Made by a program: the position numbers and the translations under genes. Below, in pieces: positions 1 to 64,000 of a DNA stretch of 64,000 nt. The notes below the pieces were generated by a model. The model made no database searches and had not been told where the DNA came from. It was given only the letters and a program-made list of their open reading frames with translations. Source of the stretch: Burkholderiales bacterium (GTDB lineage: Bacteria > Pseudomonadota > Gammaproteobacteria > Burkholderiales > Burkholderiaceae_C); NCBI GenBank assembly GCA_947448955.1, contig CANFPU010000003.1, positions 1 to 64,000 of the forward strand, in the 5' to 3' direction. Each line of letters opens with the position of its first letter. Position 1 is the first letter of the stretch.

Positions 1-227
1 AAGGACTCAACATTCTCAAAGATTGAACCATCAAGTTCGTCGTCATCAAAGGTCAATCCGAACCTTGCCTCTAATGTACTCAAGACCGTCACGACGGCCA
101 TCGAGTCGAAATCAGGAATTGATCCCAACAGTCGCGTTTCAAGTGTGAAGATTTGCCGATTTCCATCGTGACCGAGAACTTCATTCAGTGTCTGAATCAC
201 CTCGTCTAGAACGTTTATCTCGGGCAT
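1..227 (-). CDS. Acyl carrier protein, exosortase A locus type (3' end beyond window)
   Basis: Reading the minus strand from the ATG at 227 gives an open frame starting MPEINVLDEVIQTLN that stays open to the window edge (75 codons visible). It is absent from the ORF track because it has no stop in the window. The core motif DFDSMAVVTVL matches the 4'-phosphopantetheine attachment site of acyl carrier proteins, with Ser of DSM as the expected modified residue (DSL is more usual). The acidic stretch FDDDEL is typical of the following helix. It is divergent from an acyl-CoA ligase and a decarboxylase of the exosortase A-associated type, so it probably carries an acyl or aminoacyl group for that pathway. 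The family call is firm; the pathway role is inferred. Confidence 0.85.
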   Translation of the reverse strand, partial: MPEINVLDEVIQTLNEVLGHDGNRQIFTLETRLLGSIPDFDSMAVVTVLSTLEARFGLTFDDDELDGSIFENVES

Positions 228-544
228 GATGTTTGAGCGTGCTTTTTGGGCGTGCTTTTGGGGCGCTAATTTGGGGCGTTAATTTGGGGCGTGACGTTGG
301 AACAAATTCTAGAGCGCGGGCGACTAGCGGCGGGTCTGGATGCCGAAGGACGGTTCGCGCAACACGGTAACCATTCACGGAAACGAGCAGCGTTTTCAGG
401 CGCTCAAAACATGGTGAGGCGTTGGAGGTCTTCGACGGTCTGCTCAGACATGAAAACGTCACACCTTTGCGTTGATGACTCGAGGATCTCGGAGGTACAG
501 TCTTTTGCGTGGCCGACCTGTAGAGCGGCCTAGAGATCCGCTTG
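228..544. other. Divergent intergenic region between acp and ligase genes
   Basis: This 317-base gap holds the tandem repeat described separately and otherwise no convincing coding frame. ORFs listed here (181..462 minus, 291..533 plus) have no family resemblance and arise from repeat-rich sequence. It must contain promoters for both divergent genes. I looked for a sigma-54 type GG-N10-GC element, as reported for some PEP-CTERM genes, and saw no good match. Confidence 0.5.
234..298. repeat. Five-copy imperfect tandem repeat, about 13 bp per unit
   Basis: The region just upstream of the acyl carrier protein start contains consecutive imperfect units around a GGGGCG core followed by T/A-rich spacers (for example TTTGGGGCGCTAA and TTTGGGGCGTTAA). 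The units lie between the divergent acp and ligase genes, so they are placed to act as protein-binding sites, but no known operator was recognised. Confidence 0.6.
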
Positions 545-2158
545 ATGCTTGAATCATCTTTGCTCTATGAATTACCGTTCGTCTCCGCCGAGAGATCTCC
601 AAAGTCACTGGCGATGACGGCGGGTAGAGAGTCAATCTCATACGAAAAGCTAGCGCACACCGTGCTTGAATTTGCCTCAGGGTTGATGGATCTGGGCTTG
701 CAGCGGACCGATCGTGTGGGCATCTATCTGGAACAGCGACTTGAGACAGTGGTCGCTAGCTTTGGAGTGTCAGCGGCGGGTTGCGTGTTTGTTCCTATCA
801 ATCCTTTGCTCAAGCCTGAGCAGGTCGCTTTCATCCTGCAGGATTGCGGCGTCAAATTGTTGGTGACCTCGCCCGAGCGCCTACCGGCGTTGGCCGCGGC
901 GCTGGGCAACTGTCCGGCCTTGCACTTCGTGCTGGTGACTGATGAGCCGGCCCAACCGGTCCCGCTGCCCGCGGGTCTGACATTGCTTTGCTGGGCTGAA
1001 CATGTCGATGCCGTGCATCACGCCCGTCATCGCGTGATCGACACCGATATCGCTGCGATCCTCTACACCTCCGGCAGCACCGGTCAGCCCAAGGGTGTGG
1101 TGTTGTCGCACCGGAACATGGTCGCTGGTGCCAAGAGCGTCGCTTCTTATCTGGGCAACCATGCGGGTGACACCTTGTTGGCCGCATTGCCGCTGAGTTT
1201 CGATGCCGGTTTCAGTCAACTGACCACGGCCTTCCACGCCGGCGCTCGGGTGGTGTTGCTGAACTATCTGCTGCCGCGCGATGTGATCAAGACCATGACG
1301 GCTGAGCGCGTCACCGGGTTGACGGCGGTGCCGCCGCTTTACATCCAGCTGACGCAGGTCGAATGGCCGGCCGAAATTGGCCAGCATTTGCGCTATTTCG
1401 CCAACACTGGCGGCCGAATGCCGCGCCAGACATTGGAGGCGATCCGCGCGCGTGTCCCCAAAGCCAAGCCTTTCCTGATGTACGGTCTGACCGAGGCTTT
1501 CCGCTCGACTTACTTACCGCCGGACGAGGTTGACCGGCGGCCTGATTCAATTGGCAAGGCGATCCCCGGTGCTGAGATCCTGGTGCTGCGCGACGATGGG
1601 TCGCCTTGCGCGGCGGATGAGCCGGGCGAATTGGTTCATCGCGGTGTGCTGGTGGGCCAGGGTTACTGGAATGACGCGGCGAAGACCGCAGAGCGCTACA
1701 AGTTGTTGCCGGCTGCCGTGGGTGGCCGCCATTCGGCGTTGCCCTTGCCCGAATACGCGGTGTTCTCCGGCGACACGGTACGCCAGGATGCCGAGGGTTT
1801 TCTGTACTTTGTGGGGCGCCGCGACGAGATGATCAAGACCTCTGGCTACCGTGTCAGTCCGACCGAGGTCGAGGAACTGGTGTATGCCAGTGGGCTGATT
1901 GGCGAATGCATGGCCTTCGGCGTTGACCACCCGACCTTGGGTCAGGTCATTCAGGTGATCGCGACTCCGGCTGGCGATGGTGATGCCTTCGACCCGGCGG
2001 CCTTGTGGGCTCGCTGTCGCGCCCGCATGCCGGCCTACATGTTGCCCGCAGGGATCGAACCAGCGGTGGGCCCGTTGCCGCGGAATCCAAACGGCAAGAT
2101 CGATCGCAAACAGTTGGTTGCTGGCTGGTTGCTTCGGCATCCGGTGGCGCTGGCATGA
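545..2158 (+). CDS. Acyl-CoA ligase (AMP-forming), exosortase A system-associated
   Basis: ANL-superfamily adenylate-forming enzyme of 537 aa that should activate a carboxylic acid as acyl-AMP and pass it to CoA or to the neighbouring acyl carrier protein. The AMP-binding P-loop YTSGSTGQPKG lies near residue 175, the MYGLTEAF motif near 315, and the C-terminal lid carries KTSGYRVSPTEVEE and the catalytic-lysine motif PNGKIDRK. Length and order match the exosortase-associated ligase family (TIGR03098 type). The track starts at a TTG at 542; the ATG at 545 is preferred, although the ribosome site is weak. It overlaps the next gene by ATGA, indicating coupled translation. The substrate is unknown. 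Confidence 0.9.
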   Translation: MLESSLLYELPFVSAERSPKSLAMTAGRESISYEKLAHTVLEFASGLMDLGLQRTDRVGIYLEQRLETVVASFGVSAAGCVFVPINPLLKPEQVAFILQDCGVKLLVTSPERLPALAAALGNCPALHFVLVTDEPAQPVPLPAGLTLLCWAEHVDAVHHARHRVIDTDIAAILYTSGSTGQPKGVVLSHRNMVAGAKSVASYLGNHAGDTLLAALPLSFDAGFSQLTTAFHAGARVVLLNYLLPRDVIKTMTAERVTGLTAVPPLYIQLTQVEWPAEIGQHLRYFANTGGRMPRQTLEAIRARVPKAKPFLMYGLTEAFRSTYLPPDEVDRRPDSIGKAIPGAEILVLRDDGSPCAADEPGELVHRGVLVGQGYWNDAAKTAERYKLLPAAVGGRHSALPLPEYAVFSGDTVRQDAEGFLYFVGRRDEMIKTSGYRVSPTEVEELVYASGLIGECMAFGVDHPTLGQVIQVIATPAGDGDAFDPAALWARCRARMPAYMLPAGIEPAVGPLPRNPNGKIDRKQLVAGWLLRHPVALA

Positions 2159-3471
2159 GTCTGTCTGCCGAGCTTGGCCAATGGCATCTGCAGGGGTTGG
2201 GGCTCTCCCCTGATGCAGCCTTGGCTTCGGGCCTGAAGGCCATGACGATGCCGATGCACACGGGGATGGACCAGTTCGCCGTGCATGGCGGCCAACTCGC
2301 TGTGGGTGGCGTGCCGTTGAACCTGCTGGCTGCCAGGGTTGGTCAGACGCCGTTCTATGCCTATGACCGGGCCTTGCTGCGACAGCGCGTGGCGCAGCTC
2401 AGACAGCAACTGCCGGCGACGGTCAAGCTGCATTACGCGATGAAGGCCAATCCGATGCCGGCGGTCGTGGGTCTGATGGCTGGCTTGGTCGATGGCATCG
2501 ATGTCGCGTCTGGCGGTGAATTGCAGGTGGCGCTGGATGCCGGCGCCGATCCTGTGGAGATCAGTTTCGCCGGGCCGGGCAAGCGAGACATCGAGTTGCG
2601 CCAGGCCTGCGCCTCGGGTGTGCTGGTCAACGTGGAGTCGGGCCGTGAGCTCGAACTGCTGGCGCGTGAATCACAGAACCTCGGCCGGCCGGCGCGGGTC
2701 GCGTTGCGGGTCAATCCTGATTTTGAGCTCAAAGGTTCGGGTATGAAGATGGGCGGCGGACCCAAGCCCTTCGGCATCGATGTTGAGCAAGTGCCCGGCA
2801 TGCTTGCGCGGATCGCGGCGCTAGGTCTGGGCTTCGAGGGGTTTCATCTTTTTGCGGGGTCGCAGAATCTGAATGCCGAGGCGATCTGCGAGGCGCAGGT
2901 CAAGTGCTATCAACTCGCGTTGCGCTTGGCCAGGGATGCGCCCGCGCCAGTGCGCTCGCTCAATCTCGGCGGTGGCTTTGGCATTCCGTACTTTCCGGGC
3001 GACCGGCGGCTCGATTTGGCGCCGATTGCCGACAATCTGGCCCGTCTTTGCGAGCGAGCCAGGAATGAGTTGCCTCTGGCTCGACTGGTGATCGAACTGG
3101 GTCGTTACCTCGTCGGTGAAGCCGGCGTCTACGTCACCCGCGTGATCGACCGCAAGCTGTCGCGTGGGCAGGTGTTTTTGGTCTGCGACGGCGGTCTCCA
3201 CCACCATCTGGCTGCGTCTGGCAATTTCGGTCAGGTGCTGCGGAAGAATTACCCGGTCACGATCGGGAACAAGGCGGACGACTTGTTGCGCGAAACCGTT
3301 TCTGTGGTCGGTCCGCTGTGCACCCCGCTCGACTTGTTGGCCGACCGCATGAGTCTGCCGGTCGCCGAGGTGGGCGACCTTGTGGTGGTGTACCAGTCGG
3401 GGGCTTATGGCGCCAGCGCCAGCCCACAGACTTTTCTAGGCCACCCGCGCTGCGCGGAGGTCTTGGTTTAG
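2155..3471 (+). CDS. PLP-dependent decarboxylase, exosortase A system-associated
   Basis: Fold type III (alanine racemase-like barrel) decarboxylase of 438 aa, related to diaminopimelate and ornithine decarboxylases. The PLP lysine lies in HYAMKANP near residue 95, the glycine-rich phosphate loop is LNLGGGFGIPYF, and the C-terminal part has VCDGGLHHH and a late QSGAYG motif. The ORF in the track begins inside the ligase; the ATG at 2155 overlapping the ligase stop (ATGA) is taken as the start. The pairing with the upstream ligase is characteristic of exosortase A polysaccharide loci (TIGR03099 type), where the pair may make and attach an amine or amino-acid substituent. The substrate is not deducible from sequence. 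Confidence 0.88.
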   Translation: MSLSAELGQWHLQGLGLSPDAALASGLKAMTMPMHTGMDQFAVHGGQLAVGGVPLNLLAARVGQTPFYAYDRALLRQRVAQLRQQLPATVKLHYAMKANPMPAVVGLMAGLVDGIDVASGGELQVALDAGADPVEISFAGPGKRDIELRQACASGVLVNVESGRELELLARESQNLGRPARVALRVNPDFELKGSGMKMGGGPKPFGIDVEQVPGMLARIAALGLGFEGFHLFAGSQNLNAEAICEAQVKCYQLALRLARDAPAPVRSLNLGGGFGIPYFPGDRRLDLAPIADNLARLCERARNELPLARLVIELGRYLVGEAGVYVTRVIDRKLSRGQVFLVCDGGLHHHLAASGNFGQVLRKNYPVTIGNKADDLLRETVSVVGPLCTPLDLLADRMSLPVAEVGDLVVVYQSGAYGASASPQTFLGHPRCAEVLV

Positions 3472-3556
3472 GGGAAGCCGCGCGTTTGCGGGTTTGCCGG
3501 CGAGGCCTGTCGATGTAGAAGCTTGAGCTGCCGGGCATCTCAGCCGCGGAGGGCTC

Positions 3557-4246
3557 ATGAGCAAAATATCTGCGGTCAACAGGCCCGCCGGCCGCCCTCC
3601 CAGCAGGGCTCCGAGAGGCAGTGTGCTGCTGCTGCTTGGATGGGTCGCCGTCGGCGCTGCGCTGGCCGCGCCAGTGAGCACGCCGCTGGAGCCCGCGGTC
3701 CCGAAGTCGGTTGATCGGGAACCTTTGTTGCGAGCTTCGGCAGCAGTGGGCAATCCATTGGCGCTGCCGTTCGGTGGCGAGGTCCTGACGGGCAACAGCA
3801 ATCTCGATCTGCTGCTGGCGTTGCAGCGCGTCGCCCCCCTCCCGATCGCTGCTGCATCGCGTGCGGCGGCCTCGGCTGGCCCGACGCGGCTTGCTGCCCC
3901 ACGCGGCGCCGTCCTGGCGGCGTCTTGGCCGGCTGGACGCCTGCCCGATCTGTTGTTCCCCGGCGATGCCAAGATGGAAACCCAAGCGCCGGGGACGCGG
4001 CGTGAATGGCTGGGCAAGGTCAGATCCGCCGAGAGTGGCTCGCTCGGCGATGGTGGCAATGCCGACACCGCGGTCGCGCCGTCGGTCGACGAGCGCCAGG
4101 TCGATTCGCTGGCCGAGGGCATGTTTCGGCTGCGCATCAAGCAGCTCATCGACCTGCTGCGTGACAACCGCGGGTGGGTGCTGGCCGCGGCCGCGCTGCT
4201 GGTCTCGCTCGGGGCGGCCTGGAAGACTTTTGGCCGGCGCCTCTGA
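3557..4246 (+). CDS. Unknown protein with N-terminal and C-terminal hydrophobic segments
   Basis: A 229-aa protein I do not recognise. An Arg-rich N-terminus is followed by one hydrophobic stretch (VLLLLGWVAVGAALAAP), which fits a signal sequence or anchor. The middle is Ala/Pro-rich and probably disordered. A predicted amphipathic region (RLRIKQLIDLLRD) precedes a C-terminal transmembrane helix (WVLAAAALLVSLGAAW) and the basic tail KTFGRRL. Hydrophobic-plus-basic C-termini resemble sorting signals, but no PEP motif precedes it. A GGAGGG ribosome site sits 6 bases before the ATG. It follows the decarboxylase by 85 bases on the same strand, so it may belong to the exosortase locus. Confidence 0.7.
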   Translation: MSKISAVNRPAGRPPSRAPRGSVLLLLGWVAVGAALAAPVSTPLEPAVPKSVDREPLLRASAAVGNPLALPFGGEVLTGNSNLDLLLALQRVAPLPIAAASRAAASAGPTRLAAPRGAVLAASWPAGRLPDLLFPGDAKMETQAPGTRREWLGKVRSAESGSLGDGGNADTAVAPSVDERQVDSLAEGMFRLRIKQLIDLLRDNRGWVLAAAALLVSLGAAWKTFGRRL

Positions 4247-4265
4247 CGCGGGTTTTCGCGGTATC

Positions 4266-4289
4266 GCCCTCAATCTGTGGATTGAGGGC
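4266..4289 (+). terminator. Perfect 10-bp hairpin after the exosortase-associated genes
   Basis: GCCCTCAATC and GATTGAGGGC form a perfect 10-bp stem around a TGTG loop, 20 bases after the stop of the unknown protein. No T-run follows, so it may be a 3'-end stabiliser or Rho-assisted site rather than a classical intrinsic terminator. Confidence 0.45.
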
Positions 4290-4371
4290 TCGAAGGATGG
4301 CCGCAGGCTCTGCGCGCTCTTGCGCTTGCCGCTACCATGTCGGTTGATTGAACAGCTTCGGAGAAATGGGC

Positions 4372-4848
4372 ATGATCCCCTTGAAACTTGAAGTCAACGG
4401 ACAAACCGTGTCCGCTGACGTGGCAGCGACTAGCTTGCTGATCGACTTGCTCCGCGGTCCCTTGGCGCTGACCGGCACCCATGCCGGCTGCGACACAGCG
4501 CAGTGCGGCGCTTGCACGGTGTTGCTCGATGGTCAGGCTGTCAAGAGCTGCAGCGTGCTGGCCGTCCAGGCCCAGGGACGCAGCGTCACCACGGTCGAAG
4601 GCCTTGCGAAGGGCGACCAACTGCACCCGCTGCAGCAGGCCTTCATGGACTGCCACGGCCTGCAATGCGGCTTCTGCACCTCGGGCATGATGATGACCAG
4701 CGCTTGCCTGCTGGCCGGCAACCCGAACCCGACCGAAGGCGAGATTGTCCATGCGCTCGAGGGCAACCTCTGCCGCTGCACCGGCTACGTCAACATTGTG
4801 GCCGCCGTCCAACAGGCCGCCGCTGCGATGACGGGAGCGCAAGCATGA
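4372..4848 (+). CDS. Molybdenum hydroxylase small subunit, two [2Fe-2S] clusters (CoxS/CutS-like)
   Basis: Iron-sulfur subunit of the xanthine dehydrogenase/CO dehydrogenase family (158 aa). It relays electrons from the molybdopterin site. The plant-type ferredoxin cluster is [15 protein letters not shown] and the second is in QCGFCTSGM and GNLCRCTGY. The ATG at 4372 is chosen because GGAGA lies a suitable distance upstream; the ATG at 4366 is too close and the track's TTG at 4348 lies before the ribosome site. The stop overlaps the large-subunit start (ATGA). No FAD-binding medium subunit is encoded next to it. Confidence 0.93.
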
Positions 4849-7211
4849 ACGCGCCGCTAGAAGCCGGTCGCTTTGGCAGCGGCCAATCGGTGCGCCGCAT
4901 CGAAGACCCTGCCTTGATCCGGGGTCTCGGCCAGTACGCTGACGACATCTCGTTGCCTGGCCAGACCTATCTGGTCTTCCTGCGCAGCCCTTATGCGCAC
5001 GCCAACATCACGAGCATCGACACCACGGCTGCGAAGACCATGCCGGGTGTGCTGGCGGTCTACACCGGTGAAGACCTGGTCGCCGCTGGGGTCAAGGCGA
5101 TGCCTGCGCCGTCGGGATTCCCAAGGCCTGATGGCAAGCCCGGCGTGTCGGCACCTCGCCGCGCGCTAGCCCATGGGCGCGTGCGCTTCGTCGGCGAGGC
5201 GGTGGTCGCGGTGGTGGCCGAGTCTCGAGACCAAGCCGAAGCTGCCGCCGAGGCGGTCGGCGTCGACTATCAAGAGCTGCCCGCGGTGGTCGACGCCTTT
5301 GCGGCGATGCGGCCCGGCGCGCCCCAGCTTTGCGAAGCTGCGCCAGACAACATTGCGGCGGCGATGCGCCATGGCGACGCGGCCGCGACCGAGGCTGCAT
5401 TCGCCAGCGCCGCGCACCGGGTGTCGGTCGATGTTGACAACCAGCGCCTGGCGCCCAGCCCGATCGAGCCGCGCTGCGTCAATGCTGCGGTCGGCGCTGC
5501 TGGCGGCCCTGACGCGGGCCGGCTGGTTGTTCGCCTGTCATCGCAGATGCCCACAGGGGTTCGCGGCGGGCTGGTCGATGCGATCCCGGGCCTGAGCGCT
5601 GAGACGGTCCGGGTGCTGGTTGGTGATGTCGGCGGCGGTTTTGGCATGAAAACCGGCATCTACCCCGAGGACATCGCGGTGGGCTTCGCAGCGCTGCAAC
5701 TCAAGCGGCCGGTCAAGTGGCGCGCCGATCGGCTCGAGGAGTTCGTGGCTGCGGTGCACGGTCGCGACGTCGTCAGCCGGGCCGAACTGGCACTCGACGC
5801 CAATGGCAAGGTGCTGGCGCTGCGGGTGCGTGGCATCGCCAATGTCGGCGGCTATGCCACCGGCACCGGCGTGGCGATCCAGGTCCTGATCGGGCCCTGG
5901 GTGTCGACCAGCATCTACGACATTCCTTTGATCGATCTGCATTTTTCTGCAGTGATGACCAACACCACGCCCACCGGTGCCTACCGCGGCGCTGGCCGGC
6001 CCGAAGCGATTTACCTGACCGAGCGGCTGATGGACGCCGCATCGCGCAAGCTCGGACTCGACCCGGCGGAGCTGCGTCGCCGCAACATGATCCGCCCCGA
6101 TCAGATGCCTTACAAGAATCCGATGGGTCAGACCTACGACAGCGGCGCTTTCGAGCAGATTCTCGACCAGGGTCTTGCGCTGGCCGACTGGTCGGGCTTT
6201 GCGGCGCGGCGCGCGCAGTCCGAGGCCCGCGGCAAGTTGCGGGGTCGTGGCATCGCCACCTTCCTTGAGTGGACCGGCGGCAACGTGATGGAAGAGCGGG
6301 TGACGGTCAACGTCACCGCCGACGGTTTCATCGAGCTGGGCTCAGCCACGCAGGGCATGGGGCAAGGTATCGCGACCAGCTATGCCCAGTTGGCGGTTGA
6401 TGTGTTTGGCGTGTCGATCGACCGTATCCGCGTGCTGCAGGGCGACACGGACCGTGTCAACGGCTTCGGCAGCGCCGGTTCGCGCTCGCTGTTCACCGGT
6501 GGCTCATCGGTTGATGTGGCGTCGCGCCGCACCGTCGACGAAGCCAAAAACCTCGCGGCTGAGGCGCTGGAGGCGCCGGCAGCCGACATCGAGTACCGCG
6601 AAGGCCGCTTCAACGTGGCCGGCACCGATCTGGGCATCGGCCTGTTCGAGTTGGCGGCGCGACAGCCCAAGGCGCGTATCCATGTTGATAGCACGAGTTC
6701 CGCCGGCGGCCCAACCTGGCCCAACGGCTGTCATGTCTGCGAGGTCGAGCTCGACCGTGCCACCGGTCAGGTGGCGGTGGTGGCTTACGCCTCGGTCAAC
6801 GACATCGGGCGCGTCGTCAGCCCGACCATCGTCCGCGGCCAGGTTGACGGTGGCGCGGTGCAAGGCATCGGTCAAGCCTTGTGCGAACGTGTCGCCTACG
6901 ACGCCGAGACCGGCCAGTTGCAGAGCGCCAGCTTCATGGACTACGCGATGCCCAACGTCGACGGGTTCCTGGGTTTCAAGACCGCTTTTGACACCTCGGT
7001 GCCGTGCAAGACCAACCGGCTGGGCGTCAAGGGCGTTGGCGAGCTGGGCACCATCGGCGCGACCCCGGCGGTTGTCAACGCGGTGATCGATGCACTCGAC
7101 CATGCGGGTCTTGGCGCTGCCGCCGAAGCGATCCAGATGCCGGTGACGGCCGAACGCGTTTGGCGCGCGCTGAACCTGAAGCAGTTCGACGCCAGCCCGT
7201 TCACGCTCTGA
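4845..7211 (+). CDS. Molybdenum hydroxylase large subunit (CoxL form II-like / aldehyde oxidase family)
   Basis: Molybdopterin-cytosine-dinucleotide-binding catalytic subunit (788 aa). The N-terminal hammerhead domain begins around VRRIEDPALIRGLGQY. The active-site loop reads AYRGAGR, as in form II CoxL homologues, and not AYxCSFR of true aerobic CO dehydrogenase, so CO oxidation is unlikely. GDVGGGFGMK and GVGELGTIGATPAVVNA, which includes the expected catalytic Glu, fit the family. The track ORF opens at 4503 inside the small-subunit gene; 4845 is the real start by overlap and family N-terminus. The absence of a medium subunit suggests a two-subunit enzyme of isoquinoline/aldehyde oxidoreductase type or use of an FAD partner elsewhere. 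The substrate is unknown. Confidence 0.92.
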   Translation: MNAPLEAGRFGSGQSVRRIEDPALIRGLGQYADDISLPGQTYLVFLRSPYAHANITSIDTTAAKTMPGVLAVYTGEDLVAAGVKAMPAPSGFPRPDGKPGVSAPRRALAHGRVRFVGEAVVAVVAESRDQAEAAAEAVGVDYQELPAVVDAFAAMRPGAPQLCEAAPDNIAAAMRHGDAAATEAAFASAAHRVSVDVDNQRLAPSPIEPRCVNAAVGAAGGPDAGRLVVRLSSQMPTGVRGGLVDAIPGLSAETVRVLVGDVGGGFGMKTGIYPEDIAVGFAALQLKRPVKWRADRLEEFVAAVHGRDVVSRAELALDANGKVLALRVRGIANVGGYATGTGVAIQVLIGPWVSTSIYDIPLIDLHFSAVMTNTTPTGAYRGAGRPEAIYLTERLMDAASRKLGLDPAELRRRNMIRPDQMPYKNPMGQTYDSGAFEQILDQGLALADWSGFAARRAQSEARGKLRGRGIATFLEWTGGNVMEERVTVNVTADGFIELGSATQGMGQGIATSYAQLAVDVFGVSIDRIRVLQGDTDRVNGFGSAGSRSLFTGGSSVDVASRRTVDEAKNLAAEALEAPAADIEYREGRFNVAGTDLGIGLFELAARQPKARIHVDSTSSAGGPTWPNGCHVCEVELDRATGQVAVVAYASVNDIGRVVSPTIVRGQVDGGAVQGIGQALCERVAYDAETGQLQSASFMDYAMPNVDGFLGFKTAFDTSVPCKTNRLGVKGVGELGTIGATPAVVNAVIDALDHAGLGAAAEAIQMPVTAERVWRALNLKQFDASPFTL

Positions 7212-7410
7212 GTCGCCGGCAGTTTGGAGGAGCGGCGGCGTCAAGCCGTTGCTCTTCGGCCGAGCCTCAAGCCGCTCGCGAGCTGTCGATGACCTGCCGC
7301 CGTCCGGCGCGCCGGCCGAGGATGAATCCGGCGGCCTCGTCGTCCTTCAGCACGAAGACTTTTGCCTGCACAGTGGTCTGCGGTTTCAGCGCGACCATGG
7401 CGGGCGCATC

Positions 7411-9057
7411 TCAGTTTTCCAATTTCAAGTGCAGGGTACGACCCAGGTGCGGCATCGGAATTTCTATCTCGCGATTGGCGATTGATTTGCTGTGCTTGTA
7501 GCGATAAATATTGACGCTCAAGTCTTTGAATTGCGGAACATTGGTTGAAATATCAATGCTTTTCAATTTTTCGAAGGCATCGGTTTTCAACAGTTCAATC
7601 AAACGCGTCAATTCCGGAACTTCGACGATATCCTTGTTTTCGGCGACAATCAGTTCGACGCCGTATCGGTCGAGCAGATCGAAGATGTCCTGGTCACTGG
7701 CGGCATAAGATTTTACGCCAAACACTTTCATGGTGGCGATCGAGACCAGTATTTTGTCGGCTCGGAGGATAATTTTGTGGCGCTTTGGGTCGCCGATCCT
7801 GATGTCGAATATGAAATTTCCGTCGTGTTTGCAGCAAAAAAGTATTGGCGCCTTGCTCGGGCTCGCCAATACATAGGCAGCGGCTTTTTCATAGCCATTG
7901 ACAAACAGCGCTGGCTCGTTGACTCGGGCCAGGCTGTAGCCGCCGTAGAAGATGGTGAGCAAACCTATGGCGTATTTTTTTAGGGATGGGTTGGTGATTT
8001 CGGCAAGCCAGCGTGAGGCAATGAGTGCGATCGCTGGCGTCATGTAGATGGTGTAGCGCAGGGTATTAGCGTAATAGTTGGAAAATATCGCGAATAGAAT
8101 GAACCACGATATTATCCATGTCATCAATAGGAAGTCCGATGGCTGACGTTTCACCTTGATCATTGTCGCGACGCCGGCGCCAATGAGAATCCAGAACGGG
8201 CGTGGATAAGCCTCCCAGGTGGCTTTGAAATTTGAGCTAAAACGTTCGATTGAAAGAATGCCGCTGGCATTGCTTTCGAGGTGTCCCATGGCCGTCGAGC
8301 CAAATTTCATGGCGTGCATCGCGACGATTGCCAGCGCCACGGCAATGATCAATGATCCTGGCAAGCTCTTCAGCTGAATGACTTTTTTCCATCCGCCCGA
8401 AGCCCAGATTTGAGCCAGCAGGATCGGAAATAGCAGCACCGTCAACTGCTTGGTAAGCAACATCGAGCCGATGATGAGGCCAATGACGACGGATAGCCAA
8501 TGAGAAGGTTTTTTTAAGTAGCCAGAAAAAGCATACAAGGACAGCATCATCATCGCCAAGGCCGGTATTTCGAGCATGATGGCCCGGCTCCACAAGATGA
8601 CCTGCGGACTGACCAAGAATAAAAAAATCGAAAAGAAAACCGGCATCCTGCCCCAGATTGGCTTGGCCCAGGCATACCACGCTAGAATTGTTAATAATAT
8701 AAAAAATAACTCGGTCAGTCGCGCGGTAGCGGCTGAAATTCCAAATGCCAGAAAGAAAATACTTTCGACCAGCGCGAAAAATGGCAGATACCAGGTGAAG
8801 CCTAGCGCAGGATAGTGAACAAAGTATTCAACGGTGTAGTCATAGAGTCGTGCAAACGGGCGATCCTTGAACAGATCAAGCATGAACACACCATCCATTG
8901 CGTGCCGCGACTCATCGGTCCACCAGAAACCGCCGGCATTCAAGCTAGAACCGAAGATCAAGATTGCGGCGGCGAACAGAGCGCCTAGCAGACAGTGATC
9001 AATATTCCATCGAAACAAAATAGGCTCAATTCTGTTTGTTGCCGTCAATTTATTCAT
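7411..9057 (-). CDS. Polytopic membrane glycosyltransferase, GT39/ArnT-like
   Basis: A 548-aa integral membrane protein with about ten hydrophobic segments. After the first membrane segment the periplasmic loop contains GGFWWTDESRHAMDG; the paired acidic residues fit the catalytic/metal-binding loop of lipid-phosphate-sugar-dependent GT-C enzymes (GT39, ArnT, PMT-like). It is the last gene of a minus-strand operon with a GtrA-like protein and a GtrB-like fusion, so it is a good candidate for the periplasmic transferase that moves a sugar from undecaprenyl phosphate to an acceptor. It is clearly more AT-rich than its neighbours, with many Phe/Ile/Lys codons, which suggests horizontal acquisition. 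The acceptor is unknown. Confidence 0.8.
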   Translation of the reverse strand: MNKLTATNRIEPILFRWNIDHCLLGALFAAAILIFGSSLNAGGFWWTDESRHAMDGVFMLDLFKDRPFARLYDYTVEYFVHYPALGFTWYLPFFALVESIFFLAFGISAATARLTELFFILLTILAWYAWAKPIWGRMPVFFSIFLFLVSPQVILWSRAIMLEIPALAMMMLSLYAFSGYLKKPSHWLSVVIGLIIGSMLLTKQLTVLLFPILLAQIWASGGWKKVIQLKSLPGSLIIAVALAIVAMHAMKFGSTAMGHLESNASGILSIERFSSNFKATWEAYPRPFWILIGAGVATMIKVKRQPSDFLLMTWIISWFILFAIFSNYYANTLRYTIYMTPAIALIASRWLAEITNPSLKKYAIGLLTIFYGGYSLARVNEPALFVNGYEKAAAYVLASPSKAPILFCCKHDGNFIFDIRIGDPKRHKIILRADKILVSIATMKVFGVKSYAASDQDIFDLLDRYGVELIVAENKDIVEVPELTRLIELLKTDAFEKLKSIDISTNVPQFKDLSVNIYRYKHSKSIANREIEIPMPHLGRTLHLKLEN

Positions 9058-9167
9058 AATATTTAATCGATTAAGGTCTCGGATTTTGTTTTTGCCCGGA
9101 TCGAAGCGGTCCGTTGATTATTTTCGAGCCTCGGGTCGGGTTGATTCTTGATCACGAGACCTTCGTT

Positions 9168-9575
9168 TCATCGCGTCGGTTGCGCCGCCGGGGGCGTGAA
9201 AACGAAGCGGACCAATAGGCTGTAGGACAACAGAGCCAGCGGTGCCGCCAATATGGCCTGCGCAGTGATCGGGCCATGCACCCAAGCGCCGACCCAGTGA
9301 ATCAGCAGCCAATTGACGAGTCCCAGGCCCAGATAGCTGAGCGCGAAGCGCGGAAATCTCTCCATCATCCGGTTTCGAAAAGCGTAGCCACCGGTGGTGA
9401 CGAAATTGAAGGCGATACCGCAGGCATTTGAAATCACCAGCCCCGCCCAGACCGGCGCGCCAAGCACGATGGCGGCGCTGTAGACGGCAAAGCCGAAAAG
9501 GGTGTTCAGCGCCCCTGCGGCCAAAAATCGCAGCCAGCGCTGTCGATCCGGCGGCACGATGATCACGTTAGTCAC
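9168..9575 (-). CDS. GtrA family membrane protein (putative lipid-linked sugar flippase)
   Basis: A 135-aa protein with four hydrophobic segments and the GtrA-family pattern: WLRFLAAGALNTLFGFAVY at the N-terminus and FNFVTTGGYAFRNR between TM2 and TM3. Members are thought to move undecaprenyl-phosphate-linked sugars across the inner membrane. It sits between the epimerase/GtrB-like fusion and the GT39-like gene, matching the GtrA-GtrB-GtrC order of three-component glycosylation systems. The ORF 9118..9312 overlapping its 3' end is a shadow. Confidence 0.88.
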   Translation of the reverse strand: MTNVIIVPPDRQRWLRFLAAGALNTLFGFAVYSAAIVLGAPVWAGLVISNACGIAFNFVTTGGYAFRNRMMERFPRFALSYLGLGLVNWLLIHWVGAWVHGPITAQAILAAPLALLSYSLLVRFVFTPPAAQPTR

Positions 9576-9693
9576 CGCTCGAAACTGGCTTGAAGGCGAT
9601 TCAAAGCGCCTTTGTCGTCGCAGCGCTTGAAGGGTAGAGCCCGGACCTCAGCCGCCTGGCCGCTGCAGGAACGCCATGGCGCCTCGATCACCT

Positions 9694-11676
9694 TCAACGT
9701 GCTTTTCCGTCGGGCAGCAATTCGGTGGTCGCCCCATTGCGAATCAAGGCCGCTCGGATCAGGCGCGGGCGACCTTTGACCTCGGCCATGATCTTGGCGA
9801 CATACTCGCCCACCAAGCCAACAGCAAACAGATTTGCCGAACCAAACATCAGTATCAGGATCTGCAAGGTCGTGGCGCCCTGTGCCGCGATGCCTGGGAA
9901 CAGCAACTTCAAGCTGGCAGTGACCACCGCCGCAACGGTCGACAGTGCGAGCGCCACGATGCCCACGCTGGTCAGCATCGTCAGCGGCGTGTCACTGAAG
10001 GAGAAGATACCCTTCTTGGCCCACTCGATGTTCTTCAACAAATTGTTGGTCGAACGGCCAAACATGCGTTCTGGCCTCAAATAGTCAACGCCGGTCTGTC
10101 GAAAACCCACATAGGCTCGCAACCCGCGGACGAAAAGATCGCGTTCAGGGCAGTTCAGCAACCAGCCGACGACGCGGCGGTCCATCAGCGAGAAGTCGCC
10201 CGCATCGTGCGGAATGACGATGTAGCTGAAGCGCGCGAATATTCGGTAGAAGAGCTTGTACATCAGACCCCAGAGCATGGGCATCTCGCGCTTCACGCGC
10301 CGCCCATAGATGACGTCCCACCCTTCTTCCCAGCGCTGGTAGAACTGCTCAATGAGTTCAGGCGGATCTTGCAGATCACCATCGAGCAGCACGATGCCGT
10401 CCTTCGTGCACAACTCCATGCCGCTGCGAAATGCCATTTGCGAGCCGAAATTGCGAGAGTGCGAGATCCCGATCACGTGCGGATCACGCAGGCTCAGGTC
10501 GCGGATGATCTGGGCGCTGTCGTCGGGGCTGCAGTCGTTGACGAAGACAATCTCGTAGTCGATGTCGAGCTTCTTGAAAGTCTCGGTCAGGCGCCTGTGC
10601 ATCACCGGAATGGCTTGCCCGTCCTTGTAGCAGGCGATGATGGCTGACACGCTGCGTTTGCGTGCGTTGGGATCGCGCTTGGTCGCAGCGGCGTGCGCCG
10701 CATCGCTCAGCGTGACGACCCATTCGGCGGTGCTGCGTAGCCCTTCCTCCAGGCCGATCCTGGGCCGCCAGCCCAGCTTGGCGATCGCGTTTCGTGGATC
10801 GGCATACCACTCGGCCAGGTCCCAGGCGCGGCCTTCCATGGTGCCGAACTGGGCCTCATCGGTGACGTCGAAAATTCGCCTGGTCGTTGCTGCCAGTTCG
10901 CCAATCGTTGTCTTGGTGCCGGTGCCGATGTTGAAGCTCTGGCCGTACAACTCCGGTTGCATCGCGGTGGCGGTTCGAACAAATGCGGCAACGACGTCAT
11001 CGACATGGATGAAGTCCCGAGAAGTTCGCGCGTCCACAAAAGGCGGCAGCTTGCCGGCCAATGCCTGGCGCAGCACATTGGGAATCAGCCTGGAGGTGTC
11101 CTCGTAGGGCCCGTACACCGCGTAAAGTCGCAGGTTGGCGCAGGGGAAACTCTTGTGTTTCCCCATGTATTGCAGATAGCTCGCCACAGCCACTTTGGAG
11201 ACGGCGTAATGGCTGTTGGGCTCGCAGGGGCTGTCTTCGCTGGGCGCGCTGCAATTGGTGCCGTATTCTGAAGAACTGCCGGCATGTATGAATGCGCAGA
11301 ACTGACGCCCTTGCCGCGCTTGCAACAAGCCAACCAGATTGACGATGGACTGAAAATTTGTCTGGTAAATCAAGCCCCCGTCTTCCTCGAAGGAGTACGC
11401 GCCATAGGCCGCGCAATCAAAGACCGTCTGAGGCTGCAGGGAATCAACCATGTTCTTGGTCGATGCAAAGTCATTCAGGTCGACCACCACCAGCCGCTCG
11501 TCATTGACCTCCTCCAAACGCCAGTTCTTGCCACGGCGGACGGCGGCGTAGACGTCGTTTCGCTCTTTGAGCAAACGCTGAAAGAGGTTAACGCCTATGA
11601 ATCCGGATGCGCCTGTCACTAGGATTGGGCCACGAAGCGCGTGGATATGGGCTTGCAGTTCGGGTATCGCTGCCAT
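9694..11676 (-). CDS. Fusion: NAD-dependent sugar epimerase/dehydratase + GtrB-like polyprenyl-phosphate glycosyltransferase
   Basis: Two enzymes in one 660-aa chain. Residues 17-325 are an extended SDR nucleotide-sugar epimerase: TGASGFIG Rossmann motif, GSSSEYG, catalytic YAVSK at 157-161, and RDFIHVDDV. Residues 342-560 are a GT2 domain of the DPM1/GtrB type: FVNDCSPDDS, the LDGDLQDPPE metal/nucleotide motif at 431-440 and HSRNFGSQMAF. Two C-terminal transmembrane helices follow (about 563-590 and 602-625), as in GtrB/ArnC proteins. The track extends 70 codons upstream into the transketolase gene; the ATG at 11676, two bases after that gene's TAA, fits. The fusion suggests that a sugar made or finished by the first domain is loaded on undecaprenyl phosphate by the second. 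Confidence 0.88.
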   Translation of the reverse strand: MAAIPELQAHIHALRGPILVTGASGFIGVNLFQRLLKERNDVYAAVRRGKNWRLEEVNDERLVVVDLNDFASTKNMVDSLQPQTVFDCAAYGAYSFEEDGGLIYQTNFQSIVNLVGLLQARQGRQFCAFIHAGSSSEYGTNCSAPSEDSPCEPNSHYAVSKVAVASYLQYMGKHKSFPCANLRLYAVYGPYEDTSRLIPNVLRQALAGKLPPFVDARTSRDFIHVDDVVAAFVRTATAMQPELYGQSFNIGTGTKTTIGELAATTRRIFDVTDEAQFGTMEGRAWDLAEWYADPRNAIAKLGWRPRIGLEEGLRSTAEWVVTLSDAAHAAATKRDPNARKRSVSAIIACYKDGQAIPVMHRRLTETFKKLDIDYEIVFVNDCSPDDSAQIIRDLSLRDPHVIGISHSRNFGSQMAFRSGMELCTKDGIVLLDGDLQDPPELIEQFYQRWEEGWDVIYGRRVKREMPMLWGLMYKLFYRIFARFSYIVIPHDAGDFSLMDRRVVGWLLNCPERDLFVRGLRAYVGFRQTGVDYLRPERMFGRSTNNLLKNIEWAKKGIFSFSDTPLTMLTSVGIVALALSTVAAVVTASLKLLFPGIAAQGATTLQILILMFGSANLFAVGLVGEYVAKIMAEVKGRPRLIRAALIRNGATTELLPDGKAR

Positions 11677-11678
11677 CG

Positions 11679-12590
11679 TTAGCCGCCGCGCGCCAGCGTT
11701 TCGAGCAAGCTTTCCACGTCCAGACCTGATTGACGCCGAAGCCATTGCTGCGAGCCGTAACGCGCGTAATGGTGTGCCTTGGCATACAGATGATGAAAGC
11801 GGCGTGGGGTACGGTTGCGGTCGGCCAAATGAAGTGCAAGCTCTGCGCCCAATCCGCTGCGACGGACATGCTCCTCGGCGACACACAGGATATCGGCACG
11901 CGCCATTTGGTCCCAGAGTGCGGGGGGTATTGGATTTCGTTCAATCGGCAGCTCTGACACGACCCACAGATTGGGGCGTTTTTCATGTGGTATCGCTTCG
12001 CAGGCGCCGATGTAGCTCCCTGCCAATGGCCCGACTGCGATGACCACTGCGCCTCTTCCATGCGTGAGCTGGCGCCACGGCGCATAGGGTGGTACCACAT
12101 AGCCTTTTGGTGTGTCGCCTCGGCCCAGCCGGAGATAAGCGGCACGACCAGACGCGCCGGCACGTTCGGCCACAGCGCTCAAGTCCTCGTCAAACGCCGG
12201 TACATAGGCCGAAATATTGGGCAGGCAAAGCATCACGCCGTAGTCCTCGACGGCATGGTGTGTCGGCCCCATCACGCCGTAGCCGTACCCGCCACCATTG
12301 CCGACGATCTTGACGGGCAGCTTGTGGAAAGCAATGTCGTTGCGGATCTGCTCGAACGGCCGGGCATAGCAAAAGGGCGCAATGCTGTAGGTCCAGACTT
12401 CGAAGCCTTGGCGCGACAAGCCTGCCGCGACGGACATCATGTTTTGTTCTGCCACGCCGGCATTGATGAAGCGTTGGCGCATCGCGCTTTGCAGCGGCTC
12501 CAAGGCCATGAAGCCAAGATCGCCTGTGAGAAACAGCATCTTGGGATTGGTCGCGCGCGCGACCATCGCTTCACAGAATTGGATTCTCAT
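11679..12590 (-). CDS. Transketolase-like protein, pyrimidine-binding plus C-terminal domains (split subunit B)
   Basis: A 303-aa protein matching the second half of transketolase. The pyrimidine domain includes FINAGVAEQNMMSVAAGLS (with the conserved Glu that activates TPP) and GGGYGYGVMGPTHHAVEDYG; a C-terminal swivel domain with IAVGPLAGSYIGAC follows. It pairs with the upstream N-terminal half, overlapping it by ATGA. Two-subunit transketolases occur in archaea, in some bacteria and in secondary-metabolite and surface-sugar clusters. Being cotranscribed with glycosyltransferases suggests a special sugar conversion rather than the pentose phosphate pathway. Confidence 0.88.
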   Translation of the reverse strand: MRIQFCEAMVARATNPKMLFLTGDLGFMALEPLQSAMRQRFINAGVAEQNMMSVAAGLSRQGFEVWTYSIAPFCYARPFEQIRNDIAFHKLPVKIVGNGGGYGYGVMGPTHHAVEDYGVMLCLPNISAYVPAFDEDLSAVAERAGASGRAAYLRLGRGDTPKGYVVPPYAPWRQLTHGRGAVVIAVGPLAGSYIGACEAIPHEKRPNLWVVSELPIERNPIPPALWDQMARADILCVAEEHVRRSGLGAELALHLADRNRTPRRFHHLYAKAHHYARYGSQQWLRRQSGLDVESLLETLARGG

Positions 12591-13369
12591 GCTTGCGCCA
12601 GCTCAGCCATGGCGATCTGAAAATTCATTTCAGTCAGAGGAAGGTAATGCGAGTCCATGCGGTTTTCCATGAAGCTGACGCCTCTGCCCTTGACGGTGCG
12701 AAGGGCGATGAAACGCGGTCGATCGGTCTGGCGTTGTAGCGCTGTGCGGATCGCGATGAGGTCATGCCCGTCGATGACCTCGACATCGACTTCAAAGCCT
12801 TGCCAACGCTGCCACAGCGGTGACATGGAGGCCACTTCAGCCGTCAATCCAAAGCCCTGGAGCTCGTTGTGGTCAACCAGCACGGTCAGGTTGGACAGCT
12901 TGTGATGGGCTGCAAAGATCAGCGCTTCCCAGGTGGAACCTTCTTGCCATTCGCCATCTGAAGTCAGGCAAATGACGCGTGCCTGGCTCCCATTGAATCG
13001 CATGCCCAATGCAGTACCCGCGGCCAATGACAGGCCATGCCCCAGACTGCCGGTGGCGAAAGGAATGTCCGGGATACCTGCAGCGGGTGGATGCCCAGCC
13101 AACAGCGTGTCATCTTTGTGAAATTGTTTGAGGTCTTCGTCTTGCAAACGACCCACACTCCACAACGAGACGTAGAGCGCACCTGCCGAATGTCCCTTGG
13201 AAAGAATGAATCGATCTTCCTCGCTCAGGAACTCATGAAAGACCATCAGCATGGCATCGAGCGCCGACAGGTTTCCTCCAATATGACCGACGCCGCTCTC
13301 GAAATGCATCTGCAGCAAGCGACTACGAGCCCGAGTCAATTCATGCTGCGAAATCATGCTTGATGTCAT
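12587..13369 (-). CDS. Transketolase-like protein, TPP-binding domain (split subunit A)
   Basis: First half of a split transketolase (260 aa). Family motifs: SGVGHIGGNLSALDA near the N-terminus, ILSKGHSAGALY, ATGSLGHGLSLAAG, and the TPP/Mg motif SDGEWQEGSTWEALIFAAHHKLSNLTVLVDHN. The track starts at a GTG at 13399; the ATG at 13369 fits the family N-terminus better, with the ATG at 13357 as an alternative. No ribosome site decides the matter. It is the first gene of the minus-strand glycan operon. Confidence 0.86.
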   Translation of the reverse strand: MTSSMISQHELTRARSRLLQMHFESGVGHIGGNLSALDAMLMVFHEFLSEEDRFILSKGHSAGALYVSLWSVGRLQDEDLKQFHKDDTLLAGHPPAAGIPDIPFATGSLGHGLSLAAGTALGMRFNGSQARVICLTSDGEWQEGSTWEALIFAAHHKLSNLTVLVDHNELQGFGLTAEVASMSPLWQRWQGFEVDVEVIDGHDLIAIRTALQRQTDRPRFIALRTVKGRGVSFMENRMDSHYLPLTEMNFQIAMAELAQA

Positions 13370-13743
13370 GGTGGTTGCAGGACTGTCCTGTCGATTCACA
13401 AGGCTGCGGAGTCAACGACGCTCTCCGTGTGAAAAGTCTAGTCGCAGGGTTGATGCGCTGACTGTGAACTTGTGCGCTGCAGGGCCAGCGCGACTTCTCC
13501 GCGCAGAGCTTGCGCATTGAATTTGTGGAGTCGGTGACGAAATCAGCCCAAGATGGAGGTCGTCTCAGCGTCTCGCGACGACATCACGCGTTTCGGTGAA
13601 TGATGCGCACCTGACGACTTTACTGTCGGCCCAAGACAGGGCCTGAGGCGCGTGGTGCTTGGCGGGCGTCAATGCCTGAAGATCGTCGGCTCAGGCCGTA
13701 GCAGTTCACCCGCCAGTGATGAATCGATTGCGCCCTTTGGGTC
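13370..13743. other. Intergenic region upstream of the glycan operon
   Basis: About 370 bases between the ABC permease stop and the transketolase start, both on the minus strand. I see no family-like coding frame, tRNA or clear terminator. A weak minus-strand -10-like TAGACT near 13430 lacks a good -35 partner. It presumably holds the promoter of the glycan operon. Confidence 0.4.
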
Positions 13744-14913
13744 TCAAGCCGCGCGCAAGCAGTCGACGATTTTCATTCTGGCGGCGCGCCAGGCGGGGAT
13801 GAAGCCACCGACCACGCCCATTGCCAGCGCGAAGACCATGGTCTGAACAGCGATCTGCGGTGTCAGTACAAACCTGAAGGCGAGTTCGGCAAAGGTCTGG
13901 AAGTTGGTGGTCGACACATCGACCACCTGCATCGCGCTGGCCGCTGCCAACCCCGCCAAGCCGCCCAGCGCTGACAGCAGCAGCGATTCGGTCATGAAGG
14001 CTGTGAGCACCGCGCTGCGCCGAAATCCCAGTGCCCGCAGGGTGCCGATCTCGCCGGTGCGCGAAGCCACCGCCGCGAACATCGTGATCATCGCGCCGAC
14101 CACCGCGCCGATCGAGAAGATCAGCGCCAGGCTCAGGCCCAGGATGTTGATGAAGGTGGCCAGCGCTTCGCTCTGCTCGGCATAGAAGCGGACCTCAGGC
14201 TTGGCCTCTAGCGACAACCTGGGGTCATCGTCGATGCGTGACTTGGTGGCCTCGAACAACCCGGCGTCGGCCAGTCTCATCAGCACGACCGAGTAGACCG
14301 GTCGCCTGAAGGCCTGCAGCATCTGCTCGGCATCGCCCCATATCTCGGAGTCGAAGCCGCTGCGACCGGCCTCAAACTTGCCGACGATCAGCCATTCGCG
14401 ACCGGCAAACCGCAGCGAGGCACCGAGGTCGATGCCCGCGAACCCGGCCGCGGTGGCCGCGCCGACGACGATCTCCGAGGTGCCAGGCCGGAACATCCGA
14501 CCCGCGACAAATTTGACGCCTGGGCGCAGTTGCACGCCGAGCTCGGAGCTGCCGCGCACGGTCACGTTGCTGGGTTTGCCGTTGCTGCGCTTGGGCAGGC
14601 TGATCAGCACCACCGGCTCCGGACTGAACAGGGGCCGACCGGCCGCGTCGGTGGCAACGCCCGGCAGCGTCGACAGCACGTGGGCCTTGTCACGTTCGAT
14701 GCCACTGTTGATCTCGGCGCCGGCGCCCTTGCGCAACACGATCACGTTGTCGGGCTGACCGGTGGCCACCAGCGTGCTGCGAATGCCCTCGCTCATCATC
14801 AGCACGGTCGCGAACACATAGACCACCAAGGCCATGCCGCCCGCCGTTAGCGCGGTGGTGACGCGCCTCACCCAGAGGTTGCGCGCGATGTAGCTGAAGG
14901 GGACGGCGCGCAT
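13744..14913 (-). CDS. ABC transporter permease, FtsX/MacB type (second permease)
   Basis: A 389-aa permease with an N-terminal transmembrane segment (ALTAGGMALVVYVFATVLMM), a large periplasmic domain (about residues 45-255) and three C-terminal membrane segments, including GEIGTLRALGFRRSAVLTAF, which is the FtsX-domain cytoplasmic loop signature. It is the last gene of an operon with adaptor, ATPase and another permease, which together would form a MacAB-like tripartite exporter or lipoprotein-type mechanotransmission system. The substrate is unknown. Confidence 0.9.
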   Translation of the reverse strand: MRAVPFSYIARNLWVRRVTTALTAGGMALVVYVFATVLMMSEGIRSTLVATGQPDNVIVLRKGAGAEINSGIERDKAHVLSTLPGVATDAAGRPLFSPEPVVLISLPKRSNGKPSNVTVRGSSELGVQLRPGVKFVAGRMFRPGTSEIVVGAATAAGFAGIDLGASLRFAGREWLIVGKFEAGRSGFDSEIWGDAEQMLQAFRRPVYSVVLMRLADAGLFEATKSRIDDDPRLSLEAKPEVRFYAEQSEALATFINILGLSLALIFSIGAVVGAMITMFAAVASRTGEIGTLRALGFRRSAVLTAFMTESLLLSALGGLAGLAAASAMQVVDVSTTNFQTFAELAFRFVLTPQIAVQTMVFALAMGVVGGFIPAWRAARMKIVDCLRAA

Positions 14914-14942
14914 GTCAGATTCCGCGTGGTCTTGGCCCAGCG

Positions 14943-15012
14943 AACACCGTGGGACCGGGTTCGCCGGGCCACTGGTGTTGCCCCATTGAGGGGCGCCGAA
15001 GGCGCTTCGGGG
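14943..15012. repeat. Hairpin-rich REP-like element between the two permease genes
   Basis: Several nested inverted repeats lie in the roughly 100-base gap: AACACC...GGTGTT with inner CCGG...CCGG, GCCCC-ATTGA-GGGGC, and CCGAAG-GCG-CTTCGG. Such GC-rich palindromic intergenic elements are common in Burkholderiales, but whether this one is repeated elsewhere in the genome cannot be seen here. Confidence 0.5.
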
Positions 15013-15018
15013 GCGGGC

Positions 15019-16173
15019 TCATATCTGGCGCAGCCCGGCGACGATGTCGATCCGGCTCATCTTCCAGGCCGGCCAGGCCGCGGCCACTGCGCCCACGCCG
15101 AGTGCTGCGGCCAGTTGCAGCGCCATCGTCAGCGTCGAAACCTGGAACACCGGGAACAGCGTGCCCACCGCGCTGCGGAAACCCGCGGCCAGCGGCAAGG
15201 TCAGCAGCACACCTGCCAGGCCGCCGATCGCCGCGATCATCAGGCTCTCGCCGAACAGCAGCCGCACGACGAAGCCCGGCGAAAACCCCAGCGCCTTGAG
15301 CGTTGCGTATTCGGCCAGGCGCTCGCGTGCGGTCATCGTCATCGTGTTGGCCATCACCGCCATGATGATCACGACGATGATCAGGCTGACCGCGCGCACC
15401 GCCACCAGGATGGCCTCGCTCATCGAGACAAAGCTGAGCTGGAAAGCGGCCTCGGTCTCGGTCATGGTCTCGGCCAGTGAGTTGGCGAACAGCTGGTCGA
15501 TGCGCTGGCCGACCAGCGCGGCGTTGTTGGGCTCGTCGATGCCGACGATGTACACGCCCACCGCGTCGGCGCGACGCGGCGATTTCAGCCGGATCGTCTC
15601 GTTGACATAGCCCCAGTGCATCAGCAGCTGGCTCTCGTCGGTCTTGGCTTCGGCGCCGTCCCAGATGCCTCGCAGGTTGAAGGTCCAGGTGCCGGGGTAG
15701 ATCGTGCCGCGCAGCGGGATCTGGTCGCCGACCTTCCAGCCGAACTTGTCCGCGAGCTTGCGGCCGACGATTGCGCCCTGTCGGTCGCGGTAGAAGGCCA
15801 GCTTCTGCTCCTCGGGCAAGCGGTACTCGGGGTAGAGCGGCAGGTAGGTGGTCGGGTCGACTGCGAACTGCGGGAAGAAGTTGCGCTCGGTGACATAGAC
15901 GCCGCCAAACCAGTTGGCCCAGCTCACCTGTCGAACCCCTTCCACTGCACGCAGTCTCTGGCCGTAGTTCAGCGGCAGCGAGAAGGTCAGCGAGATGTTG
16001 CTGCGCGTGACCAGCCGCGTGCTGGAGCTGCCCTCGACGCCCGCATACCAGGCGTCAACGATGGTGCGCAGCAGCCCGAAGGCGCAGATGGCAACCACCA
16101 GCCCGACCATTGTCAGCGCGGTGCGCAGCTTGTGGCGGAAGGCGTTTTTGAGCAGCAGTTTGAACAAGAACAT
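15019..16173 (-). CDS. ABC transporter permease, FtsX/MacB type (first permease)
   Basis: A 384-aa permease with topology like its neighbour: N-terminal FRHKLRTALTMVGLVVAICAFG, a periplasmic domain, then three helices with the cytoplasmic motif RERLAEYATLKALGFSPGFV. The track adds 22 spurious residues; the ATG at 16173 (MFLFKLLLKNAFRHKLRT) is the family-typical start. The gap between it and the ATPase gene contains a 9-bp inverted repeat able to pair AGGAGG sequence (separate entry). The two permeases differ from each other and probably form a heterodimer. Confidence 0.9.
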   Translation of the reverse strand: MFLFKLLLKNAFRHKLRTALTMVGLVVAICAFGLLRTIVDAWYAGVEGSSSTRLVTRSNISLTFSLPLNYGQRLRAVEGVRQVSWANWFGGVYVTERNFFPQFAVDPTTYLPLYPEYRLPEEQKLAFYRDRQGAIVGRKLADKFGWKVGDQIPLRGTIYPGTWTFNLRGIWDGAEAKTDESQLLMHWGYVNETIRLKSPRRADAVGVYIVGIDEPNNAALVGQRIDQLFANSLAETMTETEAAFQLSFVSMSEAILVAVRAVSLIIVVIIMAVMANTMTMTARERLAEYATLKALGFSPGFVVRLLFGESLMIAAIGGLAGVLLTLPLAAGFRSAVGTLFPVFQVSTLTMALQLAAALGVGAVAAAWPAWKMSRIDIVAGLRQI

Positions 16174-16189
16174 GTCAGCGCCTCGGCCA

Positions 16190-16265
16190 AGGAGGTCGCC
16201 TGCCGCAGCGCGTCGGCCAACGGCCAATGGCCGCGGCATGCTCGGCCTGCTGGCATCGACCTCCT
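16190..16265 (-). repeat. Inverted repeat AGGAGGTCG / CGACCTCCT between ATPase and permease
   Basis: AGGAGGTCG at 16190-16198 and its exact complement CGACCTCCT at 16257-16265 flank a 58-base spacer upstream of the permease start on the minus strand. In the RNA one arm is an AGGAGG Shine-Dalgarno-like sequence and the other its antisense. It could affect translation or mRNA processing between the two genes, but this is inference. Confidence 0.4.
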
Positions 16266-16275
16266 GGGGCTGGCA

Positions 16276-16965
16276 TCACGCCGTCGCCTCGTTCACCAGC
16301 ACGCCTTTTTCAAGATGCACCATGCGTCCGGCGCGGGCGGCGGCCTTGGGGTCGTGGGTGACCATCACGATGGTCTTGCCCAACTCGTGAACCAACTGGT
16401 CTAGCAGCGACAGCACGTCCTCGCCAGTGCTGCGGTCCAGGTCGCCAGTGGGCTCGTCGGCGACGATCAGGGCTGGGTCGGTGACCAGCGCGCGCGCGAT
16501 CGCCACCCGTTGCTGTTGGCCGCCCGACAGCTCGCTCGGGTAATGGTCGGCGCGGTCGGTCAGGCCGACCAAGGCCAGCACCGCGGCCACCCGCTCGTGC
16601 CGCTCGCTCGATGACAAGCCGGTCAGCAGCAGCGGCAATTCGACGTTGTCGAAGGCCGACAGCACGGGCAGCAGGTTGTAGAACTGGAAGATGAAACCGA
16701 CGTTGGCGGCGCGCCAATCGGCCAGCTCACCCTCGGTCAGGCTGGCGATGTCCACGCCGCCGATTTCTATCTTGCCGCTGTCGGGCTTGTCGATCCCGGC
16801 GATCAGGTTGAGCAGCGTGCTCTTGCCCGACCCGCTCGGGCCCATCAGCGCGACGAACTCGCCATGCGCCACCTCGAGGTGGATGTCGACCAACACGGCA
16901 ATCGCCTGGCCGCCGCGTACATAGCCTTTGCTGAGCTGGCTGATGCGGATCAGCGGGGTCGTCAT
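16276..16965 (-). CDS. ABC transporter ATP-binding protein, MacB/LolD-like
   Basis: A 229-aa ATPase with Walker [11 protein letters not shown]-loop [13 protein letters not shown] signature LSGGQQQR, Walker [14 protein letters not shown] and switch His VTHD: all catalytic motifs intact. The [12 protein letters not shown] region and overall length are typical of the MacB/LolD group. The 707-aa track ORF is a read-through artefact in frame with this gene; the real start is the ATG at 16965, which overlaps the adaptor stop (ATGA). It powers the two FtsX-type permeases downstream. Confidence 0.94.
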
Positions 16966-18224
16966 TTGGCGCTCACCACCACCTTGGCGCCGGCCTTGAG
17001 GGTGTCGACCGGGTTCAGCACCACGCGTTGGCCAGACTTGAGGCCCTCGCCGCCGACCTCCTGCAGGTCGCCGATCTTGCGACCCAGCGTCACCGGCACA
17101 GCCTCGACCGTGTCGGCAACCAGGCGGAAGACGGTTTTCTTGCCGTCGCGCTCGACAATGGCTTTGGGGTTGACCGCGATCACCGACTTCTGGTCTTCGT
17201 TGGAGGCGGGTCGCGACAGAAAGCTGACCTTGGCGCTCATCTCGGGCAGGATGCGCGCATCCAGTTGCTCGAATCGGATCTTCGTCATCACCGTGGCCTT
17301 GGCCCGGTCCACGGTCGGCACGATGCGCGAGACATTGCCTCGAAAGCGCATCTCGGGCAGCGCATCGAGCGTGATTTCGACCGGCTGCTCGGGCCTGATG
17401 CGCGCGACATTGCTCTCGCTGACATCGGCCTCGACCTCCAGCGTGGTCATGTCGGCCATCGTGACCACCGCACCCGAGGTGCCCGTGGCCGAAGAAAAAG
17501 GCGTGATCATGTCGCCGACGTTGGCGTTCTTGACCAACACCACGCCGTCGAAGGGCGCGCGGATCTCGGTGTTGGTCTGGTTGACCTGCTGCACCTTGAC
17601 CAAGGCCTGGCTCTGCGCGATGCCAGCCTGGGCGCTGACGACCGCTGCCTGGAGCGTGGCGAGCGCTGACCGGGCGACCGCCAGGCGTCGCTCGGCACCG
17701 TCTACCGCTTGCGCCGAGACGAAGTTCTGGGCCCGCAAGTCCTGCTGGCGCTGGAGTTCGACCTCGGCATTGGCCAGTTCGGCCCGGCCCTGGCCGAGCG
17801 CTGACTCGGCCTGGACTTTGGTTGCTTGCGACTGGGCCACGCCCGACAGGCTGGCGCCCACCGCCGCCTGCACGTCGCTGGCGTCGAGCCGCCCGATCAG
17901 CTCGCCTTGCTTGACCACACTGCCCTCGCGCACCCGCAGCTCGATCAGCCGGCCAGTGCCCTTGCTGGCCACTGCGGCACGGCGCTGGGCGACCACATAG
18001 CCCGATGCGGTGAGCTCTGCGTATTGTTGCGAAGGGTAGGCTGCGAGCACCGCGACGGCCTGCACCTCGGTCTTGCGCGGCATCGCGAGCAGCGCGCCGC
18101 CGCCGATCAACACCGCCAAGCCCAGCACCCAGGGCCAGCGCTTGCGTCGTCGACGCAGCGGCGCGCTGCGGTCGATCTTGAGCTGAGACAGTCGGTTGGC
18201 AGGAGGGTGGGGCGCGTCGGCCAT
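16962..18224 (-). CDS. Periplasmic adaptor (HlyD/MacA-like membrane fusion protein)
   Basis: A 420-aa membrane fusion protein. A basic N-terminus (LRRRRKRWPWVLGLAVLIGGGALLAM) gives a single inner-membrane anchor. A lipoyl half (GTGRLIELRVREGSVVKQGELIG), an Ala/Gln-rich coiled-coil hairpin around residues 110-190 and the second lipoyl half (ALVKVQQVNQTNTEIRAPFDGVVL) follow, then beta-barrel and proximal domains. First gene of the exporter operon. The start at 18224 (MADAPHPPANRL) is chosen over the track start because the extra residues look unstructured. Confidence 0.92.
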   Translation of the reverse strand: MADAPHPPANRLSQLKIDRSAPLRRRRKRWPWVLGLAVLIGGGALLAMPRKTEVQAVAVLAAYPSQQYAELTASGYVVAQRRAAVASKGTGRLIELRVREGSVVKQGELIGRLDASDVQAAVGASLSGVAQSQATKVQAESALGQGRAELANAEVELQRQQDLRAQNFVSAQAVDGAERRLAVARSALATLQAAVVSAQAGIAQSQALVKVQQVNQTNTEIRAPFDGVVLVKNANVGDMITPFSSATGTSGAVVTMADMTTLEVEADVSESNVARIRPEQPVEITLDALPEMRFRGNVSRIVPTVDRAKATVMTKIRFEQLDARILPEMSAKVSFLSRPASNEDQKSVIAVNPKAIVERDGKKTVFRLVADTVEAVPVTLGRKIGDLQEVGGEGLKSGQRVVLNPVDTLKAGAKVVVSAK

Positions 18225-18298
18225 GGCTTGATCGGGCTGATGCCTTGCGGGCGAAGCGCCGAGCATGCCATGACTTGCGCGCCCACAGGTCTGGGCAG

Positions 18299-18327
18299 AC
18301 CTTGAAAGCGGGACGCCGGCCCCAAAA
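18299..18327 (+). promoter_or_regulatory. Sigma-32 heat-shock promoter for htpG
   Basis: CTTGAA, a 13-base spacer and CCCCAAAA closely match the E. coli heat-shock sigma-32 consensus (CTTGAA-N13-15-CCCCATTT). It lies about 85 bases upstream of htpG, a classical sigma-32 gene. Confidence 0.7.
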
Positions 18328-18412
18328 TGACGCCAGCAGGCCTGTTGAAGGCCAGATTTTTGACGAACAAGCGCCGACCGTCGGCTCCAACGACCCCAAC
18401 CTCTAAAAGCTC

Positions 18413-20296
18413 ATGACCAAGCAAACCCACGCCTTCCAGGCTGAAGTCAAGCAAATCCTGCACCTCGTCACCCACTCGCTGTACTCGAACAAGGAGATCT
18501 TCCTGCGTGAGTTGGTGTCCAACGCGTCCGACGCCTGCGACAAGCTGCGATTCGAGGCGCTCGACAACAACGCGCTCTACGAAGACCAGGCCAGCCTGGA
18601 GGTTCGGGTGATGTTCGATGCCGAGGCCAAGACCTTGACGATCCGCGACAACGGTATCGGCATGAGCGCCGATGAAGCCGCCTCGCACCTCGGCACGATC
18701 GCCAAGAGCGGCACCCGCGAGTTCATGTCCAAGCTCGAAGGCGAGCAAAAGAAAGATGCCAACCTGATCGGTCAGTTCGGCGTCGGCTTTTATTCAGGCT
18801 TCATCGTTGCCGACCGCATCACCGTCGAGACCCGCCGTGCCGGTGTGGACGCGAGCCAAGGCGTTCGCTGGAGCAGCGAGGGCAGCGGCGAGTACGAACT
18901 CGAGAACATCAACCGCCCTGAGCGCGGCACCGACGTGATCCTGCACCTGCGCGACGAGGAAGCCGAGTTCCTGTCGAGCTGGAAGCTCAAGTCCATCATC
19001 AGCAAGTACAGCGACCACATCTCGCTGCCCATCCTGATGCAGAAAGAGGAATGGGATGCCGAGGCCAGCAAGCAGGTCAAGAAGGACGAATGGGAGACTG
19101 TCAACAAGGCTGCGGCGCTCTGGGCACGTAGCAAGAGCGATATCACCGACGCCGAGTACCAGGAGTTCTACAAGCAGATCAGCTACGACCAGGATGCACC
19201 GCTGGCCTACACCCACAACCGGGTCGAAGGCCGCAGCGAGTACACCCAACTGCTTTACGTGCCGGCCAAGGCACCGCAGGACATGTGGAATCGCGACAAG
19301 CGCGGGGGTGTGAAGCTCTACGTCAAGCGCGTGTTCATCATGGACGACGCCGAGGCGCTGATGCCGGTCTACCTTCGGTTCGTCAAGGGCGTGATCGATT
19401 CGGCCGACCTGCCGCTCAATGTCAGTCGTGAACTGCTGCAGGAGAGCCGCGACGTCAAGGCGATCCGTGAGGGTTCGACCAAGCGCGTGCTGGGCATGCT
19501 CGAGGGGCTGGCTGACAGTGATAGCGCGGACGACAAGGCCAAGTACCTGAAGTTCTGGCATGAGTTCGGCGCGGTGCTGAAGGAGGGCATTGGCGAGGAT
19601 TTCACCAACCGCGAGCGGCTGTCCAAGCTGTTCCGCTTCGCGTCGACCCAGGCTGACGAAGGCGTGTCGTTGGCTGATTACGTCTCGCGCATGAAAGAAG
19701 GCCAGGAAGCGATCTATGTGATCACGGCCGACACGCTGGCCGCTGCCAAGTCCAGCCCGCAGCTCGAGATCTTCCGCAAGAAGGGTCTGGAGGTGCTGCT
19801 GCTGACTGACCGCGTCGATGAGTGGCTGCTCAGCCACCTCTACGAGTTCGAAGGCAAGCCGCTGCAAAGCGTGGCCAAGGGCGCAGTGGACCTGGGCAAG
19901 CTGCAGGACGAGGACGAGAAAAAACACGCCGAGGTGGTCGCCGAGACCTTCAAGCCCACACTCGACAAGCTCAAGGGTGCGCTGGCCGATCGCGCGAAGG
20001 ACGTTCGGGTCACCACCCGTTTGGTCGACTCACCTGCCTGCCTGGTCGTCGAGGAGGGCGACATGAGCGGCCATCTGGCGCGCATGCTCAAGCAGGCCGG
20101 CCAGAGCGCGCCCAAGAGCCAGCCTATCCTTGAGGTGAACCCTGAGCACGCGATGGTCAAGAAGCTCGCCAGCGATGATGCCCGCTTCGACGATCTGGCC
20201 CATATTCTGTTCGACCAGGCGCTGTTGGCCGAGGGCGGTCAACTCGACGACCCGGCAGCCTATGTCGCCCGCGTGACCAAGCTGCTCAGCACTTGA
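18413..20296 (+). CDS. htpG: Chaperone protein HtpG (Hsp90)
   Basis: Bacterial Hsp90 of 627 aa, full length. The N-terminal GHKL ATPase domain has [18 protein letters not shown] (with the catalytic Glu), [11 protein letters not shown] and the [16 protein letters not shown] lid/G-motif. The middle domain has the [20 protein letters not shown] segment, whose Arg contacts ATP, and a C-terminal dimerisation domain follows. A cytosolic chaperone for late folding and stress. It is preceded by a sigma-32 promoter and is convergent with the kinase gene, whose stop lies 6 bases away. Confidence 0.97.
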
Positions 20297-20301
20297 GACC
20301 T

Positions 20302-21312
20302 TCAGTCCACCCAGTCAAGGTCTAGCGGCGGTTGCGCCATCGCCTCGACCTGTTCGCGCAGCTGGAGGGTCTGCTGGCCCCAGTAGCCAGGATCGCCGAA
20401 CCACGGGAACGCCGCCGGGAACGCCGGGTCGCTCCAGCGCTCGGCCAGCCAGGCGCTGTGGTGGACCATTCGAAGCGTTCTCAGCGGCTCGATCAGTGCG
20501 AGTTCCCGTTGATCGAAATCGCGGAACTGTCGGTAGCCTTGCAGCACCGTGGCCATCTGGCTGCGCATCGCGTCCGGGCTGCCCGACAGCAGCATCCACA
20601 AGTCCTGGATCGCCGGGCCCATCACCGCGTCGTCGAGGTCAACGATGTGCGGACCCTGGCCATCGTCGCGCCACAGGATGTTGCCGGGGTGGCAATCGCC
20701 GTGCAGCCGCAGCAGCCGGGTCGGCACCGCGGCCAGTGCCTGATCGACCGCAGCCAATGCCTGCTCGCAGCTCTCGCGCCATGGGCCGAGCTGGGCTAGC
20801 GGGATCTGGTCCCAATCCAGCAGCCTGGCCAGCGCAGCGTGGCCGAATGTCGCGGCGTCGAGCGTTCTGCGCTGCTCAAACACTCGCTGCTCGCCCACCG
20901 CATGCAGCCTGCCGATGAATCGGCCCAGCCAGCGCAGCGTTTCGGGCTGGTCCAGCTCTGGGCCATGGCCGGATCGGCGCGGGTATGCCGCCAGCCGGAA
21001 AGGCTCGCCTTCGATCCACGCGTGGGCCAGGGTCTGGCCTGATGGCAGCCGCAGCGGTGGCACCACCGGTACCTCGGCCGCGGCCAGTTCGGCGCCGAAG
21101 CCATGTTCCTCCTCGATCTGCGCATCGCGCCAGCGGCCCGGTCGATAGAACTTGGCCACCACCGCGCCGCCGTCCTCGAGCAGCACCTGGAAGACCCGGT
21201 TTTCGTAACTGTTGAGCTGCAGCAGCCGGCCGTCGCCGCGCAGACCCACCTCGTCGAGCGCATCGAGCACGGCTTGCGGCGTCAAGCGCGTGAACGGGTG
21301 GGCGGAAGTCAA
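20302..21312 (-). CDS. srkA: Serine/threonine protein kinase, SrkA/RdoA-like
   Basis: APH-fold stress-response kinase (YihE/RdoA/SrkA family), about 336 aa. N-terminal ENRVFQVLLEDGGAVVAKFYRPGRW carries the ATP-binding Lys. The catalytic loop LRLHGDCHPGNILWRDD has the catalytic Asp, and HIVDLDDAVMGP is the DFG-equivalent metal site. The track ORF runs back into the acetyltransferase gene. The best start is the TTG at 21312 (MTSAHPFTRLTPQ) with GAGG about 10 bases upstream; a GTG near 21444 is the alternative, but it would add a low-complexity stretch (VVPTVPTVHFDPF). In E. coli the enzyme counters envelope and oxidative stress death. Confidence 0.88.
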   Translation of the reverse strand: MTSAHPFTRLTPQAVLDALDEVGLRGDGRLLQLNSYENRVFQVLLEDGGAVVAKFYRPGRWRDAQIEEEHGFGAELAAAEVPVVPPLRLPSGQTLAHAWIEGEPFRLAAYPRRSGHGPELDQPETLRWLGRFIGRLHAVGEQRVFEQRRTLDAATFGHAALARLLDWDQIPLAQLGPWRESCEQALAAVDQALAAVPTRLLRLHGDCHPGNILWRDDGQGPHIVDLDDAVMGPAIQDLWMLLSGSPDAMRSQMATVLQGYRQFRDFDQRELALIEPLRTLRMVHHSAWLAERWSDPAFPAAFPWFGDPGYWGQQTLQLREQVEAMAQPPLDLDWVD

Positions 21313-21472
21313 GCGCCGACCTCGTCCAGCGTCGGTTGCGAAGGGTTCGGTGGGTTCAAAGAGGACGAAGGGGTCGAAGTGGACGGTGGGGACGGTGGGG
21401 ACGACGAGGTCGATGGGCCGGTCTGTCGAATGGTCATCAGCCACGATAGCAGGCGGATTGCTCAGTTGTTCA

Positions 21473-22174
21473 TCAGTCCTGGGCCGTCCTGCCGGGGGTC
21501 TGGCCGATCTCCGGCTTGGGATCTGCCACCATGTCGAGTTCGCCGCTGACCACTCGCGCCTGCTGCTTGAGTCGGTAATCGATTTCGGCGGCGCCGTCGC
21601 CAATCCATTGTTCCAGCCTCGAGGCCAGCGTGTCGTGCGGTAGCTTGAGGTAGGCATCGGTCTCACTGCCGGCGCGGTCCACGATGGCGCCGGCTTGGCG
21701 GACGATCCGAAGCATCACGCGGTTTTCGCTCAGTGCGTGGATGAACAAACTGTCGAAGCCGCGGTTGCGGGCATGCAACATCGCGTGCCCGAACAAGCAG
21801 GCGCCATAGCCTCGGCCTCGGGCCTGCGTTGAGACCGAGACGCCAAACTCGGCGGCCTTCGGATGGGGCGTGCCGGCGTCCGGGAAGGCCAGGTGAGCCA
21901 TCGCAATCAGGTCCAGCCGCCGGTTGAACACGCCGAAGACTTCGTCGCGGTCGAAATTCAGGCCTTGCACATAGCGGCCGATCTGTTCGTCGCCCGCTGT
22001 GTAGCCGAAACGCAGGTAGCGGTCGCGTTCGGGCAGGGCTGTCAAGTGGATGAGGATGCGATCCCGGTGAGGCGGTTTCAATGACCGGATCGGCACCCAT
22101 GGCGTCGTCCCCGTACGCTCGACCACAGCCGCCCCGCTGCCAGTCGGCACAGAGGTTTTGGATTCGAGGGTCAT
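21473..22174 (-). CDS. GNAT family N-acetyltransferase
   Basis: A 233-aa protein with a GNAT fold. The acetyl-CoA loop is in FGVSVSTQARGRGYGACLFGHAM (the ARGRGYG pattern matches Q/RxxGxG/A), followed by FIHALSENRVMLRIVRQAG, the usual Asn-containing beta5-alpha4 region. The C-terminal 50 residues form an extension without clear homology. It lies upstream of the kinase gene on the same strand. The substrate is unknown. Confidence 0.85.
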   Translation of the reverse strand: MTLESKTSVPTGSGAAVVERTGTTPWVPIRSLKPPHRDRILIHLTALPERDRYLRFGYTAGDEQIGRYVQGLNFDRDEVFGVFNRRLDLIAMAHLAFPDAGTPHPKAAEFGVSVSTQARGRGYGACLFGHAMLHARNRGFDSLFIHALSENRVMLRIVRQAGAIVDRAGSETDAYLKLPHDTLASRLEQWIGDGAAEIDYRLKQQARVVSGELDMVADPKPEIGQTPGRTAQD

Positions 22175-22183
22175 GGGTTCTGC

Positions 22184-22211
22184 TTGATGACTAAGTAAAA
22201 ACCCTTATATC
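22184..22211 (+). promoter_or_regulatory. Sigma-70-like promoter, distal, for rplM-rpsI
   Basis: TTGATG and TATATC spaced by 16 bases in an AT-rich spot between the divergent GNAT and rplM genes. It would give a leader of nearly 300 bases. Confidence 0.45.
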
Positions 22212-22290
22212 ATGTCGATCACCGATTCGACTTGCGCTTGCCCATCGGTCGGGGCCTGGGTCAGCAGCTGCCTGCTTCTTGGCTTGCGGC

Positions 22291-22296
22291 TACAAT
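22291..22296 (+). promoter_or_regulatory. Possible proximal -10 element (TACAAT) for rplM-rpsI
   Basis: A TACAAT hexamer (5 of 6 matches to TATAAT) about 210 bases before rplM. The -35 region is poor (CTGCCT-like), so this is a tentative second promoter. Confidence 0.35.
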
Positions 22297-22505
22297 CGCC
22301 GGCTCTCCCCAATGATGGCGGGGTGGTGCATTGGGTTTTGAGGTCGCGACACTTGGGTGGCGAGGCGCAAGATCTGAGAAGCTGGTTGCACGAAAACCGA
22401 GAGGTCGCCCTGATAAGCGGTTCCGAGGTGGAGGCTTCAAGCACCGAAGAGCTGTCAGCGGTACGGTGCCCATGTCGGGTGCCGGCCCAACCCCGAAAGA
22501 CCCTC

Positions 22506-22949
22506 ATGAAGACCTTCAGCGCCAAGCCGGCCGAGGTGACGCACGAGTGGTTTGTGCTTGATGCCACCAACAAGGTGCTCGGACGTGTCGCCAGCGAAGT
22601 GGCACTCCGTTTGCGCGGCAAGCACAAAGCCATTTACACGCCTCACGTCGATACCGGTGATTTCATCATCATCGTCAACGCCGACAAGATCCGTGTCACG
22701 GGCAACAAGTCCGAAGACAAGATCTATTACCGCCATTCGGGCCACCCGGGCGGCATCCATGCCACGAGCTTCAAAGATATGCAGGCCAAGCACCCCGGCC
22801 GCGCGATCGAGAAGGCGGTCAAAGGTATGTTGCCCAAAGGCCCGCTGGGCTACGCGATGATCAAGAAGCTGAAGGTGTATGCCGGTGATGTACACCCGCA
22901 CACCGCCCAGCAGCCAAAAGTGCTCGAAATTGCAGCGCTGGAAAACTAA
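22506..22949 (+). CDS. rplM: 50S ribosomal protein L13
   Basis: Large-subunit ribosomal protein (147 aa; usual 142-147). Begins [20 protein letters not shown] and contains [26 protein letters not shown] and [21 protein letters not shown], all L13 signatures. The ATG at 22506 is chosen by family N-terminus. It is followed 9 bases later by rpsI, the conserved bacterial pair. Confidence 0.98.
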
Positions 22950-22958
22950 GGAGCGGTG

Positions 22959-23351
22959 ATGATCGGTAATTGGAACTACGGCACCGGCCGCCGCAAATCG
23001 TCGGTGGCCCGTGTCTTCATGAAGCGCGGCGAAGGCCTGATCATGGTCAACGGCAAGACGGTGTCCGATTATTTCGGCCGTCAGACCTCGATCATGATCG
23101 TCAAGCAGCCGCTGATGCTGACGAACAACGAGATGTCTTTCGACATCAAGATCAACGTGCGTGGCGGCGGCGAATCGGGCCAAGCCGGCGCGGTGCGTCA
23201 CGGCATCACGCGTGCGCTGATTGACTACGACGCGACGCTCAAGCCTGACCTGAGCCGCGCCGGTTTCGTCACACGCGACGCGCGTGAAGTCGAACGCAAG
23301 AAGGTTGGCCTGCACGGCGCGCGTCGTCGCAAGCAGTTCAGCAAGCGCTGA
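22959..23351 (+). CDS. rpsI: 30S ribosomal protein S9
   Basis: Small-subunit protein of 130 aa, beginning [20 protein letters not shown] and ending in the basic tail [12 protein letters not shown] whose last residues contact P-site tRNA. The ATG at 22959 has AAGGAG (22948-22953) at ideal distance; the GTG three bases earlier used by the track is less likely. Cotranscribed with rplM and followed by a terminator. Confidence 0.98.
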
Positions 23352-23403
23352 TCGCGCAACACGTCGGCACCCAGGTGCTGGCGCTTGGCTCTCGGGTCAC
23401 CGC

Positions 23404-23429
23404 AAAGGCCGCTTTCTCAAGCGGCCTTT
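23404..23429 (+). terminator. Intrinsic terminator after rpsI
   Basis: AAAGGCCGCTT and AAGCGGCCTTT form a perfect 11-bp stem with a TCTC loop, followed by GTGTTTG. It lies 50 bases after the rpsI stop. Confidence 0.85.
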
Positions 23430-23603
23430 GTGTTTGATGCGACGCCGATGACCCGGCCTGTTGCAAGGTCAAGCCTTCCCGTGGGACCATGGGGGGCAAA
23501 CGCGGGATTGTGGGCGTCGTTTTCTTCGTCGCTCAACCCGCGCATCACGGATATTCAATCGTTGGCCGCCTGAGGCTGTGCCGACCTCTTCGCTGGAGAA
23601 GCT

Positions 23604-23978
23604 ATGAACGCAGTTGCTGAAAACATCGACCTTGACACGCTCGACATGCCACCGCCGCTGGTCTTCACTGACAGCGCTGCCGCCAAGGTCGCTGACCTGG
23701 TGGCCGAAGAAGGCAATCCCGATCTGAAACTGCGTGTCTTCGTTCAGGGCGGCGGCTGTTCTGGATTCCAGTACGGCTTCACCTTTGACGAAGTTGTCAA
23801 CGAAGACGACACCCAGATGAGCAAGAACGGCGTCACGCTGTTGATCGACGCGATGAGCTTGCAATACCTGGGGGGTGCCGAGATCGACTACAAGGAAGAT
23901 CTCCAGGGCGCGCAATTCGTGATCAAGAATCCGAACGCCACCACCACTTGCGGCTGCGGCTCGAGCTTCTCGGCCTGA
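23604..23978 (+). CDS. erpA: Iron-sulfur cluster insertion protein ErpA
   Basis: A-type Fe-S carrier of 124 aa. The three cluster-binding cysteines are present: Cys in [11 protein letters not shown] and the C-terminal [11 protein letters not shown] pair. The acidic N-terminus ([20 protein letters not shown]) and length are typical of betaproteobacterial ErpA, which delivers [Fe-S] clusters to apo-enzymes. GGAGAAGCT lies before the ATG. Its stop is one base from the ilvA stop on the other strand, so the two genes converge without a terminator between them. Confidence 0.95.
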
Positions 23979-23979
23979 T

Positions 23980-25530
23980 TCAGCGCAGGAACAACTGGTA
24001 GACCGGGTTGTCGGTTTCCTCGACACAAGGATAGGCCAGCGCCTCGCGGAACGCGTCGAAGGCGGACGCGTCACCCGCAGGCACCTGAATACCCACCAAG
24101 ATGCGGCCGTGGTCTGCGCCCTGGTTGCGGTAGTGGAACAGGCTGATGTTCCAGTCCGGGTGCAGGCTCGACAGGAATTTCATCAGCGCACCCGGCCGCT
24201 CAGGAAAGACGAAGCGGAACAAGCGCTCGTCGGCCGCCAGCCCCGAGGCGCCGCCGACCCGGCCGCCGACCATGTGCCGCACATGCTCCTTGGCAAGTTC
24301 GTCATCGGTGAGGTCCACGGTGGCGAACCCTTGACGCGCAAAGTTGCGAGCGATCTTCTCAGCATCGTCGCGTTTGGCGATCGTCACGCCAACGAAGACA
24401 TGCGCCAGGTGAGCGTCGGAGATGCGGTAGTTGAACTCAGTAACCGAGCGCGGCCCCAGCAACTCGCAAAAGCGCTTGAATGAGCCGCGCTCCTCGGGGA
24501 TCGTCACCGCGAACAGCGCTTCGCGTTGTTCACCGAATTCCGCCCGTTCAGCGACAAAGCGCAGTCGGTCGAAGTTCATGTTGGCGCCACAGGTGATCGC
24601 CACCAGTGTTTTGCCCTTGAGCTTGTGGCGCGCGGCATATTGCTTGACCGCGGCAACGCCCATCGCGCCGGCTGGCTCGAGGATGCTGCGGGTGTCCTGA
24701 AACACATCCTTGATCGCCGCGCAGACCTCGTCGGTGTCGACGACGACGAAGTCGTCGACCAGTTCGCGGGTCAGCCGGAAAGTCTCCTCGCCGACAAGCT
24801 TGACCGCCGTGCCGTCCGAGAACAAACCGACATCGGCGAGCGTGACGCGGTGGCCGGCCTGCACCGAGCGCAGCATCGCGTCCGAGTCGCGGGTCTGCAC
24901 GCCGATCACCAGGATCTCGGGCCGCACGGCCTTGATGTACGAAGCCACGCCCGAAATCAGCCCGCCGCCGCCGATCGCGACAAAGATTGCCGTGATCGGC
25001 CCCTGATGCTGGCGCAGGATCTCCATTGCGATCGTGCCCTGGCCGGCGATCACGTCAGGATCGTCGAAGGGGTGGACGAAGGTCAACCCCTGGTCGCGCT
25101 GCAAGCCGAGAGCGTGGTCGTAGGCGTCGGAGAAGCTGTCGCCGTGCAGCACCACCTCGCCGCCCAAGGCCAACACCGCGTCGATCTTGAGCTTCGGCGT
25201 GGTCACCGGCATCACGATCAGCGCGCGGCAGCCCAGTTTCTTCGCCGACAGTGCCACGCCCTGGGCATGGTTGCCTGCAGACGCGCAGATCACGCCCTGG
25301 GCCAACTGCTCCGGCGCCAGATGCACCATCTTGTTGTAAGCGCCGCGCAGCTTGAAGCTGAACACCGGTTGCTGGTCTTCCCGCTTCAGCAACACCGGGT
25401 TGCCGATGCGTCGCGACAGGCTGCGCGCGGGCTCGAGCGCGGATTCGATCGCCACATCGTAGACCTTCGCCGTGAGGATCTTCTTCAGGTAATCGGGGTG
25501 GGACACGGGAAGGGTCTTGGCGCGGGCCAT
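23980..25530 (-). CDS. ilvA: Threonine ammonia-lyase (biosynthetic threonine dehydratase)
   Basis: PLP enzyme converting L-threonine to 2-oxobutanoate, first step of isoleucine synthesis (516 aa). The PLP lysine is in VFSFKLRGAYNKM, the glycine loop in CASAGNHAQGVA, and IGGGGLISG is the second phosphate-contact motif. The C-terminal half carries two ACT-like regulatory domains (FAVTIPEERGSFKRFCELL and FVFPERPGALMKFLSSL), so Ile feedback inhibition is expected. The track start at 25890 would read through a terminator hairpin; the ATG at 25530 (MARAKTLPVSHPDYL) is preferred. Confidence 0.95.
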   Translation of the reverse strand: MARAKTLPVSHPDYLKKILTAKVYDVAIESALEPARSLSRRIGNPVLLKREDQQPVFSFKLRGAYNKMVHLAPEQLAQGVICASAGNHAQGVALSAKKLGCRALIVMPVTTPKLKIDAVLALGGEVVLHGDSFSDAYDHALGLQRDQGLTFVHPFDDPDVIAGQGTIAMEILRQHQGPITAIFVAIGGGGLISGVASYIKAVRPEILVIGVQTRDSDAMLRSVQAGHRVTLADVGLFSDGTAVKLVGEETFRLTRELVDDFVVVDTDEVCAAIKDVFQDTRSILEPAGAMGVAAVKQYAARHKLKGKTLVAITCGANMNFDRLRFVAERAEFGEQREALFAVTIPEERGSFKRFCELLGPRSVTEFNYRISDAHLAHVFVGVTIAKRDDAEKIARNFARQGFATVDLTDDELAKEHVRHMVGGRVGGASGLAADERLFRFVFPERPGALMKFLSSLHPDWNISLFHYRNQGADHGRILVGIQVPAGDASAFDAFREALAYPCVEETDNPVYQLFLR

Positions 25531-25616
25531 GGGCAGCGGTCTCCTGGGCTTCCTGATCTTGTGCGGCGCAGCATGATAGCCGCGGGCTAGCGGCAGGGCT
25601 GGCAGGAGGACCGGCC

Positions 25617-25647
25617 AAAAAAAAGCCCAGGGTTTCCACCCCGGGCT
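25617..25647 (-). terminator. Intrinsic terminator upstream of ilvA (end of the sRNA/leader)
   Basis: On the minus strand AGCCCGGGG and CCCTGGGCT pair over 9 bp (one G-U) around a TGGAAA loop and are followed by eight T residues, an excellent Rho-independent terminator. Confidence 0.8.
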
Positions 25648-25720
25648 GAATCCACCAATCAAGGAGGTGGAGGAGACAACTTGCCAGGTCAGCGGCAGGA
25701 CATCCACGCCACCAACCCAT
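25617..25720 (-). ncRNA. Candidate small RNA or ilvA leader RNA with anti-Shine-Dalgarno loop
   Basis: On the minus strand a promoter-like pair is followed by about 100 bases without a convincing short ORF. The RNA would contain CTCCTCCACCTCCTT, complementary to Shine-Dalgarno sequence. Part of it (TCCTTGATT) sits in the loop of a hairpin with stem CCACC/GGTGG at 25652-25670, directly before a strong intrinsic terminator. This layout is typical of trans-acting sRNAs with CU-rich loops. Because ilvA starts 87 bases downstream on the same strand, an attenuating leader is the alternative. One frame (MGWWRGCPAADL...) stays open through the hairpin, so it is not a classical leader peptide. Confidence 0.5.
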
Positions 25721-25726
25721 GGAGAG

Positions 25727-25755
25727 AGTTTAGCCGCTTGATTGCTGCGCTGCAA
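25727..25755 (-). promoter_or_regulatory. Promoter for the sRNA/leader upstream of ilvA
   Basis: On the minus strand TTGCAG (25755-25750) and TAAACT (25732-25727) are separated by exactly 17 bases. The start of transcription would be near 25720. Confidence 0.5.
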
Positions 25756-25879
25756 TATGATGGCGGCCTCAGGTCTAGGGAGCGCGCTCCAGAGCCTGGG
25801 GCGCGGATGCACGGCTTCGGTGCGGTCCGCACGAAATGTCCGAACTCCTACCAGCGGCAGCGCCTGAAAGAGCCAGACC

Positions 25880-26302
25880 ATGGAATGCAAGATTCATTGG
25901 GTACCCGGCAGCGGCATGGGTTTTGTGGCCGAGACCGGCAGCGGCCACCTGTTGACGATGGATGGCGCGCCCGACGGCGGCGGTCGCAACCTGGCGCCCA
26001 GGCCGATGGAAACCTTGCTGGCAGGCGCCGGCGCCTGCACCGCTTATGACGTGGTGCTGATCCTCAAGCGCGGCCGCCACGACGTGACGGGCTGCGAGCT
26101 CAAGGTCGAGGCCGACCGTGCCGCGACCGATCCCAAGGTTTTCACGCGCATCAATCTGCATTTCACCGTCACCGGCCGCAAGCTGGCCGAGGCTGCGGTG
26201 GCCCGAGCGATCGCGATGTCGCATGAGAAATATTGCTCGGCGACGATCATGCTGGGCAAGACTGCCGAGATCAGCACCAGCCACGAGATCATCGAAGGCT
26301 GA
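25880..26302 (+). CDS. OsmC family protein
   Basis: A 140-aa OsmC/Ohr-fold protein close to the YhfA subgroup. It contains PMETLLAGAGACTAYDVVLILKR, which holds the family Cys (GAC) at the position of the resolving thiol, and a late SHEKYCSATIMLG segment with the second Cys. Such proteins reduce organic hydroperoxides or act in redox homeostasis; the YhfA group is not well understood. The gene runs opposite to ilvA and is convergent with coq7. Confidence 0.88.
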   Translation: MECKIHWVPGSGMGFVAETGSGHLLTMDGAPDGGGRNLAPRPMETLLAGAGACTAYDVVLILKRGRHDVTGCELKVEADRAATDPKVFTRINLHFTVTGRKLAEAAVARAIAMSHEKYCSATIMLGKTAEISTSHEIIEG

Positions 26303-26307
26303 ACCGG

Positions 26308-26949
26308 TCAGACGACGTGGGCAACCCGCGTCATCAGCCCTGCCGCCGCCCGCATCAACCACCGCACCGGCGCGGGTACCGGGCTGGCGCCGGCCTGCAA
26401 GGCTTGCTCGGCATGTCGGGCTTCGTCGGCCTTCATCTGCGCGACCACCGCGCGCGACGCCAGGTCTTGTTCCGGCAGGCGTTGCAAGTGGCTGGCCAAA
26501 TGAGCTTCGACTTGCTGCTCGGTTTCCACGACAAAACCCAGGCTGACGCGGTCGCCGGCCCGCCCAGCGGCCAGACCGATGGCGAACGCCCCGGCGTACC
26601 ACAGCGGGTTGAGGTGGCTGGGCCGGTCGCCCAGATCGGCCAGCCGGCGCTCTGTCCACGCCAGGTGGTCGGTCTCTTCGCGGCCTGCGGCCAGCATCTG
26701 GGCACGCAACTCGGGCGTTCGGGCTGTCAAGGCCTGGGCTGCGTACAGGGCTTGGGCGCAGACCTCGCCGACATGGTTGACCCGCATCAGCGCGCCCGAG
26801 AGTTTGCGTTGCGCCGGATCCAAGGCCGGGCCGCCTTGGATCGGCAGCGGCATCGGCCGCGCCGCATGGGCGCTGCGGGTGAGTGTGCGCAGCGCTTGGT
26901 CGGCGCTGCTGATGACATTGTCGAGGGTCACCTCGTCCAGGATCGGCAT
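26308..26949 (-). CDS. coq7: 2-polyprenyl-3-methyl-6-methoxy-1,4-benzoquinone monooxygenase (Coq7)
   Basis: Di-iron hydroxylase of ubiquinone synthesis (213 aa). Iron ligands appear in [15 protein letters not shown] (Glu, with His nearby), REETDHLAW (ExxDH) and [12 protein letters not shown], and the last ligand set is in [11 protein letters not shown] (ExxH). It acts at the inner membrane and hydroxylates demethoxyubiquinone. Full length with a clear ATG. Presence of Coq7 rather than UbiF alone is usual in betaproteobacteria. Confidence 0.95.
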
Positions 26950-27165
26950 CCGGAGAGCATAGCCCAGCGCGGTTTGCGACGTTTGCGTTGTAACAAGGCA
27001 ACAGCTGGCACGCTTTCAGGGCTTTATGCTTTGCGATTGGCGCCCACTCTGGTGCAATACGCTCAACTTCCGATGAGGATGTTGGCCTGACTGGCCCCCA
27101 CCGCTCCCGGTGAGAGGGTTTCCTTCGGGATCGGGACCTCTTGTTCAACCTAGGAGAATTACCAA

Positions 27166-28275
27166 ATGAAAAAGTCACTCGTCGCATTTGCCGTGCTCAG
27201 CGCTTTCGCTGGTGCCGCGTCGGCCCAGTCTTCGGTCACCGTGTTCGGTGTCGTTGACCTGAGCGTCAACTCGTGGAAAAACGGCTCGAACTCGCAAACC
27301 CGCATGGACAGCAACCAGATGAACAGCAACCGTCTGGGCTTCCGCGGTACGGAAGACCTCGGTGGCGGCCTGAGCGCCAGCTTCTGGCTCGAAGGCGGCA
27401 TGGACAACAGCGTCGGCCTGGGCGGCAACGCCAACGGTGGCCTGGACTTCCAGCGTCGTTCGACCGTCAGCCTGAGCGGCGCCTTCGGCGAAATCCGCCT
27501 CGGCCGCGACTACACCAGCCCGTTTATTCTGGACGCCACTTTTGACGTCTACGGTGCCAACGGCATGGGCAACTCGCTGAACCTGTACGCCAGCGCTGCT
27601 GCGACCATGGGTTCCGGTGCTGGCACGGTGGTGCGCGCCAACAACATGGTGGCCTACTTCCTGCCGGGCGGCCTGGGCGGCCTGTACGGTTCGGTCCAGT
27701 TCTCAGCGGCTGAAGTTGGCGCCAACGACGGCGGCACTGTCAAGACTGCTGGCAACGGCATGACTGCTGGCGTGATTGGTTACGCTGAAGGCCCGATCAA
27801 CGTCGCGATCGGCATGGCGAAGACCAAGACCGCTGCCAACGCTGCGAACCCGTCCGCGCCTGACTTCACGGTCACCAACATCGGCGGTTCGTACAACTTC
27901 GGCGTGGTCAAGGTTCTGGGCCTGTGGGACCAGCATAAGTATGGCGCCCTGAAGTACACCACGACTCAATTGAGCCTGTCGATCCCTGTCGGTGCCGGCG
28001 AGATCAAGGCCAGCTACGTTCGCGGCGACGCCTCTGGCTCGGTGGCGTCCCAGAACAAGGACTCCACATTGGTGGCTGCCGAGTACATCCACAACCTGTC
28101 CAAGCGCACCGCGCTGTACGCCCAAGTCGGTCAAGTCGACAACAAGTCGGGTACGGCTGCTGCACCTGGCGGCGCTGCGACCGTTGGTGGCGGTCTGGCC
28201 GCTACGGCTGCCGAGCTGGCGGTTGGCGGCTTCAAGTCGACCGGCTACGGCGTCGGCGTTCGCCACAGCTTCTGA
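27166..28275 (+). CDS. Trimeric outer-membrane porin, Burkholderiales general porin family
   Basis: A 369-aa porin. The signal peptide MKKSLVAFAVLSAFAGAASA is cleaved before QSSVTVFGVVDLSV, the first beta strand. The family motifs SNRLGFRGTEDLGGGLSA, LGRDYTSPF and the C-terminal GYGVGVRHSF (terminal Phe for BAM recognition) are present. It should form a 16-strand barrel for diffusion of small solutes. A strong AGGAG ribosome site precedes the ATG, codon use is highly biased, and the gene ends in a strong terminator, all signs of high expression. Confidence 0.96.
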   Translation: MKKSLVAFAVLSAFAGAASAQSSVTVFGVVDLSVNSWKNGSNSQTRMDSNQMNSNRLGFRGTEDLGGGLSASFWLEGGMDNSVGLGGNANGGLDFQRRSTVSLSGAFGEIRLGRDYTSPFILDATFDVYGANGMGNSLNLYASAAATMGSGAGTVVRANNMVAYFLPGGLGGLYGSVQFSAAEVGANDGGTVKTAGNGMTAGVIGYAEGPINVAIGMAKTKTAANAANPSAPDFTVTNIGGSYNFGVVKVLGLWDQHKYGALKYTTTQLSLSIPVGAGEIKASYVRGDASGSVASQNKDSTLVAAEYIHNLSKRTALYAQVGQVDNKSGTAAAPGGAATVGGGLAATAAELAVGGFKSTGYGVGVRHSF

Positions 28276-28327
28276 TCGCGACAGGGCTGAGATCGGGCAA
28301 CCAGTTCTCGGTCTTTCGCTTCAGTCC

Positions 28328-28354
28328 AAAAGCCGCCTTCGGGCGGCTTTTTTG
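28328..28354 (+). terminator. Intrinsic terminator after the porin gene
   Basis: AAAAGCCGCC-TTCG-GGCGGCTTTTTT: a perfect stem with a UUCG tetraloop and a T-run, 52 bases after the porin stop. Confidence 0.92.
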
Positions 28355-28462
28355 TGTTTGATCAAGTTGGAGCAGTTTGCACGAAAGCATGGCGCTGCAG
28401 GGGTCAACTCGAGGGTTGCGCAGGGCGTTTAGCCAGGGTCAGGTCGCAAAATCTGACTGAAT

Positions 28463-28482
28463 CGATCAGCGTTCGCTGATCG
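28463..28482 (+). repeat. Perfect palindromic hairpin in the 5' region of the small repeat-protein gene
   Basis: CGATCAGCG-TT-CGCTGATCG, 28 bases before the ATG at 28511. With no T-run behind it, it is more likely an operator or a 5' RNA stabilising hairpin than a terminator. Confidence 0.45.
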
Positions 28483-28510
28483 GTCCACCAAAAACCCAGG
28501 GAGTTGAACC

Positions 28511-28861
28511 ATGAACAAACTTGTCTTCATTGCCGCTGTCGTGCTGACGCAACTCAGTGCGTCGGCCTTTGCCCAAGCCACCCGAGCCGAGGTCAAATCA
28601 GAGGCGGCGTCGGCCAACAAGGCGCATGCGATTCCTTCCGGCGAAATCGTCAAGGAGCCCAAGGCCAAGTCGACCAAGCATCGTGCTGATGTCAAGAGTG
28701 AAGCGGCCTCCGCCAACAAGGCCCATGCGATCGATGCCGGTGAGAAGGTCACCGAGCCCAAGGTCAAGTCGACCAAGTCCAAGGCCGAGGTCAAGGCCGA
28801 AACCAAGGACGCGATGAAGAAGGGCGACATGCCTGCTGCAGGGGAAGTTGGCAAGAAGTGA
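28511..28861 (+). CDS. Small exported Lys/Ala-rich repeat protein
   Basis: A 116-aa protein with a clear signal peptide (MNKLVFIAAVVLTQLSASAFA) and a mature part made of near-identical 33-residue repeats: RAEVKSEAASANKAHAIPSG, RADVKSEAASANKAHAIDAG and a shorter diverged KAEVKAETKDAMKKG. Composition is Lys/Ala/Glu-rich and charged, likely helical or disordered. Similar proteins are widespread in Burkholderiales, sometimes labelled TolA-like, without known function. It has its own AGGGAG ribosome site and a terminator, so it is an independent, probably well expressed gene. Confidence 0.85.
   Translation: MNKLVFIAAVVLTQLSASAFAQATRAEVKSEAASANKAHAIPSGEIVKEPKAKSTKHRADVKSEAASANKAHAIDAGEKVTEPKVKSTKSKAEVKAETKDAMKKGDMPAAGEVGKK
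28583..28858 (+). repeat. Tandem 99-bp coding repeat (2.8 copies)
   Basis: In-frame units at 28583-28681, 28682-28780 and a shorter diverged 28781-28858 encode the 33-aa repeats of the small exported protein. The second unit keeps the protein repeat while differing at many third positions. Confidence 0.8.
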
Positions 28862-28898
28862 TGTGATGCGCCCGGGCGTTGCCCGGGCTGGTCTGCAG

Positions 28899-28921
28899 AA
28901 GCGCTCGACAGAGCGCTTTTT
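28899..28921 (+). terminator. Intrinsic terminator after the small repeat-protein gene
   Basis: AAGCGCTC-GACA-GAGCGCTTTTT, an 8-bp stem with T-run, 38 bases after the stop. A second hairpin, CCCGGGC-GTT-GCCCGGG (28871-28887), lies just before it. Confidence 0.85.
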
Positions 28922-29178
28922 GCGTTTTCAGCGCGGCGAGCGCGTCGCCTCGACGGTCTTTTCGGCTTTTGAGCGCCCCAAGGCCGGCCGAAGCCGGCCG
29001 CCCCCCGTGGGGATCAAGCAAAGTGGCAAAGCCACATTTGCTTGAGAGAAAGCCGGCCACACCGGCTGAGAGTTCACGGTCTGACCCGAGCCTGCGCAGC
29101 GATGGCGCGTCGTGCCGGGCTGAACACTTGGCCTTCGCGCATGCTTGCCTTCGTCCTCACGACGCCTGTTCCAGGCCG
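28922..29178. other. Hairpin-rich intergenic DNA at the left edge of an accessory patch
   Basis: No gene seen. It holds GGCCGGC-CGAA-GCCGGCC near 28982-28999 and a long hairpin at 29015-29044 (CAAGCAAA-GTGGC...GCCAC-A-TTTGCTTG). These look like intergenic REP-type palindromes. Track ORFs here (28848..29045, 28879..29358, 28928..29329) are shadows. Confidence 0.5.
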
Positions 29179-29369
29179 ACATGGAGAAGTTCCCGCAACG
29201 GTTCTCGGGCGACCAGCGCCAACGCATCTCGATGGCCCGTGCGCTCGCCACCGAGCCCGAGTTCCTGGTCTGCGACGAGCCGACCTCGGCGTTGGACGTC
29301 TCGGTGCAGGCCCAGGTGCTCAACATCATGCAGGACTTGCAGCGCGAGCGCGGTCTGACCTATTTGTTC
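29179..29369 (+). pseudogene. Fragment of an oligo/dipeptide ABC transporter ATP-binding protein (DppF/OppF type)
   Basis: About 63 residues align by eye with the middle of peptide-importer ATPases: [22 protein letters not shown] (ABC signature, normally FSGGQRQR), then [23 protein letters not shown] with Walker B and D-loop, and ERGLTYLF, where homologues continue ISHNLAVV. The N-terminal Walker A half and everything after TYLF are missing, and the frame runs straight into the antisense toxin gene, so this is a remnant and not a functional gene. Its 3' break lies a few bases from the toxin stop, which suggests the toxin-antitoxin pair arrived with, or caused, the truncation. Confidence 0.85.
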
Positions 29370-29372
29370 AGA

Positions 29373-29708
29373 TCACAAGCCCAGATGCAGCCGCAAGGCG
29401 GCGTCGACCGCGGTCATCAGCGCCGCTGGCACGTGGCCTGACACGGTCTTGGCCAGGCGCCGCTTGTCCAGGCTGCGGACTTGTTGCGCCATGGCTTTGC
29501 TGTCCTTGGGCAAGCCGGTGTCCGATGCCAGCAGTTTGACCTCGAATGGAAAGACTCTCGAGACATTGGATGTGAGCGGCAGCACCGTGACCAGCGCCGC
29601 CGCGCGGTTGGCCGAATCGTTGCTGACGATCAGCACAGGACGGGTCTTTTGAGTTTCTGAACCCAAGGTTGGGTCCAGATTTGCATAGACCACATCACCA
29701 CGCTTCAT
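29373..29708 (-). CDS. Type II toxin, PemK/MazF family endoribonuclease
   Basis: A 111-aa toxin beginning [31 protein letters not shown], the typical PemK/MazF N-terminus with the conserved Arg of KTRP, and containing VLPLTSN and [18 protein letters not shown]. It should cleave mRNA when freed from its antitoxin. The track start is 53 codons too long; the ATG at 29708 overlaps the antitoxin gene by 14 bases, the usual antitoxin-toxin arrangement. Confidence 0.92.
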
Positions 29709-29970
29709 CGCGGGCTGCCAAGGCGGCGTCAGCCGAGACCAAGCCGTCGTTGACCGTGCCGGCGAAGGCTGTGTCAATCTGCTGGTCGTGCTCGACGCTC
29801 TGGGCGTAAGCCGTTGCGAGCGCGCTTTCTTGTTCGACACGCTGCAGCAACTGCAAGGCCTTGGCAACGACAGCCGATCGCCCTTTGGCCGAATGCGTCG
29901 CTGCGTAACGGTCGATGAAACCGAGGATGGACGGATCGAGGGAGACTGAGATTTTTTGAGCAGCTTGCAT
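29695..29970 (-). CDS. Type II antitoxin, ribbon-helix-helix (MazE/PemI-like)
   Basis: A 91-aa protein with the N-terminal ribbon-helix-helix DNA-binding pattern MQAAQKISVSLDPSILGFIDRYAATHSAKGRSAVVAKAL and an Ala/Glu-rich C-terminus that would wrap the toxin. The start at 29970 is preferred to the track's 29997 because the extra residues lie in the operator. Autoregulation by the palindromes directly upstream is expected. Confidence 0.88.
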   Translation of the reverse strand: MQAAQKISVSLDPSILGFIDRYAATHSAKGRSAVVAKALQLLQRVEQESALATAYAQSVEHDQQIDTAFAGTVNDGLVSADAALAARDEAW

Positions 29971-29972
29971 GG

Positions 29973-30014
29973 TTGCTACCGAAAGTAGCATAAACACAGC
30001 ATATTTGGTAGCAA
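29973..30014 (-). promoter_or_regulatory. Promoter-operator of the toxin-antitoxin operon
   Basis: TGCTAC-CGAAA-GTAGCA (29974-29990) is a perfect 6-bp palindrome with a 5-base centre, and TTGCTACC (29973-29980) is repeated in inverted orientation as GGTAGCAA (30007-30014). On the minus strand TTGCTA and TATGCT, 16 bases apart, form a promoter overlapped by these sites, as expected for antitoxin autorepression. Confidence 0.65.
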
Positions 30015-30081
30015 AAAATCAGAAAATTTGATGGGATCGGTTTGCCAGCGAAGGCATCCGGCCCGATGCCAGCTCGATCTG

Positions 30082-31296
30082 CTACTTGACCCAGGTGTTG
30101 AGCTGGATGATCGGCAGCAGCACCGCCAGCACGATCAGCATCACGACCGCGCCCATCGCGACGATCAGCAGTGGCTCAAGAATCGTCGCCAGCGCCATCG
30201 CCCGGCGCTGGACCTCGCCGCTGAGTTGGCGCGCGGCACGGTCGAGCATTTGCGGCAATTGGCCGGTCTGCTCGCCCAAGCGCGCGAACATCGCCAGCAG
30301 GGCCGGAAATCTTTTCTTTGCCGCCAATGCCGATGCCAGCGGCGCGCCCTCGCGGACTTGCACCAAGGCTTCGAGCGCATCGGCGCGCAGCGCGCGGTTG
30401 GCCAAGGTCTCTGCCGCGGCCTGCAGCGCCTTCAGGATGGGCACGCCGGCATTGGCCAGCATCGCCAGCGTGCTGGCGAAGCGCGCCGCGTTGTAGCCCC
30501 GCGCGACCCGGCCGACCAGCGGCAAGCCGAGCCAGGCGGCATCGAAGCGCTGGCGGAACGGCTCTTTCTTCAGCGCCATGGTCAGCACCACACCACCGCC
30601 TGCAGCGGCCAGCAGCACCCCCCAACCCCATTGCCTGACGAAAGCGCTCAGGCCCAGCATCGCGGTCGTCAGCCAGGGCAATGCCCGCTGATTGCTGGTG
30701 AACACACTGGCGACCTGCGGCACCACATAAGTGACCAGAAAAATCACGATCACAAAGGCGATCAGCGAGACGATGGCCGGATAAAGCGCCGCACCCAGCA
30801 GCTTGGCGCGCAGCGCCTGGCGTTCTTCGAGATCGTCGGCCAGGCGCTCCAGCACGGCGCCCAGCGCGCCGCTCTGCTCGCCGGCTGCGACGACCGCGCG
30901 GTAGACATCGTCGAACTCGCGCGGCGCACTGGCCAGCGCCCGGGCAAATGGTGCGCCGGCGTTGACCTCGGCGCGCAGGTGGGCGACGAGGTCGCGCTGG
31001 GCCGGCGAGTCGGCTTCGTCGGACAGGGCGGTCAGTGCGCGCTCTAGCGGCAGCCCGGCGCCCACCAAGCCGGCGAGCTGGCGCGTCCACACCGCCAGCG
31101 CGGTGCTGCCAAACACCCGTCGCGACCAGCGTGAGGCGCCGGCACTTTGCACGCTGGCTGCCAGCGCTTGCACCCCCAGCGGCACCAGGCCCTGGGCGCG
31201 CAACTGCGAGCGGGCGGCCTTGGCGTTTTCGGCTTCGAGCACGCCGGTGCGGGGCTTGCCTTGCGCATCGAGCGCATCGAAGGTGTAGGCGGGCAT
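30082..31296 (-). CDS. gspF: Type II secretion system inner-membrane protein GspF
   Basis: Platform protein of the type II secretion system (404 aa). It begins MPAYTFDALDAQGKPRTGVLEAENAKAAR, typical of GspF, then two T2SSF domains (AVWTRQLAGLVGAGLPLERAL and FASTLAMLANAGVPILKAL) and three membrane helices, the last at the C-terminus (VMLIVLAVLLPIIQLNTW). Contacts the GspE ATPase and the pseudopilin assembly. Last gene of the gspG-F operon. Confidence 0.96.
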   Translation of the reverse strand: MPAYTFDALDAQGKPRTGVLEAENAKAARSQLRAQGLVPLGVQALAASVQSAGASRWSRRVFGSTALAVWTRQLAGLVGAGLPLERALTALSDEADSPAQRDLVAHLRAEVNAGAPFARALASAPREFDDVYRAVVAAGEQSGALGAVLERLADDLEERQALRAKLLGAALYPAIVSLIAFVIVIFLVTYVVPQVASVFTSNQRALPWLTTAMLGLSAFVRQWGWGVLLAAAGGGVVLTMALKKEPFRQRFDAAWLGLPLVGRVARGYNAARFASTLAMLANAGVPILKALQAAAETLANRALRADALEALVQVREGAPLASALAAKKRFPALLAMFARLGEQTGQLPQMLDRAARQLSGEVQRRAMALATILEPLLIVAMGAVVMLIVLAVLLPIIQLNTWVK

Positions 31297-31311
31297 CGGC
31301 GGTTGGCGCTT

Positions 31312-32727
31312 TTAGTCGCGTGTGACGCGCAGCACTTCTTCGAGCGAGGTCACGCCCTCGTCGACCAGGCGCGCACCGTCGTCGCGCATCGGCACGAAGC
31401 CGCCGGTCTTGGCTGCAGCCAGCAACTCGCTCTCGGCGGCGCGACCGTGGATCAGCGCGCGCAGCGCATCGTCGACCACCATCAACTCGTAGACCCCGGT
31501 GCGGCCTTTGTAGCCAGTCTGCCCGCAGGCGGCGCAACCCACCGGGTGCCAGCGGCCCTGGTCGTCGACCCGCTTGCAGGCCGGGCAGAGCTTGCGCACC
31601 AGGCGCTGGGCTTGTGCGCCGAGCAGGCTGCTGCTCAGCAGATAGGGCTCGACGCCCATGTCGATCAAGCGGGTGATGGCGCTCGGCGCGTCGTTGGTGT
31701 GCAAGGTGGCGAGCACCAGGTGGCCGGTCAGCGAGGCCTGGATCGCGATCTGCGCGGTTTCGAAGTCGCGGATTTCGCCGATCATGATCACGTCCGGGTC
31801 CTGGCGCAGGATTGCGCGCAAAGCCTTGCCAAAGGTCAGGTCAATCTTGGCATTGACCTGGGTCTGGCCAATGCCCTCAAGCTCGTACTCGATCGGGTCT
31901 TCGACCGTCAGCACATTGGTGCTGTGGGTGTCGATGCGGCCCAGTGAGGCGTACAGCGTGGTGGTCTTGCCCGAGCCGGTCGGCCCGGTCACCAGCACGA
32001 TGCCGTGGGGTTGGTGCACCAGCCGGTTGAACGAACTCAACACCTCGCCGCTCATGCCCAGCGCTTCGAGCGTGAACTTGGACTCGGTCTTGTCGAGCAG
32101 GCGCAGCACCGCGCGCTCGCCATGCGCCGAGGGCAGCGTGGAGACGCGAACATCAATCGCCCGCCCGCCGATACGCAGGCTGATGCGGCCGTCTTGCGGC
32201 AGGCGTCTTTCGGCAATGTCAAGCTCGGCCATGATCTTCAGGCGCGATATCAGCGCAGCGTGCAGCGCGCGGTTGGGCTGCACCACCTCGCGCAACGTGC
32301 CGTCGACCCGGAAGCGCACCGCGCTGCTGCGCTCGTAAGGTTCGATGTGGATGTCAGACGCGCCGTCCTTGGCCGCTTGGGTCAGCAGCGCGTTGAGCAT
32401 GCGGATGATCGGTGCGTCGTTGGCCGCTTCGAGCAAATCCTCGACCGCCGGCAGGTCTTGCAGCAGCCTTGAGAGGTCGACTTCGCTCTCGACCTCGCCG
32501 ACCACGGTGGCTGCGCTCGATTCGCCGCTGGCGTAGACGCGGGCGATGCGCTCGATCAGCACCGCCGAGTCTTCGCGCTCGACCCGGCTCACCGCATGCA
32601 GGCGCAGCACCTCACTCAGCGCACTGGGGGCCGTGTGGTCGGTGGCCCAGAGCACGCGCTCACGGCCATCGTCCTCGAGCAGCAATTGCTGGGCTTTGGC
32701 AAAGCCGTAGGGCAGGGGGTGTTTCAT
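31312..32727 (-). CDS. gspE: Type II secretion system ATPase GspE
   Basis: Cytoplasmic hexameric ATPase (471 aa) powering pseudopilus growth. Walker A is [16 protein letters not shown], the Asp box [10 protein letters not shown], Walker [18 protein letters not shown], and the His box [19 protein letters not shown] tetracysteine zinc module is present (LCPACKR...GCAACGQTG). The start at 32727 ([12 protein letters not shown]) replaces the longer track start that runs into gspD. Confidence 0.96.
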
Positions 32728-32743
32728 GCCGCACCGAGCCGGT

Positions 32744-34909
32744 TCAACGCGTCGGCGCCGGGCTGGGCGCAGCGCCCGGCTTGTCGGCCTTGGCGGGGGG
32801 CAGCACCGGCCCGGCATTGATCGGCATCACCTGGCTGGGGGCTGGCTGCGCGCCTTGCTGCTCGGCGCGGATCGCCTCGTAGCGATCGAGCGTGAGCGAC
32901 TGCGCGGTCTGCGCGTCGCGCAGCACGACCGGGCGCAGGAACACCAGCAGCACCGACTTGCTGCGTTTGCGGCTCTCGCTGCGGAACAGGTTGCCGACCC
33001 CTGGCAGATCACCCAGCAGTGGCACCTTGTCCTGCCCGCCGTCGTACTGGTCTTTCATCTGCCCGCCCAACACCATGATCTGGCCGTCGTCGGCGACGAT
33101 GGTGGTCTCGACCGAACTCTTGTTGGTGGTTGGCCCGTTGGCGTTGCTGGTCGAATTGGCGACCACGCTGGAGTTCTCTTGGAACACCGTCATCCGCACC
33201 ACGCCGCCCTCGCCGATTTGCGGCTTGATCTTCAGCGTCAAGCCTACGTCTTTGCGCTCGACCGTTTGGAACGGGTTGACCGTGCTGCCACTGGTCCCCG
33301 TATTGGTGAAGCTGCCCGTGACGAAAGGGACGTTCTGGCCAACGACGATCTTGGCTTCCTCGTTGTCCAGCGCGACCAGGTTGGGCGTGGACAGGATGTT
33401 GGTGCCCGAGACGGTTTCAAGGAATCGCGCCAGCGCCCCCAGTGTGTAGACGCCATTGACTTTTTGCAGCAGGCCGACGTTCAGGCCGTTGGTCGCTGCG
33501 CTGGGGGACAGGCCGGTGCTGCCGTTGCCCAACTGCGACAAGGTCAGGATGTTGTTGCCACTGGCACCGAAGTTGGTGCCGGCGGCCAGCCCGAAGCGGT
33601 CGCCTTTGTTGCCGAGCAGGCCTTGCCACTGGAAACCGAGCTCCGCAGCCTTGCTGGCGTCCATCTCGACGATCATCGACTCGACAAAGACCTGGGCCCG
33701 GCGGCCGTCGAGTTGGTCGATCACGCCGCGTATCTGCCGGTACAGCGGCTCGGCGGCCGTGATCACCAGCGAATTGGTCGCCGCGTCGGCCTGGATGAAG
33801 CCGCCGGTGCTGGGTTGGGCCGAGGGTGCGTTGGGCGTCGTGGCCACGCCTGCCGCGTTGGGGCTGGGGCTGGGGCTGGGGCTGGCGGTGGGGGCAGCCG
33901 CGCTGCTGCTGGCGCCAGGACTGGTCGCGCCGCCGCCAAAAGCCGCCCGCAGCACCGCCGCCAATTTGGCGGCATCGGCGTTCTTCAGGTAAACCACATG
34001 GATCGTGCCTGCTGGCCCGCTCAGGCCGGGCCGGTCCAGGCGCTCAATCAGCGCGCGGATGCCGGCCAGCCTGGCCGGGTTGGCCGCGCGGATGATCAGC
34101 GCATTGCTGCGCGAATCGGCCAGCACCGACACGCCGGTGTTCGGTGCGCCGGGGGCTGTCGCGGCGTTGGCGTCGCCGAGTTTTTGCACCATCGCCGCGA
34201 GGTCGGCCGCGATCGCGTGTTGCAGCGGAATCACCTCGACGTCGGTGGCCGCCGGCAGGTCGAGCGCGGCGATGATCTTGGCGATGCGCGACAGGTTGTC
34301 GGCGTAGTCGGTGATCACCAGCGTCGAGTTGCCAGGGTTGGCATTGATCGTGTTGTTCGGGCTGATCAGCGGGCGCAGCACCGCGACCAGGTTGTTCGGA
34401 TTTTCGTGGGTCAGGCGGAAGATCTGGGTGATGACCTGGTCGCCGCGTTGGTTGACTGGCCCGACCGACACCGTGCCAGCCTGCAGCTTGGCGTCGGCCT
34501 CTGGCACCACCTTGAGCAGGCCGGCGTTGTCGACGATGGCAAAACCCAGGCCGCGCAAGGCCGCAAGGTATTGCAGGTAGGCCTCGCGCACCGGCAGGGG
34601 CTGTTCGCTGTAGACGGTGATCACGCCCTTGACGCGCGGGTCGACCAGGATCTGTCGATCGATCATCAGCGCAAAGGCGCGGCTGACGGCTTCGACGTCG
34701 GCGTTGACGAAGTTCAGCGTCACCGGCGTGCTGGCTTTCAGCGCATTGCGGCGTACCGCGGCGCTGCTGGCAGGCGCCGCGTCCTGGGCGGTGGCGGGCC
34801 ACAGTGGCAGCGTCAGCGCGGCGCTCAGCAAGGCCAGGCTGCGGATCGGCCGGCGGGTCTGCGGTCGGTCTGCGCTGCGCGGGGGTCGCGAGGTCTTCAT
34901 GGGAGTCAT
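32744..34909 (-). CDS. gspD: Type II secretion system secretin GspD
   Basis: Outer-membrane secretin (721 aa). A signal-like region ([19 protein letters not shown]) is followed by N0-N3 domains ([53 protein letters not shown]) and the secretin domain ([32 protein letters not shown]). A Ser-Pro tandem stretch between N2 and N3 is encoded by a hexanucleotide repeat. The start at 34909 overlaps the gspN stop (ATGA); the ATG at 34900 is an alternative. The 964-aa track ORF is a read-through of the opposite reading into gspN. Confidence 0.96.
33860..33883. repeat. Hexanucleotide microsatellite (GGGGCT)x4 inside gspD
   Basis: Four exact GGGGCT copies encode a Ser-Pro repeat in the linker of the secretin periplasmic domains. 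Copy-number change would add or remove Ser-Pro pairs without shifting the frame. Confidence 0.85.
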
Positions 34910-35769
34910 CCGATCGAAATGACGGACAGCGCGCCTTGACGCCGACCGATGATGTTGAGCAGGTTGGACAGTGCCGCGTCCAGACCTTCGGCCGCCTGGG
35001 CCTGGCCCCGAAATCGCAGCCCGTTGCCGGTCCACTGGCCACTGCCGCTCAGGCGCAGCGCGCCTTCCAAGGTTTCGAGCTGCAGCTGGTTGGCACCGCC
35101 GTCTTGGGGGCGACCTTGCAGGCTGAGGCGGTAGCTGCCGAGGCTGGCCAGCGACGACAGCCTGGACGACACGGCTTGCAACTCGAGCGCGATCGTGCCT
35201 TCGAGCCGCCACTGGCCTTGCGCCGATTGCAGACTGAGGCCGGGGCCGGCCAATTGCAGCAGTCCGCCCAGCTGCAGCGTGTTCCAGGGCGTTCCCAGGC
35301 CGCTCAGCCAAGCCGCGGGCCAACGGCCGATCACTGGCTGGGCATCCGCCGACCCGGCCGGCGCCAAGGGCTTGAGCTTGAGCGTGTAGCCGCGCCAGCC
35401 GGGCTGCCACAGCAGTTGCAGGCCGGCCTCGACGCAACAGTCTTGCCGCGCAGTGAACGCCAGCCCGAACCCATCGGGCCGCAGCTGCCAGGCCAGCCGG
35501 CCTGGCAAGACCGAGGCATCGTGGCTGCCCGTCCCACCGGTGAGCACCAGCACCGCGCTGCCGTCCCACAGACTGCCGCGCGCTTGCGCCAGCAGCAGCC
35601 GCTCGCCACTGGCCTGGCGCAGCGCTTCGGCCAGCCACTGCGCCGGTGCATTGAAAACCAGTCCGCCGATGGCGCCCAGCAAGGCGCCCCAGAGGCCCCA
35701 GCGCCGGCCGATGCGTTGGGTGCGTTGCCAGCGTCCTGCTTCGGACGTGCTATTTCTCGGCAGGCTCAC
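34906..35769 (-). CDS. gspN: Type II secretion system protein GspN
   Basis: A 287-aa bitopic protein. One N-terminal transmembrane helix (WGLWGALLGAIGGLVFNAPAQWL) is followed by a periplasmic domain with the GspN-like LAQARGSLWDGSAVLVLTGG motif. The start codon is GTG at 35769, overlapping the gspM stop (GTGA). GspN is present in only some type II systems and its precise role is unclear. Confidence 0.88.
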   Translation of the reverse strand: MSLPRNSTSEAGRWQRTQRIGRRWGLWGALLGAIGGLVFNAPAQWLAEALRQASGERLLLAQARGSLWDGSAVLVLTGGTGSHDASVLPGRLAWQLRPDGFGLAFTARQDCCVEAGLQLLWQPGWRGYTLKLKPLAPAGSADAQPVIGRWPAAWLSGLGTPWNTLQLGGLLQLAGPGLSLQSAQGQWRLEGTIALELQAVSSRLSSLASLGSYRLSLQGRPQDGGANQLQLETLEGALRLSGSGQWTGNGLRFRGQAQAAEGLDAALSNLLNIIGRRQGALSVISIG

Positions 35770-36290
35770 CGACCGGCTCCCAGTGCCAGCGTCAGGCTGC
35801 CGTCGTACAGGCCGGGGCTGGTTTGGGTCATGCTGGCTTCAACCACCCGGGCTCTTGCGCCGGCGCGGGCTTCGGCCAGCCAGGCGCCGAGCTGGGTCGG
35901 GTTGACCGCTTTGAGTGCGAGCAGAGCACGGTCGCCTTGCAGGCTGAGCTTGCCCGGCGCGCCCAGCCGCGCGGTGGCGGCGGTCAGCGCGGCATGGGCT
36001 TGTTCGGTGCTCACCGGTGACGCCGCGCGCAGCGCCGCCGCTTCGTTGGCGAGCAGCTGCATCTGCTGCTGTTGGGTCTCGAGCTTGGCAATCTGTGCCG
36101 GTGCGCTGTTCAAGCTGCGCCAGGCCGGCGCGATCGCCAGCGACCACCCGCCCAGCCCGACCAACAGTGCCGCGGCCAAGGTCAGCCCTCGGCGGTCTCG
36201 CAAGCTCAATGCAGCCCAGCGGGACTGCAGCTCGCGCAGCGCGGTGCGGGCTGCCACCAGACTGGGGTGGGGTTCTTTGGCAGACGTCAT
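35766..36290 (-). CDS. gspM: Type II secretion system protein GspM
   Basis: A 174-aa bitopic inner-membrane protein. A short cytoplasmic N-terminus, one transmembrane helix (GLTLAAALLVGLGGWSLAIAPAW) and a periplasmic ferredoxin-like domain are predicted. Identified by position between gspL and gspN and by size; GspM proteins diverge strongly. Overlaps gspL by ATGA. It pairs with GspL in the inner-membrane platform. Confidence 0.88.
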   Translation of the reverse strand: MTSAKEPHPSLVAARTALRELQSRWAALSLRDRRGLTLAAALLVGLGGWSLAIAPAWRSLNSAPAQIAKLETQQQQMQLLANEAAALRAASPVSTEQAHAALTAATARLGAPGKLSLQGDRALLALKAVNPTQLGAWLAEARAGARARVVEASMTQTSPGLYDGSLTLALGAGR

Positions 36291-37564
36291 GGCAGCGGAG
36301 TGGTTTTGGCGCGTTGGATCAGCAGCCGGCCTTCGGCCATGTCCAGGCTCCAGCCGGCGGCCTGCAGCCGCTGGCGCAATTGATCGATTTGTGGCGCTTG
36401 CCAGCCGGCCGCGCTCAGATTCAGCCGGCCAGGCTCAAAACGCAGCTGTGCGGCGGGCGCCTGGCCTGGCGGCCAAGCGGCGGCGGCGGCGGCGAGCATG
36501 GGCTCGAGATCGTCTGGGCCTGGCACGCCCGCTGCCGCGCGCAGTGCAGCGGTCTCCTGCTGCATCTGCAGCGGTGCATCGAGTACCGCGCGCACCTGCG
36601 GATGGCTGCTGCGCAGCAGCGCATCCATGGAGGCTCTCAGCTGGTTCAGTGCGCGTTGTTGCTGCCAGGCCATCAGGTTGATCGCCGCCAATTGCAGCAG
36701 CAGCAAGCTCAGCAGACCCAGCCGGACCGGCCGCCAAGCGGGGCTCAGCAGCCGTCGCGCCAGCTTGCCCAGCGCCAGGCTGCCTCGGCGTTGCGGCGTG
36801 AGGTCGAATTGCAACAGATTCCAGCGCGAGCGCAAGGCCGCCAAGGCCTGCTCGGCGGTGCTGCTGACGGCCACCGCTGTGCCCAGCCAGCGCTCGGCCG
36901 CTGCCGCGGCGGCCGGCGTGGCCGAAAATTGGGCGCCACGGGCGCTCCAGCGCAGTTGCAGGCTTCGCGCCAGGCTACCGGTCAGGGGCACGCACAGCGC
37001 GCTGTCGGCGTCGCGCAGCGCCAACCACTGCACATCGGCGCCGAATGCGTCGTGGGCATTGAAAAAGTGGCCGCTCGGCGCTTGGCTGTCCGCGCCTGCG
37101 GCCAGGCCTTCGGGCGGCAGTGCGGGTGCGAGCGCAGGCACCAGCCGGTCGACCGACAGGCCGGCAGCGGCGAGCGCGGCGAGCTGGGCTTGCAGGCCCG
37201 GTTTGTTCAACGCGGCCACCCAGCCAGGCGCGCCTGGTGCCGCCTCAGGTGCCAGCGCCAGATGCACTTGGTCATCATCGGCCAGCAGCTGCTCTTCCAG
37301 CACCCCAGCCAAGGCTGCACGCATGCGGTTGGCCGGTGCGCGCGGCAAGATTGGCCGGTGCCATGCCACCGCGTCTGCCGGCAGCACGGCCACCACGCTG
37401 TCGGCTTTGGGGCACAGCGCGGGTGCCGAATCGCCTTGCCGCGTCAGCGCGATGCCGTCTTCGCTGAGCAGCCAGCTCAGCGTGGCGGCGCCCGAAGGCT
37501 CAGCCGCCGCTGAGACCGCGGGGACCGCACGCAGCGCCGGCAACAGGATCACGAGCAAGGACAT
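36287..37564 (-). CDS. gspL: Type II secretion system protein GspL
   Basis: A 425-aa platform protein. The cytoplasmic actin-like domain binds GspE (SGAATLSWLLSEDGIALTRQGDSA at the start). A transmembrane helix near residue 265 (RLGLLSLLLLQLAAINLMAW) is followed by a periplasmic ferredoxin-like domain. The track start at 37663 is too far upstream; the ATG at 37564 is used. Confidence 0.9.
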   Translation of the reverse strand: MSLLVILLPALRAVPAVSAAAEPSGAATLSWLLSEDGIALTRQGDSAPALCPKADSVVAVLPADAVAWHRPILPRAPANRMRAALAGVLEEQLLADDDQVHLALAPEAAPGAPGWVAALNKPGLQAQLAALAAAGLSVDRLVPALAPALPPEGLAAGADSQAPSGHFFNAHDAFGADVQWLALRDADSALCVPLTGSLARSLQLRWSARGAQFSATPAAAAAAERWLGTAVAVSSTAEQALAALRSRWNLLQFDLTPQRRGSLALGKLARRLLSPAWRPVRLGLLSLLLLQLAAINLMAWQQQRALNQLRASMDALLRSSHPQVRAVLDAPLQMQQETAALRAAAGVPGPDDLEPMLAAAAAAWPPGQAPAAQLRFEPGRLNLSAAGWQAPQIDQLRQRLQAAGWSLDMAEGRLLIQRAKTTPLP

Positions 37565-37714
37565 GGCAGGGTCGGCGGCGGGTGGCCGGCGGGCACGGTA
37601 AGGGGCAAAGGGACGGGCGCGATGGTGGCCGATGGCGGCCGGTCTCGACCGGTTGTTGGACAAGCGGTGCCGAGATTGTGCGGTAGCGGGCGATCGGTCG
37701 ACATCGCGGCGGGC

Positions 37715-38659
37715 TCAGCGCGGCAACAGGCTCAGGTCAGCGGCGCGCTGGTGCTGGATCGCCACCACCTCCAGACCGCCGCGGCGCTCGACCAGGGTTT
37801 GCTCGGTCAGCACGCGCTGGTCGATCCGCAGCCGGCCGCGGATCTCGAAAAATGCCGACTTGACATCGACATCCCGCGGCTCGAGCGTCACGCCCTGGCC
37901 CAGCACATCGGTGGCGTCGGCCAGGTTGCGCATGGCCTGGCGTTGTCTGGCTTGGACCAGACGGTCCGCGCCGCCCAAATCCAGCCCGGCGATCACGCCG
38001 GCCAGCACCTCGCGCGACGCGGTGTTGAGATTGATCGGTGTGGCCACCGGCAGCAACACCACCACCTTGCCCAGGCGGGCAATCGTCGCCGCGTCCAACC
38101 CGAGCCAGGCCAGGTCTGCCAGTTGCTGCGGCGGCAGCGGTGCGTTGCTGTCTCCGGATCGGCTCGCGGCCAGCAAGCCGTCGGCGAGCAGCGCTGCGGT
38201 TTCGCTGGGCAGGCCGGCGCTGTCACACAGGCGCTGCAGCATCGCCTGCTGGGCGGGCACCAGCTTGCTGTCGAGCACCAGGTTGCGCAGGTTGTAGCGC
38301 GACTGGGCGTCGGTGATGCCCCCAGCCAGAAAGGCCTCCGGGCCTTCGTCGGCGTTGTGGTCGCGGTCGGTGGCCAGAAAAGTCGACAGTCTGGCCTCGG
38401 CCAGCGGCGTGGCCCAAGGCTCGCTCAGACTGGTGGCACGGCCGGATCGGGCGTCTTCGCGCAGGATCAGCCGGGCCCAGTCGAGCGCGCCCTGCAAGAT
38501 CCAGCCCGACTGGGCCCGGCTGCGTTCGGCGGACTCGACCTGTACCGCTTTCCACTGTTGCCAGACCATGCCCGAAGCGAGCGTGGCGACCACGGTCAGC
38601 AAGACCATCGCCACCAGCAAGGCGGCGCCCCGGGACGGTTTGTGGCGCAGGTGGTTCAT
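37715..38659 (-). CDS. gspK: Type II secretion system minor pseudopilin GspK
   Basis: Large minor pseudopilin of 314 aa that caps the pseudopilus tip with GspI and GspJ. The prepilin-type leader RHKPSRG is followed by AALLVAMVLLTVVATLASGMV. As in other GspK proteins the usual Glu at +5 is absent. The insert typical of GspK is present (AGGITDAQSRYNLRNLV and INLNTASREVLAGVIAGL, a helix-hairpin-helix-like segment). The start at 38659 overlaps gspJ by ATGA. Confidence 0.93.
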   Translation of the reverse strand: MNHLRHKPSRGAALLVAMVLLTVVATLASGMVWQQWKAVQVESAERSRAQSGWILQGALDWARLILREDARSGRATSLSEPWATPLAEARLSTFLATDRDHNADEGPEAFLAGGITDAQSRYNLRNLVLDSKLVPAQQAMLQRLCDSAGLPSETAALLADGLLAASRSGDSNAPLPPQQLADLAWLGLDAATIARLGKVVVLLPVATPINLNTASREVLAGVIAGLDLGGADRLVQARQRQAMRNLADATDVLGQGVTLEPRDVDVKSAFFEIRGRLRIDQRVLTEQTLVERRGGLEVVAIQHQRAADLSLLPR

Positions 38660-39384
38660 GGCGTCGGTGCCAGCATCACATCGCGCAGCAACCGGCCTTC
38701 GGGCAGGTCGATCTGCAGGCGCACGCCGCTGGGCAGCAAGGTCCGCTGGGCCTTGCCGTTGGTGGCGCCACTCGTGGCACCGGCGGCACTGGCGGCGCTG
38801 CCAGGCGCTGCCGCCGCCGCGGCCGTTTGCGAGTTGGCTGCCAAGGCGACGTCGCCGCTCGATTGGGCATTGCTCCAGCCCTGACCGCGCCAGAAAAATA
38901 TTTGCCAATCGCTCACACCGTCGGCCAGACGGAGCTGGCCGGCCTCCTGGCCTTGCAGCTGCTGGCTCGCCTGCCAGACCTGCTGCAACTCGCCGACGCG
39001 GGTCACCAGCGGGCTGCTCCAGCGCCGCCAGATGCCTTCGCGCAGCGACCAGACGACGATCTGCACCCCACCTTCGGCGCGGCGGGCGATGCGCATCGCG
39101 CTGCCGTCAAAACTCAGGCCGGGCACCAGCGGGCTGTCGAACGTCGCGGCCAGGTCCTGCTCCCACTGCCCGATCAGCGCCGACAGGCGCAGCGTTCGTT
39201 CGCTGGCGGCGGCGGCAATTTCTCGTGCGCGGGTCATGCTCGCGACGCCTTGCCAACCCATCGCGGCAACCACGGCCATGATCACCAGCGCGACCAGGAC
39301 TTCGACCAGCGTGAAGCCTGGCACTGGTCGAACAGACCTCGGGCAGGAACGGGTGGCGTGGACCATGTTCAGGGGCTGCTCCAT
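38656..39384 (-). CDS. gspJ: Type II secretion system minor pseudopilin GspJ
   Basis: A 242-aa minor pseudopilin with the class III signal PGFTLVEVLVALVIMAVVAAMGW, cleaved after Gly by the prepilin peptidase. The body matches GspJ (LSALIGQWEQDLAATF, VVWSLREGIWRRWSSP). The leader before the cleavage site is long (about 23 residues), so an internal ATG at 39366 could be the real start. No prepilin peptidase gene is found in this window. Confidence 0.92.
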   Translation of the reverse strand: MEQPLNMVHATRSCPRSVRPVPGFTLVEVLVALVIMAVVAAMGWQGVASMTRAREIAAAASERTLRLSALIGQWEQDLAATFDSPLVPGLSFDGSAMRIARRAEGGVQIVVWSLREGIWRRWSSPLVTRVGELQQVWQASQQLQGQEAGQLRLADGVSDWQIFFWRGQGWSNAQSSGDVALAANSQTAAAAAAPGSAASAAGATSGATNGKAQRTLLPSGVRLQIDLPEGRLLRDVMLAPTP

Positions 39385-39390
39385 CGCCGC

Positions 39391-39750
39391 TCAGTACCGC
39401 GCGACCACGGTCGACAGGCTGACCACGACCACGCCCTGGCCGTCGAGCACCATCGCGTCGACGCGGTGGAAGTTCGGGTTGGGCGTGACCTGGGTCCGCA
39501 GCAGGCCGCGATAGTCGCGACCAAGTTGGCGGCACGCGAATGCGGCCTCGCCAGCGCCCGGAAACTGCTTAGCCAGACGCAGCCCGGTCAGCGCGTTGTC
39601 GGCGCACCACTGTGCGGCCGTGACATCGCCCAGCCGCTGCGCGTTGTCGGTCAGCGCGCCGGCGGCCTTGAGCCCTGCGCCGAGCGCGATCGCGGTGATC
39701 GCCAGCGCGACCAGCACCTCGACCAGCGTGAACCCGTTGACCCGCTTCAT
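39391..39750 (-). CDS. gspI: Type II secretion system minor pseudopilin GspI
   Basis: A 119-aa minor pseudopilin. Leader MKRVNG is followed by FTLVEVLVALAITAIALGAGLKA. The central part (WCADNALTGLRLAKQFP) fits GspI. Its start overlaps the gspH stop (ATGA). Confidence 0.94.
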   Translation of the reverse strand: MKRVNGFTLVEVLVALAITAIALGAGLKAAGALTDNAQRLGDVTAAQWCADNALTGLRLAKQFPGAGEAAFACRQLGRDYRGLLRTQVTPNPNFHRVDAMVLDGQGVVVVSLSTVVARY

Positions 39751-40262
39751 CGCGGGACCGGGTCCTGGACCGAGAACGGCGCCAAGCCATCGGTGGCGAG
39801 CGCCAGTTCGCGCTCGCCCAGCGTCAGCAGGATGCGCTGCGCGCCGATCAAGGGCTCGGGCCCAAGTCGCAGCGCACTGGCGCCTTCGATGCGGGCACGC
39901 AGTTCAGGGTTCAGCCAATGCCCTGCTGGCAGGCTTTCGGGGGGCAGGCCGATGAAGCGAAAGGCCGGGTCGCTGCCCGGGGTGGTCAGCTCGAATCGAA
40001 CTGGCACACCGCTGGCCCGGGCTTCGGCGCGGCCGGCTTCCAGCAGTGCGGACAGCCTCAGCGCCTCTCGTTCCAGTGCGGCTTGGCCGCCGTCCCGCAG
40101 CGCCAGACCAGCCAGCCCCGAGACCAGCGCGATCAGCAGCAGCACCACCAACAGTTCGACCAGCGAGAAGCCGGCTTCGTCCGCCGGCGGGTGGGCGCTG
40201 ATCAGACCGTTACTGCCAGGAGCCGATGTCGGCGTTCTTGCCGTCACCGCCGGCCTGACCAT
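39747..40262 (-). CDS. gspH: Type II secretion system minor pseudopilin GspH
   Basis: A 171-aa minor pseudopilin with the signal DEAGFSLVELLVVLLLIALVSG and GspH body features (EREALRLSALLEAGRAEARASG). The start is uncertain: the ATG at 40262 lies 52 bases inside gspG in another frame, a GTG at 40247 is possible, and no ATG, GTG or TTG lies between the gspG stop and the pilin motif in this frame. Translation is therefore probably coupled to gspG. Confidence 0.88.
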   Translation of the reverse strand: MVRPAVTARTPTSAPGSNGLISAHPPADEAGFSLVELLVVLLLIALVSGLAGLALRDGGQAALEREALRLSALLEAGRAEARASGVPVRFELTTPGSDPAFRFIGLPPESLPAGHWLNPELRARIEGASALRLGPEPLIGAQRILLTLGERELALATDGLAPFSVQDPVPR

Positions 40263-40659
40263 CGGCGCCGAGAGAGAAGACATCGACCTCACCCTTCACG
40301 CCGGGGAATATGTACTGGTAGGGCCGGCCCCAGGGGTCGGCAGGCAGCTTGTCAAGGTAGGGCCGCCAGTTGGCCGGTATCGCGCCGCCAGTGGGTTTCT
40401 TGACCAGCGATTCCAGGCCTTGTTCGGCGCTGGGGTAGCGCTGGTTGTCCAGCTTGTAGAGCTTGAGTGCTGAGACCAGGTAGTTGATGTCGGTGCGTGC
40501 TGCGGTGGCGCGGGCATCATCCGTGCGGTCCAGCACGTTGGGCACGATCAGCGCTGCGAGGACGCCGATGATCACCAGCACCACCATCAGTTCTATCAGC
40601 GTGAAACCGCGCGCGCGGTGGGTGGCGGTGACTGGGGCATGCCGTCGGGGGTTGCTCAT
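40210..40659 (-). CDS. gspG: Type II secretion system major pseudopilin GspG
   Basis: Major pseudopilin of 149 aa. Cleavage motif ARGFTLIELMVVLVIIGVLAAL, then the GspG-typical YKLDNQRYPSAEQGLESLV, DPWGRPYQYIFPG and the C-terminal calcium-site region DVFSLGADGQAGG. First gene of the long minus-strand gsp operon; divergent from gspC across 62 bases. Confidence 0.97.
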   Translation of the reverse strand: MSNPRRHAPVTATHRARGFTLIELMVVLVIIGVLAALIVPNVLDRTDDARATAARTDINYLVSALKLYKLDNQRYPSAEQGLESLVKKPTGGAIPANWRPYLDKLPADPWGRPYQYIFPGVKGEVDVFSLGADGQAGGDGKNADIGSWQ

Positions 40660-40709
40660 GCGTCGGTGCGGCGGCTATCGCCGAGGTTCGTGGGAACAGG
40701 TCAGTCCAT

Positions 40710-40715
40710 GATAAT
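40710..40715 (+). promoter_or_regulatory. -10 element close to the gspC start, suggesting leaderless mRNA
   Basis: GATAAT (5 of 6 matches to TATAAT) ends 6 bases before the gspC ATG, placing the transcription start at or next to the ATG. No Shine-Dalgarno sequence lies between. The -35 match (TTCGTG, 17-base spacer) is weak. Confidence 0.4.
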
Positions 40716-40721
40716 CGGCGC

Positions 40722-41300
40722 ATGAGTCTGCGCGTGCTGTCACTGCTGATCTGGGCCGCTGTTGCGGTCAGCACCTTTTACTGGGGACTGCGGCTGTTGG
40801 TCAAGCCGATCCCGGTGCCTGGCCAAGCGCTGGTGGCGAGTGTGGCCACGCCCCTTGGCGGTGACCTCAGCCGTTTGTTGGGCACGCCGCCGGCGCAACC
40901 CGTGGCGGCCGTCGCGCCGGCAGACAGCCGGTTCAAGCTGATCGGTGTGGTGGCGCCGCGAGCCGGCCAGGCCAGCGGGCTGGCGCTGATCTCGGTCGAT
41001 GGCAAGCCTGCGCGCGCGCTGGCAGTGGGTCGCGAGGTCGAGCCCGGGCTTCGGTTGCTGTCGGTGACGCAGCGTCAGGCCGATTTGGGGACGACCAATG
41101 GTGCGGCACCGTTGACGCTGGTCTTGCCGATGCTGGCCGAGGCCAGCCGCGGTCGGCCGGCTGATCTGCCGGGAGGGCCCACCCAGCGACCGCCGCTGCT
41201 TCGAGCCCCCGGCGATTCGACGGCTGTGGCACTGCCCAGGGTTTCGCCGCCGGCCGAAGCGCCGGTCGATGGCGCCGGGCCGAACCCGGCCACGCGCTGA
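40722..41300 (+). CDS. gspC: Type II secretion system protein GspC (short form without PDZ)
   Basis: A 192-aa protein divergent from the rest of the gsp operon. One N-terminal transmembrane helix (LRVLSLLIWAAVAVSTFYWGLRLL) is followed by the homology region that contacts GspD N0 (FKLIGVVAPRAGQASGLALISVDGKPARALAVGREVEPG...LLSV). The C-terminal 60 residues are Pro/Ala-rich and there is no PDZ domain. Assignment rests on the HR-like region and location. Confidence 0.87.
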   Translation: MSLRVLSLLIWAAVAVSTFYWGLRLLVKPIPVPGQALVASVATPLGGDLSRLLGTPPAQPVAAVAPADSRFKLIGVVAPRAGQASGLALISVDGKPARALAVGREVEPGLRLLSVTQRQADLGTTNGAAPLTLVLPMLAEASRGRPADLPGGPTQRPPLLRAPGDSTAVALPRVSPPAEAPVDGAGPNPATR

Positions 41301-41322
41301 GGCTCCAAGCGTTTCGGTCGGG

Positions 41323-42267
41323 TTAGGCCAAGGCCACCCACTCGCCATCGGCCCTCAGCACGCCATCGGCGAGCAGCCGGTCGATGGTCTGATGGGCCAG
41401 TGCTTGCGCCAGATCGGCATCGCCCTCGAAGGCCAGCGCCTGCCCCATGACGCGGGTGTTGGCGATCCAGGAGACCAGCGCCGCCCGCGGCTTGGCTCGG
41501 TGTTCGAGCATGTGGTAGCTGATCAGCGCGCGCGCCGCATGCTGGCGGTGCTTGATCGGCGCTGCGACAAAGGCCTGCAGCCGCTGGCGCGAGGCGGTCA
41601 GCGCTGAAGCGACATCGCAAAATGGTTGGCCGTGACCCGGTAACACCCAGGCCGGTCGCAAGCCTTCGATCAAATCCAAGGCTTGGTCTGCGGCGTCGAA
41701 GCCGGGCTCGCCCACCAACTCGGGAAAGATGATGGCCAGCCGGCTTTCCCACAGTGCGTCGCCGCTGATCAAGGTCCGGCTGATCGGCTCGAACAACAGC
41801 ACCGCGTCGGGGTCGTGGCCAGGTGCGGCATGCACCTCCCAGTCACGAGGGCCGAGTCGGAGCGTGTCGCCGTCGCTGAGAAAGGCCTGCGGCGTGAAGG
41901 GCTCGCACTGCTGGCTGATGTCCCGGTAGCCCAGACCGACCTCGTCCCAGGGCAGTAGGCGGTCGCGGTAGCCCAGCGGCACGCTGATGCGCAGGCCGTC
42001 CCAGCGCCGCGCCAGGCTGGCGTTGGCGCCGCAATGATCGGAATGCAGATGGGTGTTGACGACCTGGGTCAGTGTCGCGCCGCGCAGCGCTTGCTCGATC
42101 AGCGCCAGGGTCTGGCCGGCGTGGCTGAAGTAACCGGTGTCAACGACGGTGGCGCCGGTTTCGCTGCCACGGAACACCATGTTGTTGGCGGACAGCCAAC
42201 CCCGTACCAGCACCTGGACGCCGATCTCTTCGGGCAGTGTGGCGCTGGGCGGCAAGGTCGAGGTCAT
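41323..42267 (-). CDS. MBL-fold metallo-hydrolase
   Basis: A 314-aa metallo-beta-lactamase-fold hydrolase. The metal motif is VVNTHLHSDHCG (HxHxDH), with AAPGHDPDAVLLF and SGDALWES providing further ligands and the later PGHGQPF the last His. A C-terminal helical domain is present. The substrate could be a thioester or lactone; nothing in the context decides. The start at 42267 (MTSTLPPSATLP) replaces the track's upstream choice. Confidence 0.88.
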   Translation of the reverse strand: MTSTLPPSATLPEEIGVQVLVRGWLSANNMVFRGSETGATVVDTGYFSHAGQTLALIEQALRGATLTQVVNTHLHSDHCGANASLARRWDGLRISVPLGYRDRLLPWDEVGLGYRDISQQCEPFTPQAFLSDGDTLRLGPRDWEVHAAPGHDPDAVLLFEPISRTLISGDALWESRLAIIFPELVGEPGFDAADQALDLIEGLRPAWVLPGHGQPFCDVASALTASRQRLQAFVAAPIKHRQHAARALISYHMLEHRAKPRAALVSWIANTRVMGQALAFEGDADLAQALAHQTIDRLLADGVLRADGEWVALA

Positions 42268-42329
42268 GGGTTGCGCAGGGGTGGACAAGCCCGGATTCAA
42301 GCACAGCCGGCCCGGCCCGCGCGGGGACC

Positions 42330-42358
42330 GGGTCTCCCTCAGGTCTCCCCGGGTCTCC
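42330..42358. repeat. Three direct copies of GGTCTCCC
   Basis: GGTCTCCC occurs at 42330, 42341 and 42351 in the gap between the MBL-fold gene and the next gene's stop. Purpose unknown; possibly a small binding-site array or simple slippage. Confidence 0.6.
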
Positions 42359-42369
42359 CCTCTGAGCGA

Positions 42370-43101
42370 TCAGGGAAGTTGTGCCACCACCGCACTGGCC
42401 GCGCCACCTTGGGCCAGCGCTTGCGCATCGGCGGCGAACAATGCGGCGGCCAGCGCGCGCTCGCGTTCGCCAACCAGGCGCAGGAACTCGCCGGCGCCTT
42501 GCATCGCCCCAAAAGCCGCGAAGCCGGATTCCAGAAAGCCTTGCAGCGCGGACAGGCCGGCAGCCTGCGCCGGGACACGCATCAGTCGCAGGCTGGACCG
42601 CAACCAACGGCTGCGGGTGAAGCCGTCCAGCGCCCGACCGATGGTCAGCGTGAGTGCGATCTGCTGCTCGCGCGCCGGCGCCCGGCCCGTGGCTTGCCAG
42701 GCTTGTACATAACCGGCGGCATCCGCTGGCAGCCCCGGCAGGTGGCGGGCCACGGTGTCATCGAGCGCCTCGGACAGCGCGTGCAGCTGGCCGAGCGCTT
42801 CCACGGTCTCGACCACTTCATGCGGAAACAAGCGCACCAGCCCGGGCACCACTCGGGCGAACTGGCTGTCGCGGTCGCCGAACTCCTGAGGCCCATACAG
42901 CTCGTCAAGAAAAAACCGGGTCGCCGCCCGGTAGCGCGGCGAGGCGAGCAGGTCGGCATAGCTTTTTTCGAAGCGCTTGGCCTGGTAGGTCTTGATCGAT
43001 CGCACCCGGTCGGCCAATGCGGGGTCGCCATGCCGTGCTTCGCGGAGCTGCGTCACCGTGTTCAGGTGGGCCCGGATGCGGTCGGCGATCAAGGAGGTCA
43101 T
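42370..43101 (-). CDS. FFLEELY-motif-like conserved protein of unknown function
   Basis: A 243-aa, mostly helical soluble protein. It contains YRAATRFFLDELYGPQEFGDRDSQFARVVPGLVRLFP, resembling the FFLEELY motif family widely conserved in beta- and gammaproteobacteria. No catalytic motif is obvious. It is transcribed towards the MBL-fold gene and divergent from the alpha/beta hydrolase. The family name is from memory of the motif only. Confidence 0.75.
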   Translation of the reverse strand: MTSLIADRIRAHLNTVTQLREARHGDPALADRVRSIKTYQAKRFEKSYADLLASPRYRAATRFFLDELYGPQEFGDRDSQFARVVPGLVRLFPHEVVETVEALGQLHALSEALDDTVARHLPGLPADAAGYVQAWQATGRAPAREQQIALTLTIGRALDGFTRSRWLRSSLRLMRVPAQAAGLSALQGFLESGFAAFGAMQGAGEFLRLVGERERALAAALFAADAQALAQGGAASAVVAQLP

Positions 43102-43196
43102 GGCTGCAGGTTACCCCGCTGGCTTGCATCGCAGCAAGGTCCCGCCGTGAACAGCTTGGCCGGTACCCGCGACGTGGTTCATGCGAGACTGGGCTG

Positions 43197-44126
43197 ATGG
43201 TGGCGTTGATGCAAAGGTGCGGGGTGGCAGTCGCGCTGTTGGCGGCTTGTGGCTGGGGAGCTTGGTGCTGGCACCGAGGTCTTGGCTTGGGCGCGTACTG
43301 GTTTGGGCTGGTGTTGGCGCTGGCGCCGCAAGCGCCTGTGTTGGCGCTGGAGTTCTTGCTGCTGGCCAGCCTGGGTCGCGACCCGAGCATGGCGCGGCCA
43401 GGGGCGGGTTCGCTGTTGCGAGCCTGGGCCAGCGAGGTGATCACCGCCTGGCAGGTGTTCGGCTGGCGCCAGCCCTTTGCCGCCGACCGGACGCCCGATT
43501 TGCTGGGTCAGCCGGACCGCATTGGCGTGCTGTTGCTGCACGGATATGGCTGTAACCGCGGCCTGTGGACGCCCTGGTTGCAGCGCCTGCGCCAGCTCGG
43601 TGTCCCTTGCACCGCGTTGACGCTCGAGCCTGCGTTCGGTCGCATCGAACGCTGCTTGCCGGCGGTCGAGGCGGCGGTACTCGACCTGACGCGGCAAAGC
43701 GGTCGGGCGCCGCTGCTGGTGGGTCACAGCATGGGCGGCTTGGTCGCGCGGGCCTGGCTCGCTGCGCAGGCCGACAGCCCAGCGGCCGATGCGCGCGTGC
43801 TCGGCGTCGTGACGATCGCGACGCCGCACCATGGCACCTGGCTCGCGCGTTTCGGGGTCGGCCCCAACGCGCGCCAGATGCGACGCGACAGCGGCTGGCT
43901 GGCGGCGCTGGCAGCGCGCGAGACGCCGCAGCGCCTGGCGCGCTTCACTTGTTTTTACAGCCACGCCGACAACCTGGTGATGCCGGCCCGTTCGGCGATG
44001 CTCGAAGGTGCCGACAACCGCCACCTCGACGGTGTCGCGCATGTGCAGATGCTGTTCGAGCCGGCGGTGTTGGACGAGGTGTTGCGCCGGGTCGGTGCAG
44101 GATCGCGAGACGTCGGCGAGCGCTGA
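43197..44126 (+). CDS. Alpha/beta-fold hydrolase/lipase with N-terminal membrane anchor
   Basis: A 309-aa protein with two N-terminal hydrophobic helices (VAVALLAACGWGAWCW and YWFGLVLALAPQAPVLALEFLLL) followed by an alpha/beta hydrolase domain. The oxyanion motif is VLLLHGYGCNRGLW, the nucleophile elbow VGHSMGGLVAR, and the catalytic His is probably in LDGVAHVQM. Resembles membrane-linked triacylglycerol lipase/acyltransferase-like esterases. The start at 43197 is chosen because the track's upstream residues read through the neighbouring gene's 5' end. Confidence 0.86.
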   Translation: MVALMQRCGVAVALLAACGWGAWCWHRGLGLGAYWFGLVLALAPQAPVLALEFLLLASLGRDPSMARPGAGSLLRAWASEVITAWQVFGWRQPFAADRTPDLLGQPDRIGVLLLHGYGCNRGLWTPWLQRLRQLGVPCTALTLEPAFGRIERCLPAVEAAVLDLTRQSGRAPLLVGHSMGGLVARAWLAAQADSPAADARVLGVVTIATPHHGTWLARFGVGPNARQMRRDSGWLAALAARETPQRLARFTCFYSHADNLVMPARSAMLEGADNRHLDGVAHVQMLFEPAVLDEVLRRVGAGSRDVGER

Positions 44127-44135
44127 CCCGCTGGG

Positions 44136-44993
44136 CTACAGGCTCAGGCTGTGCAGCAGGTGCAGCGTGGGCGCCGGAGCCAGATTGAGCAGTTCGGCGA
44201 TGGCCGTCACATCGTCGGGCAGGGCTGGGTTGTCCCAGCCCTGTTCACTGTGGCGGGCCAGCTGGATCGCCAGTTGCACGTTGCGCACCTGGGCCAGTTG
44301 GCTCTCGCGGCCATTGCTGATACGCACCAGCAGTTCGGGCAGTCGCCAGCGGTTCATCAGCGCTTGTTGCAACTCGCCGAGTTCGATGTGTAGCAGCGCG
44401 CGCTGTGCGGTGCGCGACCGCAAGCCGGGCTGTTCGTGCTGGCGCTTGAGCACGGCCAGCGCCAGTGACGGCGCATGCAGCCACAGCAGCATTTCGGCGA
44501 AGCCGTGCAGCAGGGCGGCTTCGTGGATCTGCGCTGCGTCGTGGTCCTGACGGTGCACCGCAAATCCCAGCGCGAAGCGGGCCGCGCGGTGGGCGCGTTG
44601 CAGCACCCGGTTCAGCCCGGCCTGGGCGACGGGCTGTCTGGCAAGGCGCTGTTCGACCGCGGTGAGTTGGTCAAAATCGCGAAAGAAAGGCGTGATCCCC
44701 AGCATCACCAGCGCTTCGGTGGCGGTCTCCGGGTCGGAGCGCTCGCGGTCGCGGCGCAGCGCGGCGACGTGGCGCAGCAGCTTGAGCGTCATCAGCGGGT
44801 CGGCGGCCAGCGTGTCGGCCAGCGAATGGGCATCCACCGCGTCTTCGTGGGCCCGCAGGCCGTCCAGCGCCTCGATGGTGGTCGCCAGGACCGGGATGTC
44901 GCAGCGCTCAAAGGCGGCGGTCCAGCCCGCCACATCGGGTGGCGCCAGGCTGATGAAGGCTGCGGGTTCGGAGGGGTCGGGAGCCCGGTTCAT
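44136..44993 (-). CDS. HDOD domain protein
   Basis: A 285-aa protein with an HDOD-type helical domain. IPVLATTIEALDGLRAHEDAVDAHSLADTLAADPLMTLKLLRHVA is the typical start, with ETATEALVMLGITPFFRDF, then IHEAALLHGFAEMLLW, an HD-like helix without the full metal-binding set. HDOD proteins act in signalling and stress regulation. The track adds 66 spurious upstream codons; 44993 is used. It is divergent from the RND efflux operon and has no partner gene here. Confidence 0.85.
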   Translation of the reverse strand: MNRAPDPSEPAAFISLAPPDVAGWTAAFERCDIPVLATTIEALDGLRAHEDAVDAHSLADTLAADPLMTLKLLRHVAALRRDRERSDPETATEALVMLGITPFFRDFDQLTAVEQRLARQPVAQAGLNRVLQRAHRAARFALGFAVHRQDHDAAQIHEAALLHGFAEMLLWLHAPSLALAVLKRQHEQPGLRSRTAQRALLHIELGELQQALMNRWRLPELLVRISNGRESQLAQVRNVQLAIQLARHSEQGWDNPALPDDVTAIAELLNLAPAPTLHLLHSLSL

Positions 44994-45207
44994 GGGGACG
45001 TGCGGGTGGTCGGAGTCTTGGCGGTACTTCGGCGCTTGCGGCGGCGGCTTGAGCGGCGCCAGCGGTTCTTCAAACGGCCGGCTTGTGGGGCCGCTGCAAC
45101 CCAGCGTGGCGCGTGGTCTGGTCGATGTGACAACATCTCGGGCATTCGCTCCGGATGGCTCGCCACGCATCCGACCGTCTGACGACATCACCTGCCTGAA
45201 CCCTCTG

Positions 45208-46488
45208 ATGAACCTGCCCCTTTTGATCGCTTGTCCTGTGCTGCGGGTTTCGCTCGCTGCGTCCTGTCTGTTGGCGTTGTCCGGCTGTGGTCAGCCTGAG
45301 TCGCCCAAGGGCCCGCCCGGTGGCGGCATGCCACCGCCGAGCGTCGGCGTGGTCACGGTGCAACCCGGTTCAGTGGCGCTGAGCACCGATTTGCCGGGTC
45401 GGCTCGAGGCCTGGCGGGTGGCGCAGGTGCGGGCCCGGGTGCCGGGCATCGTGTCGCAGCGGCTGTTCACGGAAGGCGCACTGGTGAGCGCAGGCCAGCC
45501 GCTGTTTCAGCTCGATGATGCAGCCCTCCGGGCCGCGCTGGCCAGCGCAGAGGCGGCTGTTGCGCGGGCTGAGGCTGGCCAAGCCCAGGCCCAGGCCCAA
45601 CTCCAGCGCAACCAGCCCTTGGCCGACGCCCGCGCGATCAGCGCGCAGGAATGGTTGCTGACGCAGACCACGCACAAGCAGGCCCAGGCTGATGCGGCCA
45701 CCGCGCGTGCTGCCGCGATGACCGCCCGCATCAACCTCGATTACTCGGCCATCAAGGCGCCGATCGCCGGGCGTATCGGCCGCGCGTTGGTGACCGAAGG
45801 CGCGCTGGTCGGTCAAGGTGATGCGACCCAGTTGGCGGTGATCCAACAGACCCATCCGCTGTATGTCAACTTCACCCAGCCCGCAGCCGACGCGCTGCGG
45901 CTGCGCAAGGCTTTCGATGCCGGACAACTCAAGCGTGCCGGCGCTGGCGCTGCGGCCGAAATCCGGGTCTTGCTCGATGACGGCAGCGTATATCCGCTAC
46001 CGGCCAAGCTGCTGTTCAGCGACCCGACGGTCGATGCGGCCACCGGCCAGGTCAGCTTGCGCGCCGAGGTGCCCAATCCCAAGGGCGAACTGCTGCCGGG
46101 GCTGTTCGTGAAAGTTCGGCTGGTGCAGGCCAGCAGCGAGAACTCGATTCGGCTGCCGCAGCAATCGGTCACGCGGGGCCCGCTGGGCGACAGCGTGCTG
46201 GTGGTGGGCGCTGACAACAAGCCGGTGCCGCGCAAGATCAGCGTCGGCGCCAGCCAGGGAACGGATTGGGTCGTGCTCGGCGGCCTGCAGGCGGGTGAGA
46301 AGGTGATGGTCGACGGCTTCCAGAAGTTGGCGATGGTGCCGCCCGGCACGCCGGTCAATCCGGTGCCCTGGACAGCGCGGCCCGCTGTGGCGCCGCCAGC
46401 AGCGCCCGCTTCTGCCGGTGCCGCTGCAGCCCTTGCCTCTGCGGCCACTGCACTGGCTGCGGCGCCATCGTCCGCCGCCAGCCGCTGA
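45208..46488 (+). CDS. RND efflux periplasmic adaptor lipoprotein (AcrA/MexA-like)
   Basis: A 426-aa adaptor of a tripartite drug efflux pump. Lipobox LLALSGCGQ is followed by PSVGVVTVQPGSVALSTDLPGRLEAWRVAQVRARVPGIV, typical of AcrA/MexA. The coiled-coil hairpin is Ala/Gln-rich (about 100-170), then DYSAIKAPIAGRIGRALVTEGALV, the barrel domain and a Pro/Ala-rich tail. The track ORF extends 182 codons too far upstream. Operon order is adaptor, pump, outer-membrane factor. Confidence 0.95.
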   Translation: MNLPLLIACPVLRVSLAASCLLALSGCGQPESPKGPPGGGMPPPSVGVVTVQPGSVALSTDLPGRLEAWRVAQVRARVPGIVSQRLFTEGALVSAGQPLFQLDDAALRAALASAEAAVARAEAGQAQAQAQLQRNQPLADARAISAQEWLLTQTTHKQAQADAATARAAAMTARINLDYSAIKAPIAGRIGRALVTEGALVGQGDATQLAVIQQTHPLYVNFTQPAADALRLRKAFDAGQLKRAGAGAAAEIRVLLDDGSVYPLPAKLLFSDPTVDAATGQVSLRAEVPNPKGELLPGLFVKVRLVQASSENSIRLPQQSVTRGPLGDSVLVVGADNKPVPRKISVGASQGTDWVVLGGLQAGEKVMVDGFQKLAMVPPGTPVNPVPWTARPAVAPPAAPASAGAAAALASAATALAAAPSSAASR

Positions 46489-46503
46489 TCCGGGACGACC
46501 AGC

Positions 46504-49500
46504 ATGCTCTCCGGATTCTTCATCGATCGCCCGATCTTCGCCTGGGTGATCGCGCTGTTCATCGCCGGCCTCGGCGGTGTGGCCATCACCAAGCTGCCGG
46601 TGGCGCAGTACCCCACGGTGGCGCCACCGTCCATCGTCATCACCGCCAACTACCCCGGCGCGTCGGCCAGCGTGCTCGAAGACAGCGTGCTGTCGGTCAT
46701 AGAGCAAGAGCTCAACGGCGCGCCCGGCATGATTTACATGGAAGCGATTGCCCAGGCCAACGGCGCGGGCACGATCACGGCCACCTTCGAGACCGGCACC
46801 GACGTCAACCTGGCCCAGGTCGAGGTGCAGAACCGCTTGTCGCGCGCCACGCCGCGCCTGCCCAGCGCGGTGGTTCAGCAGGGCGTTCGTATCGACAAGG
46901 CACGCTCGAACTTCCTGCTCTTCGTCTCGCTGACGTCGACCAACCCGGCCGATGATCCGATTTCGCTGGGCGACTATGCTGCGCGCTACATCCAGCCCGA
47001 GCTGCAACGCATTCCCGGCGTCGGCCAGGCCCAGCTCTTCGGCACCGAGCGGGCGATGCGGATCTGGCTGGAGCCGGCCAAACTGGTGGCGTTCGGGTTG
47101 TCGCCGGTGGACGTCACCAACGCGATCCGCAGCCAGAACGCGCAGGTCTCGGCCGGTAACCTGGGTGAGCAGCCCAGCGCGGCCGGTCAGACCATGAGCG
47201 CGACGGTCGTCGTCAACGGTCAGATGGCCAACGTGGCGCAGTTCGGTGCGATCGTGCTGCGCGCCAACGCCGACGGCAGTTCGGTGCGGTTGCGCGACGT
47301 GGCGCGTATCGAATTGGGCGGGCAAGGCTATGGCAGCTTCTCGCGGCTCAACGGCCAGCCCAGCGCGGGCGTGGGCGTGCAGCTCTCGCCTTCCGGCAAC
47401 GCGCTGTCTACCGCCGACGCCGTCAAGGCGCGGATGGAGCAGTTGAAGGTCTATTTCCCGCCTGGCATGGAATACAAGGTGCCGTACGACAGCTCGAAGT
47501 TCGTCCGAATCTCGATCAAGCAGGTGGTCGAGACCTTGGCCGAGGCGGTGGCGCTGGTGTTCGTGGTGATGCTGATCTTCCTGCAGAACCTGCGCTACAC
47601 GCTGATCCCCACGATCGTCGTGCCGGTCGCGCTGCTGGGTACGTTCGGCATGCTGCTGGCGCTGGGTTACTCGATCAACGTGCTGACCCTCTTCGGCATG
47701 GTGCTGGCGATCGGCATCCTGGTCGACGACGCAATCGTCGTGGTGGAGAACGTCGAACGCCTGATGGCCGACGAGGGCCTGGGCCCGCGCGAGGCCACCC
47801 GCAAAGCGATGGGCCAGATCACTGGCGCGGTGATCGGCATCACCGTGGTGCTGGTCAGCGTGTTCGTGCCCATGGCCTTTTTCTCTGGCGCGGTGGGCAG
47901 CATCTACCGCCAGTTCTCGCTGGCAATGGTCTCGGCGATCTTGTTCTCGGCTTTTCTGGCGCTGACCCTGACGCCGGCGCTGTGCGCGACCTTCTTGAAG
48001 CCGATCAGCGCCCACCAGCAGCGCCGCGGCTTCTTCGGCTTGTTCAACCGTGGCTTCAAGCGCACCACCCAGGGCTACCAGTCGACCGTGGCAAGGGTGC
48101 TGCCCAGGGCTGGACGCTGGATGCTGGTTTTCGGTGCGGTGATCGCCGCGGTGGCTTTGATGTATGGCCGGCTGCCGACCTCCTTCCTGCCCAATGAGGA
48201 CCAGGGCTACCTGATCGTCAACGTGCAATTGCCGCCCGGCGCGACGACCGAACGCACCACCGCGGTGATGAAGCAGGTGGAGGGCTTCTTCTTGAAGCAA
48301 CCTGAGGTCGACCAGGTGGTCGCGGTGCTGGGCTTTAGTTTTTCGGGCCAGGGTCAGAATTCGGGTCTGGTGTTCGTGCCATTGAAGGACTGGCGCGAGC
48401 GGATCGGCAAGCAGCAGTCGGCGCAGGCGCTGGCTGGCCGGGCGTTCGGTGCGTTCATGGCCATCCGCGACGGTTTCGTCTACCCCTTGAGCCCGCCGCC
48501 GATTCCCGAGCTTGGGACCGCCACAGGATTCAACTTCCGGCTGCAAGACCGCGGTGGCAATGGCCACGACGCGCTGCTGGCCGCGCGCAACCAGTTGCTG
48601 GGCATGGCGCGCCAGAGCAAGCTGTTGGCTGGCGTGCGGCCCGACGGATTGGAGGACGCACCGCAGCTGCAGCTCGACATCGACCGCGAGCGGGCTTACG
48701 TTCAAGGCGTGGGTTTCGAGGCGATCAACAACCTGTTGTCCACGGCCGTGGGCTCGGCATACGTCAACGACTTCTCGAGCAAGGGTCGGCTGCAGCGGGT
48801 GATCGTGCAGGCCGACGCCACTGCGCGCATGCTGCCCGAGGATTTGCTCAAGCTGCAGGTGCCGAACAACCGGGGTCAGTTGGTGCCGGTTTCGTCTTTT
48901 GCCACCACGCGCTGGATCAACGGCCCCATGCAGACCACCCGCTACAACGGCTACCCTGCGATGCGTCTGGCCGGCGACGCCGCGCCAGGCCTGTCCACCG
49001 GGCAGGCGATGCAGGAGATGGAGGCCTTGGCGGCCAAGTTGCCGCCGGGCTTCGGCTTCGAGTGGACGGGTGTCTCGCGCGAGGAAAAGCTCTCGGGCGC
49101 GCAGGCAGGCATCCTGCTGGCGTTCTCGATGCTCGCGGTCTTCCTGTGCCTGGCCGCGCTCTACGAGAGCTGGGCGATCCCGCTGGCGGTGTTGCTGGTG
49201 GTGCCGCTGGGCGTGCTGGGTGCGCTGTCCGGGGTCTGGCTGCGCGACATGCCCAACGATGTTTACTTCAAGGTCGGCTTGATCACGGTGATCGGGCTGT
49301 CGGCCAAGAATGCGATTCTGATCATCGAGTTTGCCAAGGACTTGCAGGCTGAAGGGCTGGGCCTGATCGAGGCCACGCTCACCGCTTGCCACCTGCGCTT
49401 TCGGCCGATCATCATGACCTCGCTGGCCTTCATCCTGGGTGTGCTGCCGCTGGCGCTGTCGACCGGTGCGGGCTCGGCCAGCCAGCGCGCGATCGGTACC

Positions 49501-49698
49501 GGGGTGATGGGCGGGATGATCACCGCCACTGTGCTCGCGGTGTTCTTCGTGCCGGTGTTCTACGTGGTCGTCAGGCGCTTGTTCCCGGTCACACATGTGG
49601 CCCCGCACACCACCTCGATCTCGGCGCCCAGACCGCCCTCGCCGGTGCCGCATGCGGTACCTCAGTCGTCCGGCACCGCGTTGGGAGACGTGGCATGA
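46504..49698 (+). CDS. RND multidrug efflux pump, HAE-1 family (AcrB/MexB-like)
   Basis: Proton-driven inner-membrane pump (1064 aa). Begins MLSGFFIDRPIFAWVIALFIAGLGG with GGVAITKLPVAQYPTVAPP, a clear HAE-1 signature. The proton-relay Asp pair is in MVLAIGILVDDAIVVVENVER (TM4) and the TM10-11 partner Lys in GLSAKNAILIIEFAKDL. It transports amphiphilic drugs or solvents from periplasm and membrane to the outer-membrane channel. The stop overlaps the outer-membrane factor start (ATGA). Confidence 0.97.
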   Translation: MLSGFFIDRPIFAWVIALFIAGLGGVAITKLPVAQYPTVAPPSIVITANYPGASASVLEDSVLSVIEQELNGAPGMIYMEAIAQANGAGTITATFETGTDVNLAQVEVQNRLSRATPRLPSAVVQQGVRIDKARSNFLLFVSLTSTNPADDPISLGDYAARYIQPELQRIPGVGQAQLFGTERAMRIWLEPAKLVAFGLSPVDVTNAIRSQNAQVSAGNLGEQPSAAGQTMSATVVVNGQMANVAQFGAIVLRANADGSSVRLRDVARIELGGQGYGSFSRLNGQPSAGVGVQLSPSGNALSTADAVKARMEQLKVYFPPGMEYKVPYDSSKFVRISIKQVVETLAEAVALVFVVMLIFLQNLRYTLIPTIVVPVALLGTFGMLLALGYSINVLTLFGMVLAIGILVDDAIVVVENVERLMADEGLGPREATRKAMGQITGAVIGITVVLVSVFVPMAFFSGAVGSIYRQFSLAMVSAILFSAFLALTLTPALCATFLKPISAHQQRRGFFGLFNRGFKRTTQGYQSTVARVLPRAGRWMLVFGAVIAAVALMYGRLPTSFLPNEDQGYLIVNVQLPPGATTERTTAVMKQVEGFFLKQPEVDQVVAVLGFSFSGQGQNSGLVFVPLKDWRERIGKQQSAQALAGRAFGAFMAIRDGFVYPLSPPPIPELGTATGFNFRLQDRGGNGHDALLAARNQLLGMARQSKLLAGVRPDGLEDAPQLQLDIDRERAYVQGVGFEAINNLLSTAVGSAYVNDFSSKGRLQRVIVQADATARMLPEDLLKLQVPNNRGQLVPVSSFATTRWINGPMQTTRYNGYPAMRLAGDAAPGLSTGQAMQEMEALAAKLPPGFGFEWTGVSREEKLSGAQAGILLAFSMLAVFLCLAALYESWAIPLAVLLVVPLGVLGALSGVWLRDMPNDVYFKVGLITVIGLSAKNAILIIEFAKDLQAEGLGLIEATLTACHLRFRPIIMTSLAFILGVLPLALSTGAGSASQRAIGTGVMGGMITATVLAVFFVPVFYVVVRRLFPVTHVAPHTTSISAPRPPSPVPHAVPQSSGTALGDVA

Positions 49699-51104
49699 AG
49701 GCAATCCTCGAACGCCGCTGGGTGGCGCGCTGCGCCCCCGCCTTGATCGCGCTGGCGGTTGGTTTATCGGGCTGCGCCGGCGTCGGCCCGCAGCCGATGT
49801 CCGCGGCGCCAGCCGTGCTGCAACAAGCCTCGGTGGCTGCGCAGCTGCCCGCGGGCGCGCTCGCTGCGGCCGACAGGCCGAACTTGGCTTGGCGCGACTG
49901 GGTGCGTGAGCCGCGCCTGATGCAGTGGGTTGAGCTGGCGCTGCAGAACAACCGCGACCTGCGGGTGGCGCTGCTCAACGTGCAGCGGGCTCAGGCCCAG
50001 CTCGGCCTGGCCGACGCCAACCGCCTGCCCACGCTGGGGGTCGGGCTCAATGCCGGCCGTGCCCCCAACTACAAGGGCGTGGAGACCAACGGCCTGAGCG
50101 CCGGGCTGCAAGTCAGCGCCTGGGAGGTTGATCTTTATGGCCGCCTGGCGAGCCTGAGCGATGCGGCGCGGGCCCAGCTGCTGGCGACCGAGGCCGGCCG
50201 CCATGCGGTGTCGGTCAGCCTGGTCGCCGCCGTGGTGCAAGCGGGGTTGGCGTTGCAGGCCGATGGCGAGCTGCTGACGCTGGCGCGTCAGTCGTTGGCC
50301 AGTCGCGAGCAGACGCTCACGCTGACGCAATTGCGCGAATCGGTGGGTGCGGCGTCGCAGCTCGAGCTGCAGGCCCAGCAGACCTTGGCGGCTCAAGCCC
50401 GCGCCACGCTGGCGCAGCTGCTGCGCCAGCAGGCCCAGGACGGCCATGCGCTTTCGCTGCTGCTGGGCCAGCCCTTGCCGGTGTCCCTGGACTCGGCCAG
50501 GCCAGGTTTGGCCGACGAGACCTGGTTGGCGGAGGTGCCGGTGGGCCTGTCGTCGGCGGTCTTGCTGCGCCGGCCCGATGTGATCGCGGCCGAGCAGACG
50601 ATGCGGGCAGCGCAGGCCAACATCGTCGCAGCCAGGGCGGCGTTTTGGCCGACGATCAGCCTCACCGCCCAGGCTGGGCAGGCGTCTAGCCAGCTCTCAG
50701 GTCTGCTGCAAGGCGGCACCTTCGTCTACAGCATCGCGGCCAATGCGCTGCTGACGGTGTTCGATTCAGGCCGCCGTCAGGCCAACGTTGAGCTTGCCCA
50801 GGTGGCGCAGCAGATCGCTCAGGCCCAGTACGAGCGCGCGATCCAGTCGGCATTCCGTGACACTGCCGATGCCTTGGTTGGTTTGGCGACCTGGCGAGAC
50901 CAGCTGGCCGCCCAACGCGAGCAGCGCGACGCCGCCCGCGAAACGGCTCGGCTGACCGAGCTCAAGGCCAGCCAAGGGGCTGCCAGCGTGCTCGAGCGCC
51001 TGGACGCGCAGCGCGCGCTGTGGGCCGCCGAGCAGTCGGTGGTGCAGGTCAGGCTGGCCGAGTTGGCCAACCGGGTGGCGCTGTACAAGGCGCTGGGGGG
51101 CTGA
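49695..51104 (+). CDS. RND efflux outer-membrane factor lipoprotein (NodT/OprM family)
   Basis: A 469-aa TolC-like outer-membrane channel. Signal and lipobox (ALIALAVGLSGCAG), then the NodT-family repeats: LMQWVELALQNNRDLRVALLNVQRAQAQLGLADANRLPTL and, in the second half, VLLRRPDVIAAEQTMRAAQANIVAARAAFWPTISLTAQAG. The start at 49695 overlaps the pump gene stop. It completes a self-sufficient tripartite pump. Confidence 0.95.
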   Translation: MKAILERRWVARCAPALIALAVGLSGCAGVGPQPMSAAPAVLQQASVAAQLPAGALAAADRPNLAWRDWVREPRLMQWVELALQNNRDLRVALLNVQRAQAQLGLADANRLPTLGVGLNAGRAPNYKGVETNGLSAGLQVSAWEVDLYGRLASLSDAARAQLLATEAGRHAVSVSLVAAVVQAGLALQADGELLTLARQSLASREQTLTLTQLRESVGAASQLELQAQQTLAAQARATLAQLLRQQAQDGHALSLLLGQPLPVSLDSARPGLADETWLAEVPVGLSSAVLLRRPDVIAAEQTMRAAQANIVAARAAFWPTISLTAQAGQASSQLSGLLQGGTFVYSIAANALLTVFDSGRRQANVELAQVAQQIAQAQYERAIQSAFRDTADALVGLATWRDQLAAQREQRDAARETARLTELKASQGAASVLERLDAQRALWAAEQSVVQVRLAELANRVALYKALGG

Positions 51105-51231
51105 CGGCGGTGAGGCGGTCCGCATCGGCTTTTCCCGATGGGCTGATTCGTCGCCGTCTTGCGCGCAGGGACCGCGACGTGCTTTGCCGACGTCCGCCTG
51201 GTGCGGTCGCGTTGAACGTTTTCGATCTTTC

Positions 51232-52167
51232 ATGACCCTGCTGGTGGCCGGCTCGGCCAACCTCGATTTCGTGGTGCGGGTGCACCATGTGCCGGCCCCT
51301 GGCGAGACGGTGCTGGGGCGTTCGCTGCAGACTTACCCAGGTGGCAAGGGTGCGAACCAGGCGATCGCCTGTGCCCGCGCCGGGGGTGCGGATACCCGCA
51401 TGCTGCTGGCCTTGGGCAACGATGCCTATGCCTTGCCGGTCGAAGCCTCGCTGCGCGAAGCCGGTGTCGCGCTGCAAGTGGTTCGATCCACCGACCAGCC
51501 GACCGGCACGGCATTCATCGGCCTCGCAGACGACGCCGAGAACGCCATCATCGTCGCCCCAGGCGCCAACACCACGCTGCGCGCCGAGGATTTGCCGAGC
51601 CTGGACGGGATCAGCCACCTGCTGCTGCAGTTGGAGACGCCGCTGGCCACGGTGACCGCTTTTGCCCGTCGGGCCCGTGCGGCCGGTGTCCAGGTGGTGC
51701 TCAACGCTGCGCCAGCCCAGGCCTTGGGGCCTGACTTGCTGGGCAATATCGACCTGCTGATCGTCAATGAGGCCGAGCTGGGCGTGCTCGCAGGCGATCC
51801 GGGCACAGCCGGAGAGGACGACCTTTTGGCAAGACTGGCGCGGGTCGCGGTGCCGACGGTGATCGTGACACGGGGCGCGCTGGGCGCTCTAGCGCGTGCG
51901 GGCACGGCGATGCTGCAGCAACCGGGCTTCGCCGTCGAGCCGCTCGACACCACGGCTGCGGGCGACACATTCTGTGGCGTGTTGGTCGCGGCGCTCAGCC
52001 AGGGCGACGCGATGCCGCAGGCGATGCGTCGCGCCTGTGCGGCTGCGGCGCTGGCGTGCACCAGGATCGGCGCGCAGCCGAGCATCCCGATGCGGGCAGA
52101 GGTGGACGCCTTCCTGGATCGCGTTGGGGCAGCCCCTGTCGCAGATCCGCATCGACTGGCCTATTGA
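51232..52167 (+). CDS. rbsK: Ribokinase (PfkB family sugar kinase)
   Basis: A 311-aa PfkB kinase. N-terminal GSANLDFVVRVHHVPAPGETVLG and YPGGKGANQAIACARAGG are the ribokinase signature 1, and DTTAAGDTFCGVLVAAL is signature 2 with catalytic Asp. Phosphorylates ribose (or a similar sugar) at C5. The track starts 16 codons upstream; MTLLVAGSANLD at 51232 fits the family. No ribose ABC transporter genes adjoin it, so it may serve nucleoside salvage with the neighbouring AMP nucleosidase, which releases ribose 5-phosphate from AMP. Confidence 0.9.
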   Translation: MTLLVAGSANLDFVVRVHHVPAPGETVLGRSLQTYPGGKGANQAIACARAGGADTRMLLALGNDAYALPVEASLREAGVALQVVRSTDQPTGTAFIGLADDAENAIIVAPGANTTLRAEDLPSLDGISHLLLQLETPLATVTAFARRARAAGVQVVLNAAPAQALGPDLLGNIDLLIVNEAELGVLAGDPGTAGEDDLLARLARVAVPTVIVTRGALGALARAGTAMLQQPGFAVEPLDTTAAGDTFCGVLVAALSQGDAMPQAMRRACAAAALACTRIGAQPSIPMRAEVDAFLDRVGAAPVADPHRLAY

Positions 52168-53687
52168 AAGGCCACCTCGGCAAAACTGCGTAGCTTGCGG
52201 CTGTGCAACTGGTCGAGTCGCTGGCGGCGCAGCAACTCGATCGCCCGCATGCCGATGCGCAGGTGCTGGTCGACCCGCTCGCGGTAGAACGCATTGGCCA
52301 TGCCGGGCAGCTTGATCTCGCCGTGCAGCGGCTTGTCGGACACGCACAACAGCGTGCCGTAAGGCACCCGGAAGCGGAAGCCGTTGGCGGCGAGGGTGGC
52401 GCTTTCCATGTCGAGCGCCACCGCCCGGCTCTGGCTGAAACGGCGCTCGGGGCCGCGCTGCGGCAGCAGCTCCCAGTTGCGGTTGTCGGTCGAGGCCACC
52501 GTGCCGGTGCGCAGGATTTTCTTGAGCTCGAAGCCCTGCAGCTGCGTCACGTCGGCCACCGCTTGCTCGAGGGCCTGCTGCACCTCGGCCAGCGGCGGAA
52601 TTGGCACCCACAGCGGCAGCTCTTCGTCCAGCACATGGTCCTCGCGCACATAGCCGTGGGCCAGCACGTAGTCGCCTAGGTTCTGCGTGTTGCGCAGGCC
52701 GGCGCAGTGGCCCAGCATCAGCCAGGCATGTGGTCTGAGCACGGCGATGTGATCGGAGATGTTCTTCGCGTTGGATGGGCCGACGCCGATGTTGACCATC
52801 GTGATGCCGCTGCCGTCGGGCCTGATCAGGTGGTAGGCCGGCATTTGCGGCAGCCGTGGCAGTGCCGCACCGAACGCATCCTCGGCATCGGCCGGCATGC
52901 CGGCGCGACGCGTGACGACGTTGCCGGGCTCGACGAAAGCGGTGTAGCCGTCACTGTCTTGCGCATGTTTGGGCCAGTCGCCTAGCAGCCCGCCCTGACC
53001 CGCCGGCTTGGCCATCATCTCGTGGCCCAGGCGGACGAACTCGTCGATGTAGAACTGGTAGTTCGTGAACAGCACGAAGTTTTGGAAATGCTCTGGCGAG
53101 GTGCCGGTGTAGTGGCGCATGCGCTGCAACGAGTAGTCGACCCGCGGCGCGGTGAACAGCGCGAGCGGATGTGGTTCGCGCGGGCCAGGCTCAAAGGTGC
53201 CGTTGGCGATGCCATCATCCATCGCCGCCAGGTCAGGCAGGTCGAAGACGTCGCGCATCAACTGGCGACGCTCGGCGCTCATCGTGCCTTCAACGTGCTC
53301 GTGCTGGGCGAATGAGAAGTGAATCGGGATGGGTTGGCGTGATATGCCCACCTCAATCGGCCCGCCGTGGTTGCGCAGCAAGAGCTGGAACTGTTCTCGG
53401 TAGTAATCGGCAAACAGATCTGGGCGTGTCAGCGTGGTCTCGTAGGTGCCGGGGCCAGCGACGAAGCCGTAACTCAGGCGCGAATCGGCGCGTGCCACCG
53501 TGTCGGTGCGCACCCGCACAAAGGGGTAGCAGGCCCGCACCCGGCCGGCGGGCGTGGCCCCCGCGACGAAGTCGTGCAGGCGCTGGCGCAGCAAGTCGAT
53601 GCCGCTGTCGTAAATGGTCGCGACGTGCGCCAAAGCCTGGTCTGCGTCGTTGAAACGCTGGGTGACGATCAAGGTGGGCGATGTCAT
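52161..53687 (-). CDS. amn: AMP nucleosidase
   Basis: A 508-aa AMP nucleosidase that hydrolyses AMP to adenine and ribose 5-phosphate. The N-terminal regulatory part ends in PIPIHFSFAQHEHVEGTM. The C-terminal NP-I phosphorylase-like domain contains MVNIGVGPSNAKNISDHIAVLRPHAWLMLGHCAGLR, AVALDMESATLAANGFRF (with the Glu that binds ribose) and DKPLHGEIKLPG. The 3' end overlaps the convergent ribokinase gene by 7 bases. Good full-length match. Confidence 0.95.
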   Translation of the reverse strand: MTSPTLIVTQRFNDADQALAHVATIYDSGIDLLRQRLHDFVAGATPAGRVRACYPFVRVRTDTVARADSRLSYGFVAGPGTYETTLTRPDLFADYYREQFQLLLRNHGGPIEVGISRQPIPIHFSFAQHEHVEGTMSAERRQLMRDVFDLPDLAAMDDGIANGTFEPGPREPHPLALFTAPRVDYSLQRMRHYTGTSPEHFQNFVLFTNYQFYIDEFVRLGHEMMAKPAGQGGLLGDWPKHAQDSDGYTAFVEPGNVVTRRAGMPADAEDAFGAALPRLPQMPAYHLIRPDGSGITMVNIGVGPSNAKNISDHIAVLRPHAWLMLGHCAGLRNTQNLGDYVLAHGYVREDHVLDEELPLWVPIPPLAEVQQALEQAVADVTQLQGFELKKILRTGTVASTDNRNWELLPQRGPERRFSQSRAVALDMESATLAANGFRFRVPYGTLLCVSDKPLHGEIKLPGMANAFYRERVDQHLRIGMRAIELLRRQRLDQLHSRKLRSFAEVAFQ

Positions 53688-53790
53688 GGTGGATTATTGT
53701 CGCGAGGGGCCGCGCCGGCAGCGGCTGATGGTGCTCGACTGATGCGCGAGTGACAGCACTTTGTCAGGCTCGGCCCTAGCATGGGTGTAA

Positions 53791-55194
53791 ATGCGCGCCG
53801 AGACAGCCCCAGTCCATCCGCTGCTCACCGGCCCCATCCTGCGCACCTTGTTGCGATTGGCGGCGCCGAACGTGATGGCCACGTCGATGGCCGTCCTGGT
53901 AGGTTTGGCTGAAACCTTCTACATCGGCATGCTGGGTCTGGCCCCACTGGCCGCGATGGGACTGGTGTTTCCGTTTGCCATGCTCACCGGCATGATGTCG
54001 GCCGGCGCGATGGGAGGCAGCGTGGCGTCGGCGTTGAGCCGGGCGCTGGGCGCCGGCGATGCGACGCGTGCCCAGGCAGTGGCGCTGCATGCGCTGATCA
54101 TCGGTGCGGTGATGGGCGGCCTGTATGCCTTGGTGCTGCTGACCTTCTCCCCGAAATTGTTCGTGATGCTGGGTGGGCGCGGCGAGGTGCTTCGCGAGGC
54201 GCTGGCCTATGCGAGCGTGCTGTTTTCTGGCGCTGTGATGGTCTGGCTGTTCAACACCTTGGCGTCGATCGTGCGGGGTACCGGCAACATGCGCGTGCCC
54301 TCGCTGGCGCTGGTCGCTGCTGCCGTGCTGCAGATCGGGCTGGGTGGCTTGCTGGGGCTGGGGCTGGGCCCAGTGCCGCGCCTGGGCATGCCTGGACTGG
54401 CCTTGGGGCAAATCCTGGCTCAGTGCTGTGGCGCGATCTTCTTGTTCTGGTACTTGCGCAGTGGACGAGGTCGGCTGCGCTTGGTGTTCAAGGCGATACC
54501 GATTCGCCGCCAGTTGTTCTGGGACATCTTGAAGGTGGGCGCTTTGTCTTGTCTGTCGCCGCTGCAGTCGGTATCGACGATGGTGTTGATGGCTGGTTTC
54601 GTCGCCCATTTGGGTGTGGTGCCCTTGGCGGGTTACGCCATTGCGCAGCGCTTGGAGTTTCTGATGGGCACGGTGTCCTTTGGCATCGGCCTGGCGTCGG
54701 TGCCGATGGTCGGCATGGCGATTGGCGCCGGCGATGTGAAGCGTGCGCGCCGCATCGCCTGGACCGCAGGCGGCTTGACGGCTTCTGTATTGACATTGGT
54801 CGGGCTGGTGGTGGCCTTGTTTCCTGACCTGTGGGCTGGCATCTTCACCAGCGACGAAGCGGTGCTCGAGTACAGCCGCAGTTGCCTTCGATGGGCGGGC
54901 CCGGCCTTCGGCTTCGTCGGACTGGGATTGACGCTGTACTTTGCGTCACAAGGCTCTGGCCGCATGGCCGGGCCGGTGATTGCCGCGACGCTGCGGCTGC
55001 TGCTGATCGCGGCCGTCGGCAGCTGGTTGGTCGCTGTGGATGCACCAGCCTGGCAGCTGTTTGCATTGGCCGCTGCAGCGATGGTCGTGTACGGCGGCAG
55101 CGGTGCCCTGGCGCTGTTGATGGTTTCTTGGGGATCGTCGGTCCCTCGGCCGGCCCAACCCGCTGAACAAGCCTGGGTGGCGCGCAAGGCCTGA
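53791..55194 (+). CDS. MATE family efflux transporter
   Basis: A 467-aa membrane protein with twelve hydrophobic segments, in two homologous halves. The first starts LLRLAAPNVMATSMAVLVGLAETFYIGMLGLAPLAAMGLVFP and the second LKVGALSCLSPLQSVSTMVLMAGFVAHLG, the MATE pattern (PxxxT/S...VDxxFVGxLG-like). Exports cationic compounds using H+ or Na+. Monocistronic, divergent from amn. Confidence 0.93.
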   Translation: MRAETAPVHPLLTGPILRTLLRLAAPNVMATSMAVLVGLAETFYIGMLGLAPLAAMGLVFPFAMLTGMMSAGAMGGSVASALSRALGAGDATRAQAVALHALIIGAVMGGLYALVLLTFSPKLFVMLGGRGEVLREALAYASVLFSGAVMVWLFNTLASIVRGTGNMRVPSLALVAAAVLQIGLGGLLGLGLGPVPRLGMPGLALGQILAQCCGAIFLFWYLRSGRGRLRLVFKAIPIRRQLFWDILKVGALSCLSPLQSVSTMVLMAGFVAHLGVVPLAGYAIAQRLEFLMGTVSFGIGLASVPMVGMAIGAGDVKRARRIAWTAGGLTASVLTLVGLVVALFPDLWAGIFTSDEAVLEYSRSCLRWAGPAFGFVGLGLTLYFASQGSGRMAGPVIAATLRLLLIAAVGSWLVAVDAPAWQLFALAAAAMVVYGGSGALALLMVSWGSSVPRPAQPAEQAWVARKA

Positions 55195-55214
55195 GCCGGT
55201 TCAGCGCAAGCGGG

Positions 55215-56819
55215 TCAGACCAAGCTGCGCCGGTCCTCAGCCAGCCGCATCGGCTGGTCCCGAAAAATCCGGCTGTCCATCAGCGCCAGGTCATCGGCCA
55301 CCGCGACCGGGGCACCCAGCGCGTCGAGCACATCACGTTGCAGGTCCAACCCCGGCGCGATCTCGGTCAACGTCAACTGCCCATCGCGAAGCCGGAACAC
55401 CGCTCGCTCGGTCAGGTAGAGGATCTCGTGGCCCAGCGAGGCCACATAAGGCCCGTTGAAGCTCAGGTGCCCCACGGCCGGCACCAGCTTTTTCACACGC
55501 CCTTCTTGGACGATGCGAAGGCAGCCGTCGCCGGTTTCGATGCGCAGCCCCCCGTTGGTCAGCGTTCCCATGAAGACCACCCGCTGCGTGCTCTGGGTGA
55601 TGTTGATGAACCCGCCCACCCCGGAGACTTTGTCACCGAAACGGCTGACGTTGACGTTGCCTCGCGGGTCAAACTCGGCCAAACCGAGGAAGGCGATGTC
55701 GAGACCGCCACCGTCGTAGAAGTCGAACATCGCTGCGTGGTCGATCACCGCTTCGGGCCAAGCTGACGCGCCGAACGCGGGTCCGTCGGCCGGCGTGCCG
55801 CCGATCGGGCCGGATTCCACCGTCAACGTGAAGTCGTCGACACCTTCTTCATGCGCCACCGCACCTAGGCCGGCTGGCATGCCAATGCCCAGATTGACCA
55901 CCGGACGGTCGAGGCGCCGCAGTTCGAGCAGCGCTCGGCGCTGGATGATCTTGCGCGCGTCCAGCGGCAGCTGCGCTGCAATCGGTTCGACCCCAACGGA
56001 TGGGCTCGCGGGCCGGCTCGCGGGCGGGCTGGTGTACTTGACGTCGAAGTCCTCGCCAAAGGTCATCCAGTGGTCTTTCGGGTCGTCGGCAATCACCAGA
56101 TGGTCGACCAAGATGCCCGGCACCCGGACCCGGGTCGGATCGAGCGTGCCGGCCGGCACGATCTGCTTGACTTGGGCAATCACCAGCCCACCCGAGTTGC
56201 GCGCGGCCTGGGCCAGCGCCAGCAGGTCGTGGTGAAACGGTTCCTGCTCGATGCTGAGGTTGCCGCGCTCGTCGGCGGTGGTCGCGCGTATCAGCGCGAC
56301 CTGGACAGGCAATGCTGGATAGAACAACTGCAACTCGCCACCCAAGGTCACGCGCTGCACCCTGGGTTCGATCGCCGATGCCGCGCTTCGCTGGCTCAAC
56401 CGACCCCCGTCGTGCCGTGGATCGACGAAGGTGTTCAGGCCGATGCGGGTCACGACGCCCGGCTTGCCGCCGGCGATGGCGCGAAACAGGTGGCTGATCA
56501 CGCCTTGCGGCAAGTTCCAGGCTTCGATCGCTTCTTGCTGCACCAGCGCGCCGAGCTTGGGCGCCGAGATCCAGTGGCCGCCGATCACGCGCTTGACCAG
56601 TCCGGCGTGACCAAAATGGTTGACGCCGCGGTCAGCCCGGTCGCCTTGGCCGGCACCATAGACCAGGGTCAGGTCGCGCGGGTGGCCCTGGCTGAGGAAG
56701 CGGGTCTCAATCGCCCGACTGATGGCCTCGGCATGGCCGACGCCGACAAAACCTGCGGTCGCCACGGTGGCGCCGTCGGGGATCAGGGCGGCGGCCTGGG
56801 CCGGCGTGATGGCTTGCAT
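55215..56819 (-). CDS. Family I CoA-transferase, fused alpha and beta subunits (acetate/propionate CoA-transferase type)
   Basis: A 534-aa enzyme with both CoA-transferase domains in one chain, like propionate/acetate CoA-transferases (Pct/YdiF). N-terminal half: ITPAQAAALIPDGATVATAGFVGVGHAEAI with the GxGxxG-like loop. C-terminal half: PVVNLGIGMPAGLG and VESGPIGGTPADG, which includes the catalytic Glu that forms the glutamyl-CoA thioester. The start at 56819 has GGAGA about 9 bases upstream. It swaps CoA between short-chain acids; the exact substrate is not deducible. Confidence 0.92.
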   Translation of the reverse strand: MQAITPAQAAALIPDGATVATAGFVGVGHAEAISRAIETRFLSQGHPRDLTLVYGAGQGDRADRGVNHFGHAGLVKRVIGGHWISAPKLGALVQQEAIEAWNLPQGVISHLFRAIAGGKPGVVTRIGLNTFVDPRHDGGRLSQRSAASAIEPRVQRVTLGGELQLFYPALPVQVALIRATTADERGNLSIEQEPFHHDLLALAQAARNSGGLVIAQVKQIVPAGTLDPTRVRVPGILVDHLVIADDPKDHWMTFGEDFDVKYTSPPASRPASPSVGVEPIAAQLPLDARKIIQRRALLELRRLDRPVVNLGIGMPAGLGAVAHEEGVDDFTLTVESGPIGGTPADGPAFGASAWPEAVIDHAAMFDFYDGGGLDIAFLGLAEFDPRGNVNVSRFGDKVSGVGGFINITQSTQRVVFMGTLTNGGLRIETGDGCLRIVQEGRVKKLVPAVGHLSFNGPYVASLGHEILYLTERAVFRLRDGQLTLTEIAPGLDLQRDVLDALGAPVAVADDLALMDSRIFRDQPMRLAEDRRSLV

Positions 56820-56981
56820 GGGGAATGTCTCCTGGACCGGGCATCGTAACCAAGGCCTGCCATGCTGCTGTGCAGCCGTCAAGGTCGCGCGCCGGGCTAG
56901 GATGCGGATTGGAGTGCAGCTGGGTTGGCCGGCGCGCGAACCTTCAACGCCATCAACCGCCTGGCGCGGTCAGAGTGCAGC

Positions 56982-57749
56982 ATGAGCTTTTTTGCGATCG
57001 ACATCGGCAACACGCGTTTGAAATGGGCTCAGTACGCCAGCCCCCAGCCAGGCGCCGCCGTGCTGGCGCAAGGGGCGGTCTTCCTCGAGAACATCGATGG
57101 GCTGGCCGAAGCCGAGTGGAAAAACCTGTCGGCTCCGCACTCGATCCTGGGCTGCAACGTCGCGGGTGACGCGGTCCGGCGACGCGTCGAGGAGCAACTC
57201 GAGCTCTGGGACGTAGAGCCCAGTTGGGTCGTCAGTTCGGCTCAGGCGGCTGGCGTGACCAATGGCTACGACCACCCCGGCCGGCTCGGCTGCGACCGTT
57301 TCGTGGCCCAGATCGGCGCGCGTCACCATGTGTTGGCTCGGGTGGGTCCGAAGCCGGTGCTGGTCGTGATGGTGGGTACAGCGGTAACGGTGGACGCGCT
57401 CGACGCCGATGGGCATTTCCTGGGCGGCCTGATCCTGCCTGGCCACGGCATCATGCTGCGCGCGCTTGAAGGAGGCACCGCCGGGCTGCGCGTGCCCACT
57501 GGTGAAGTGCGCAACTTTCCCACCAACACCAGCGACGGCTTGACCAGCGGCGGCACTTACGCGATCAATGGCGCGATGGAGCGCATGCACCGCCACCTCA
57601 GCGCGCGCTGTGGCCAGGAACCGGTCACGCTGATGACCGGTGGTGCGGGCTGGAAGGTTGCGCCGTGGTTGAGCATCGAGCACGAACTGATCGACTCGCT
57701 GATCTTCGACGGCCTATTGGCAATGCAGTCGCACCGGCTGGTGCTCTAG
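56982..57749 (+). CDS. coaX: Type III pantothenate kinase
   Basis: A 255-aa CoaX phosphorylating pantothenate in CoA synthesis. ASKHA-fold motifs: [16 protein letters not shown] (phosphate 1), [43 protein letters not shown] (with the catalytic region) and [10 protein letters not shown]. Start at 56982 by family N-terminus; the track begins 19 codons earlier. Convergent with hslU. Confidence 0.95.
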
Positions 57750-57778
57750 CCTGTGGCCGCTGGTCGGCTCGCGCCGGG

Positions 57779-59110
57779 CTACAGGATGTAGCGCGACAAG
57801 TCCTCATCGCGCGACAGCTCACCGAGTTTGGTGTCGACGGCTGCGGCGTCGATGGAGCGGGTCTGGCCGCCGAGGTTCGGCGCGTCGAAACTGATCTCGT
57901 CGAGCAGTCGCTCCATCACCGTGGCCAATCGTCGCGCGCCGATGTTCTCGGTGCGCTCATTGACATCGAAGGCGATCTGCGCCAGTCGGCGTATCGCCTC
58001 GGGCGTGATCTCCAGCGTCAACCCCTCGGTGGCCAGCAAAGCCTGGTATTGCTTGATCAGGCTGGCCTGGGTGCTTGTCAAGATGGCCTCGAAATCATCG
58101 ACCGACAGGGAGCCCAGTTCGACCCGGATCGGGAATCGGCCCTGCAACTCGGGGATCAAGTCGCTGGGCTTGGCCAGGTGGAATGCGCCCGACGCAATGA
58201 ACAGGATGTGGTCAGTCTTGACCAGCCCGTGCTTGGTCGTCACGGTGGTGCCTTCGACCAGTGGCAACAGATCGCGCTGGACACCCTGACGCGAGACTTC
58301 CGGCCCGCCCTGGTCGCTGCGTGAGGTGACTTTATCGATCTCGTCAATGAAAACGATGCCGTTGTTTTCGGCGTTTTGCAGCGCCTGGGTCTTGATGTCG
58401 TCATCGTTGACGAGTTTGCCGGCTTCTTCCTCGACCAGCAGTTTGTAGGCCTCGTCAATCCTGAGCTTGCGGGTCTTGGTGCGGCCCGCGCCAACCTGCG
58501 AGAACAAGCCTTTGAGCTGCGAGGCCATCTCCTCCATGCCTGGTGGCGTCATGATCTCCATCGAGGCCTGTGGCTCGGCCAACTCGATCTCGATCACTTT
58601 GTCGGCCAGCGTGCCTTCGCGCAAGCGCTTGCGCATCACTTGGCGCGCGGTGCTCTCTGGTGGGCTGGCAACACCGGGCTCACTGCGTGCGTCTCGGGTC
58701 AAGGGCACCAGCAGGTCCAGGATACGGTCTTCGGCGGCGTCTTCAGCGCGGCTACGCTGGCGCTTGATCGCGGCCTCACGCACTTGCTTGATCGCGATGT
58801 CGACGAGGTCGCGGATGATGCTGTCGACATCTTTGCCGACATAGCCGACCTCGGTGAACTTGGTCGCCTCGACCTTGATGAAGGGCGCGTCGGCCAGCCG
58901 CGCCAGCCGTCGCGCGATCTCGGTCTTGCCCACGCCCGTGGGCCCGATCATCAAGATGTTTTTCGGCGTGATCTCGCTGCGCAGCGCATCACCGACCTGC
59001 TGGCGACGCCAGCGGTTGCGCAGCGCAATCGCCACCGCGCGTTTGGCGGCGTTCTGACCCACGATGTGACGGTCGAGTTCGGAGACGATTTCCTGTGGGG
59101 TCATGCTCAT
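57779..59110 (-). CDS. hslU: ATP-dependent protease ATPase subunit HslU
   Basis: AAA+ unfoldase (443 aa) of the HslUV protease. Walker [18 protein letters not shown], pore motif GYVG in [14 protein letters not shown], Walker [12 protein letters not shown], and the C-terminal SRYIL tail that docks into HslV. The I-domain (about 110-230) is present. The start at 59110 overlaps the hslV stop (ATGA); an in-frame ATG at 59104 is possible. The track's 59152 start lies inside hslV. Confidence 0.97.
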
Positions 59111-59655
59111 GCCAGGACCTCGATGGTGTGGTTCTGGTTGGTGTAGATGCACAGCTCGCCGGCGATCACCAGGCTTTGCTTGACGATCTCTTCGGCACTG
59201 AGTTCGGTGTGGGCCAGCAGCGACCGCGCAGCGGCCTGGGCATAGGCGCCGCCCGATCCAATCGCGACGATGCCGTACTCCGGCTCCAGCACGTCGCCGT
59301 TGCCGGTGATGATCAGGCTGGCCTCACGGTCGGCGACCGCGAGCATCGCTTCGAGCCGGCGCAGCACCCGGTCGGTGCGCCAGTCCTTGGTCAGCTCGAT
59401 CGCGGCCCGCGCCAGATGGCCCTGGTGTTTCTCAAGCTTGGCCTCGAAGCGCTCAAACAGCGTGAAGGCGTCGGCGGTGGCGCCGGCAAAACCGGCCAAC
59501 ACCTGTTCGCGGTGCAGGCGCCTCACCTTGCGTGCGGTGGACTTGATGATGAGGTTGCCCAGCGTGACTTGGCCGTCGCCGCCCAACGCGACTTGCCAGC
59601 CTTGGGGGGTGAGTCGGCGTACGCTGACGATGGTGGTGCCGTGGAATAAGTCCAT
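59107..59655 (-). CDS. hslV: ATP-dependent protease peptidase subunit HslV
   Basis: Proteasome-like peptidase (182 aa). Thr of TTIVSVRR is the catalytic nucleophile, exposed after removal of the short MDLFHG propeptide. [15 protein letters not shown] and [29 protein letters not shown] are typical. The track start is 32 codons too long. Cotranscribed with hslU. I did not find a clear sigma-32 promoter upstream. Confidence 0.97.
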
Positions 59656-59713
59656 TCGGTGCTTGGATCCAGAGTATGGGAGGGGAGGCCTGGGCAGGTG
59701 CGGTGTCGGGCGC

Positions 59714-60883
59714 TCAGTCGCGTGGGATGGATACCTGGGCCTGTTCATCAAGGCCTGTCACGCCAAAAAACAAGGCCAGCAGCCGATGGGCGTCGATGAA
59801 GCTGACGCTGCGTTGCTCGGCCTTTTTCGCCAGCACCCAGTTCAGCAGGTCGCCCGCAGCAATGAAGTCGACCCGGATCAGCTTGGCGCATGACACCTGC
59901 ACGTCACGGGCTGCACCGAGCTGGCGGTCGATTTGCTGCAGCTGAGTGCTGATGTCGCCGCTCAAATGACCCGACAGCTCGAATCGGCAAACCGGTCTCG
60001 TGGCGAGGAGGTTGTCCAGCATTGCGGAGGGCAATGGGCGGCCGAACAGCCGCGCATCGTCCAGCGCCAGCTTGTCGAACTTGAGCGCTTGATCGGTGGC
60101 ACGGTACAGGTCGAGCAGCACCTGCCAGCTTGTGCCATGTCGTTGGCGCGTGCCGGTTGGCCCGCACAGCGCCATCAGAAGTTGTTCGCAGCGGCCGAAG
60201 TCGGCGTTGGCAAAAGCGATCACGGCCTCGTCGAGTGCGGGGTCCCGCAGCCTTGGCCAGCGGCTGGTGGACAGCGACAGCGTTCCGGTCCTTGTCCCGG
60301 CGTGTGCCCTCGGCGCCGGCGAGAGATCCGACAAGTCGATGTCCAGCCGCAGCGACACCGGGTCTGGCATCGGTCGGGTTGGCGCTGTCGCGCGGTGGGC
60401 CGGCGGGTCGGTCGCGCACAGGCCTTCAGCGGCGATCCGCGTGGACGATGAGATTTGCCCATCGGCTTGGCTGGTTGTCCGTGTGGAGCCGGCCGTCTCC
60501 GCCTGCGACGACGCGACGCGACGACCGCCCGCAGACGACATCTGCTGTTCGATGGCGTCAATTTTGGCTTTGACGCCGGTCTCGCTGGGATTGAGCCCCC
60601 CGTGTTCGGTCGCCATGCCCTCAGCATTTGCGGCCCTGGAGGCGTCGCCGAGCGCAGCCCGTTTTTCAGGCGACAGCCCTTCTCGGCGCAGACGACGCAA
60701 GGACTCGAACTCTTGCCTGCGAACAAAGTCATTGCGTCGCTTGCGCTCAACCAGGGCTCTGATTTCGGAGTGGGCGCGTTGCGAAGCCTCGCTCTTGGGC
60801 ATGGCGGACCCGTCGGCGGTGGGGTTGGCGACGAAGCGGACCATTTTGCGGAAAAAACCCGCTGCTGATTTGGCTTCAGCCAT
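59714..60883 (-). CDS. Unknown protein with C-terminal STAS-like domain
   Basis: A 389-aa protein I cannot name. The N-terminal 150 residues are highly charged and probably helical or disordered. The C-terminal part (about 195-389) resembles a STAS/MlaB-like module, with [22 protein letters not shown] and [51 protein letters not shown], the last of these the typical beta-alpha-beta ending. It sits between dksA and hslV on the same strand. The ATG at 60883 is preferred to the track's GTG at 60892. Function unknown; regulatory or scaffold role inferred only from the STAS-like fold. Confidence 0.72.
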
Positions 60884-60935
60884 GTCGTTCACGACGGTCG
60901 ATCGGCCGGCAGCGTCACGACATCCCGGCGTGCGC

Positions 60936-61622
60936 TCAATCGCCGAACATCTTTTGCTTCATCTCGCGGCGTTGCTGCGCCTCCAGCGACAGTGTCGCCG
61001 TGGGCCGTGCCAACAAGCGACCGAGCCCGATAGGCTCGCCAGTCTCATCGCAAAAACCGTAGTCGTTGGCGTCGATCCTGGCCAGCGACTGGGTGATTTT
61101 CTTGAGCAACTTGCGCTCGCGATCACGGGTTCTCAACTCCAACGCGTGTTCTTCCTCGATCGTGGCCCGGTCGGCTGGATCGGGAACGATCGTGGTGTCT
61201 TCACGCAGATGCTCGGTGGTCTGACCCGCGTTCGACAGCAGGTCGTCCTTGAGCGCTTGTAAGCGCACACGGAAGAACTCGAGCTGCTTCGCGTTCATGT
61301 ACTCGTCTTCAGGCATCGAGAACAGTTCTGGCTCCGTCAAATCGCGGCCCGCTTTGGTTTTCCAAGCATTGACAAGCTTGGGATCTGCCTTGTGCGCAGT
61401 TTTTACGAAATCCATCGGTTCAGGGTATCCCCGTGCAGGAGGCTTGGGAGGCGCGAATCGCTCGGCAAATCGGCTGGTGGACGGCGCTGGGGCGGGTGCT
61501 GGCGCTGGCGACTTGGCGCTGTTTTTGCTGCTCGATTTCGCGCTGGGTTTGGGCGCACTCGCCGTGACCTGCTTGTCGAGGGAGGCGCTGGCGGTGGGGG
61601 GTTTGGCCAATGGCTTGCTCAC
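60936..61622 (-). CDS. dksA: RNA polymerase-binding transcription factor DksA, zinc-ligand-depleted type with long N-terminal extension
   Basis: A 228-aa DksA. The coiled-coil core is normal (AKQLEFFRVRLQALKDDLLSN, VPDPADRATIEEEHALELRTRDRERKLLKKI with Asp residues near the tip). The C4 zinc motif is mostly lost: it reads YGFCDETGEPI...ATLSLEAQ, keeping only the first Cys. The first 70 residues are Ser/Ala/Pro/Lys-rich and low complexity. The GTG at 61622 with GAGGAG 7 bases upstream is preferred to the track's GTG at 61664. It modulates rRNA and amino-acid promoters with ppGpp. A Cys-poor zinc region is known in alpha- and betaproteobacterial DksA. Confidence 0.9.
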   Translation of the reverse strand: MSKPLAKPPTASASLDKQVTASAPKPSAKSSSKNSAKSPAPAPAPAPSTSRFAERFAPPKPPARGYPEPMDFVKTAHKADPKLVNAWKTKAGRDLTEPELFSMPEDEYMNAKQLEFFRVRLQALKDDLLSNAGQTTEHLREDTTIVPDPADRATIEEEHALELRTRDRERKLLKKITQSLARIDANDYGFCDETGEPIGLGRLLARPTATLSLEAQQRREMKQKMFGD

Positions 61623-61734
61623 GTCGGAACTCCTCGCAGTGGCGATATACCTGTGGTCCGCCACGGCCTGTCGATCTGCCGCGTCGCTAAAGGCGCGCGG
61701 ATTGTAGCCATGCCCGAAGGCGTTCCACCCAGGC

Positions 61735-62763
61735 TCAAACGAGACAAGATTCCAGGCCTTGCAACAGGATGTCCTTGGGCAGGTCGATGCCGATAAACAC
61801 CAACTTGCTCAGCTTCTTCTCGTTGGGCAACCACTTCGGACCGAGGTCGCTGCCCATGAGTTGATGCACGCCCTGGAAGATCACCTTGCGTTCGCTGCCC
61901 TTCATGTAGAGAACGCCTTTGTAGCGCAGCATCTTGGGGCCGTAGACCTGCACGATCGAGCCCAGGAAATCCTCTAGCTTGGCGGGGTTGAAAGGCTTTT
62001 CAGCGCGGAATACGAAAGACTTGACGTCGTCTTCATGGGCATGGTGATGCGGATGGTCGCAGTTCTCGTCGTGCACATGGTCGTGTGCTGCGTGATCATC
62101 GGCGTTCAGAAACTCGGGATCAATCTCCAGCTTGGCGTTCAGGTTGAAGCCTCGCAGGTCGAACACGCTGGCAATCGGCACCTCGCCGAAATGCACCTTG
62201 TGCTGTGGTGCGCGCGGGTTCATGTGTTTGATGCGGTGAATCAGCGCTTCGACATCGCCCTCATTGACCAGATCGGTCTTGCTGATGAAGATCTGGTCGG
62301 CAAAGCCAACCTGGCAGCGCGCTTCCTGGCGGCTGTCGAGTTGCGACTGGGCATGCTTGGCGTCGACCAAGGTCAGGATCGAGTCGAGCAGGTAGCTCTC
62401 GGCGATCTCGTCGTCCATGAAGAATGTCTGGGCCACTGGGCCTGGATCGGCCAAGCCGGTGGTCTCGATCACCACCCGGTCGAACTCGATCTCGCCTTTG
62501 CGGCGCTTGGCTGCCAAATCTGACAGCGTGGTGCGCAAGTCCTCGCGGATCGAGCAGCAGACGCAACCGTTGTTCATCTGGATGATCTGCTCCTTGGTGT
62601 CGGCCACCAGGATCTCGTTGTCGATGTTCTCCTCGCCGAACTCGTTTTCGATCACCGCGATCTTCTGGCCGTGATGTTCGCTGAGCACGCGCTTGAGCAG
62701 CGTGGTCTTGCCCGAGCCTAGAAAGCCCGTCAGGATGGTTGCTGGGATGAGGCCTGACGACAT
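61735..62763 (-). CDS. COG0523/CobW-type metal-chaperone GTPase (YjiA/ZNG1-like)
   Basis: A 342-aa G3E GTPase. Walker A LTGFLGSGKTTLLKR, metal-binding CxCC motif NNGCVCCSIREDLR, IETTGLADPGP, and the NKxD-like ISKTDLVNEGD. A His/Asp-rich linker (AAHDHVHDENCDHPHHHAHED) lies between the GTPase and the C-terminal CobW_C domain. Such proteins are thought to deliver zinc or cobalt to target proteins. The gene is upstream of dksA on the same strand, so the two may be cotranscribed. Confidence 0.92.
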   Translation of the reverse strand: MSSGLIPATILTGFLGSGKTTLLKRVLSEHHGQKIAVIENEFGEENIDNEILVADTKEQIIQMNNGCVCCSIREDLRTTLSDLAAKRRKGEIEFDRVVIETTGLADPGPVAQTFFMDDEIAESYLLDSILTLVDAKHAQSQLDSRQEARCQVGFADQIFISKTDLVNEGDVEALIHRIKHMNPRAPQHKVHFGEVPIASVFDLRGFNLNAKLEIDPEFLNADDHAAHDHVHDENCDHPHHHAHEDDVKSFVFRAEKPFNPAKLEDFLGSIVQVYGPKMLRYKGVLYMKGSERKVIFQGVHQLMGSDLGPKWLPNEKKLSKLVFIGIDLPKDILLQGLESCLV

Positions 62764-63010
62764 GGTGGTTCCGATTCAGTGCGGTGAGGGTTGCTTGCCC
62801 GGGAGGGTGCGGCGACAACCACAAGGTTTGGGATCGAGGTGAAACTTTGGAATATCGGCGGATGTTGGGTCGAACGGCCAGACTTCAAGCCGCCACGCAT
62901 CAGCCCCGACCGAAGGCGAGAGCGTAGCGCAATGCAGCCCGACAGGGGCCTCGGGCCGTCGTGTCGGATTCATCGGTTATTCTGCGCCACCTTCACCACC
63001 GACACCCAAT

Positions 63011-63901
63011 GTGTCAGAACCTCCTTCTAGTCGACCGCCGCAGCGCGCTGCGGCAGCGCTGACCAGCAAGCGCAGTTTCTTCGAGCGCCTGGTCGAGTTC
63101 CTGTCCCCGGGGCCCGATTCCAAAGACGAGTTGATGGCCACCCTGGCCGATGCCGAGCAGCGTGAGCTCATCGCGCCGGAGAGCCGGGTCATGCTTGAAG
63201 GCGTGCTGCGCATGGCCGAGATGAGTGCCGGTGACGTGATGGTGGCGGCGCCCCGGATCGACGCGCTCGATATCGACGCACCCTATGACGAACTGCTGCA
63301 CAGCGTGATCGAGACCGCGCACTCGCGTTTTCCGGTCTACGAGGGTCAGCGCGAAAACGTCATCGGCATCTTGATGGCCAAGGACTTGTTGAAGGTCCAG
63401 CGCTCGCCCGATTTGAACCTGCGTACCTTGCTGAGGCCGGCAGTTTTCGTGCCCGAGAGCAAGAACCTCAACGAGTTGCTGCGTGACTTCCGCGCCAACC
63501 GCAACCATTTGGCGATGGTGATTGACGAGTTCGGACGCACCGCCGGACTGATCACGATCGAGGACGTGCTCGAAGAGATCGTCGGCGAGATCGAAGATGA
63601 GTTCGACCAAGACGCCACTGCTGCAGAAAACGGGCTGTACACCTTGGCCGATGGCAGCCACCGGGTGGCCGGCGATACCGACATCAGTGCGGTCAACGAG
63701 TTCTTTGGCACCCGCTTGCCCGAGGACTGTTTCGACACCATTGGTGGCCTGATCGCGCATGAGCTTGGGCGGGTGCCGCGGCGCGGCGAGTCGGCCCAGG
63801 CCGACGGGCTGACATTCCAGGTCATGCTGACCCGAGGCGGTGCGGTGCGCTGGTTCAAGGTGGCGCGGCGGCCGGCACCGCCGATGGGCGCTCGCACTTG
63901 A
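63011..63901 (+). CDS. CorC/HlyC family protein with CBS domains
   Basis: A 296-aa soluble CorC-type protein without the DUF21 membrane domain. Two CBS domains: MVAAPRIDALDIDAPYDELLHSVIETAHSRFPVYEG and LRPAVFVPESKNLNELLRDFRANRNHLAMVIDEFGRTAGLITIEDVLEEIVGEIEDEFD. The C-terminal CorC_HlyC domain ends VMLTRGGAVRWFKV. GTG start. It lies directly upstream of lnt, with which it overlaps by TTGA; this corC-lnt order is conserved in proteobacteria. Proposed roles include magnesium/cobalt efflux. Confidence 0.93.
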   Translation: MSEPPSSRPPQRAAAALTSKRSFFERLVEFLSPGPDSKDELMATLADAEQRELIAPESRVMLEGVLRMAEMSAGDVMVAAPRIDALDIDAPYDELLHSVIETAHSRFPVYEGQRENVIGILMAKDLLKVQRSPDLNLRTLLRPAVFVPESKNLNELLRDFRANRNHLAMVIDEFGRTAGLITIEDVLEEIVGEIEDEFDQDATAAENGLYTLADGSHRVAGDTDISAVNEFFGTRLPEDCFDTIGGLIAHELGRVPRRGESAQADGLTFQVMLTRGGAVRWFKVARRPAPPMGART

Positions 63902-64000
63902 AGCCAAAGACCGTGGCGCGACTGGCGTGCGCAGGCATCGCCGGCGCGCTGCAGACCGTGGCTTTTGTCCACACGCAGGCCTGGCCGTTGCCGCTGTTGG
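63898..64000 (+). CDS. lnt: Apolipoprotein N-acyltransferase (5' end, continues beyond window)
   Basis: Starting at the TTG that overlaps the corC stop (TTGA), the frame reads MKPKTVARLACAGIAGALQTVAFVHTQAWPLPLL and is open to the window end. This N-terminal membrane segment and the position after corC match lnt, the inner-membrane enzyme that adds the third acyl chain to lipoproteins. Only 34 codons are visible, so the name depends largely on gene order. Confidence 0.7.
   Translation, partial: MKPKTVARLACAGIAGALQTVAFVHTQAWPLPLL

Follow-up and report, generated by a model that had tools for sequence, protein, structure and literature searches.

A split transketolase and an SDR::GtrB fusion protein encoded in a candidate cassette for branched envelope sugars

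Genes at the locus

The window, that is, the whole stretch of 64,000 nucleotides analysed from a Burkholderiales bacterium (contig CANFPU010000003.1), carries on its minus strand five genes in the order TK-N, TK-C, SDR::GtrB fusion, GtrA and PMT_2-type membrane protein. This order had been proposed in an earlier, sequence-only reading, and it was confirmed by the open reading frames of the window and by Pfam matches, together with the ATGA overlap (12587-12590) of the TK-N stop with the TK-C start. The five genes are as follows.

12587-13399, minus strand: TK-N, the ThDP-binding half of a split transketolase (PF00456 Transketolase_N, E 1.7e-29)
11679-12590, minus strand: TK-C, the pyrimidine-domain half of a split transketolase (PF02779 Transket_pyr, E 6.2e-21)
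9694-11676, minus strand: SDR::GtrB-like GT2 fusion (Pfam Epimerase 2.7e-45 and Glycos_transf_2 5.8e-24 in one frame)
9168-9575, minus strand: small membrane protein of the GtrA family, a putative flippase for the Und-P-sugar (PF04138 GtrA_DPMS_TM, E 3.2e-11)
7411-9057, minus strand: PMT_2/GT39-like polytopic protein, putative periplasmic transferase (PF13231, E 5.9e-10)

Translation of TK-N probably starts at ATG 13369, and less likely at GTG 13399. The fusion gene runs from ATG 11676, two nucleotides past the TK-C stop, to its own stop at 9694; the GTG at 11886, given as its start in the open reading frame list, is a mechanical assignment that falls inside TK-C and was rejected. TK-N, TK-C and the fusion gene are likely to form one operon, as had been suggested for all five genes. 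Membership of the GtrA and PMT_2 genes in that operon is only plausible, because wide gaps lie between the fusion and GtrA (118 bp) and between GtrA and the GT39-like gene (110 bp), and because promoter-like and terminator-like sites in the cassette showed no excess over shuffled sequence. The PMT_2-type protein has eight hydrophobic segments and is encoded by a gene of 48.6% GC; its AF2 model, calculated from the single sequence without alignment, has a pLDDT of 39.

Conservation and distribution of the cassette

TK-N and TK-C were found directly upstream of the fusion gene, on the same strand, in 21 of the 22 fusion-bearing loci, and the hosts of the cassette belong to two phyla, Proteobacteria and Eremiobacterota. 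Because the order is so regular, the association of the three genes goes beyond chance, and the earlier suggestion that the transketolase is tied to sugar loading is upheld; a neighbourhood conserved nowhere, which the sequence-only reading had named as grounds for abandoning its proposal, was not what we found. Among 14 loci chosen by fusion peptides alone, 13 carry the TK pair. The reverse search with TK-C, at an identity of at least 48%, gave seven genomes, six of which carry the fusion. The conserved core therefore consists of three genes (TK-N, TK-C and the fusion) and not of the five that had been proposed as a system: GtrA is located near the cassette in 8 of the 22 loci with window-type TK pairs (class A), that is, in 7 of the 21 loci other than the window, and a homologue of the PMT_2 gene in the same place was observed among those 21 only in L021, which is of the same genus.

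The cassette is accessory: within the genus, 2 of 21 genomes carry it, and relatives show an empty site. This would favour the explanation that an ordinary accessory transketolase merely adjoins a Gtr cluster. Such an arrangement is already contradicted by the constant order across two phyla, and the near-zero spacing in the window also argues against it, as does a second, full-length transketolase in the same genome (G000:C16, 508 bits); we regard it as extremely improbable. The latter gene additionally disposes of the possibility, raised beforehand, that the pair is the sole transketolase of the genome.

According to PMC7389260, three-component Gtr glycosylation systems consist of GtrA, GtrB and a specific transferase. 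The locus shares with these systems a GtrB-type GT2, a GtrA and a variable membrane protein with several spans that is likely to act as the final transferase. It departs from them in two respects: GtrB and an SDR domain form one protein, encoded after a split TK in 21 of 22 loci, and GtrA was not seen near most cassette loci. A phage-borne Gtr cassette was considered and rejected: TK-C matches in phage records were weak (31% or less among the 10 of 20 matches listed), the fusion patterns found no match among viral contigs, and no class A copy was seen in the phage/viral collections. No description of the cassette was recognised in open-licence PMC full texts.

The split transketolase and the fusion protein

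Among solved structures, TK-N is closest to the N-terminal chain of a split transketolase (6yak, E 1.4e-51), and TK-C matches 6yaj (E 3.7e-30). Transketolase_N and Transket_pyr are the best Pfam matches of the pair, which places it outside the decarboxylase family of ThDP enzymes. The window TK-C gave no Pfam Transketolase_C match, whereas AptB and the Methylovirgula TK-C do match. In the phylogenetic tree the cassette TKs form one clade (UFBoot 100). L067, whose TK-N is incomplete, was left out of both the tree and the residue count, and position S385 was left out of the latter because of its unreliable mapping.

Residues were counted over the 22 class A pairs, in E. coli numbering. Glu411, His100, His261 and His473 are kept in all 22 pairs, and His26 and His66 in 21 with a gap in one, so that the catalytic set is intact wherever the position is present. 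The equivalent of Asp469, the acceptor-recognising residue, is Met in 20 pairs, including that of the window, and Gln in two, and the equivalent of His461 is Gly in all 22; the acceptor residues of central metabolism are thus missing throughout class A. In normal TKs these two residues interact with the aldose acceptor and with the phosphate it carries, and the hydroxyl of the two-carbon unit from the donor is bound by the kept His residues. Additionally, SDG replaces GDG in 22 of 22 pairs, and it is also present in related TKs.

Transketolases normally build ketose phosphates, and the pair could accordingly produce an unbranched ketose or a rare aldose phosphate, to be activated by another enzyme, epimerised or reduced by the SDR and loaded by the GT2. 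The kept catalytic residues are in line with such usual TK products. The loss of the Asp469 and His461 equivalents in 22 of 22 pairs speaks against it, and so do the neighbours of the cassette: in a neighbour clustering and a Pfam analysis of 30 neighbour proteins from selected loci, no kinase or nucleotidyltransferase recurred beside it, and rmlA was next to it only in L031. We consider this reading rather unlikely. Alternatively, the pair could be a different ThDP enzyme, performing acyloin or long-chain branching with a larger donor, so that the branch would not be two carbons. According to PMC12247030, the chains moved by YerE-like enzymes, members of a different ThDP family, range from short to long. 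The SDG motif and the missing Transketolase_C match would agree with this alternative, which is nevertheless very doubtful, as the His residues that serve the two-carbon donor are kept and SDG is shared with related TKs.

The loss of Asp469 is no proof of a sugar-nucleotide acceptor, because TKs without this residue include catabolic ones. AptAB, whose ketone product is DHAP, has 27.8% identity to the window pair and adjoins ABC transporter, kinase and regulator genes; a sugar transporter/kinase operon of this kind is found in L065 and in E. coli SE15 but not in the window cassette. AptAB is likewise a split TK without Asp469 in a branched-sugar pathway, a parallel that counts in favour of the branching proposed below; the pathway is described in PMC13001218 as D-apiose catabolism in E. 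coli SE15.

The fusion is a single open reading frame in 22 of 22 loci, and Pfam and NCBIfam assign an NADP-type extended SDR to residues 18-322 and a GtrB-like polyprenyl-phosphate GT2 to residues 343-640 (AF2 model, mean pLDDT 78.6). The GT half has 36% identity and a matching fold to GtrB sll0501 of Synechocystis (PDB 5ekp, 9nyc; fold match to 9nyc), a solved glycosyltransferase that carries no SDR domain. A GtrB-like enzyme is thus indicated by Pfam and NCBIfam as well as by PDB and fold matches, and together with GtrA (PF04138) these results bear out the Gtr-type parts recognised earlier.

The label "sugar epimerase" given earlier to the SDR half was not supported. Its top outside matches, at only 24-29% identity, are SDRs of CDP-sugar clusters, found with a TK or with a C-methyltransferase-like gene, and both groups share an EYG signature and an Arg (not Asp) near the end of strand 2. 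This end reads VRR in the window, is variable and without Asp in class A, and reads LDN in the GalE-like control L027_1; the acidic residue that marks the NAD preference of GalE-type 4-epimerases is therefore missing from the window SDR. The TDE motif, whose Asp-Glu acid pair marks NDP-sugar 4,6-dehydratases, is also missing, with HAGSSSEYG where STDEVYG would be expected. The nearest solved structures by fold are UDP-hexose 4-epimerases, with many epimerases and dehydratases at close Z, and a modelled fold common to both does not decide the function. From these sequence features, the SDR resembles the NADP-type reductases of CDP-sugar clusters, not epimerases.

Precursor supply and proposed pathway

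Among the related split TKs, 11 of 35 have rfbF and rfbG within 7 kb. In Methylovirgula the order is rfbF-rfbG-SDR-rfbH-TKN-TKC beside GT2-GtrA, and in L074 it is rfbF-rfbG-TKN-TKC-SDR-GtrA-GT2. A CDP-linked substrate suggested by these clusters does not carry over to the window-type cassette and was rejected, because rfbF and rfbG were found together within 7 kb of none of the 22 class A TK loci, and because no more than 5 of the 20 genomes with the cassette have rfbG over the cut-off (without the window's own genome, 4 of 19 vs 24 of 142 sample genomes, p 0.75). The own genome has rfbF-rfbG sets on contigs C8 and C309, not on the cassette contig. RmlB was over the cut-off in 17 of 20 cassette genomes vs 81 of 143 genomes of the class sample, a weakly raised frequency (p 0.024 with the own genome left out and without correction for relatedness), with no match in three cassette genomes. 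The precursor is not encoded near the cassette and is not generally CDP-linked; for this reason the description of the system as self-contained is unsupported, and no cassette enzyme is a clear source of a keto-sugar nucleotide.

A pathway without outside help would require the SDR to oxidise a common UDP-sugar at C4, the TK to attack the transient ketone and the SDR to reduce the branch; the SDR would make the ketone itself, and therefore an outside dehydratase would not be needed. The cassette does travel without CDP-dehydratase genes, rfbG and rmlB are below the cut-off in 15 and 3 of the 20 cassette genomes, respectively, and UDP-hexose 4-epimerases are the closest folds. However, NAD-dependent enzymes of the GalE/RmlB type typically carry an Asp at the end of strand 2, which is absent here; the window SDR has Arg there, as do the CDP-cluster reductases. 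This speaks against such a route, which appears fairly improbable.

We propose, at about an even chance, that the product of the cassette is an undecaprenyl-phosphate-linked sugar with a two-carbon branch, and the earlier guess of a branched or two-carbon-extended sugar is to that extent supported. The proposal builds on the gene order, its conservation, the kept catalytic residues, the lost acceptor residue and the related TKs with CDP-sugar genes, all directly seen; a keto-sugar nucleotide as TK acceptor is suggested by analogy with the related clusters only. A housekeeping enzyme would supply this nucleotide, the best single guess being dTDP-4-keto-6-deoxyglucose via RmlB. With a ketose phosphate or hydroxypyruvate as donor, TK-N/TK-C would then attach a hydroxyacetyl group to the carbon of the ketone, so that a tertiary alcohol arises and the sugar nucleotide becomes branched; reduction of the ketone in the side chain by the SDR domain, with NADPH, would leave a 1,2-dihydroxyethyl branch. 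As predicted from their families, the fused GtrB-like domain would load the sugar onto Und-P, with the fusion channelling a rare intermediate, GtrA would flip the Und-P-sugar, and attachment of the sugar to an envelope polymer would fall to the PMT_2-type protein or, in other hosts, to a different transferase.

YerE branches CDP-3,6-dideoxy-4-keto-glucose (PMC12247030). The proposed pathway would resemble this yersiniose type in its use of a ThDP enzyme to extend a keto-sugar nucleotide and of a reductase to process the branch, and in having an envelope glycan as the destination (PMC12247030). It differs in that the cassette enzyme is of the split transketolase family, not a decarboxylase, with a proposed two-carbon hydroxylated unit, and in that the window-type cassette is not linked to CDP genes. 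For Streptomyces antibiotics, the same paper puts forward, as a proposal only, that split-gene TKs transfer hydroxyacetyl onto keto sugars, and its 13 split-TK sequences are all from Streptomycetes (PMC12247030). Compared by description and not by sequence, the miharamycin and amipurimycin TKs are similar in being split, in their proposed keto-sugar acceptor and in acting after an oxidoreductase, and they differ from the cassette, which occurs in Proteobacteria and Eremiobacterota and includes polyprenyl-phosphate loading (PMC12247030).

According to section 2.3 of this 2025 review, no two-carbon keto-sugar-branching TK has been characterised in vitro and the candidates are only Streptomycete (PMC12247030). 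The cassette loci, some in named isolates such as Variovorax sp. J22R133 (L034) and Ramlibacter paludis (L027), each offer a small set of enzymes marked by a recognisable change of residue, so that two-carbon branching by TKs can be tested directly. The three-gene set, found in distant bacteria, probably makes an unusual branched cell-surface sugar. More tentatively, and a little short of an even chance, it would be a portable cassette in which a ketone-accepting split TK and SDR::GtrB give Und-P-linked 4-C-hydroxyacetyl- or 4-C-(1,2-dihydroxyethyl)-branched hexoses, an undescribed class of envelope sugars. If true, it would parallel, in the envelope, the still unproven TK branching proposed for Streptomyces antibiotics, envelope sugars of this kind would be predictable from DNA, and the enzymes would be biocatalysts for chiral tertiary alcohols.

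The three-gene cassette and its distribution

The five minus-strand ORFs described in the sequence-only reading are present in the window at the place and in the order claimed. Pfam and NCBIfam assigned them to a transketolase (TK) N-half (TK-N), a transketolase pyrimidine half (TK-C), an SDR and a family-2 glycosyltransferase (GT2) sharing one reading frame, GtrA and PMT_2. TK-N and TK-C are joined by an ATGA overlap, the fusion starts two bases past the TK-C stop, and gaps of 118 bp and 110 bp precede GtrA and the PMT_2 gene, respectively. Solved relatives are the Carboxydothermus split transketolase (6yak and 6yaj) for TK-N/TK-C, GtrB sll0501 and ArnC for the GT half of the fusion, and UDP-glucose 4-epimerases for its SDR half. 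Minus-strand ORFs at 30082-38908 of the window resemble type II secretion genes and look GspE/F/D/L/K-like by eye.

With the fusion protein as query, 14 loci were found in genome contigs. Their hosts include Betaproteobacteria, Methylococcaceae, Azorhizobium, Roseiarcus and three Eremiobacterota records; Methylobacterium aquaticum (61% identity) came from a search of plasmids. TK-N and TK-C lie directly upstream of the fusion in 13 of these 14 loci, on the plasmid and in the window. TK-C alone was also used as query against evenly drawn samples of 369 genomes from the class and 398 from the phylum. Seven non-self matches reached at least 48% identity; in six the same fusion adjoins the TK pair, while in the seventh, L117, TK-N and TK-C are accompanied by a methyltransferase and a GT2. 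In L117 (8481-12070) the methyltransferase follows the class A pair (class A denotes the 22 window-type split TK pairs) in place of the SDR, and the GT2 is 40% identical to that of the window.

Altogether, the fusion is a single reading frame at 22 of 22 loci and the TK pair lies just upstream at 21, the exception being the Eremiobacterota locus L029, whose sole TK pair is distant and on the opposite strand. The L029 stretch (5320-8163 and 8311-11959, with a class A fusion and with the TK pair beside another GT2) also holds rmlB, rmlA, rmlD, rfbG and a C-methyltransferase. The proposed five-gene order recurs in its TK-N/TK-C/fusion part, whereas 7 of the 21 class A TK loci other than the window have GtrA nearby, and the PMT_2 gene is common to the window and the same-genus locus L021 only. 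What recurs is a cassette of three genes, accompanied by export genes that vary. SAM methyltransferases of two families, identified by Pfam on two representatives each, recur beside it elsewhere (six loci each); none adjoins it in the window. Large polytopic proteins without a Pfam match beside the cassette in L030 (11925-13649), L026 (9405-11327) and L024 (13767-15260) are candidate unrecognised GT-C transferases.

Within the genus, the cassette occurs in 2 of 21 genomes, and two further genomes have distant TKs (32-36%). The GC content of its genes is 48.6-61.5%, compared with 66-67% in both neighbours. Of the 21 genomes, 11 proved to have the permease gene that lies upstream; in five of the nine that have it and lack the cassette, the downstream xanthine-dehydrogenase-like gene directly adjoins it, and in the other four the latter was not seen within the examined flank. 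Insertion of the cassette between these two genes is therefore probable.

Transketolase active site and SDR domain

Had the TK pair been the only transketolase of the genome, serving central metabolism, this would have spoken against the sequence-only reading. It is not: a full-length enzyme (508 bits) is encoded on contig C16 of the assembly (4.54 Mb in 324 contigs; completeness 95%, contamination 6.5%). In split-TK trees, the 22 class A pairs form one clade on a long stem (support 1.0 in the tree of 57 loci; UFBoot 100 in the corrected tree). Residues were counted against the genome's own TK and are numbered as in E. coli. Glu411, His100, His261 and His473 are kept in all 22 pairs; for His26 and His66 the count is 21, the remaining pair having a gap. 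The position of Asp469, which recognises the alpha-hydroxyl of the acceptor in normal TKs, is M in 20 pairs and Q in two, and that of His461, a phosphate contact, is G in all 22. The catalytic machinery is thus retained and the acceptor site altered. Asp is retained at the 469 column in 2 of the 34 other aligned pairs (L083 and L125). AptAB of E. coli SE15 also lacks Asp469. Dihydroxyacetone phosphate, which AptAB releases, is a ketone, so the reverse reaction adds two carbons to a ketone. The use of AptAB in D-apiose degradation is given in PMC13001218.

Outside class A, the best matches of the window SDR within the set compared are SDRs of CDP-sugar clusters (24-29% identity), which accompany either a TK or a methyltransferase. 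The window SDR and these SDRs have in common a Glu-Tyr-Gly signature and, towards the end of the second strand, an Arg in place of Asp; at that position the GalE-like and RmlB controls carry acidic residues. The acid pair typical of dehydratases is missing. The "sugar epimerase" of the sequence-only reading is probably an NADPH ketoreductase. An oxidising role is a lesser possibility, because the nearest chains by fold are 4-epimerases, with Z close among many SDRs.

Related split transketolases and a candidate sugar acceptor

The genes rfbF and rfbG serve CDP-glucose synthesis and 4,6-dehydration. Both lie within 7 kb of 11 of 35 other split TK loci and of none of the 22 class A loci (p 0.004, relatedness ignored). 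The 35 comprise 15 of the 17 non-self places from the TK-C search of the class (the other two being class A), 15 of 20 fetched phylum regions (five being class A), which are mostly best matches and thus a selection rather than a census, four plasmid records and L029. Of these loci, 10 have an rfbH-like gene, 10 a GtrB-like GT2 and 18 an SDR. Good illustrations are the gene orders rfbF-rfbG-SDR-rfbH-TKN-TKC, with GT2-GtrA facing, in Methylovirgula pHY1; rfbF-rfbG-TKN-TKC-SDR-GtrA-GT2 in L074; rfbF-rfbG-rfbH-TKN-TKC in L127; and rfbF-rfbG-methyltransferase-SDR::TKN-TKC in Paenibacillus. A Roseibium cluster without TK has rfbF-rfbG-aminotransferase-methyltransferase-SDR-GT2, plus GtrA and GT39.

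This second split-TK family within CDP-deoxysugar clusters (L064:3964-11339 on pHY1, L074, L078, L119-L121, L123, L127 and L130) provides the best candidates for enzymes by which a transketolase would branch CDP-4-keto sugars. On the plasmid of the Gram-positive Paenibacillus (L062:7097-9004), the SDR is fused to the TK N-terminal half and followed by TK-C. A parallel is yersiniose synthesis, in which, as outlined in PMC12247030, CDP-3,6-dideoxy-4-keto-glucose is branched by the ThDP enzyme YerE. Speaking against this reading, the TK pair is catabolic in Caballeronia (L065) and lies beside cobalamin and radical-SAM genes in Azospirillum. The genes that flank the Azospirillum plasmid pair (L063:5430-11843) carry annotations for B12-binding radical SAM and cobalamin-dependent proteins. 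The window's own genome has an rfbF-rfbG-rmlC-C-methyltransferase-SDR cluster (L069, contig C8) and, at a contig end, a second rfbF-rfbG set with the beginning of rfbH (L036, contig C309).

Of 20 cassette genomes, among them that of L117, which lacks the SDR part, 5 have RfbG above the cut-off, compared with 25 of 143 class genomes. RmlB exceeds it in 17 of the 20 versus 81 of the 143 (p 0.024, own genome left out), and at one locus, L031, rmlB-rmlA-rmlC lies about 250 bp upstream of TK-N. The leading candidate acceptor, though with weak support, is thus dTDP-4-keto-6-deoxyglucose or its epimer.

A description of the TK-N/TK-C/fusion cassette was not found in open-licence PMC full texts. Transketolase branching of keto sugars is described in section 2.3 of a 2025 review as proposed for Streptomycete metabolites and uncharacterised in vitro (PMC12247030). 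The system, read from sequence as self-contained, probably depends on a keto-sugar nucleotide from outside the cassette, and the general proposal of an envelope sugar made with the help of a transketolase now has more support than could be known from the window.
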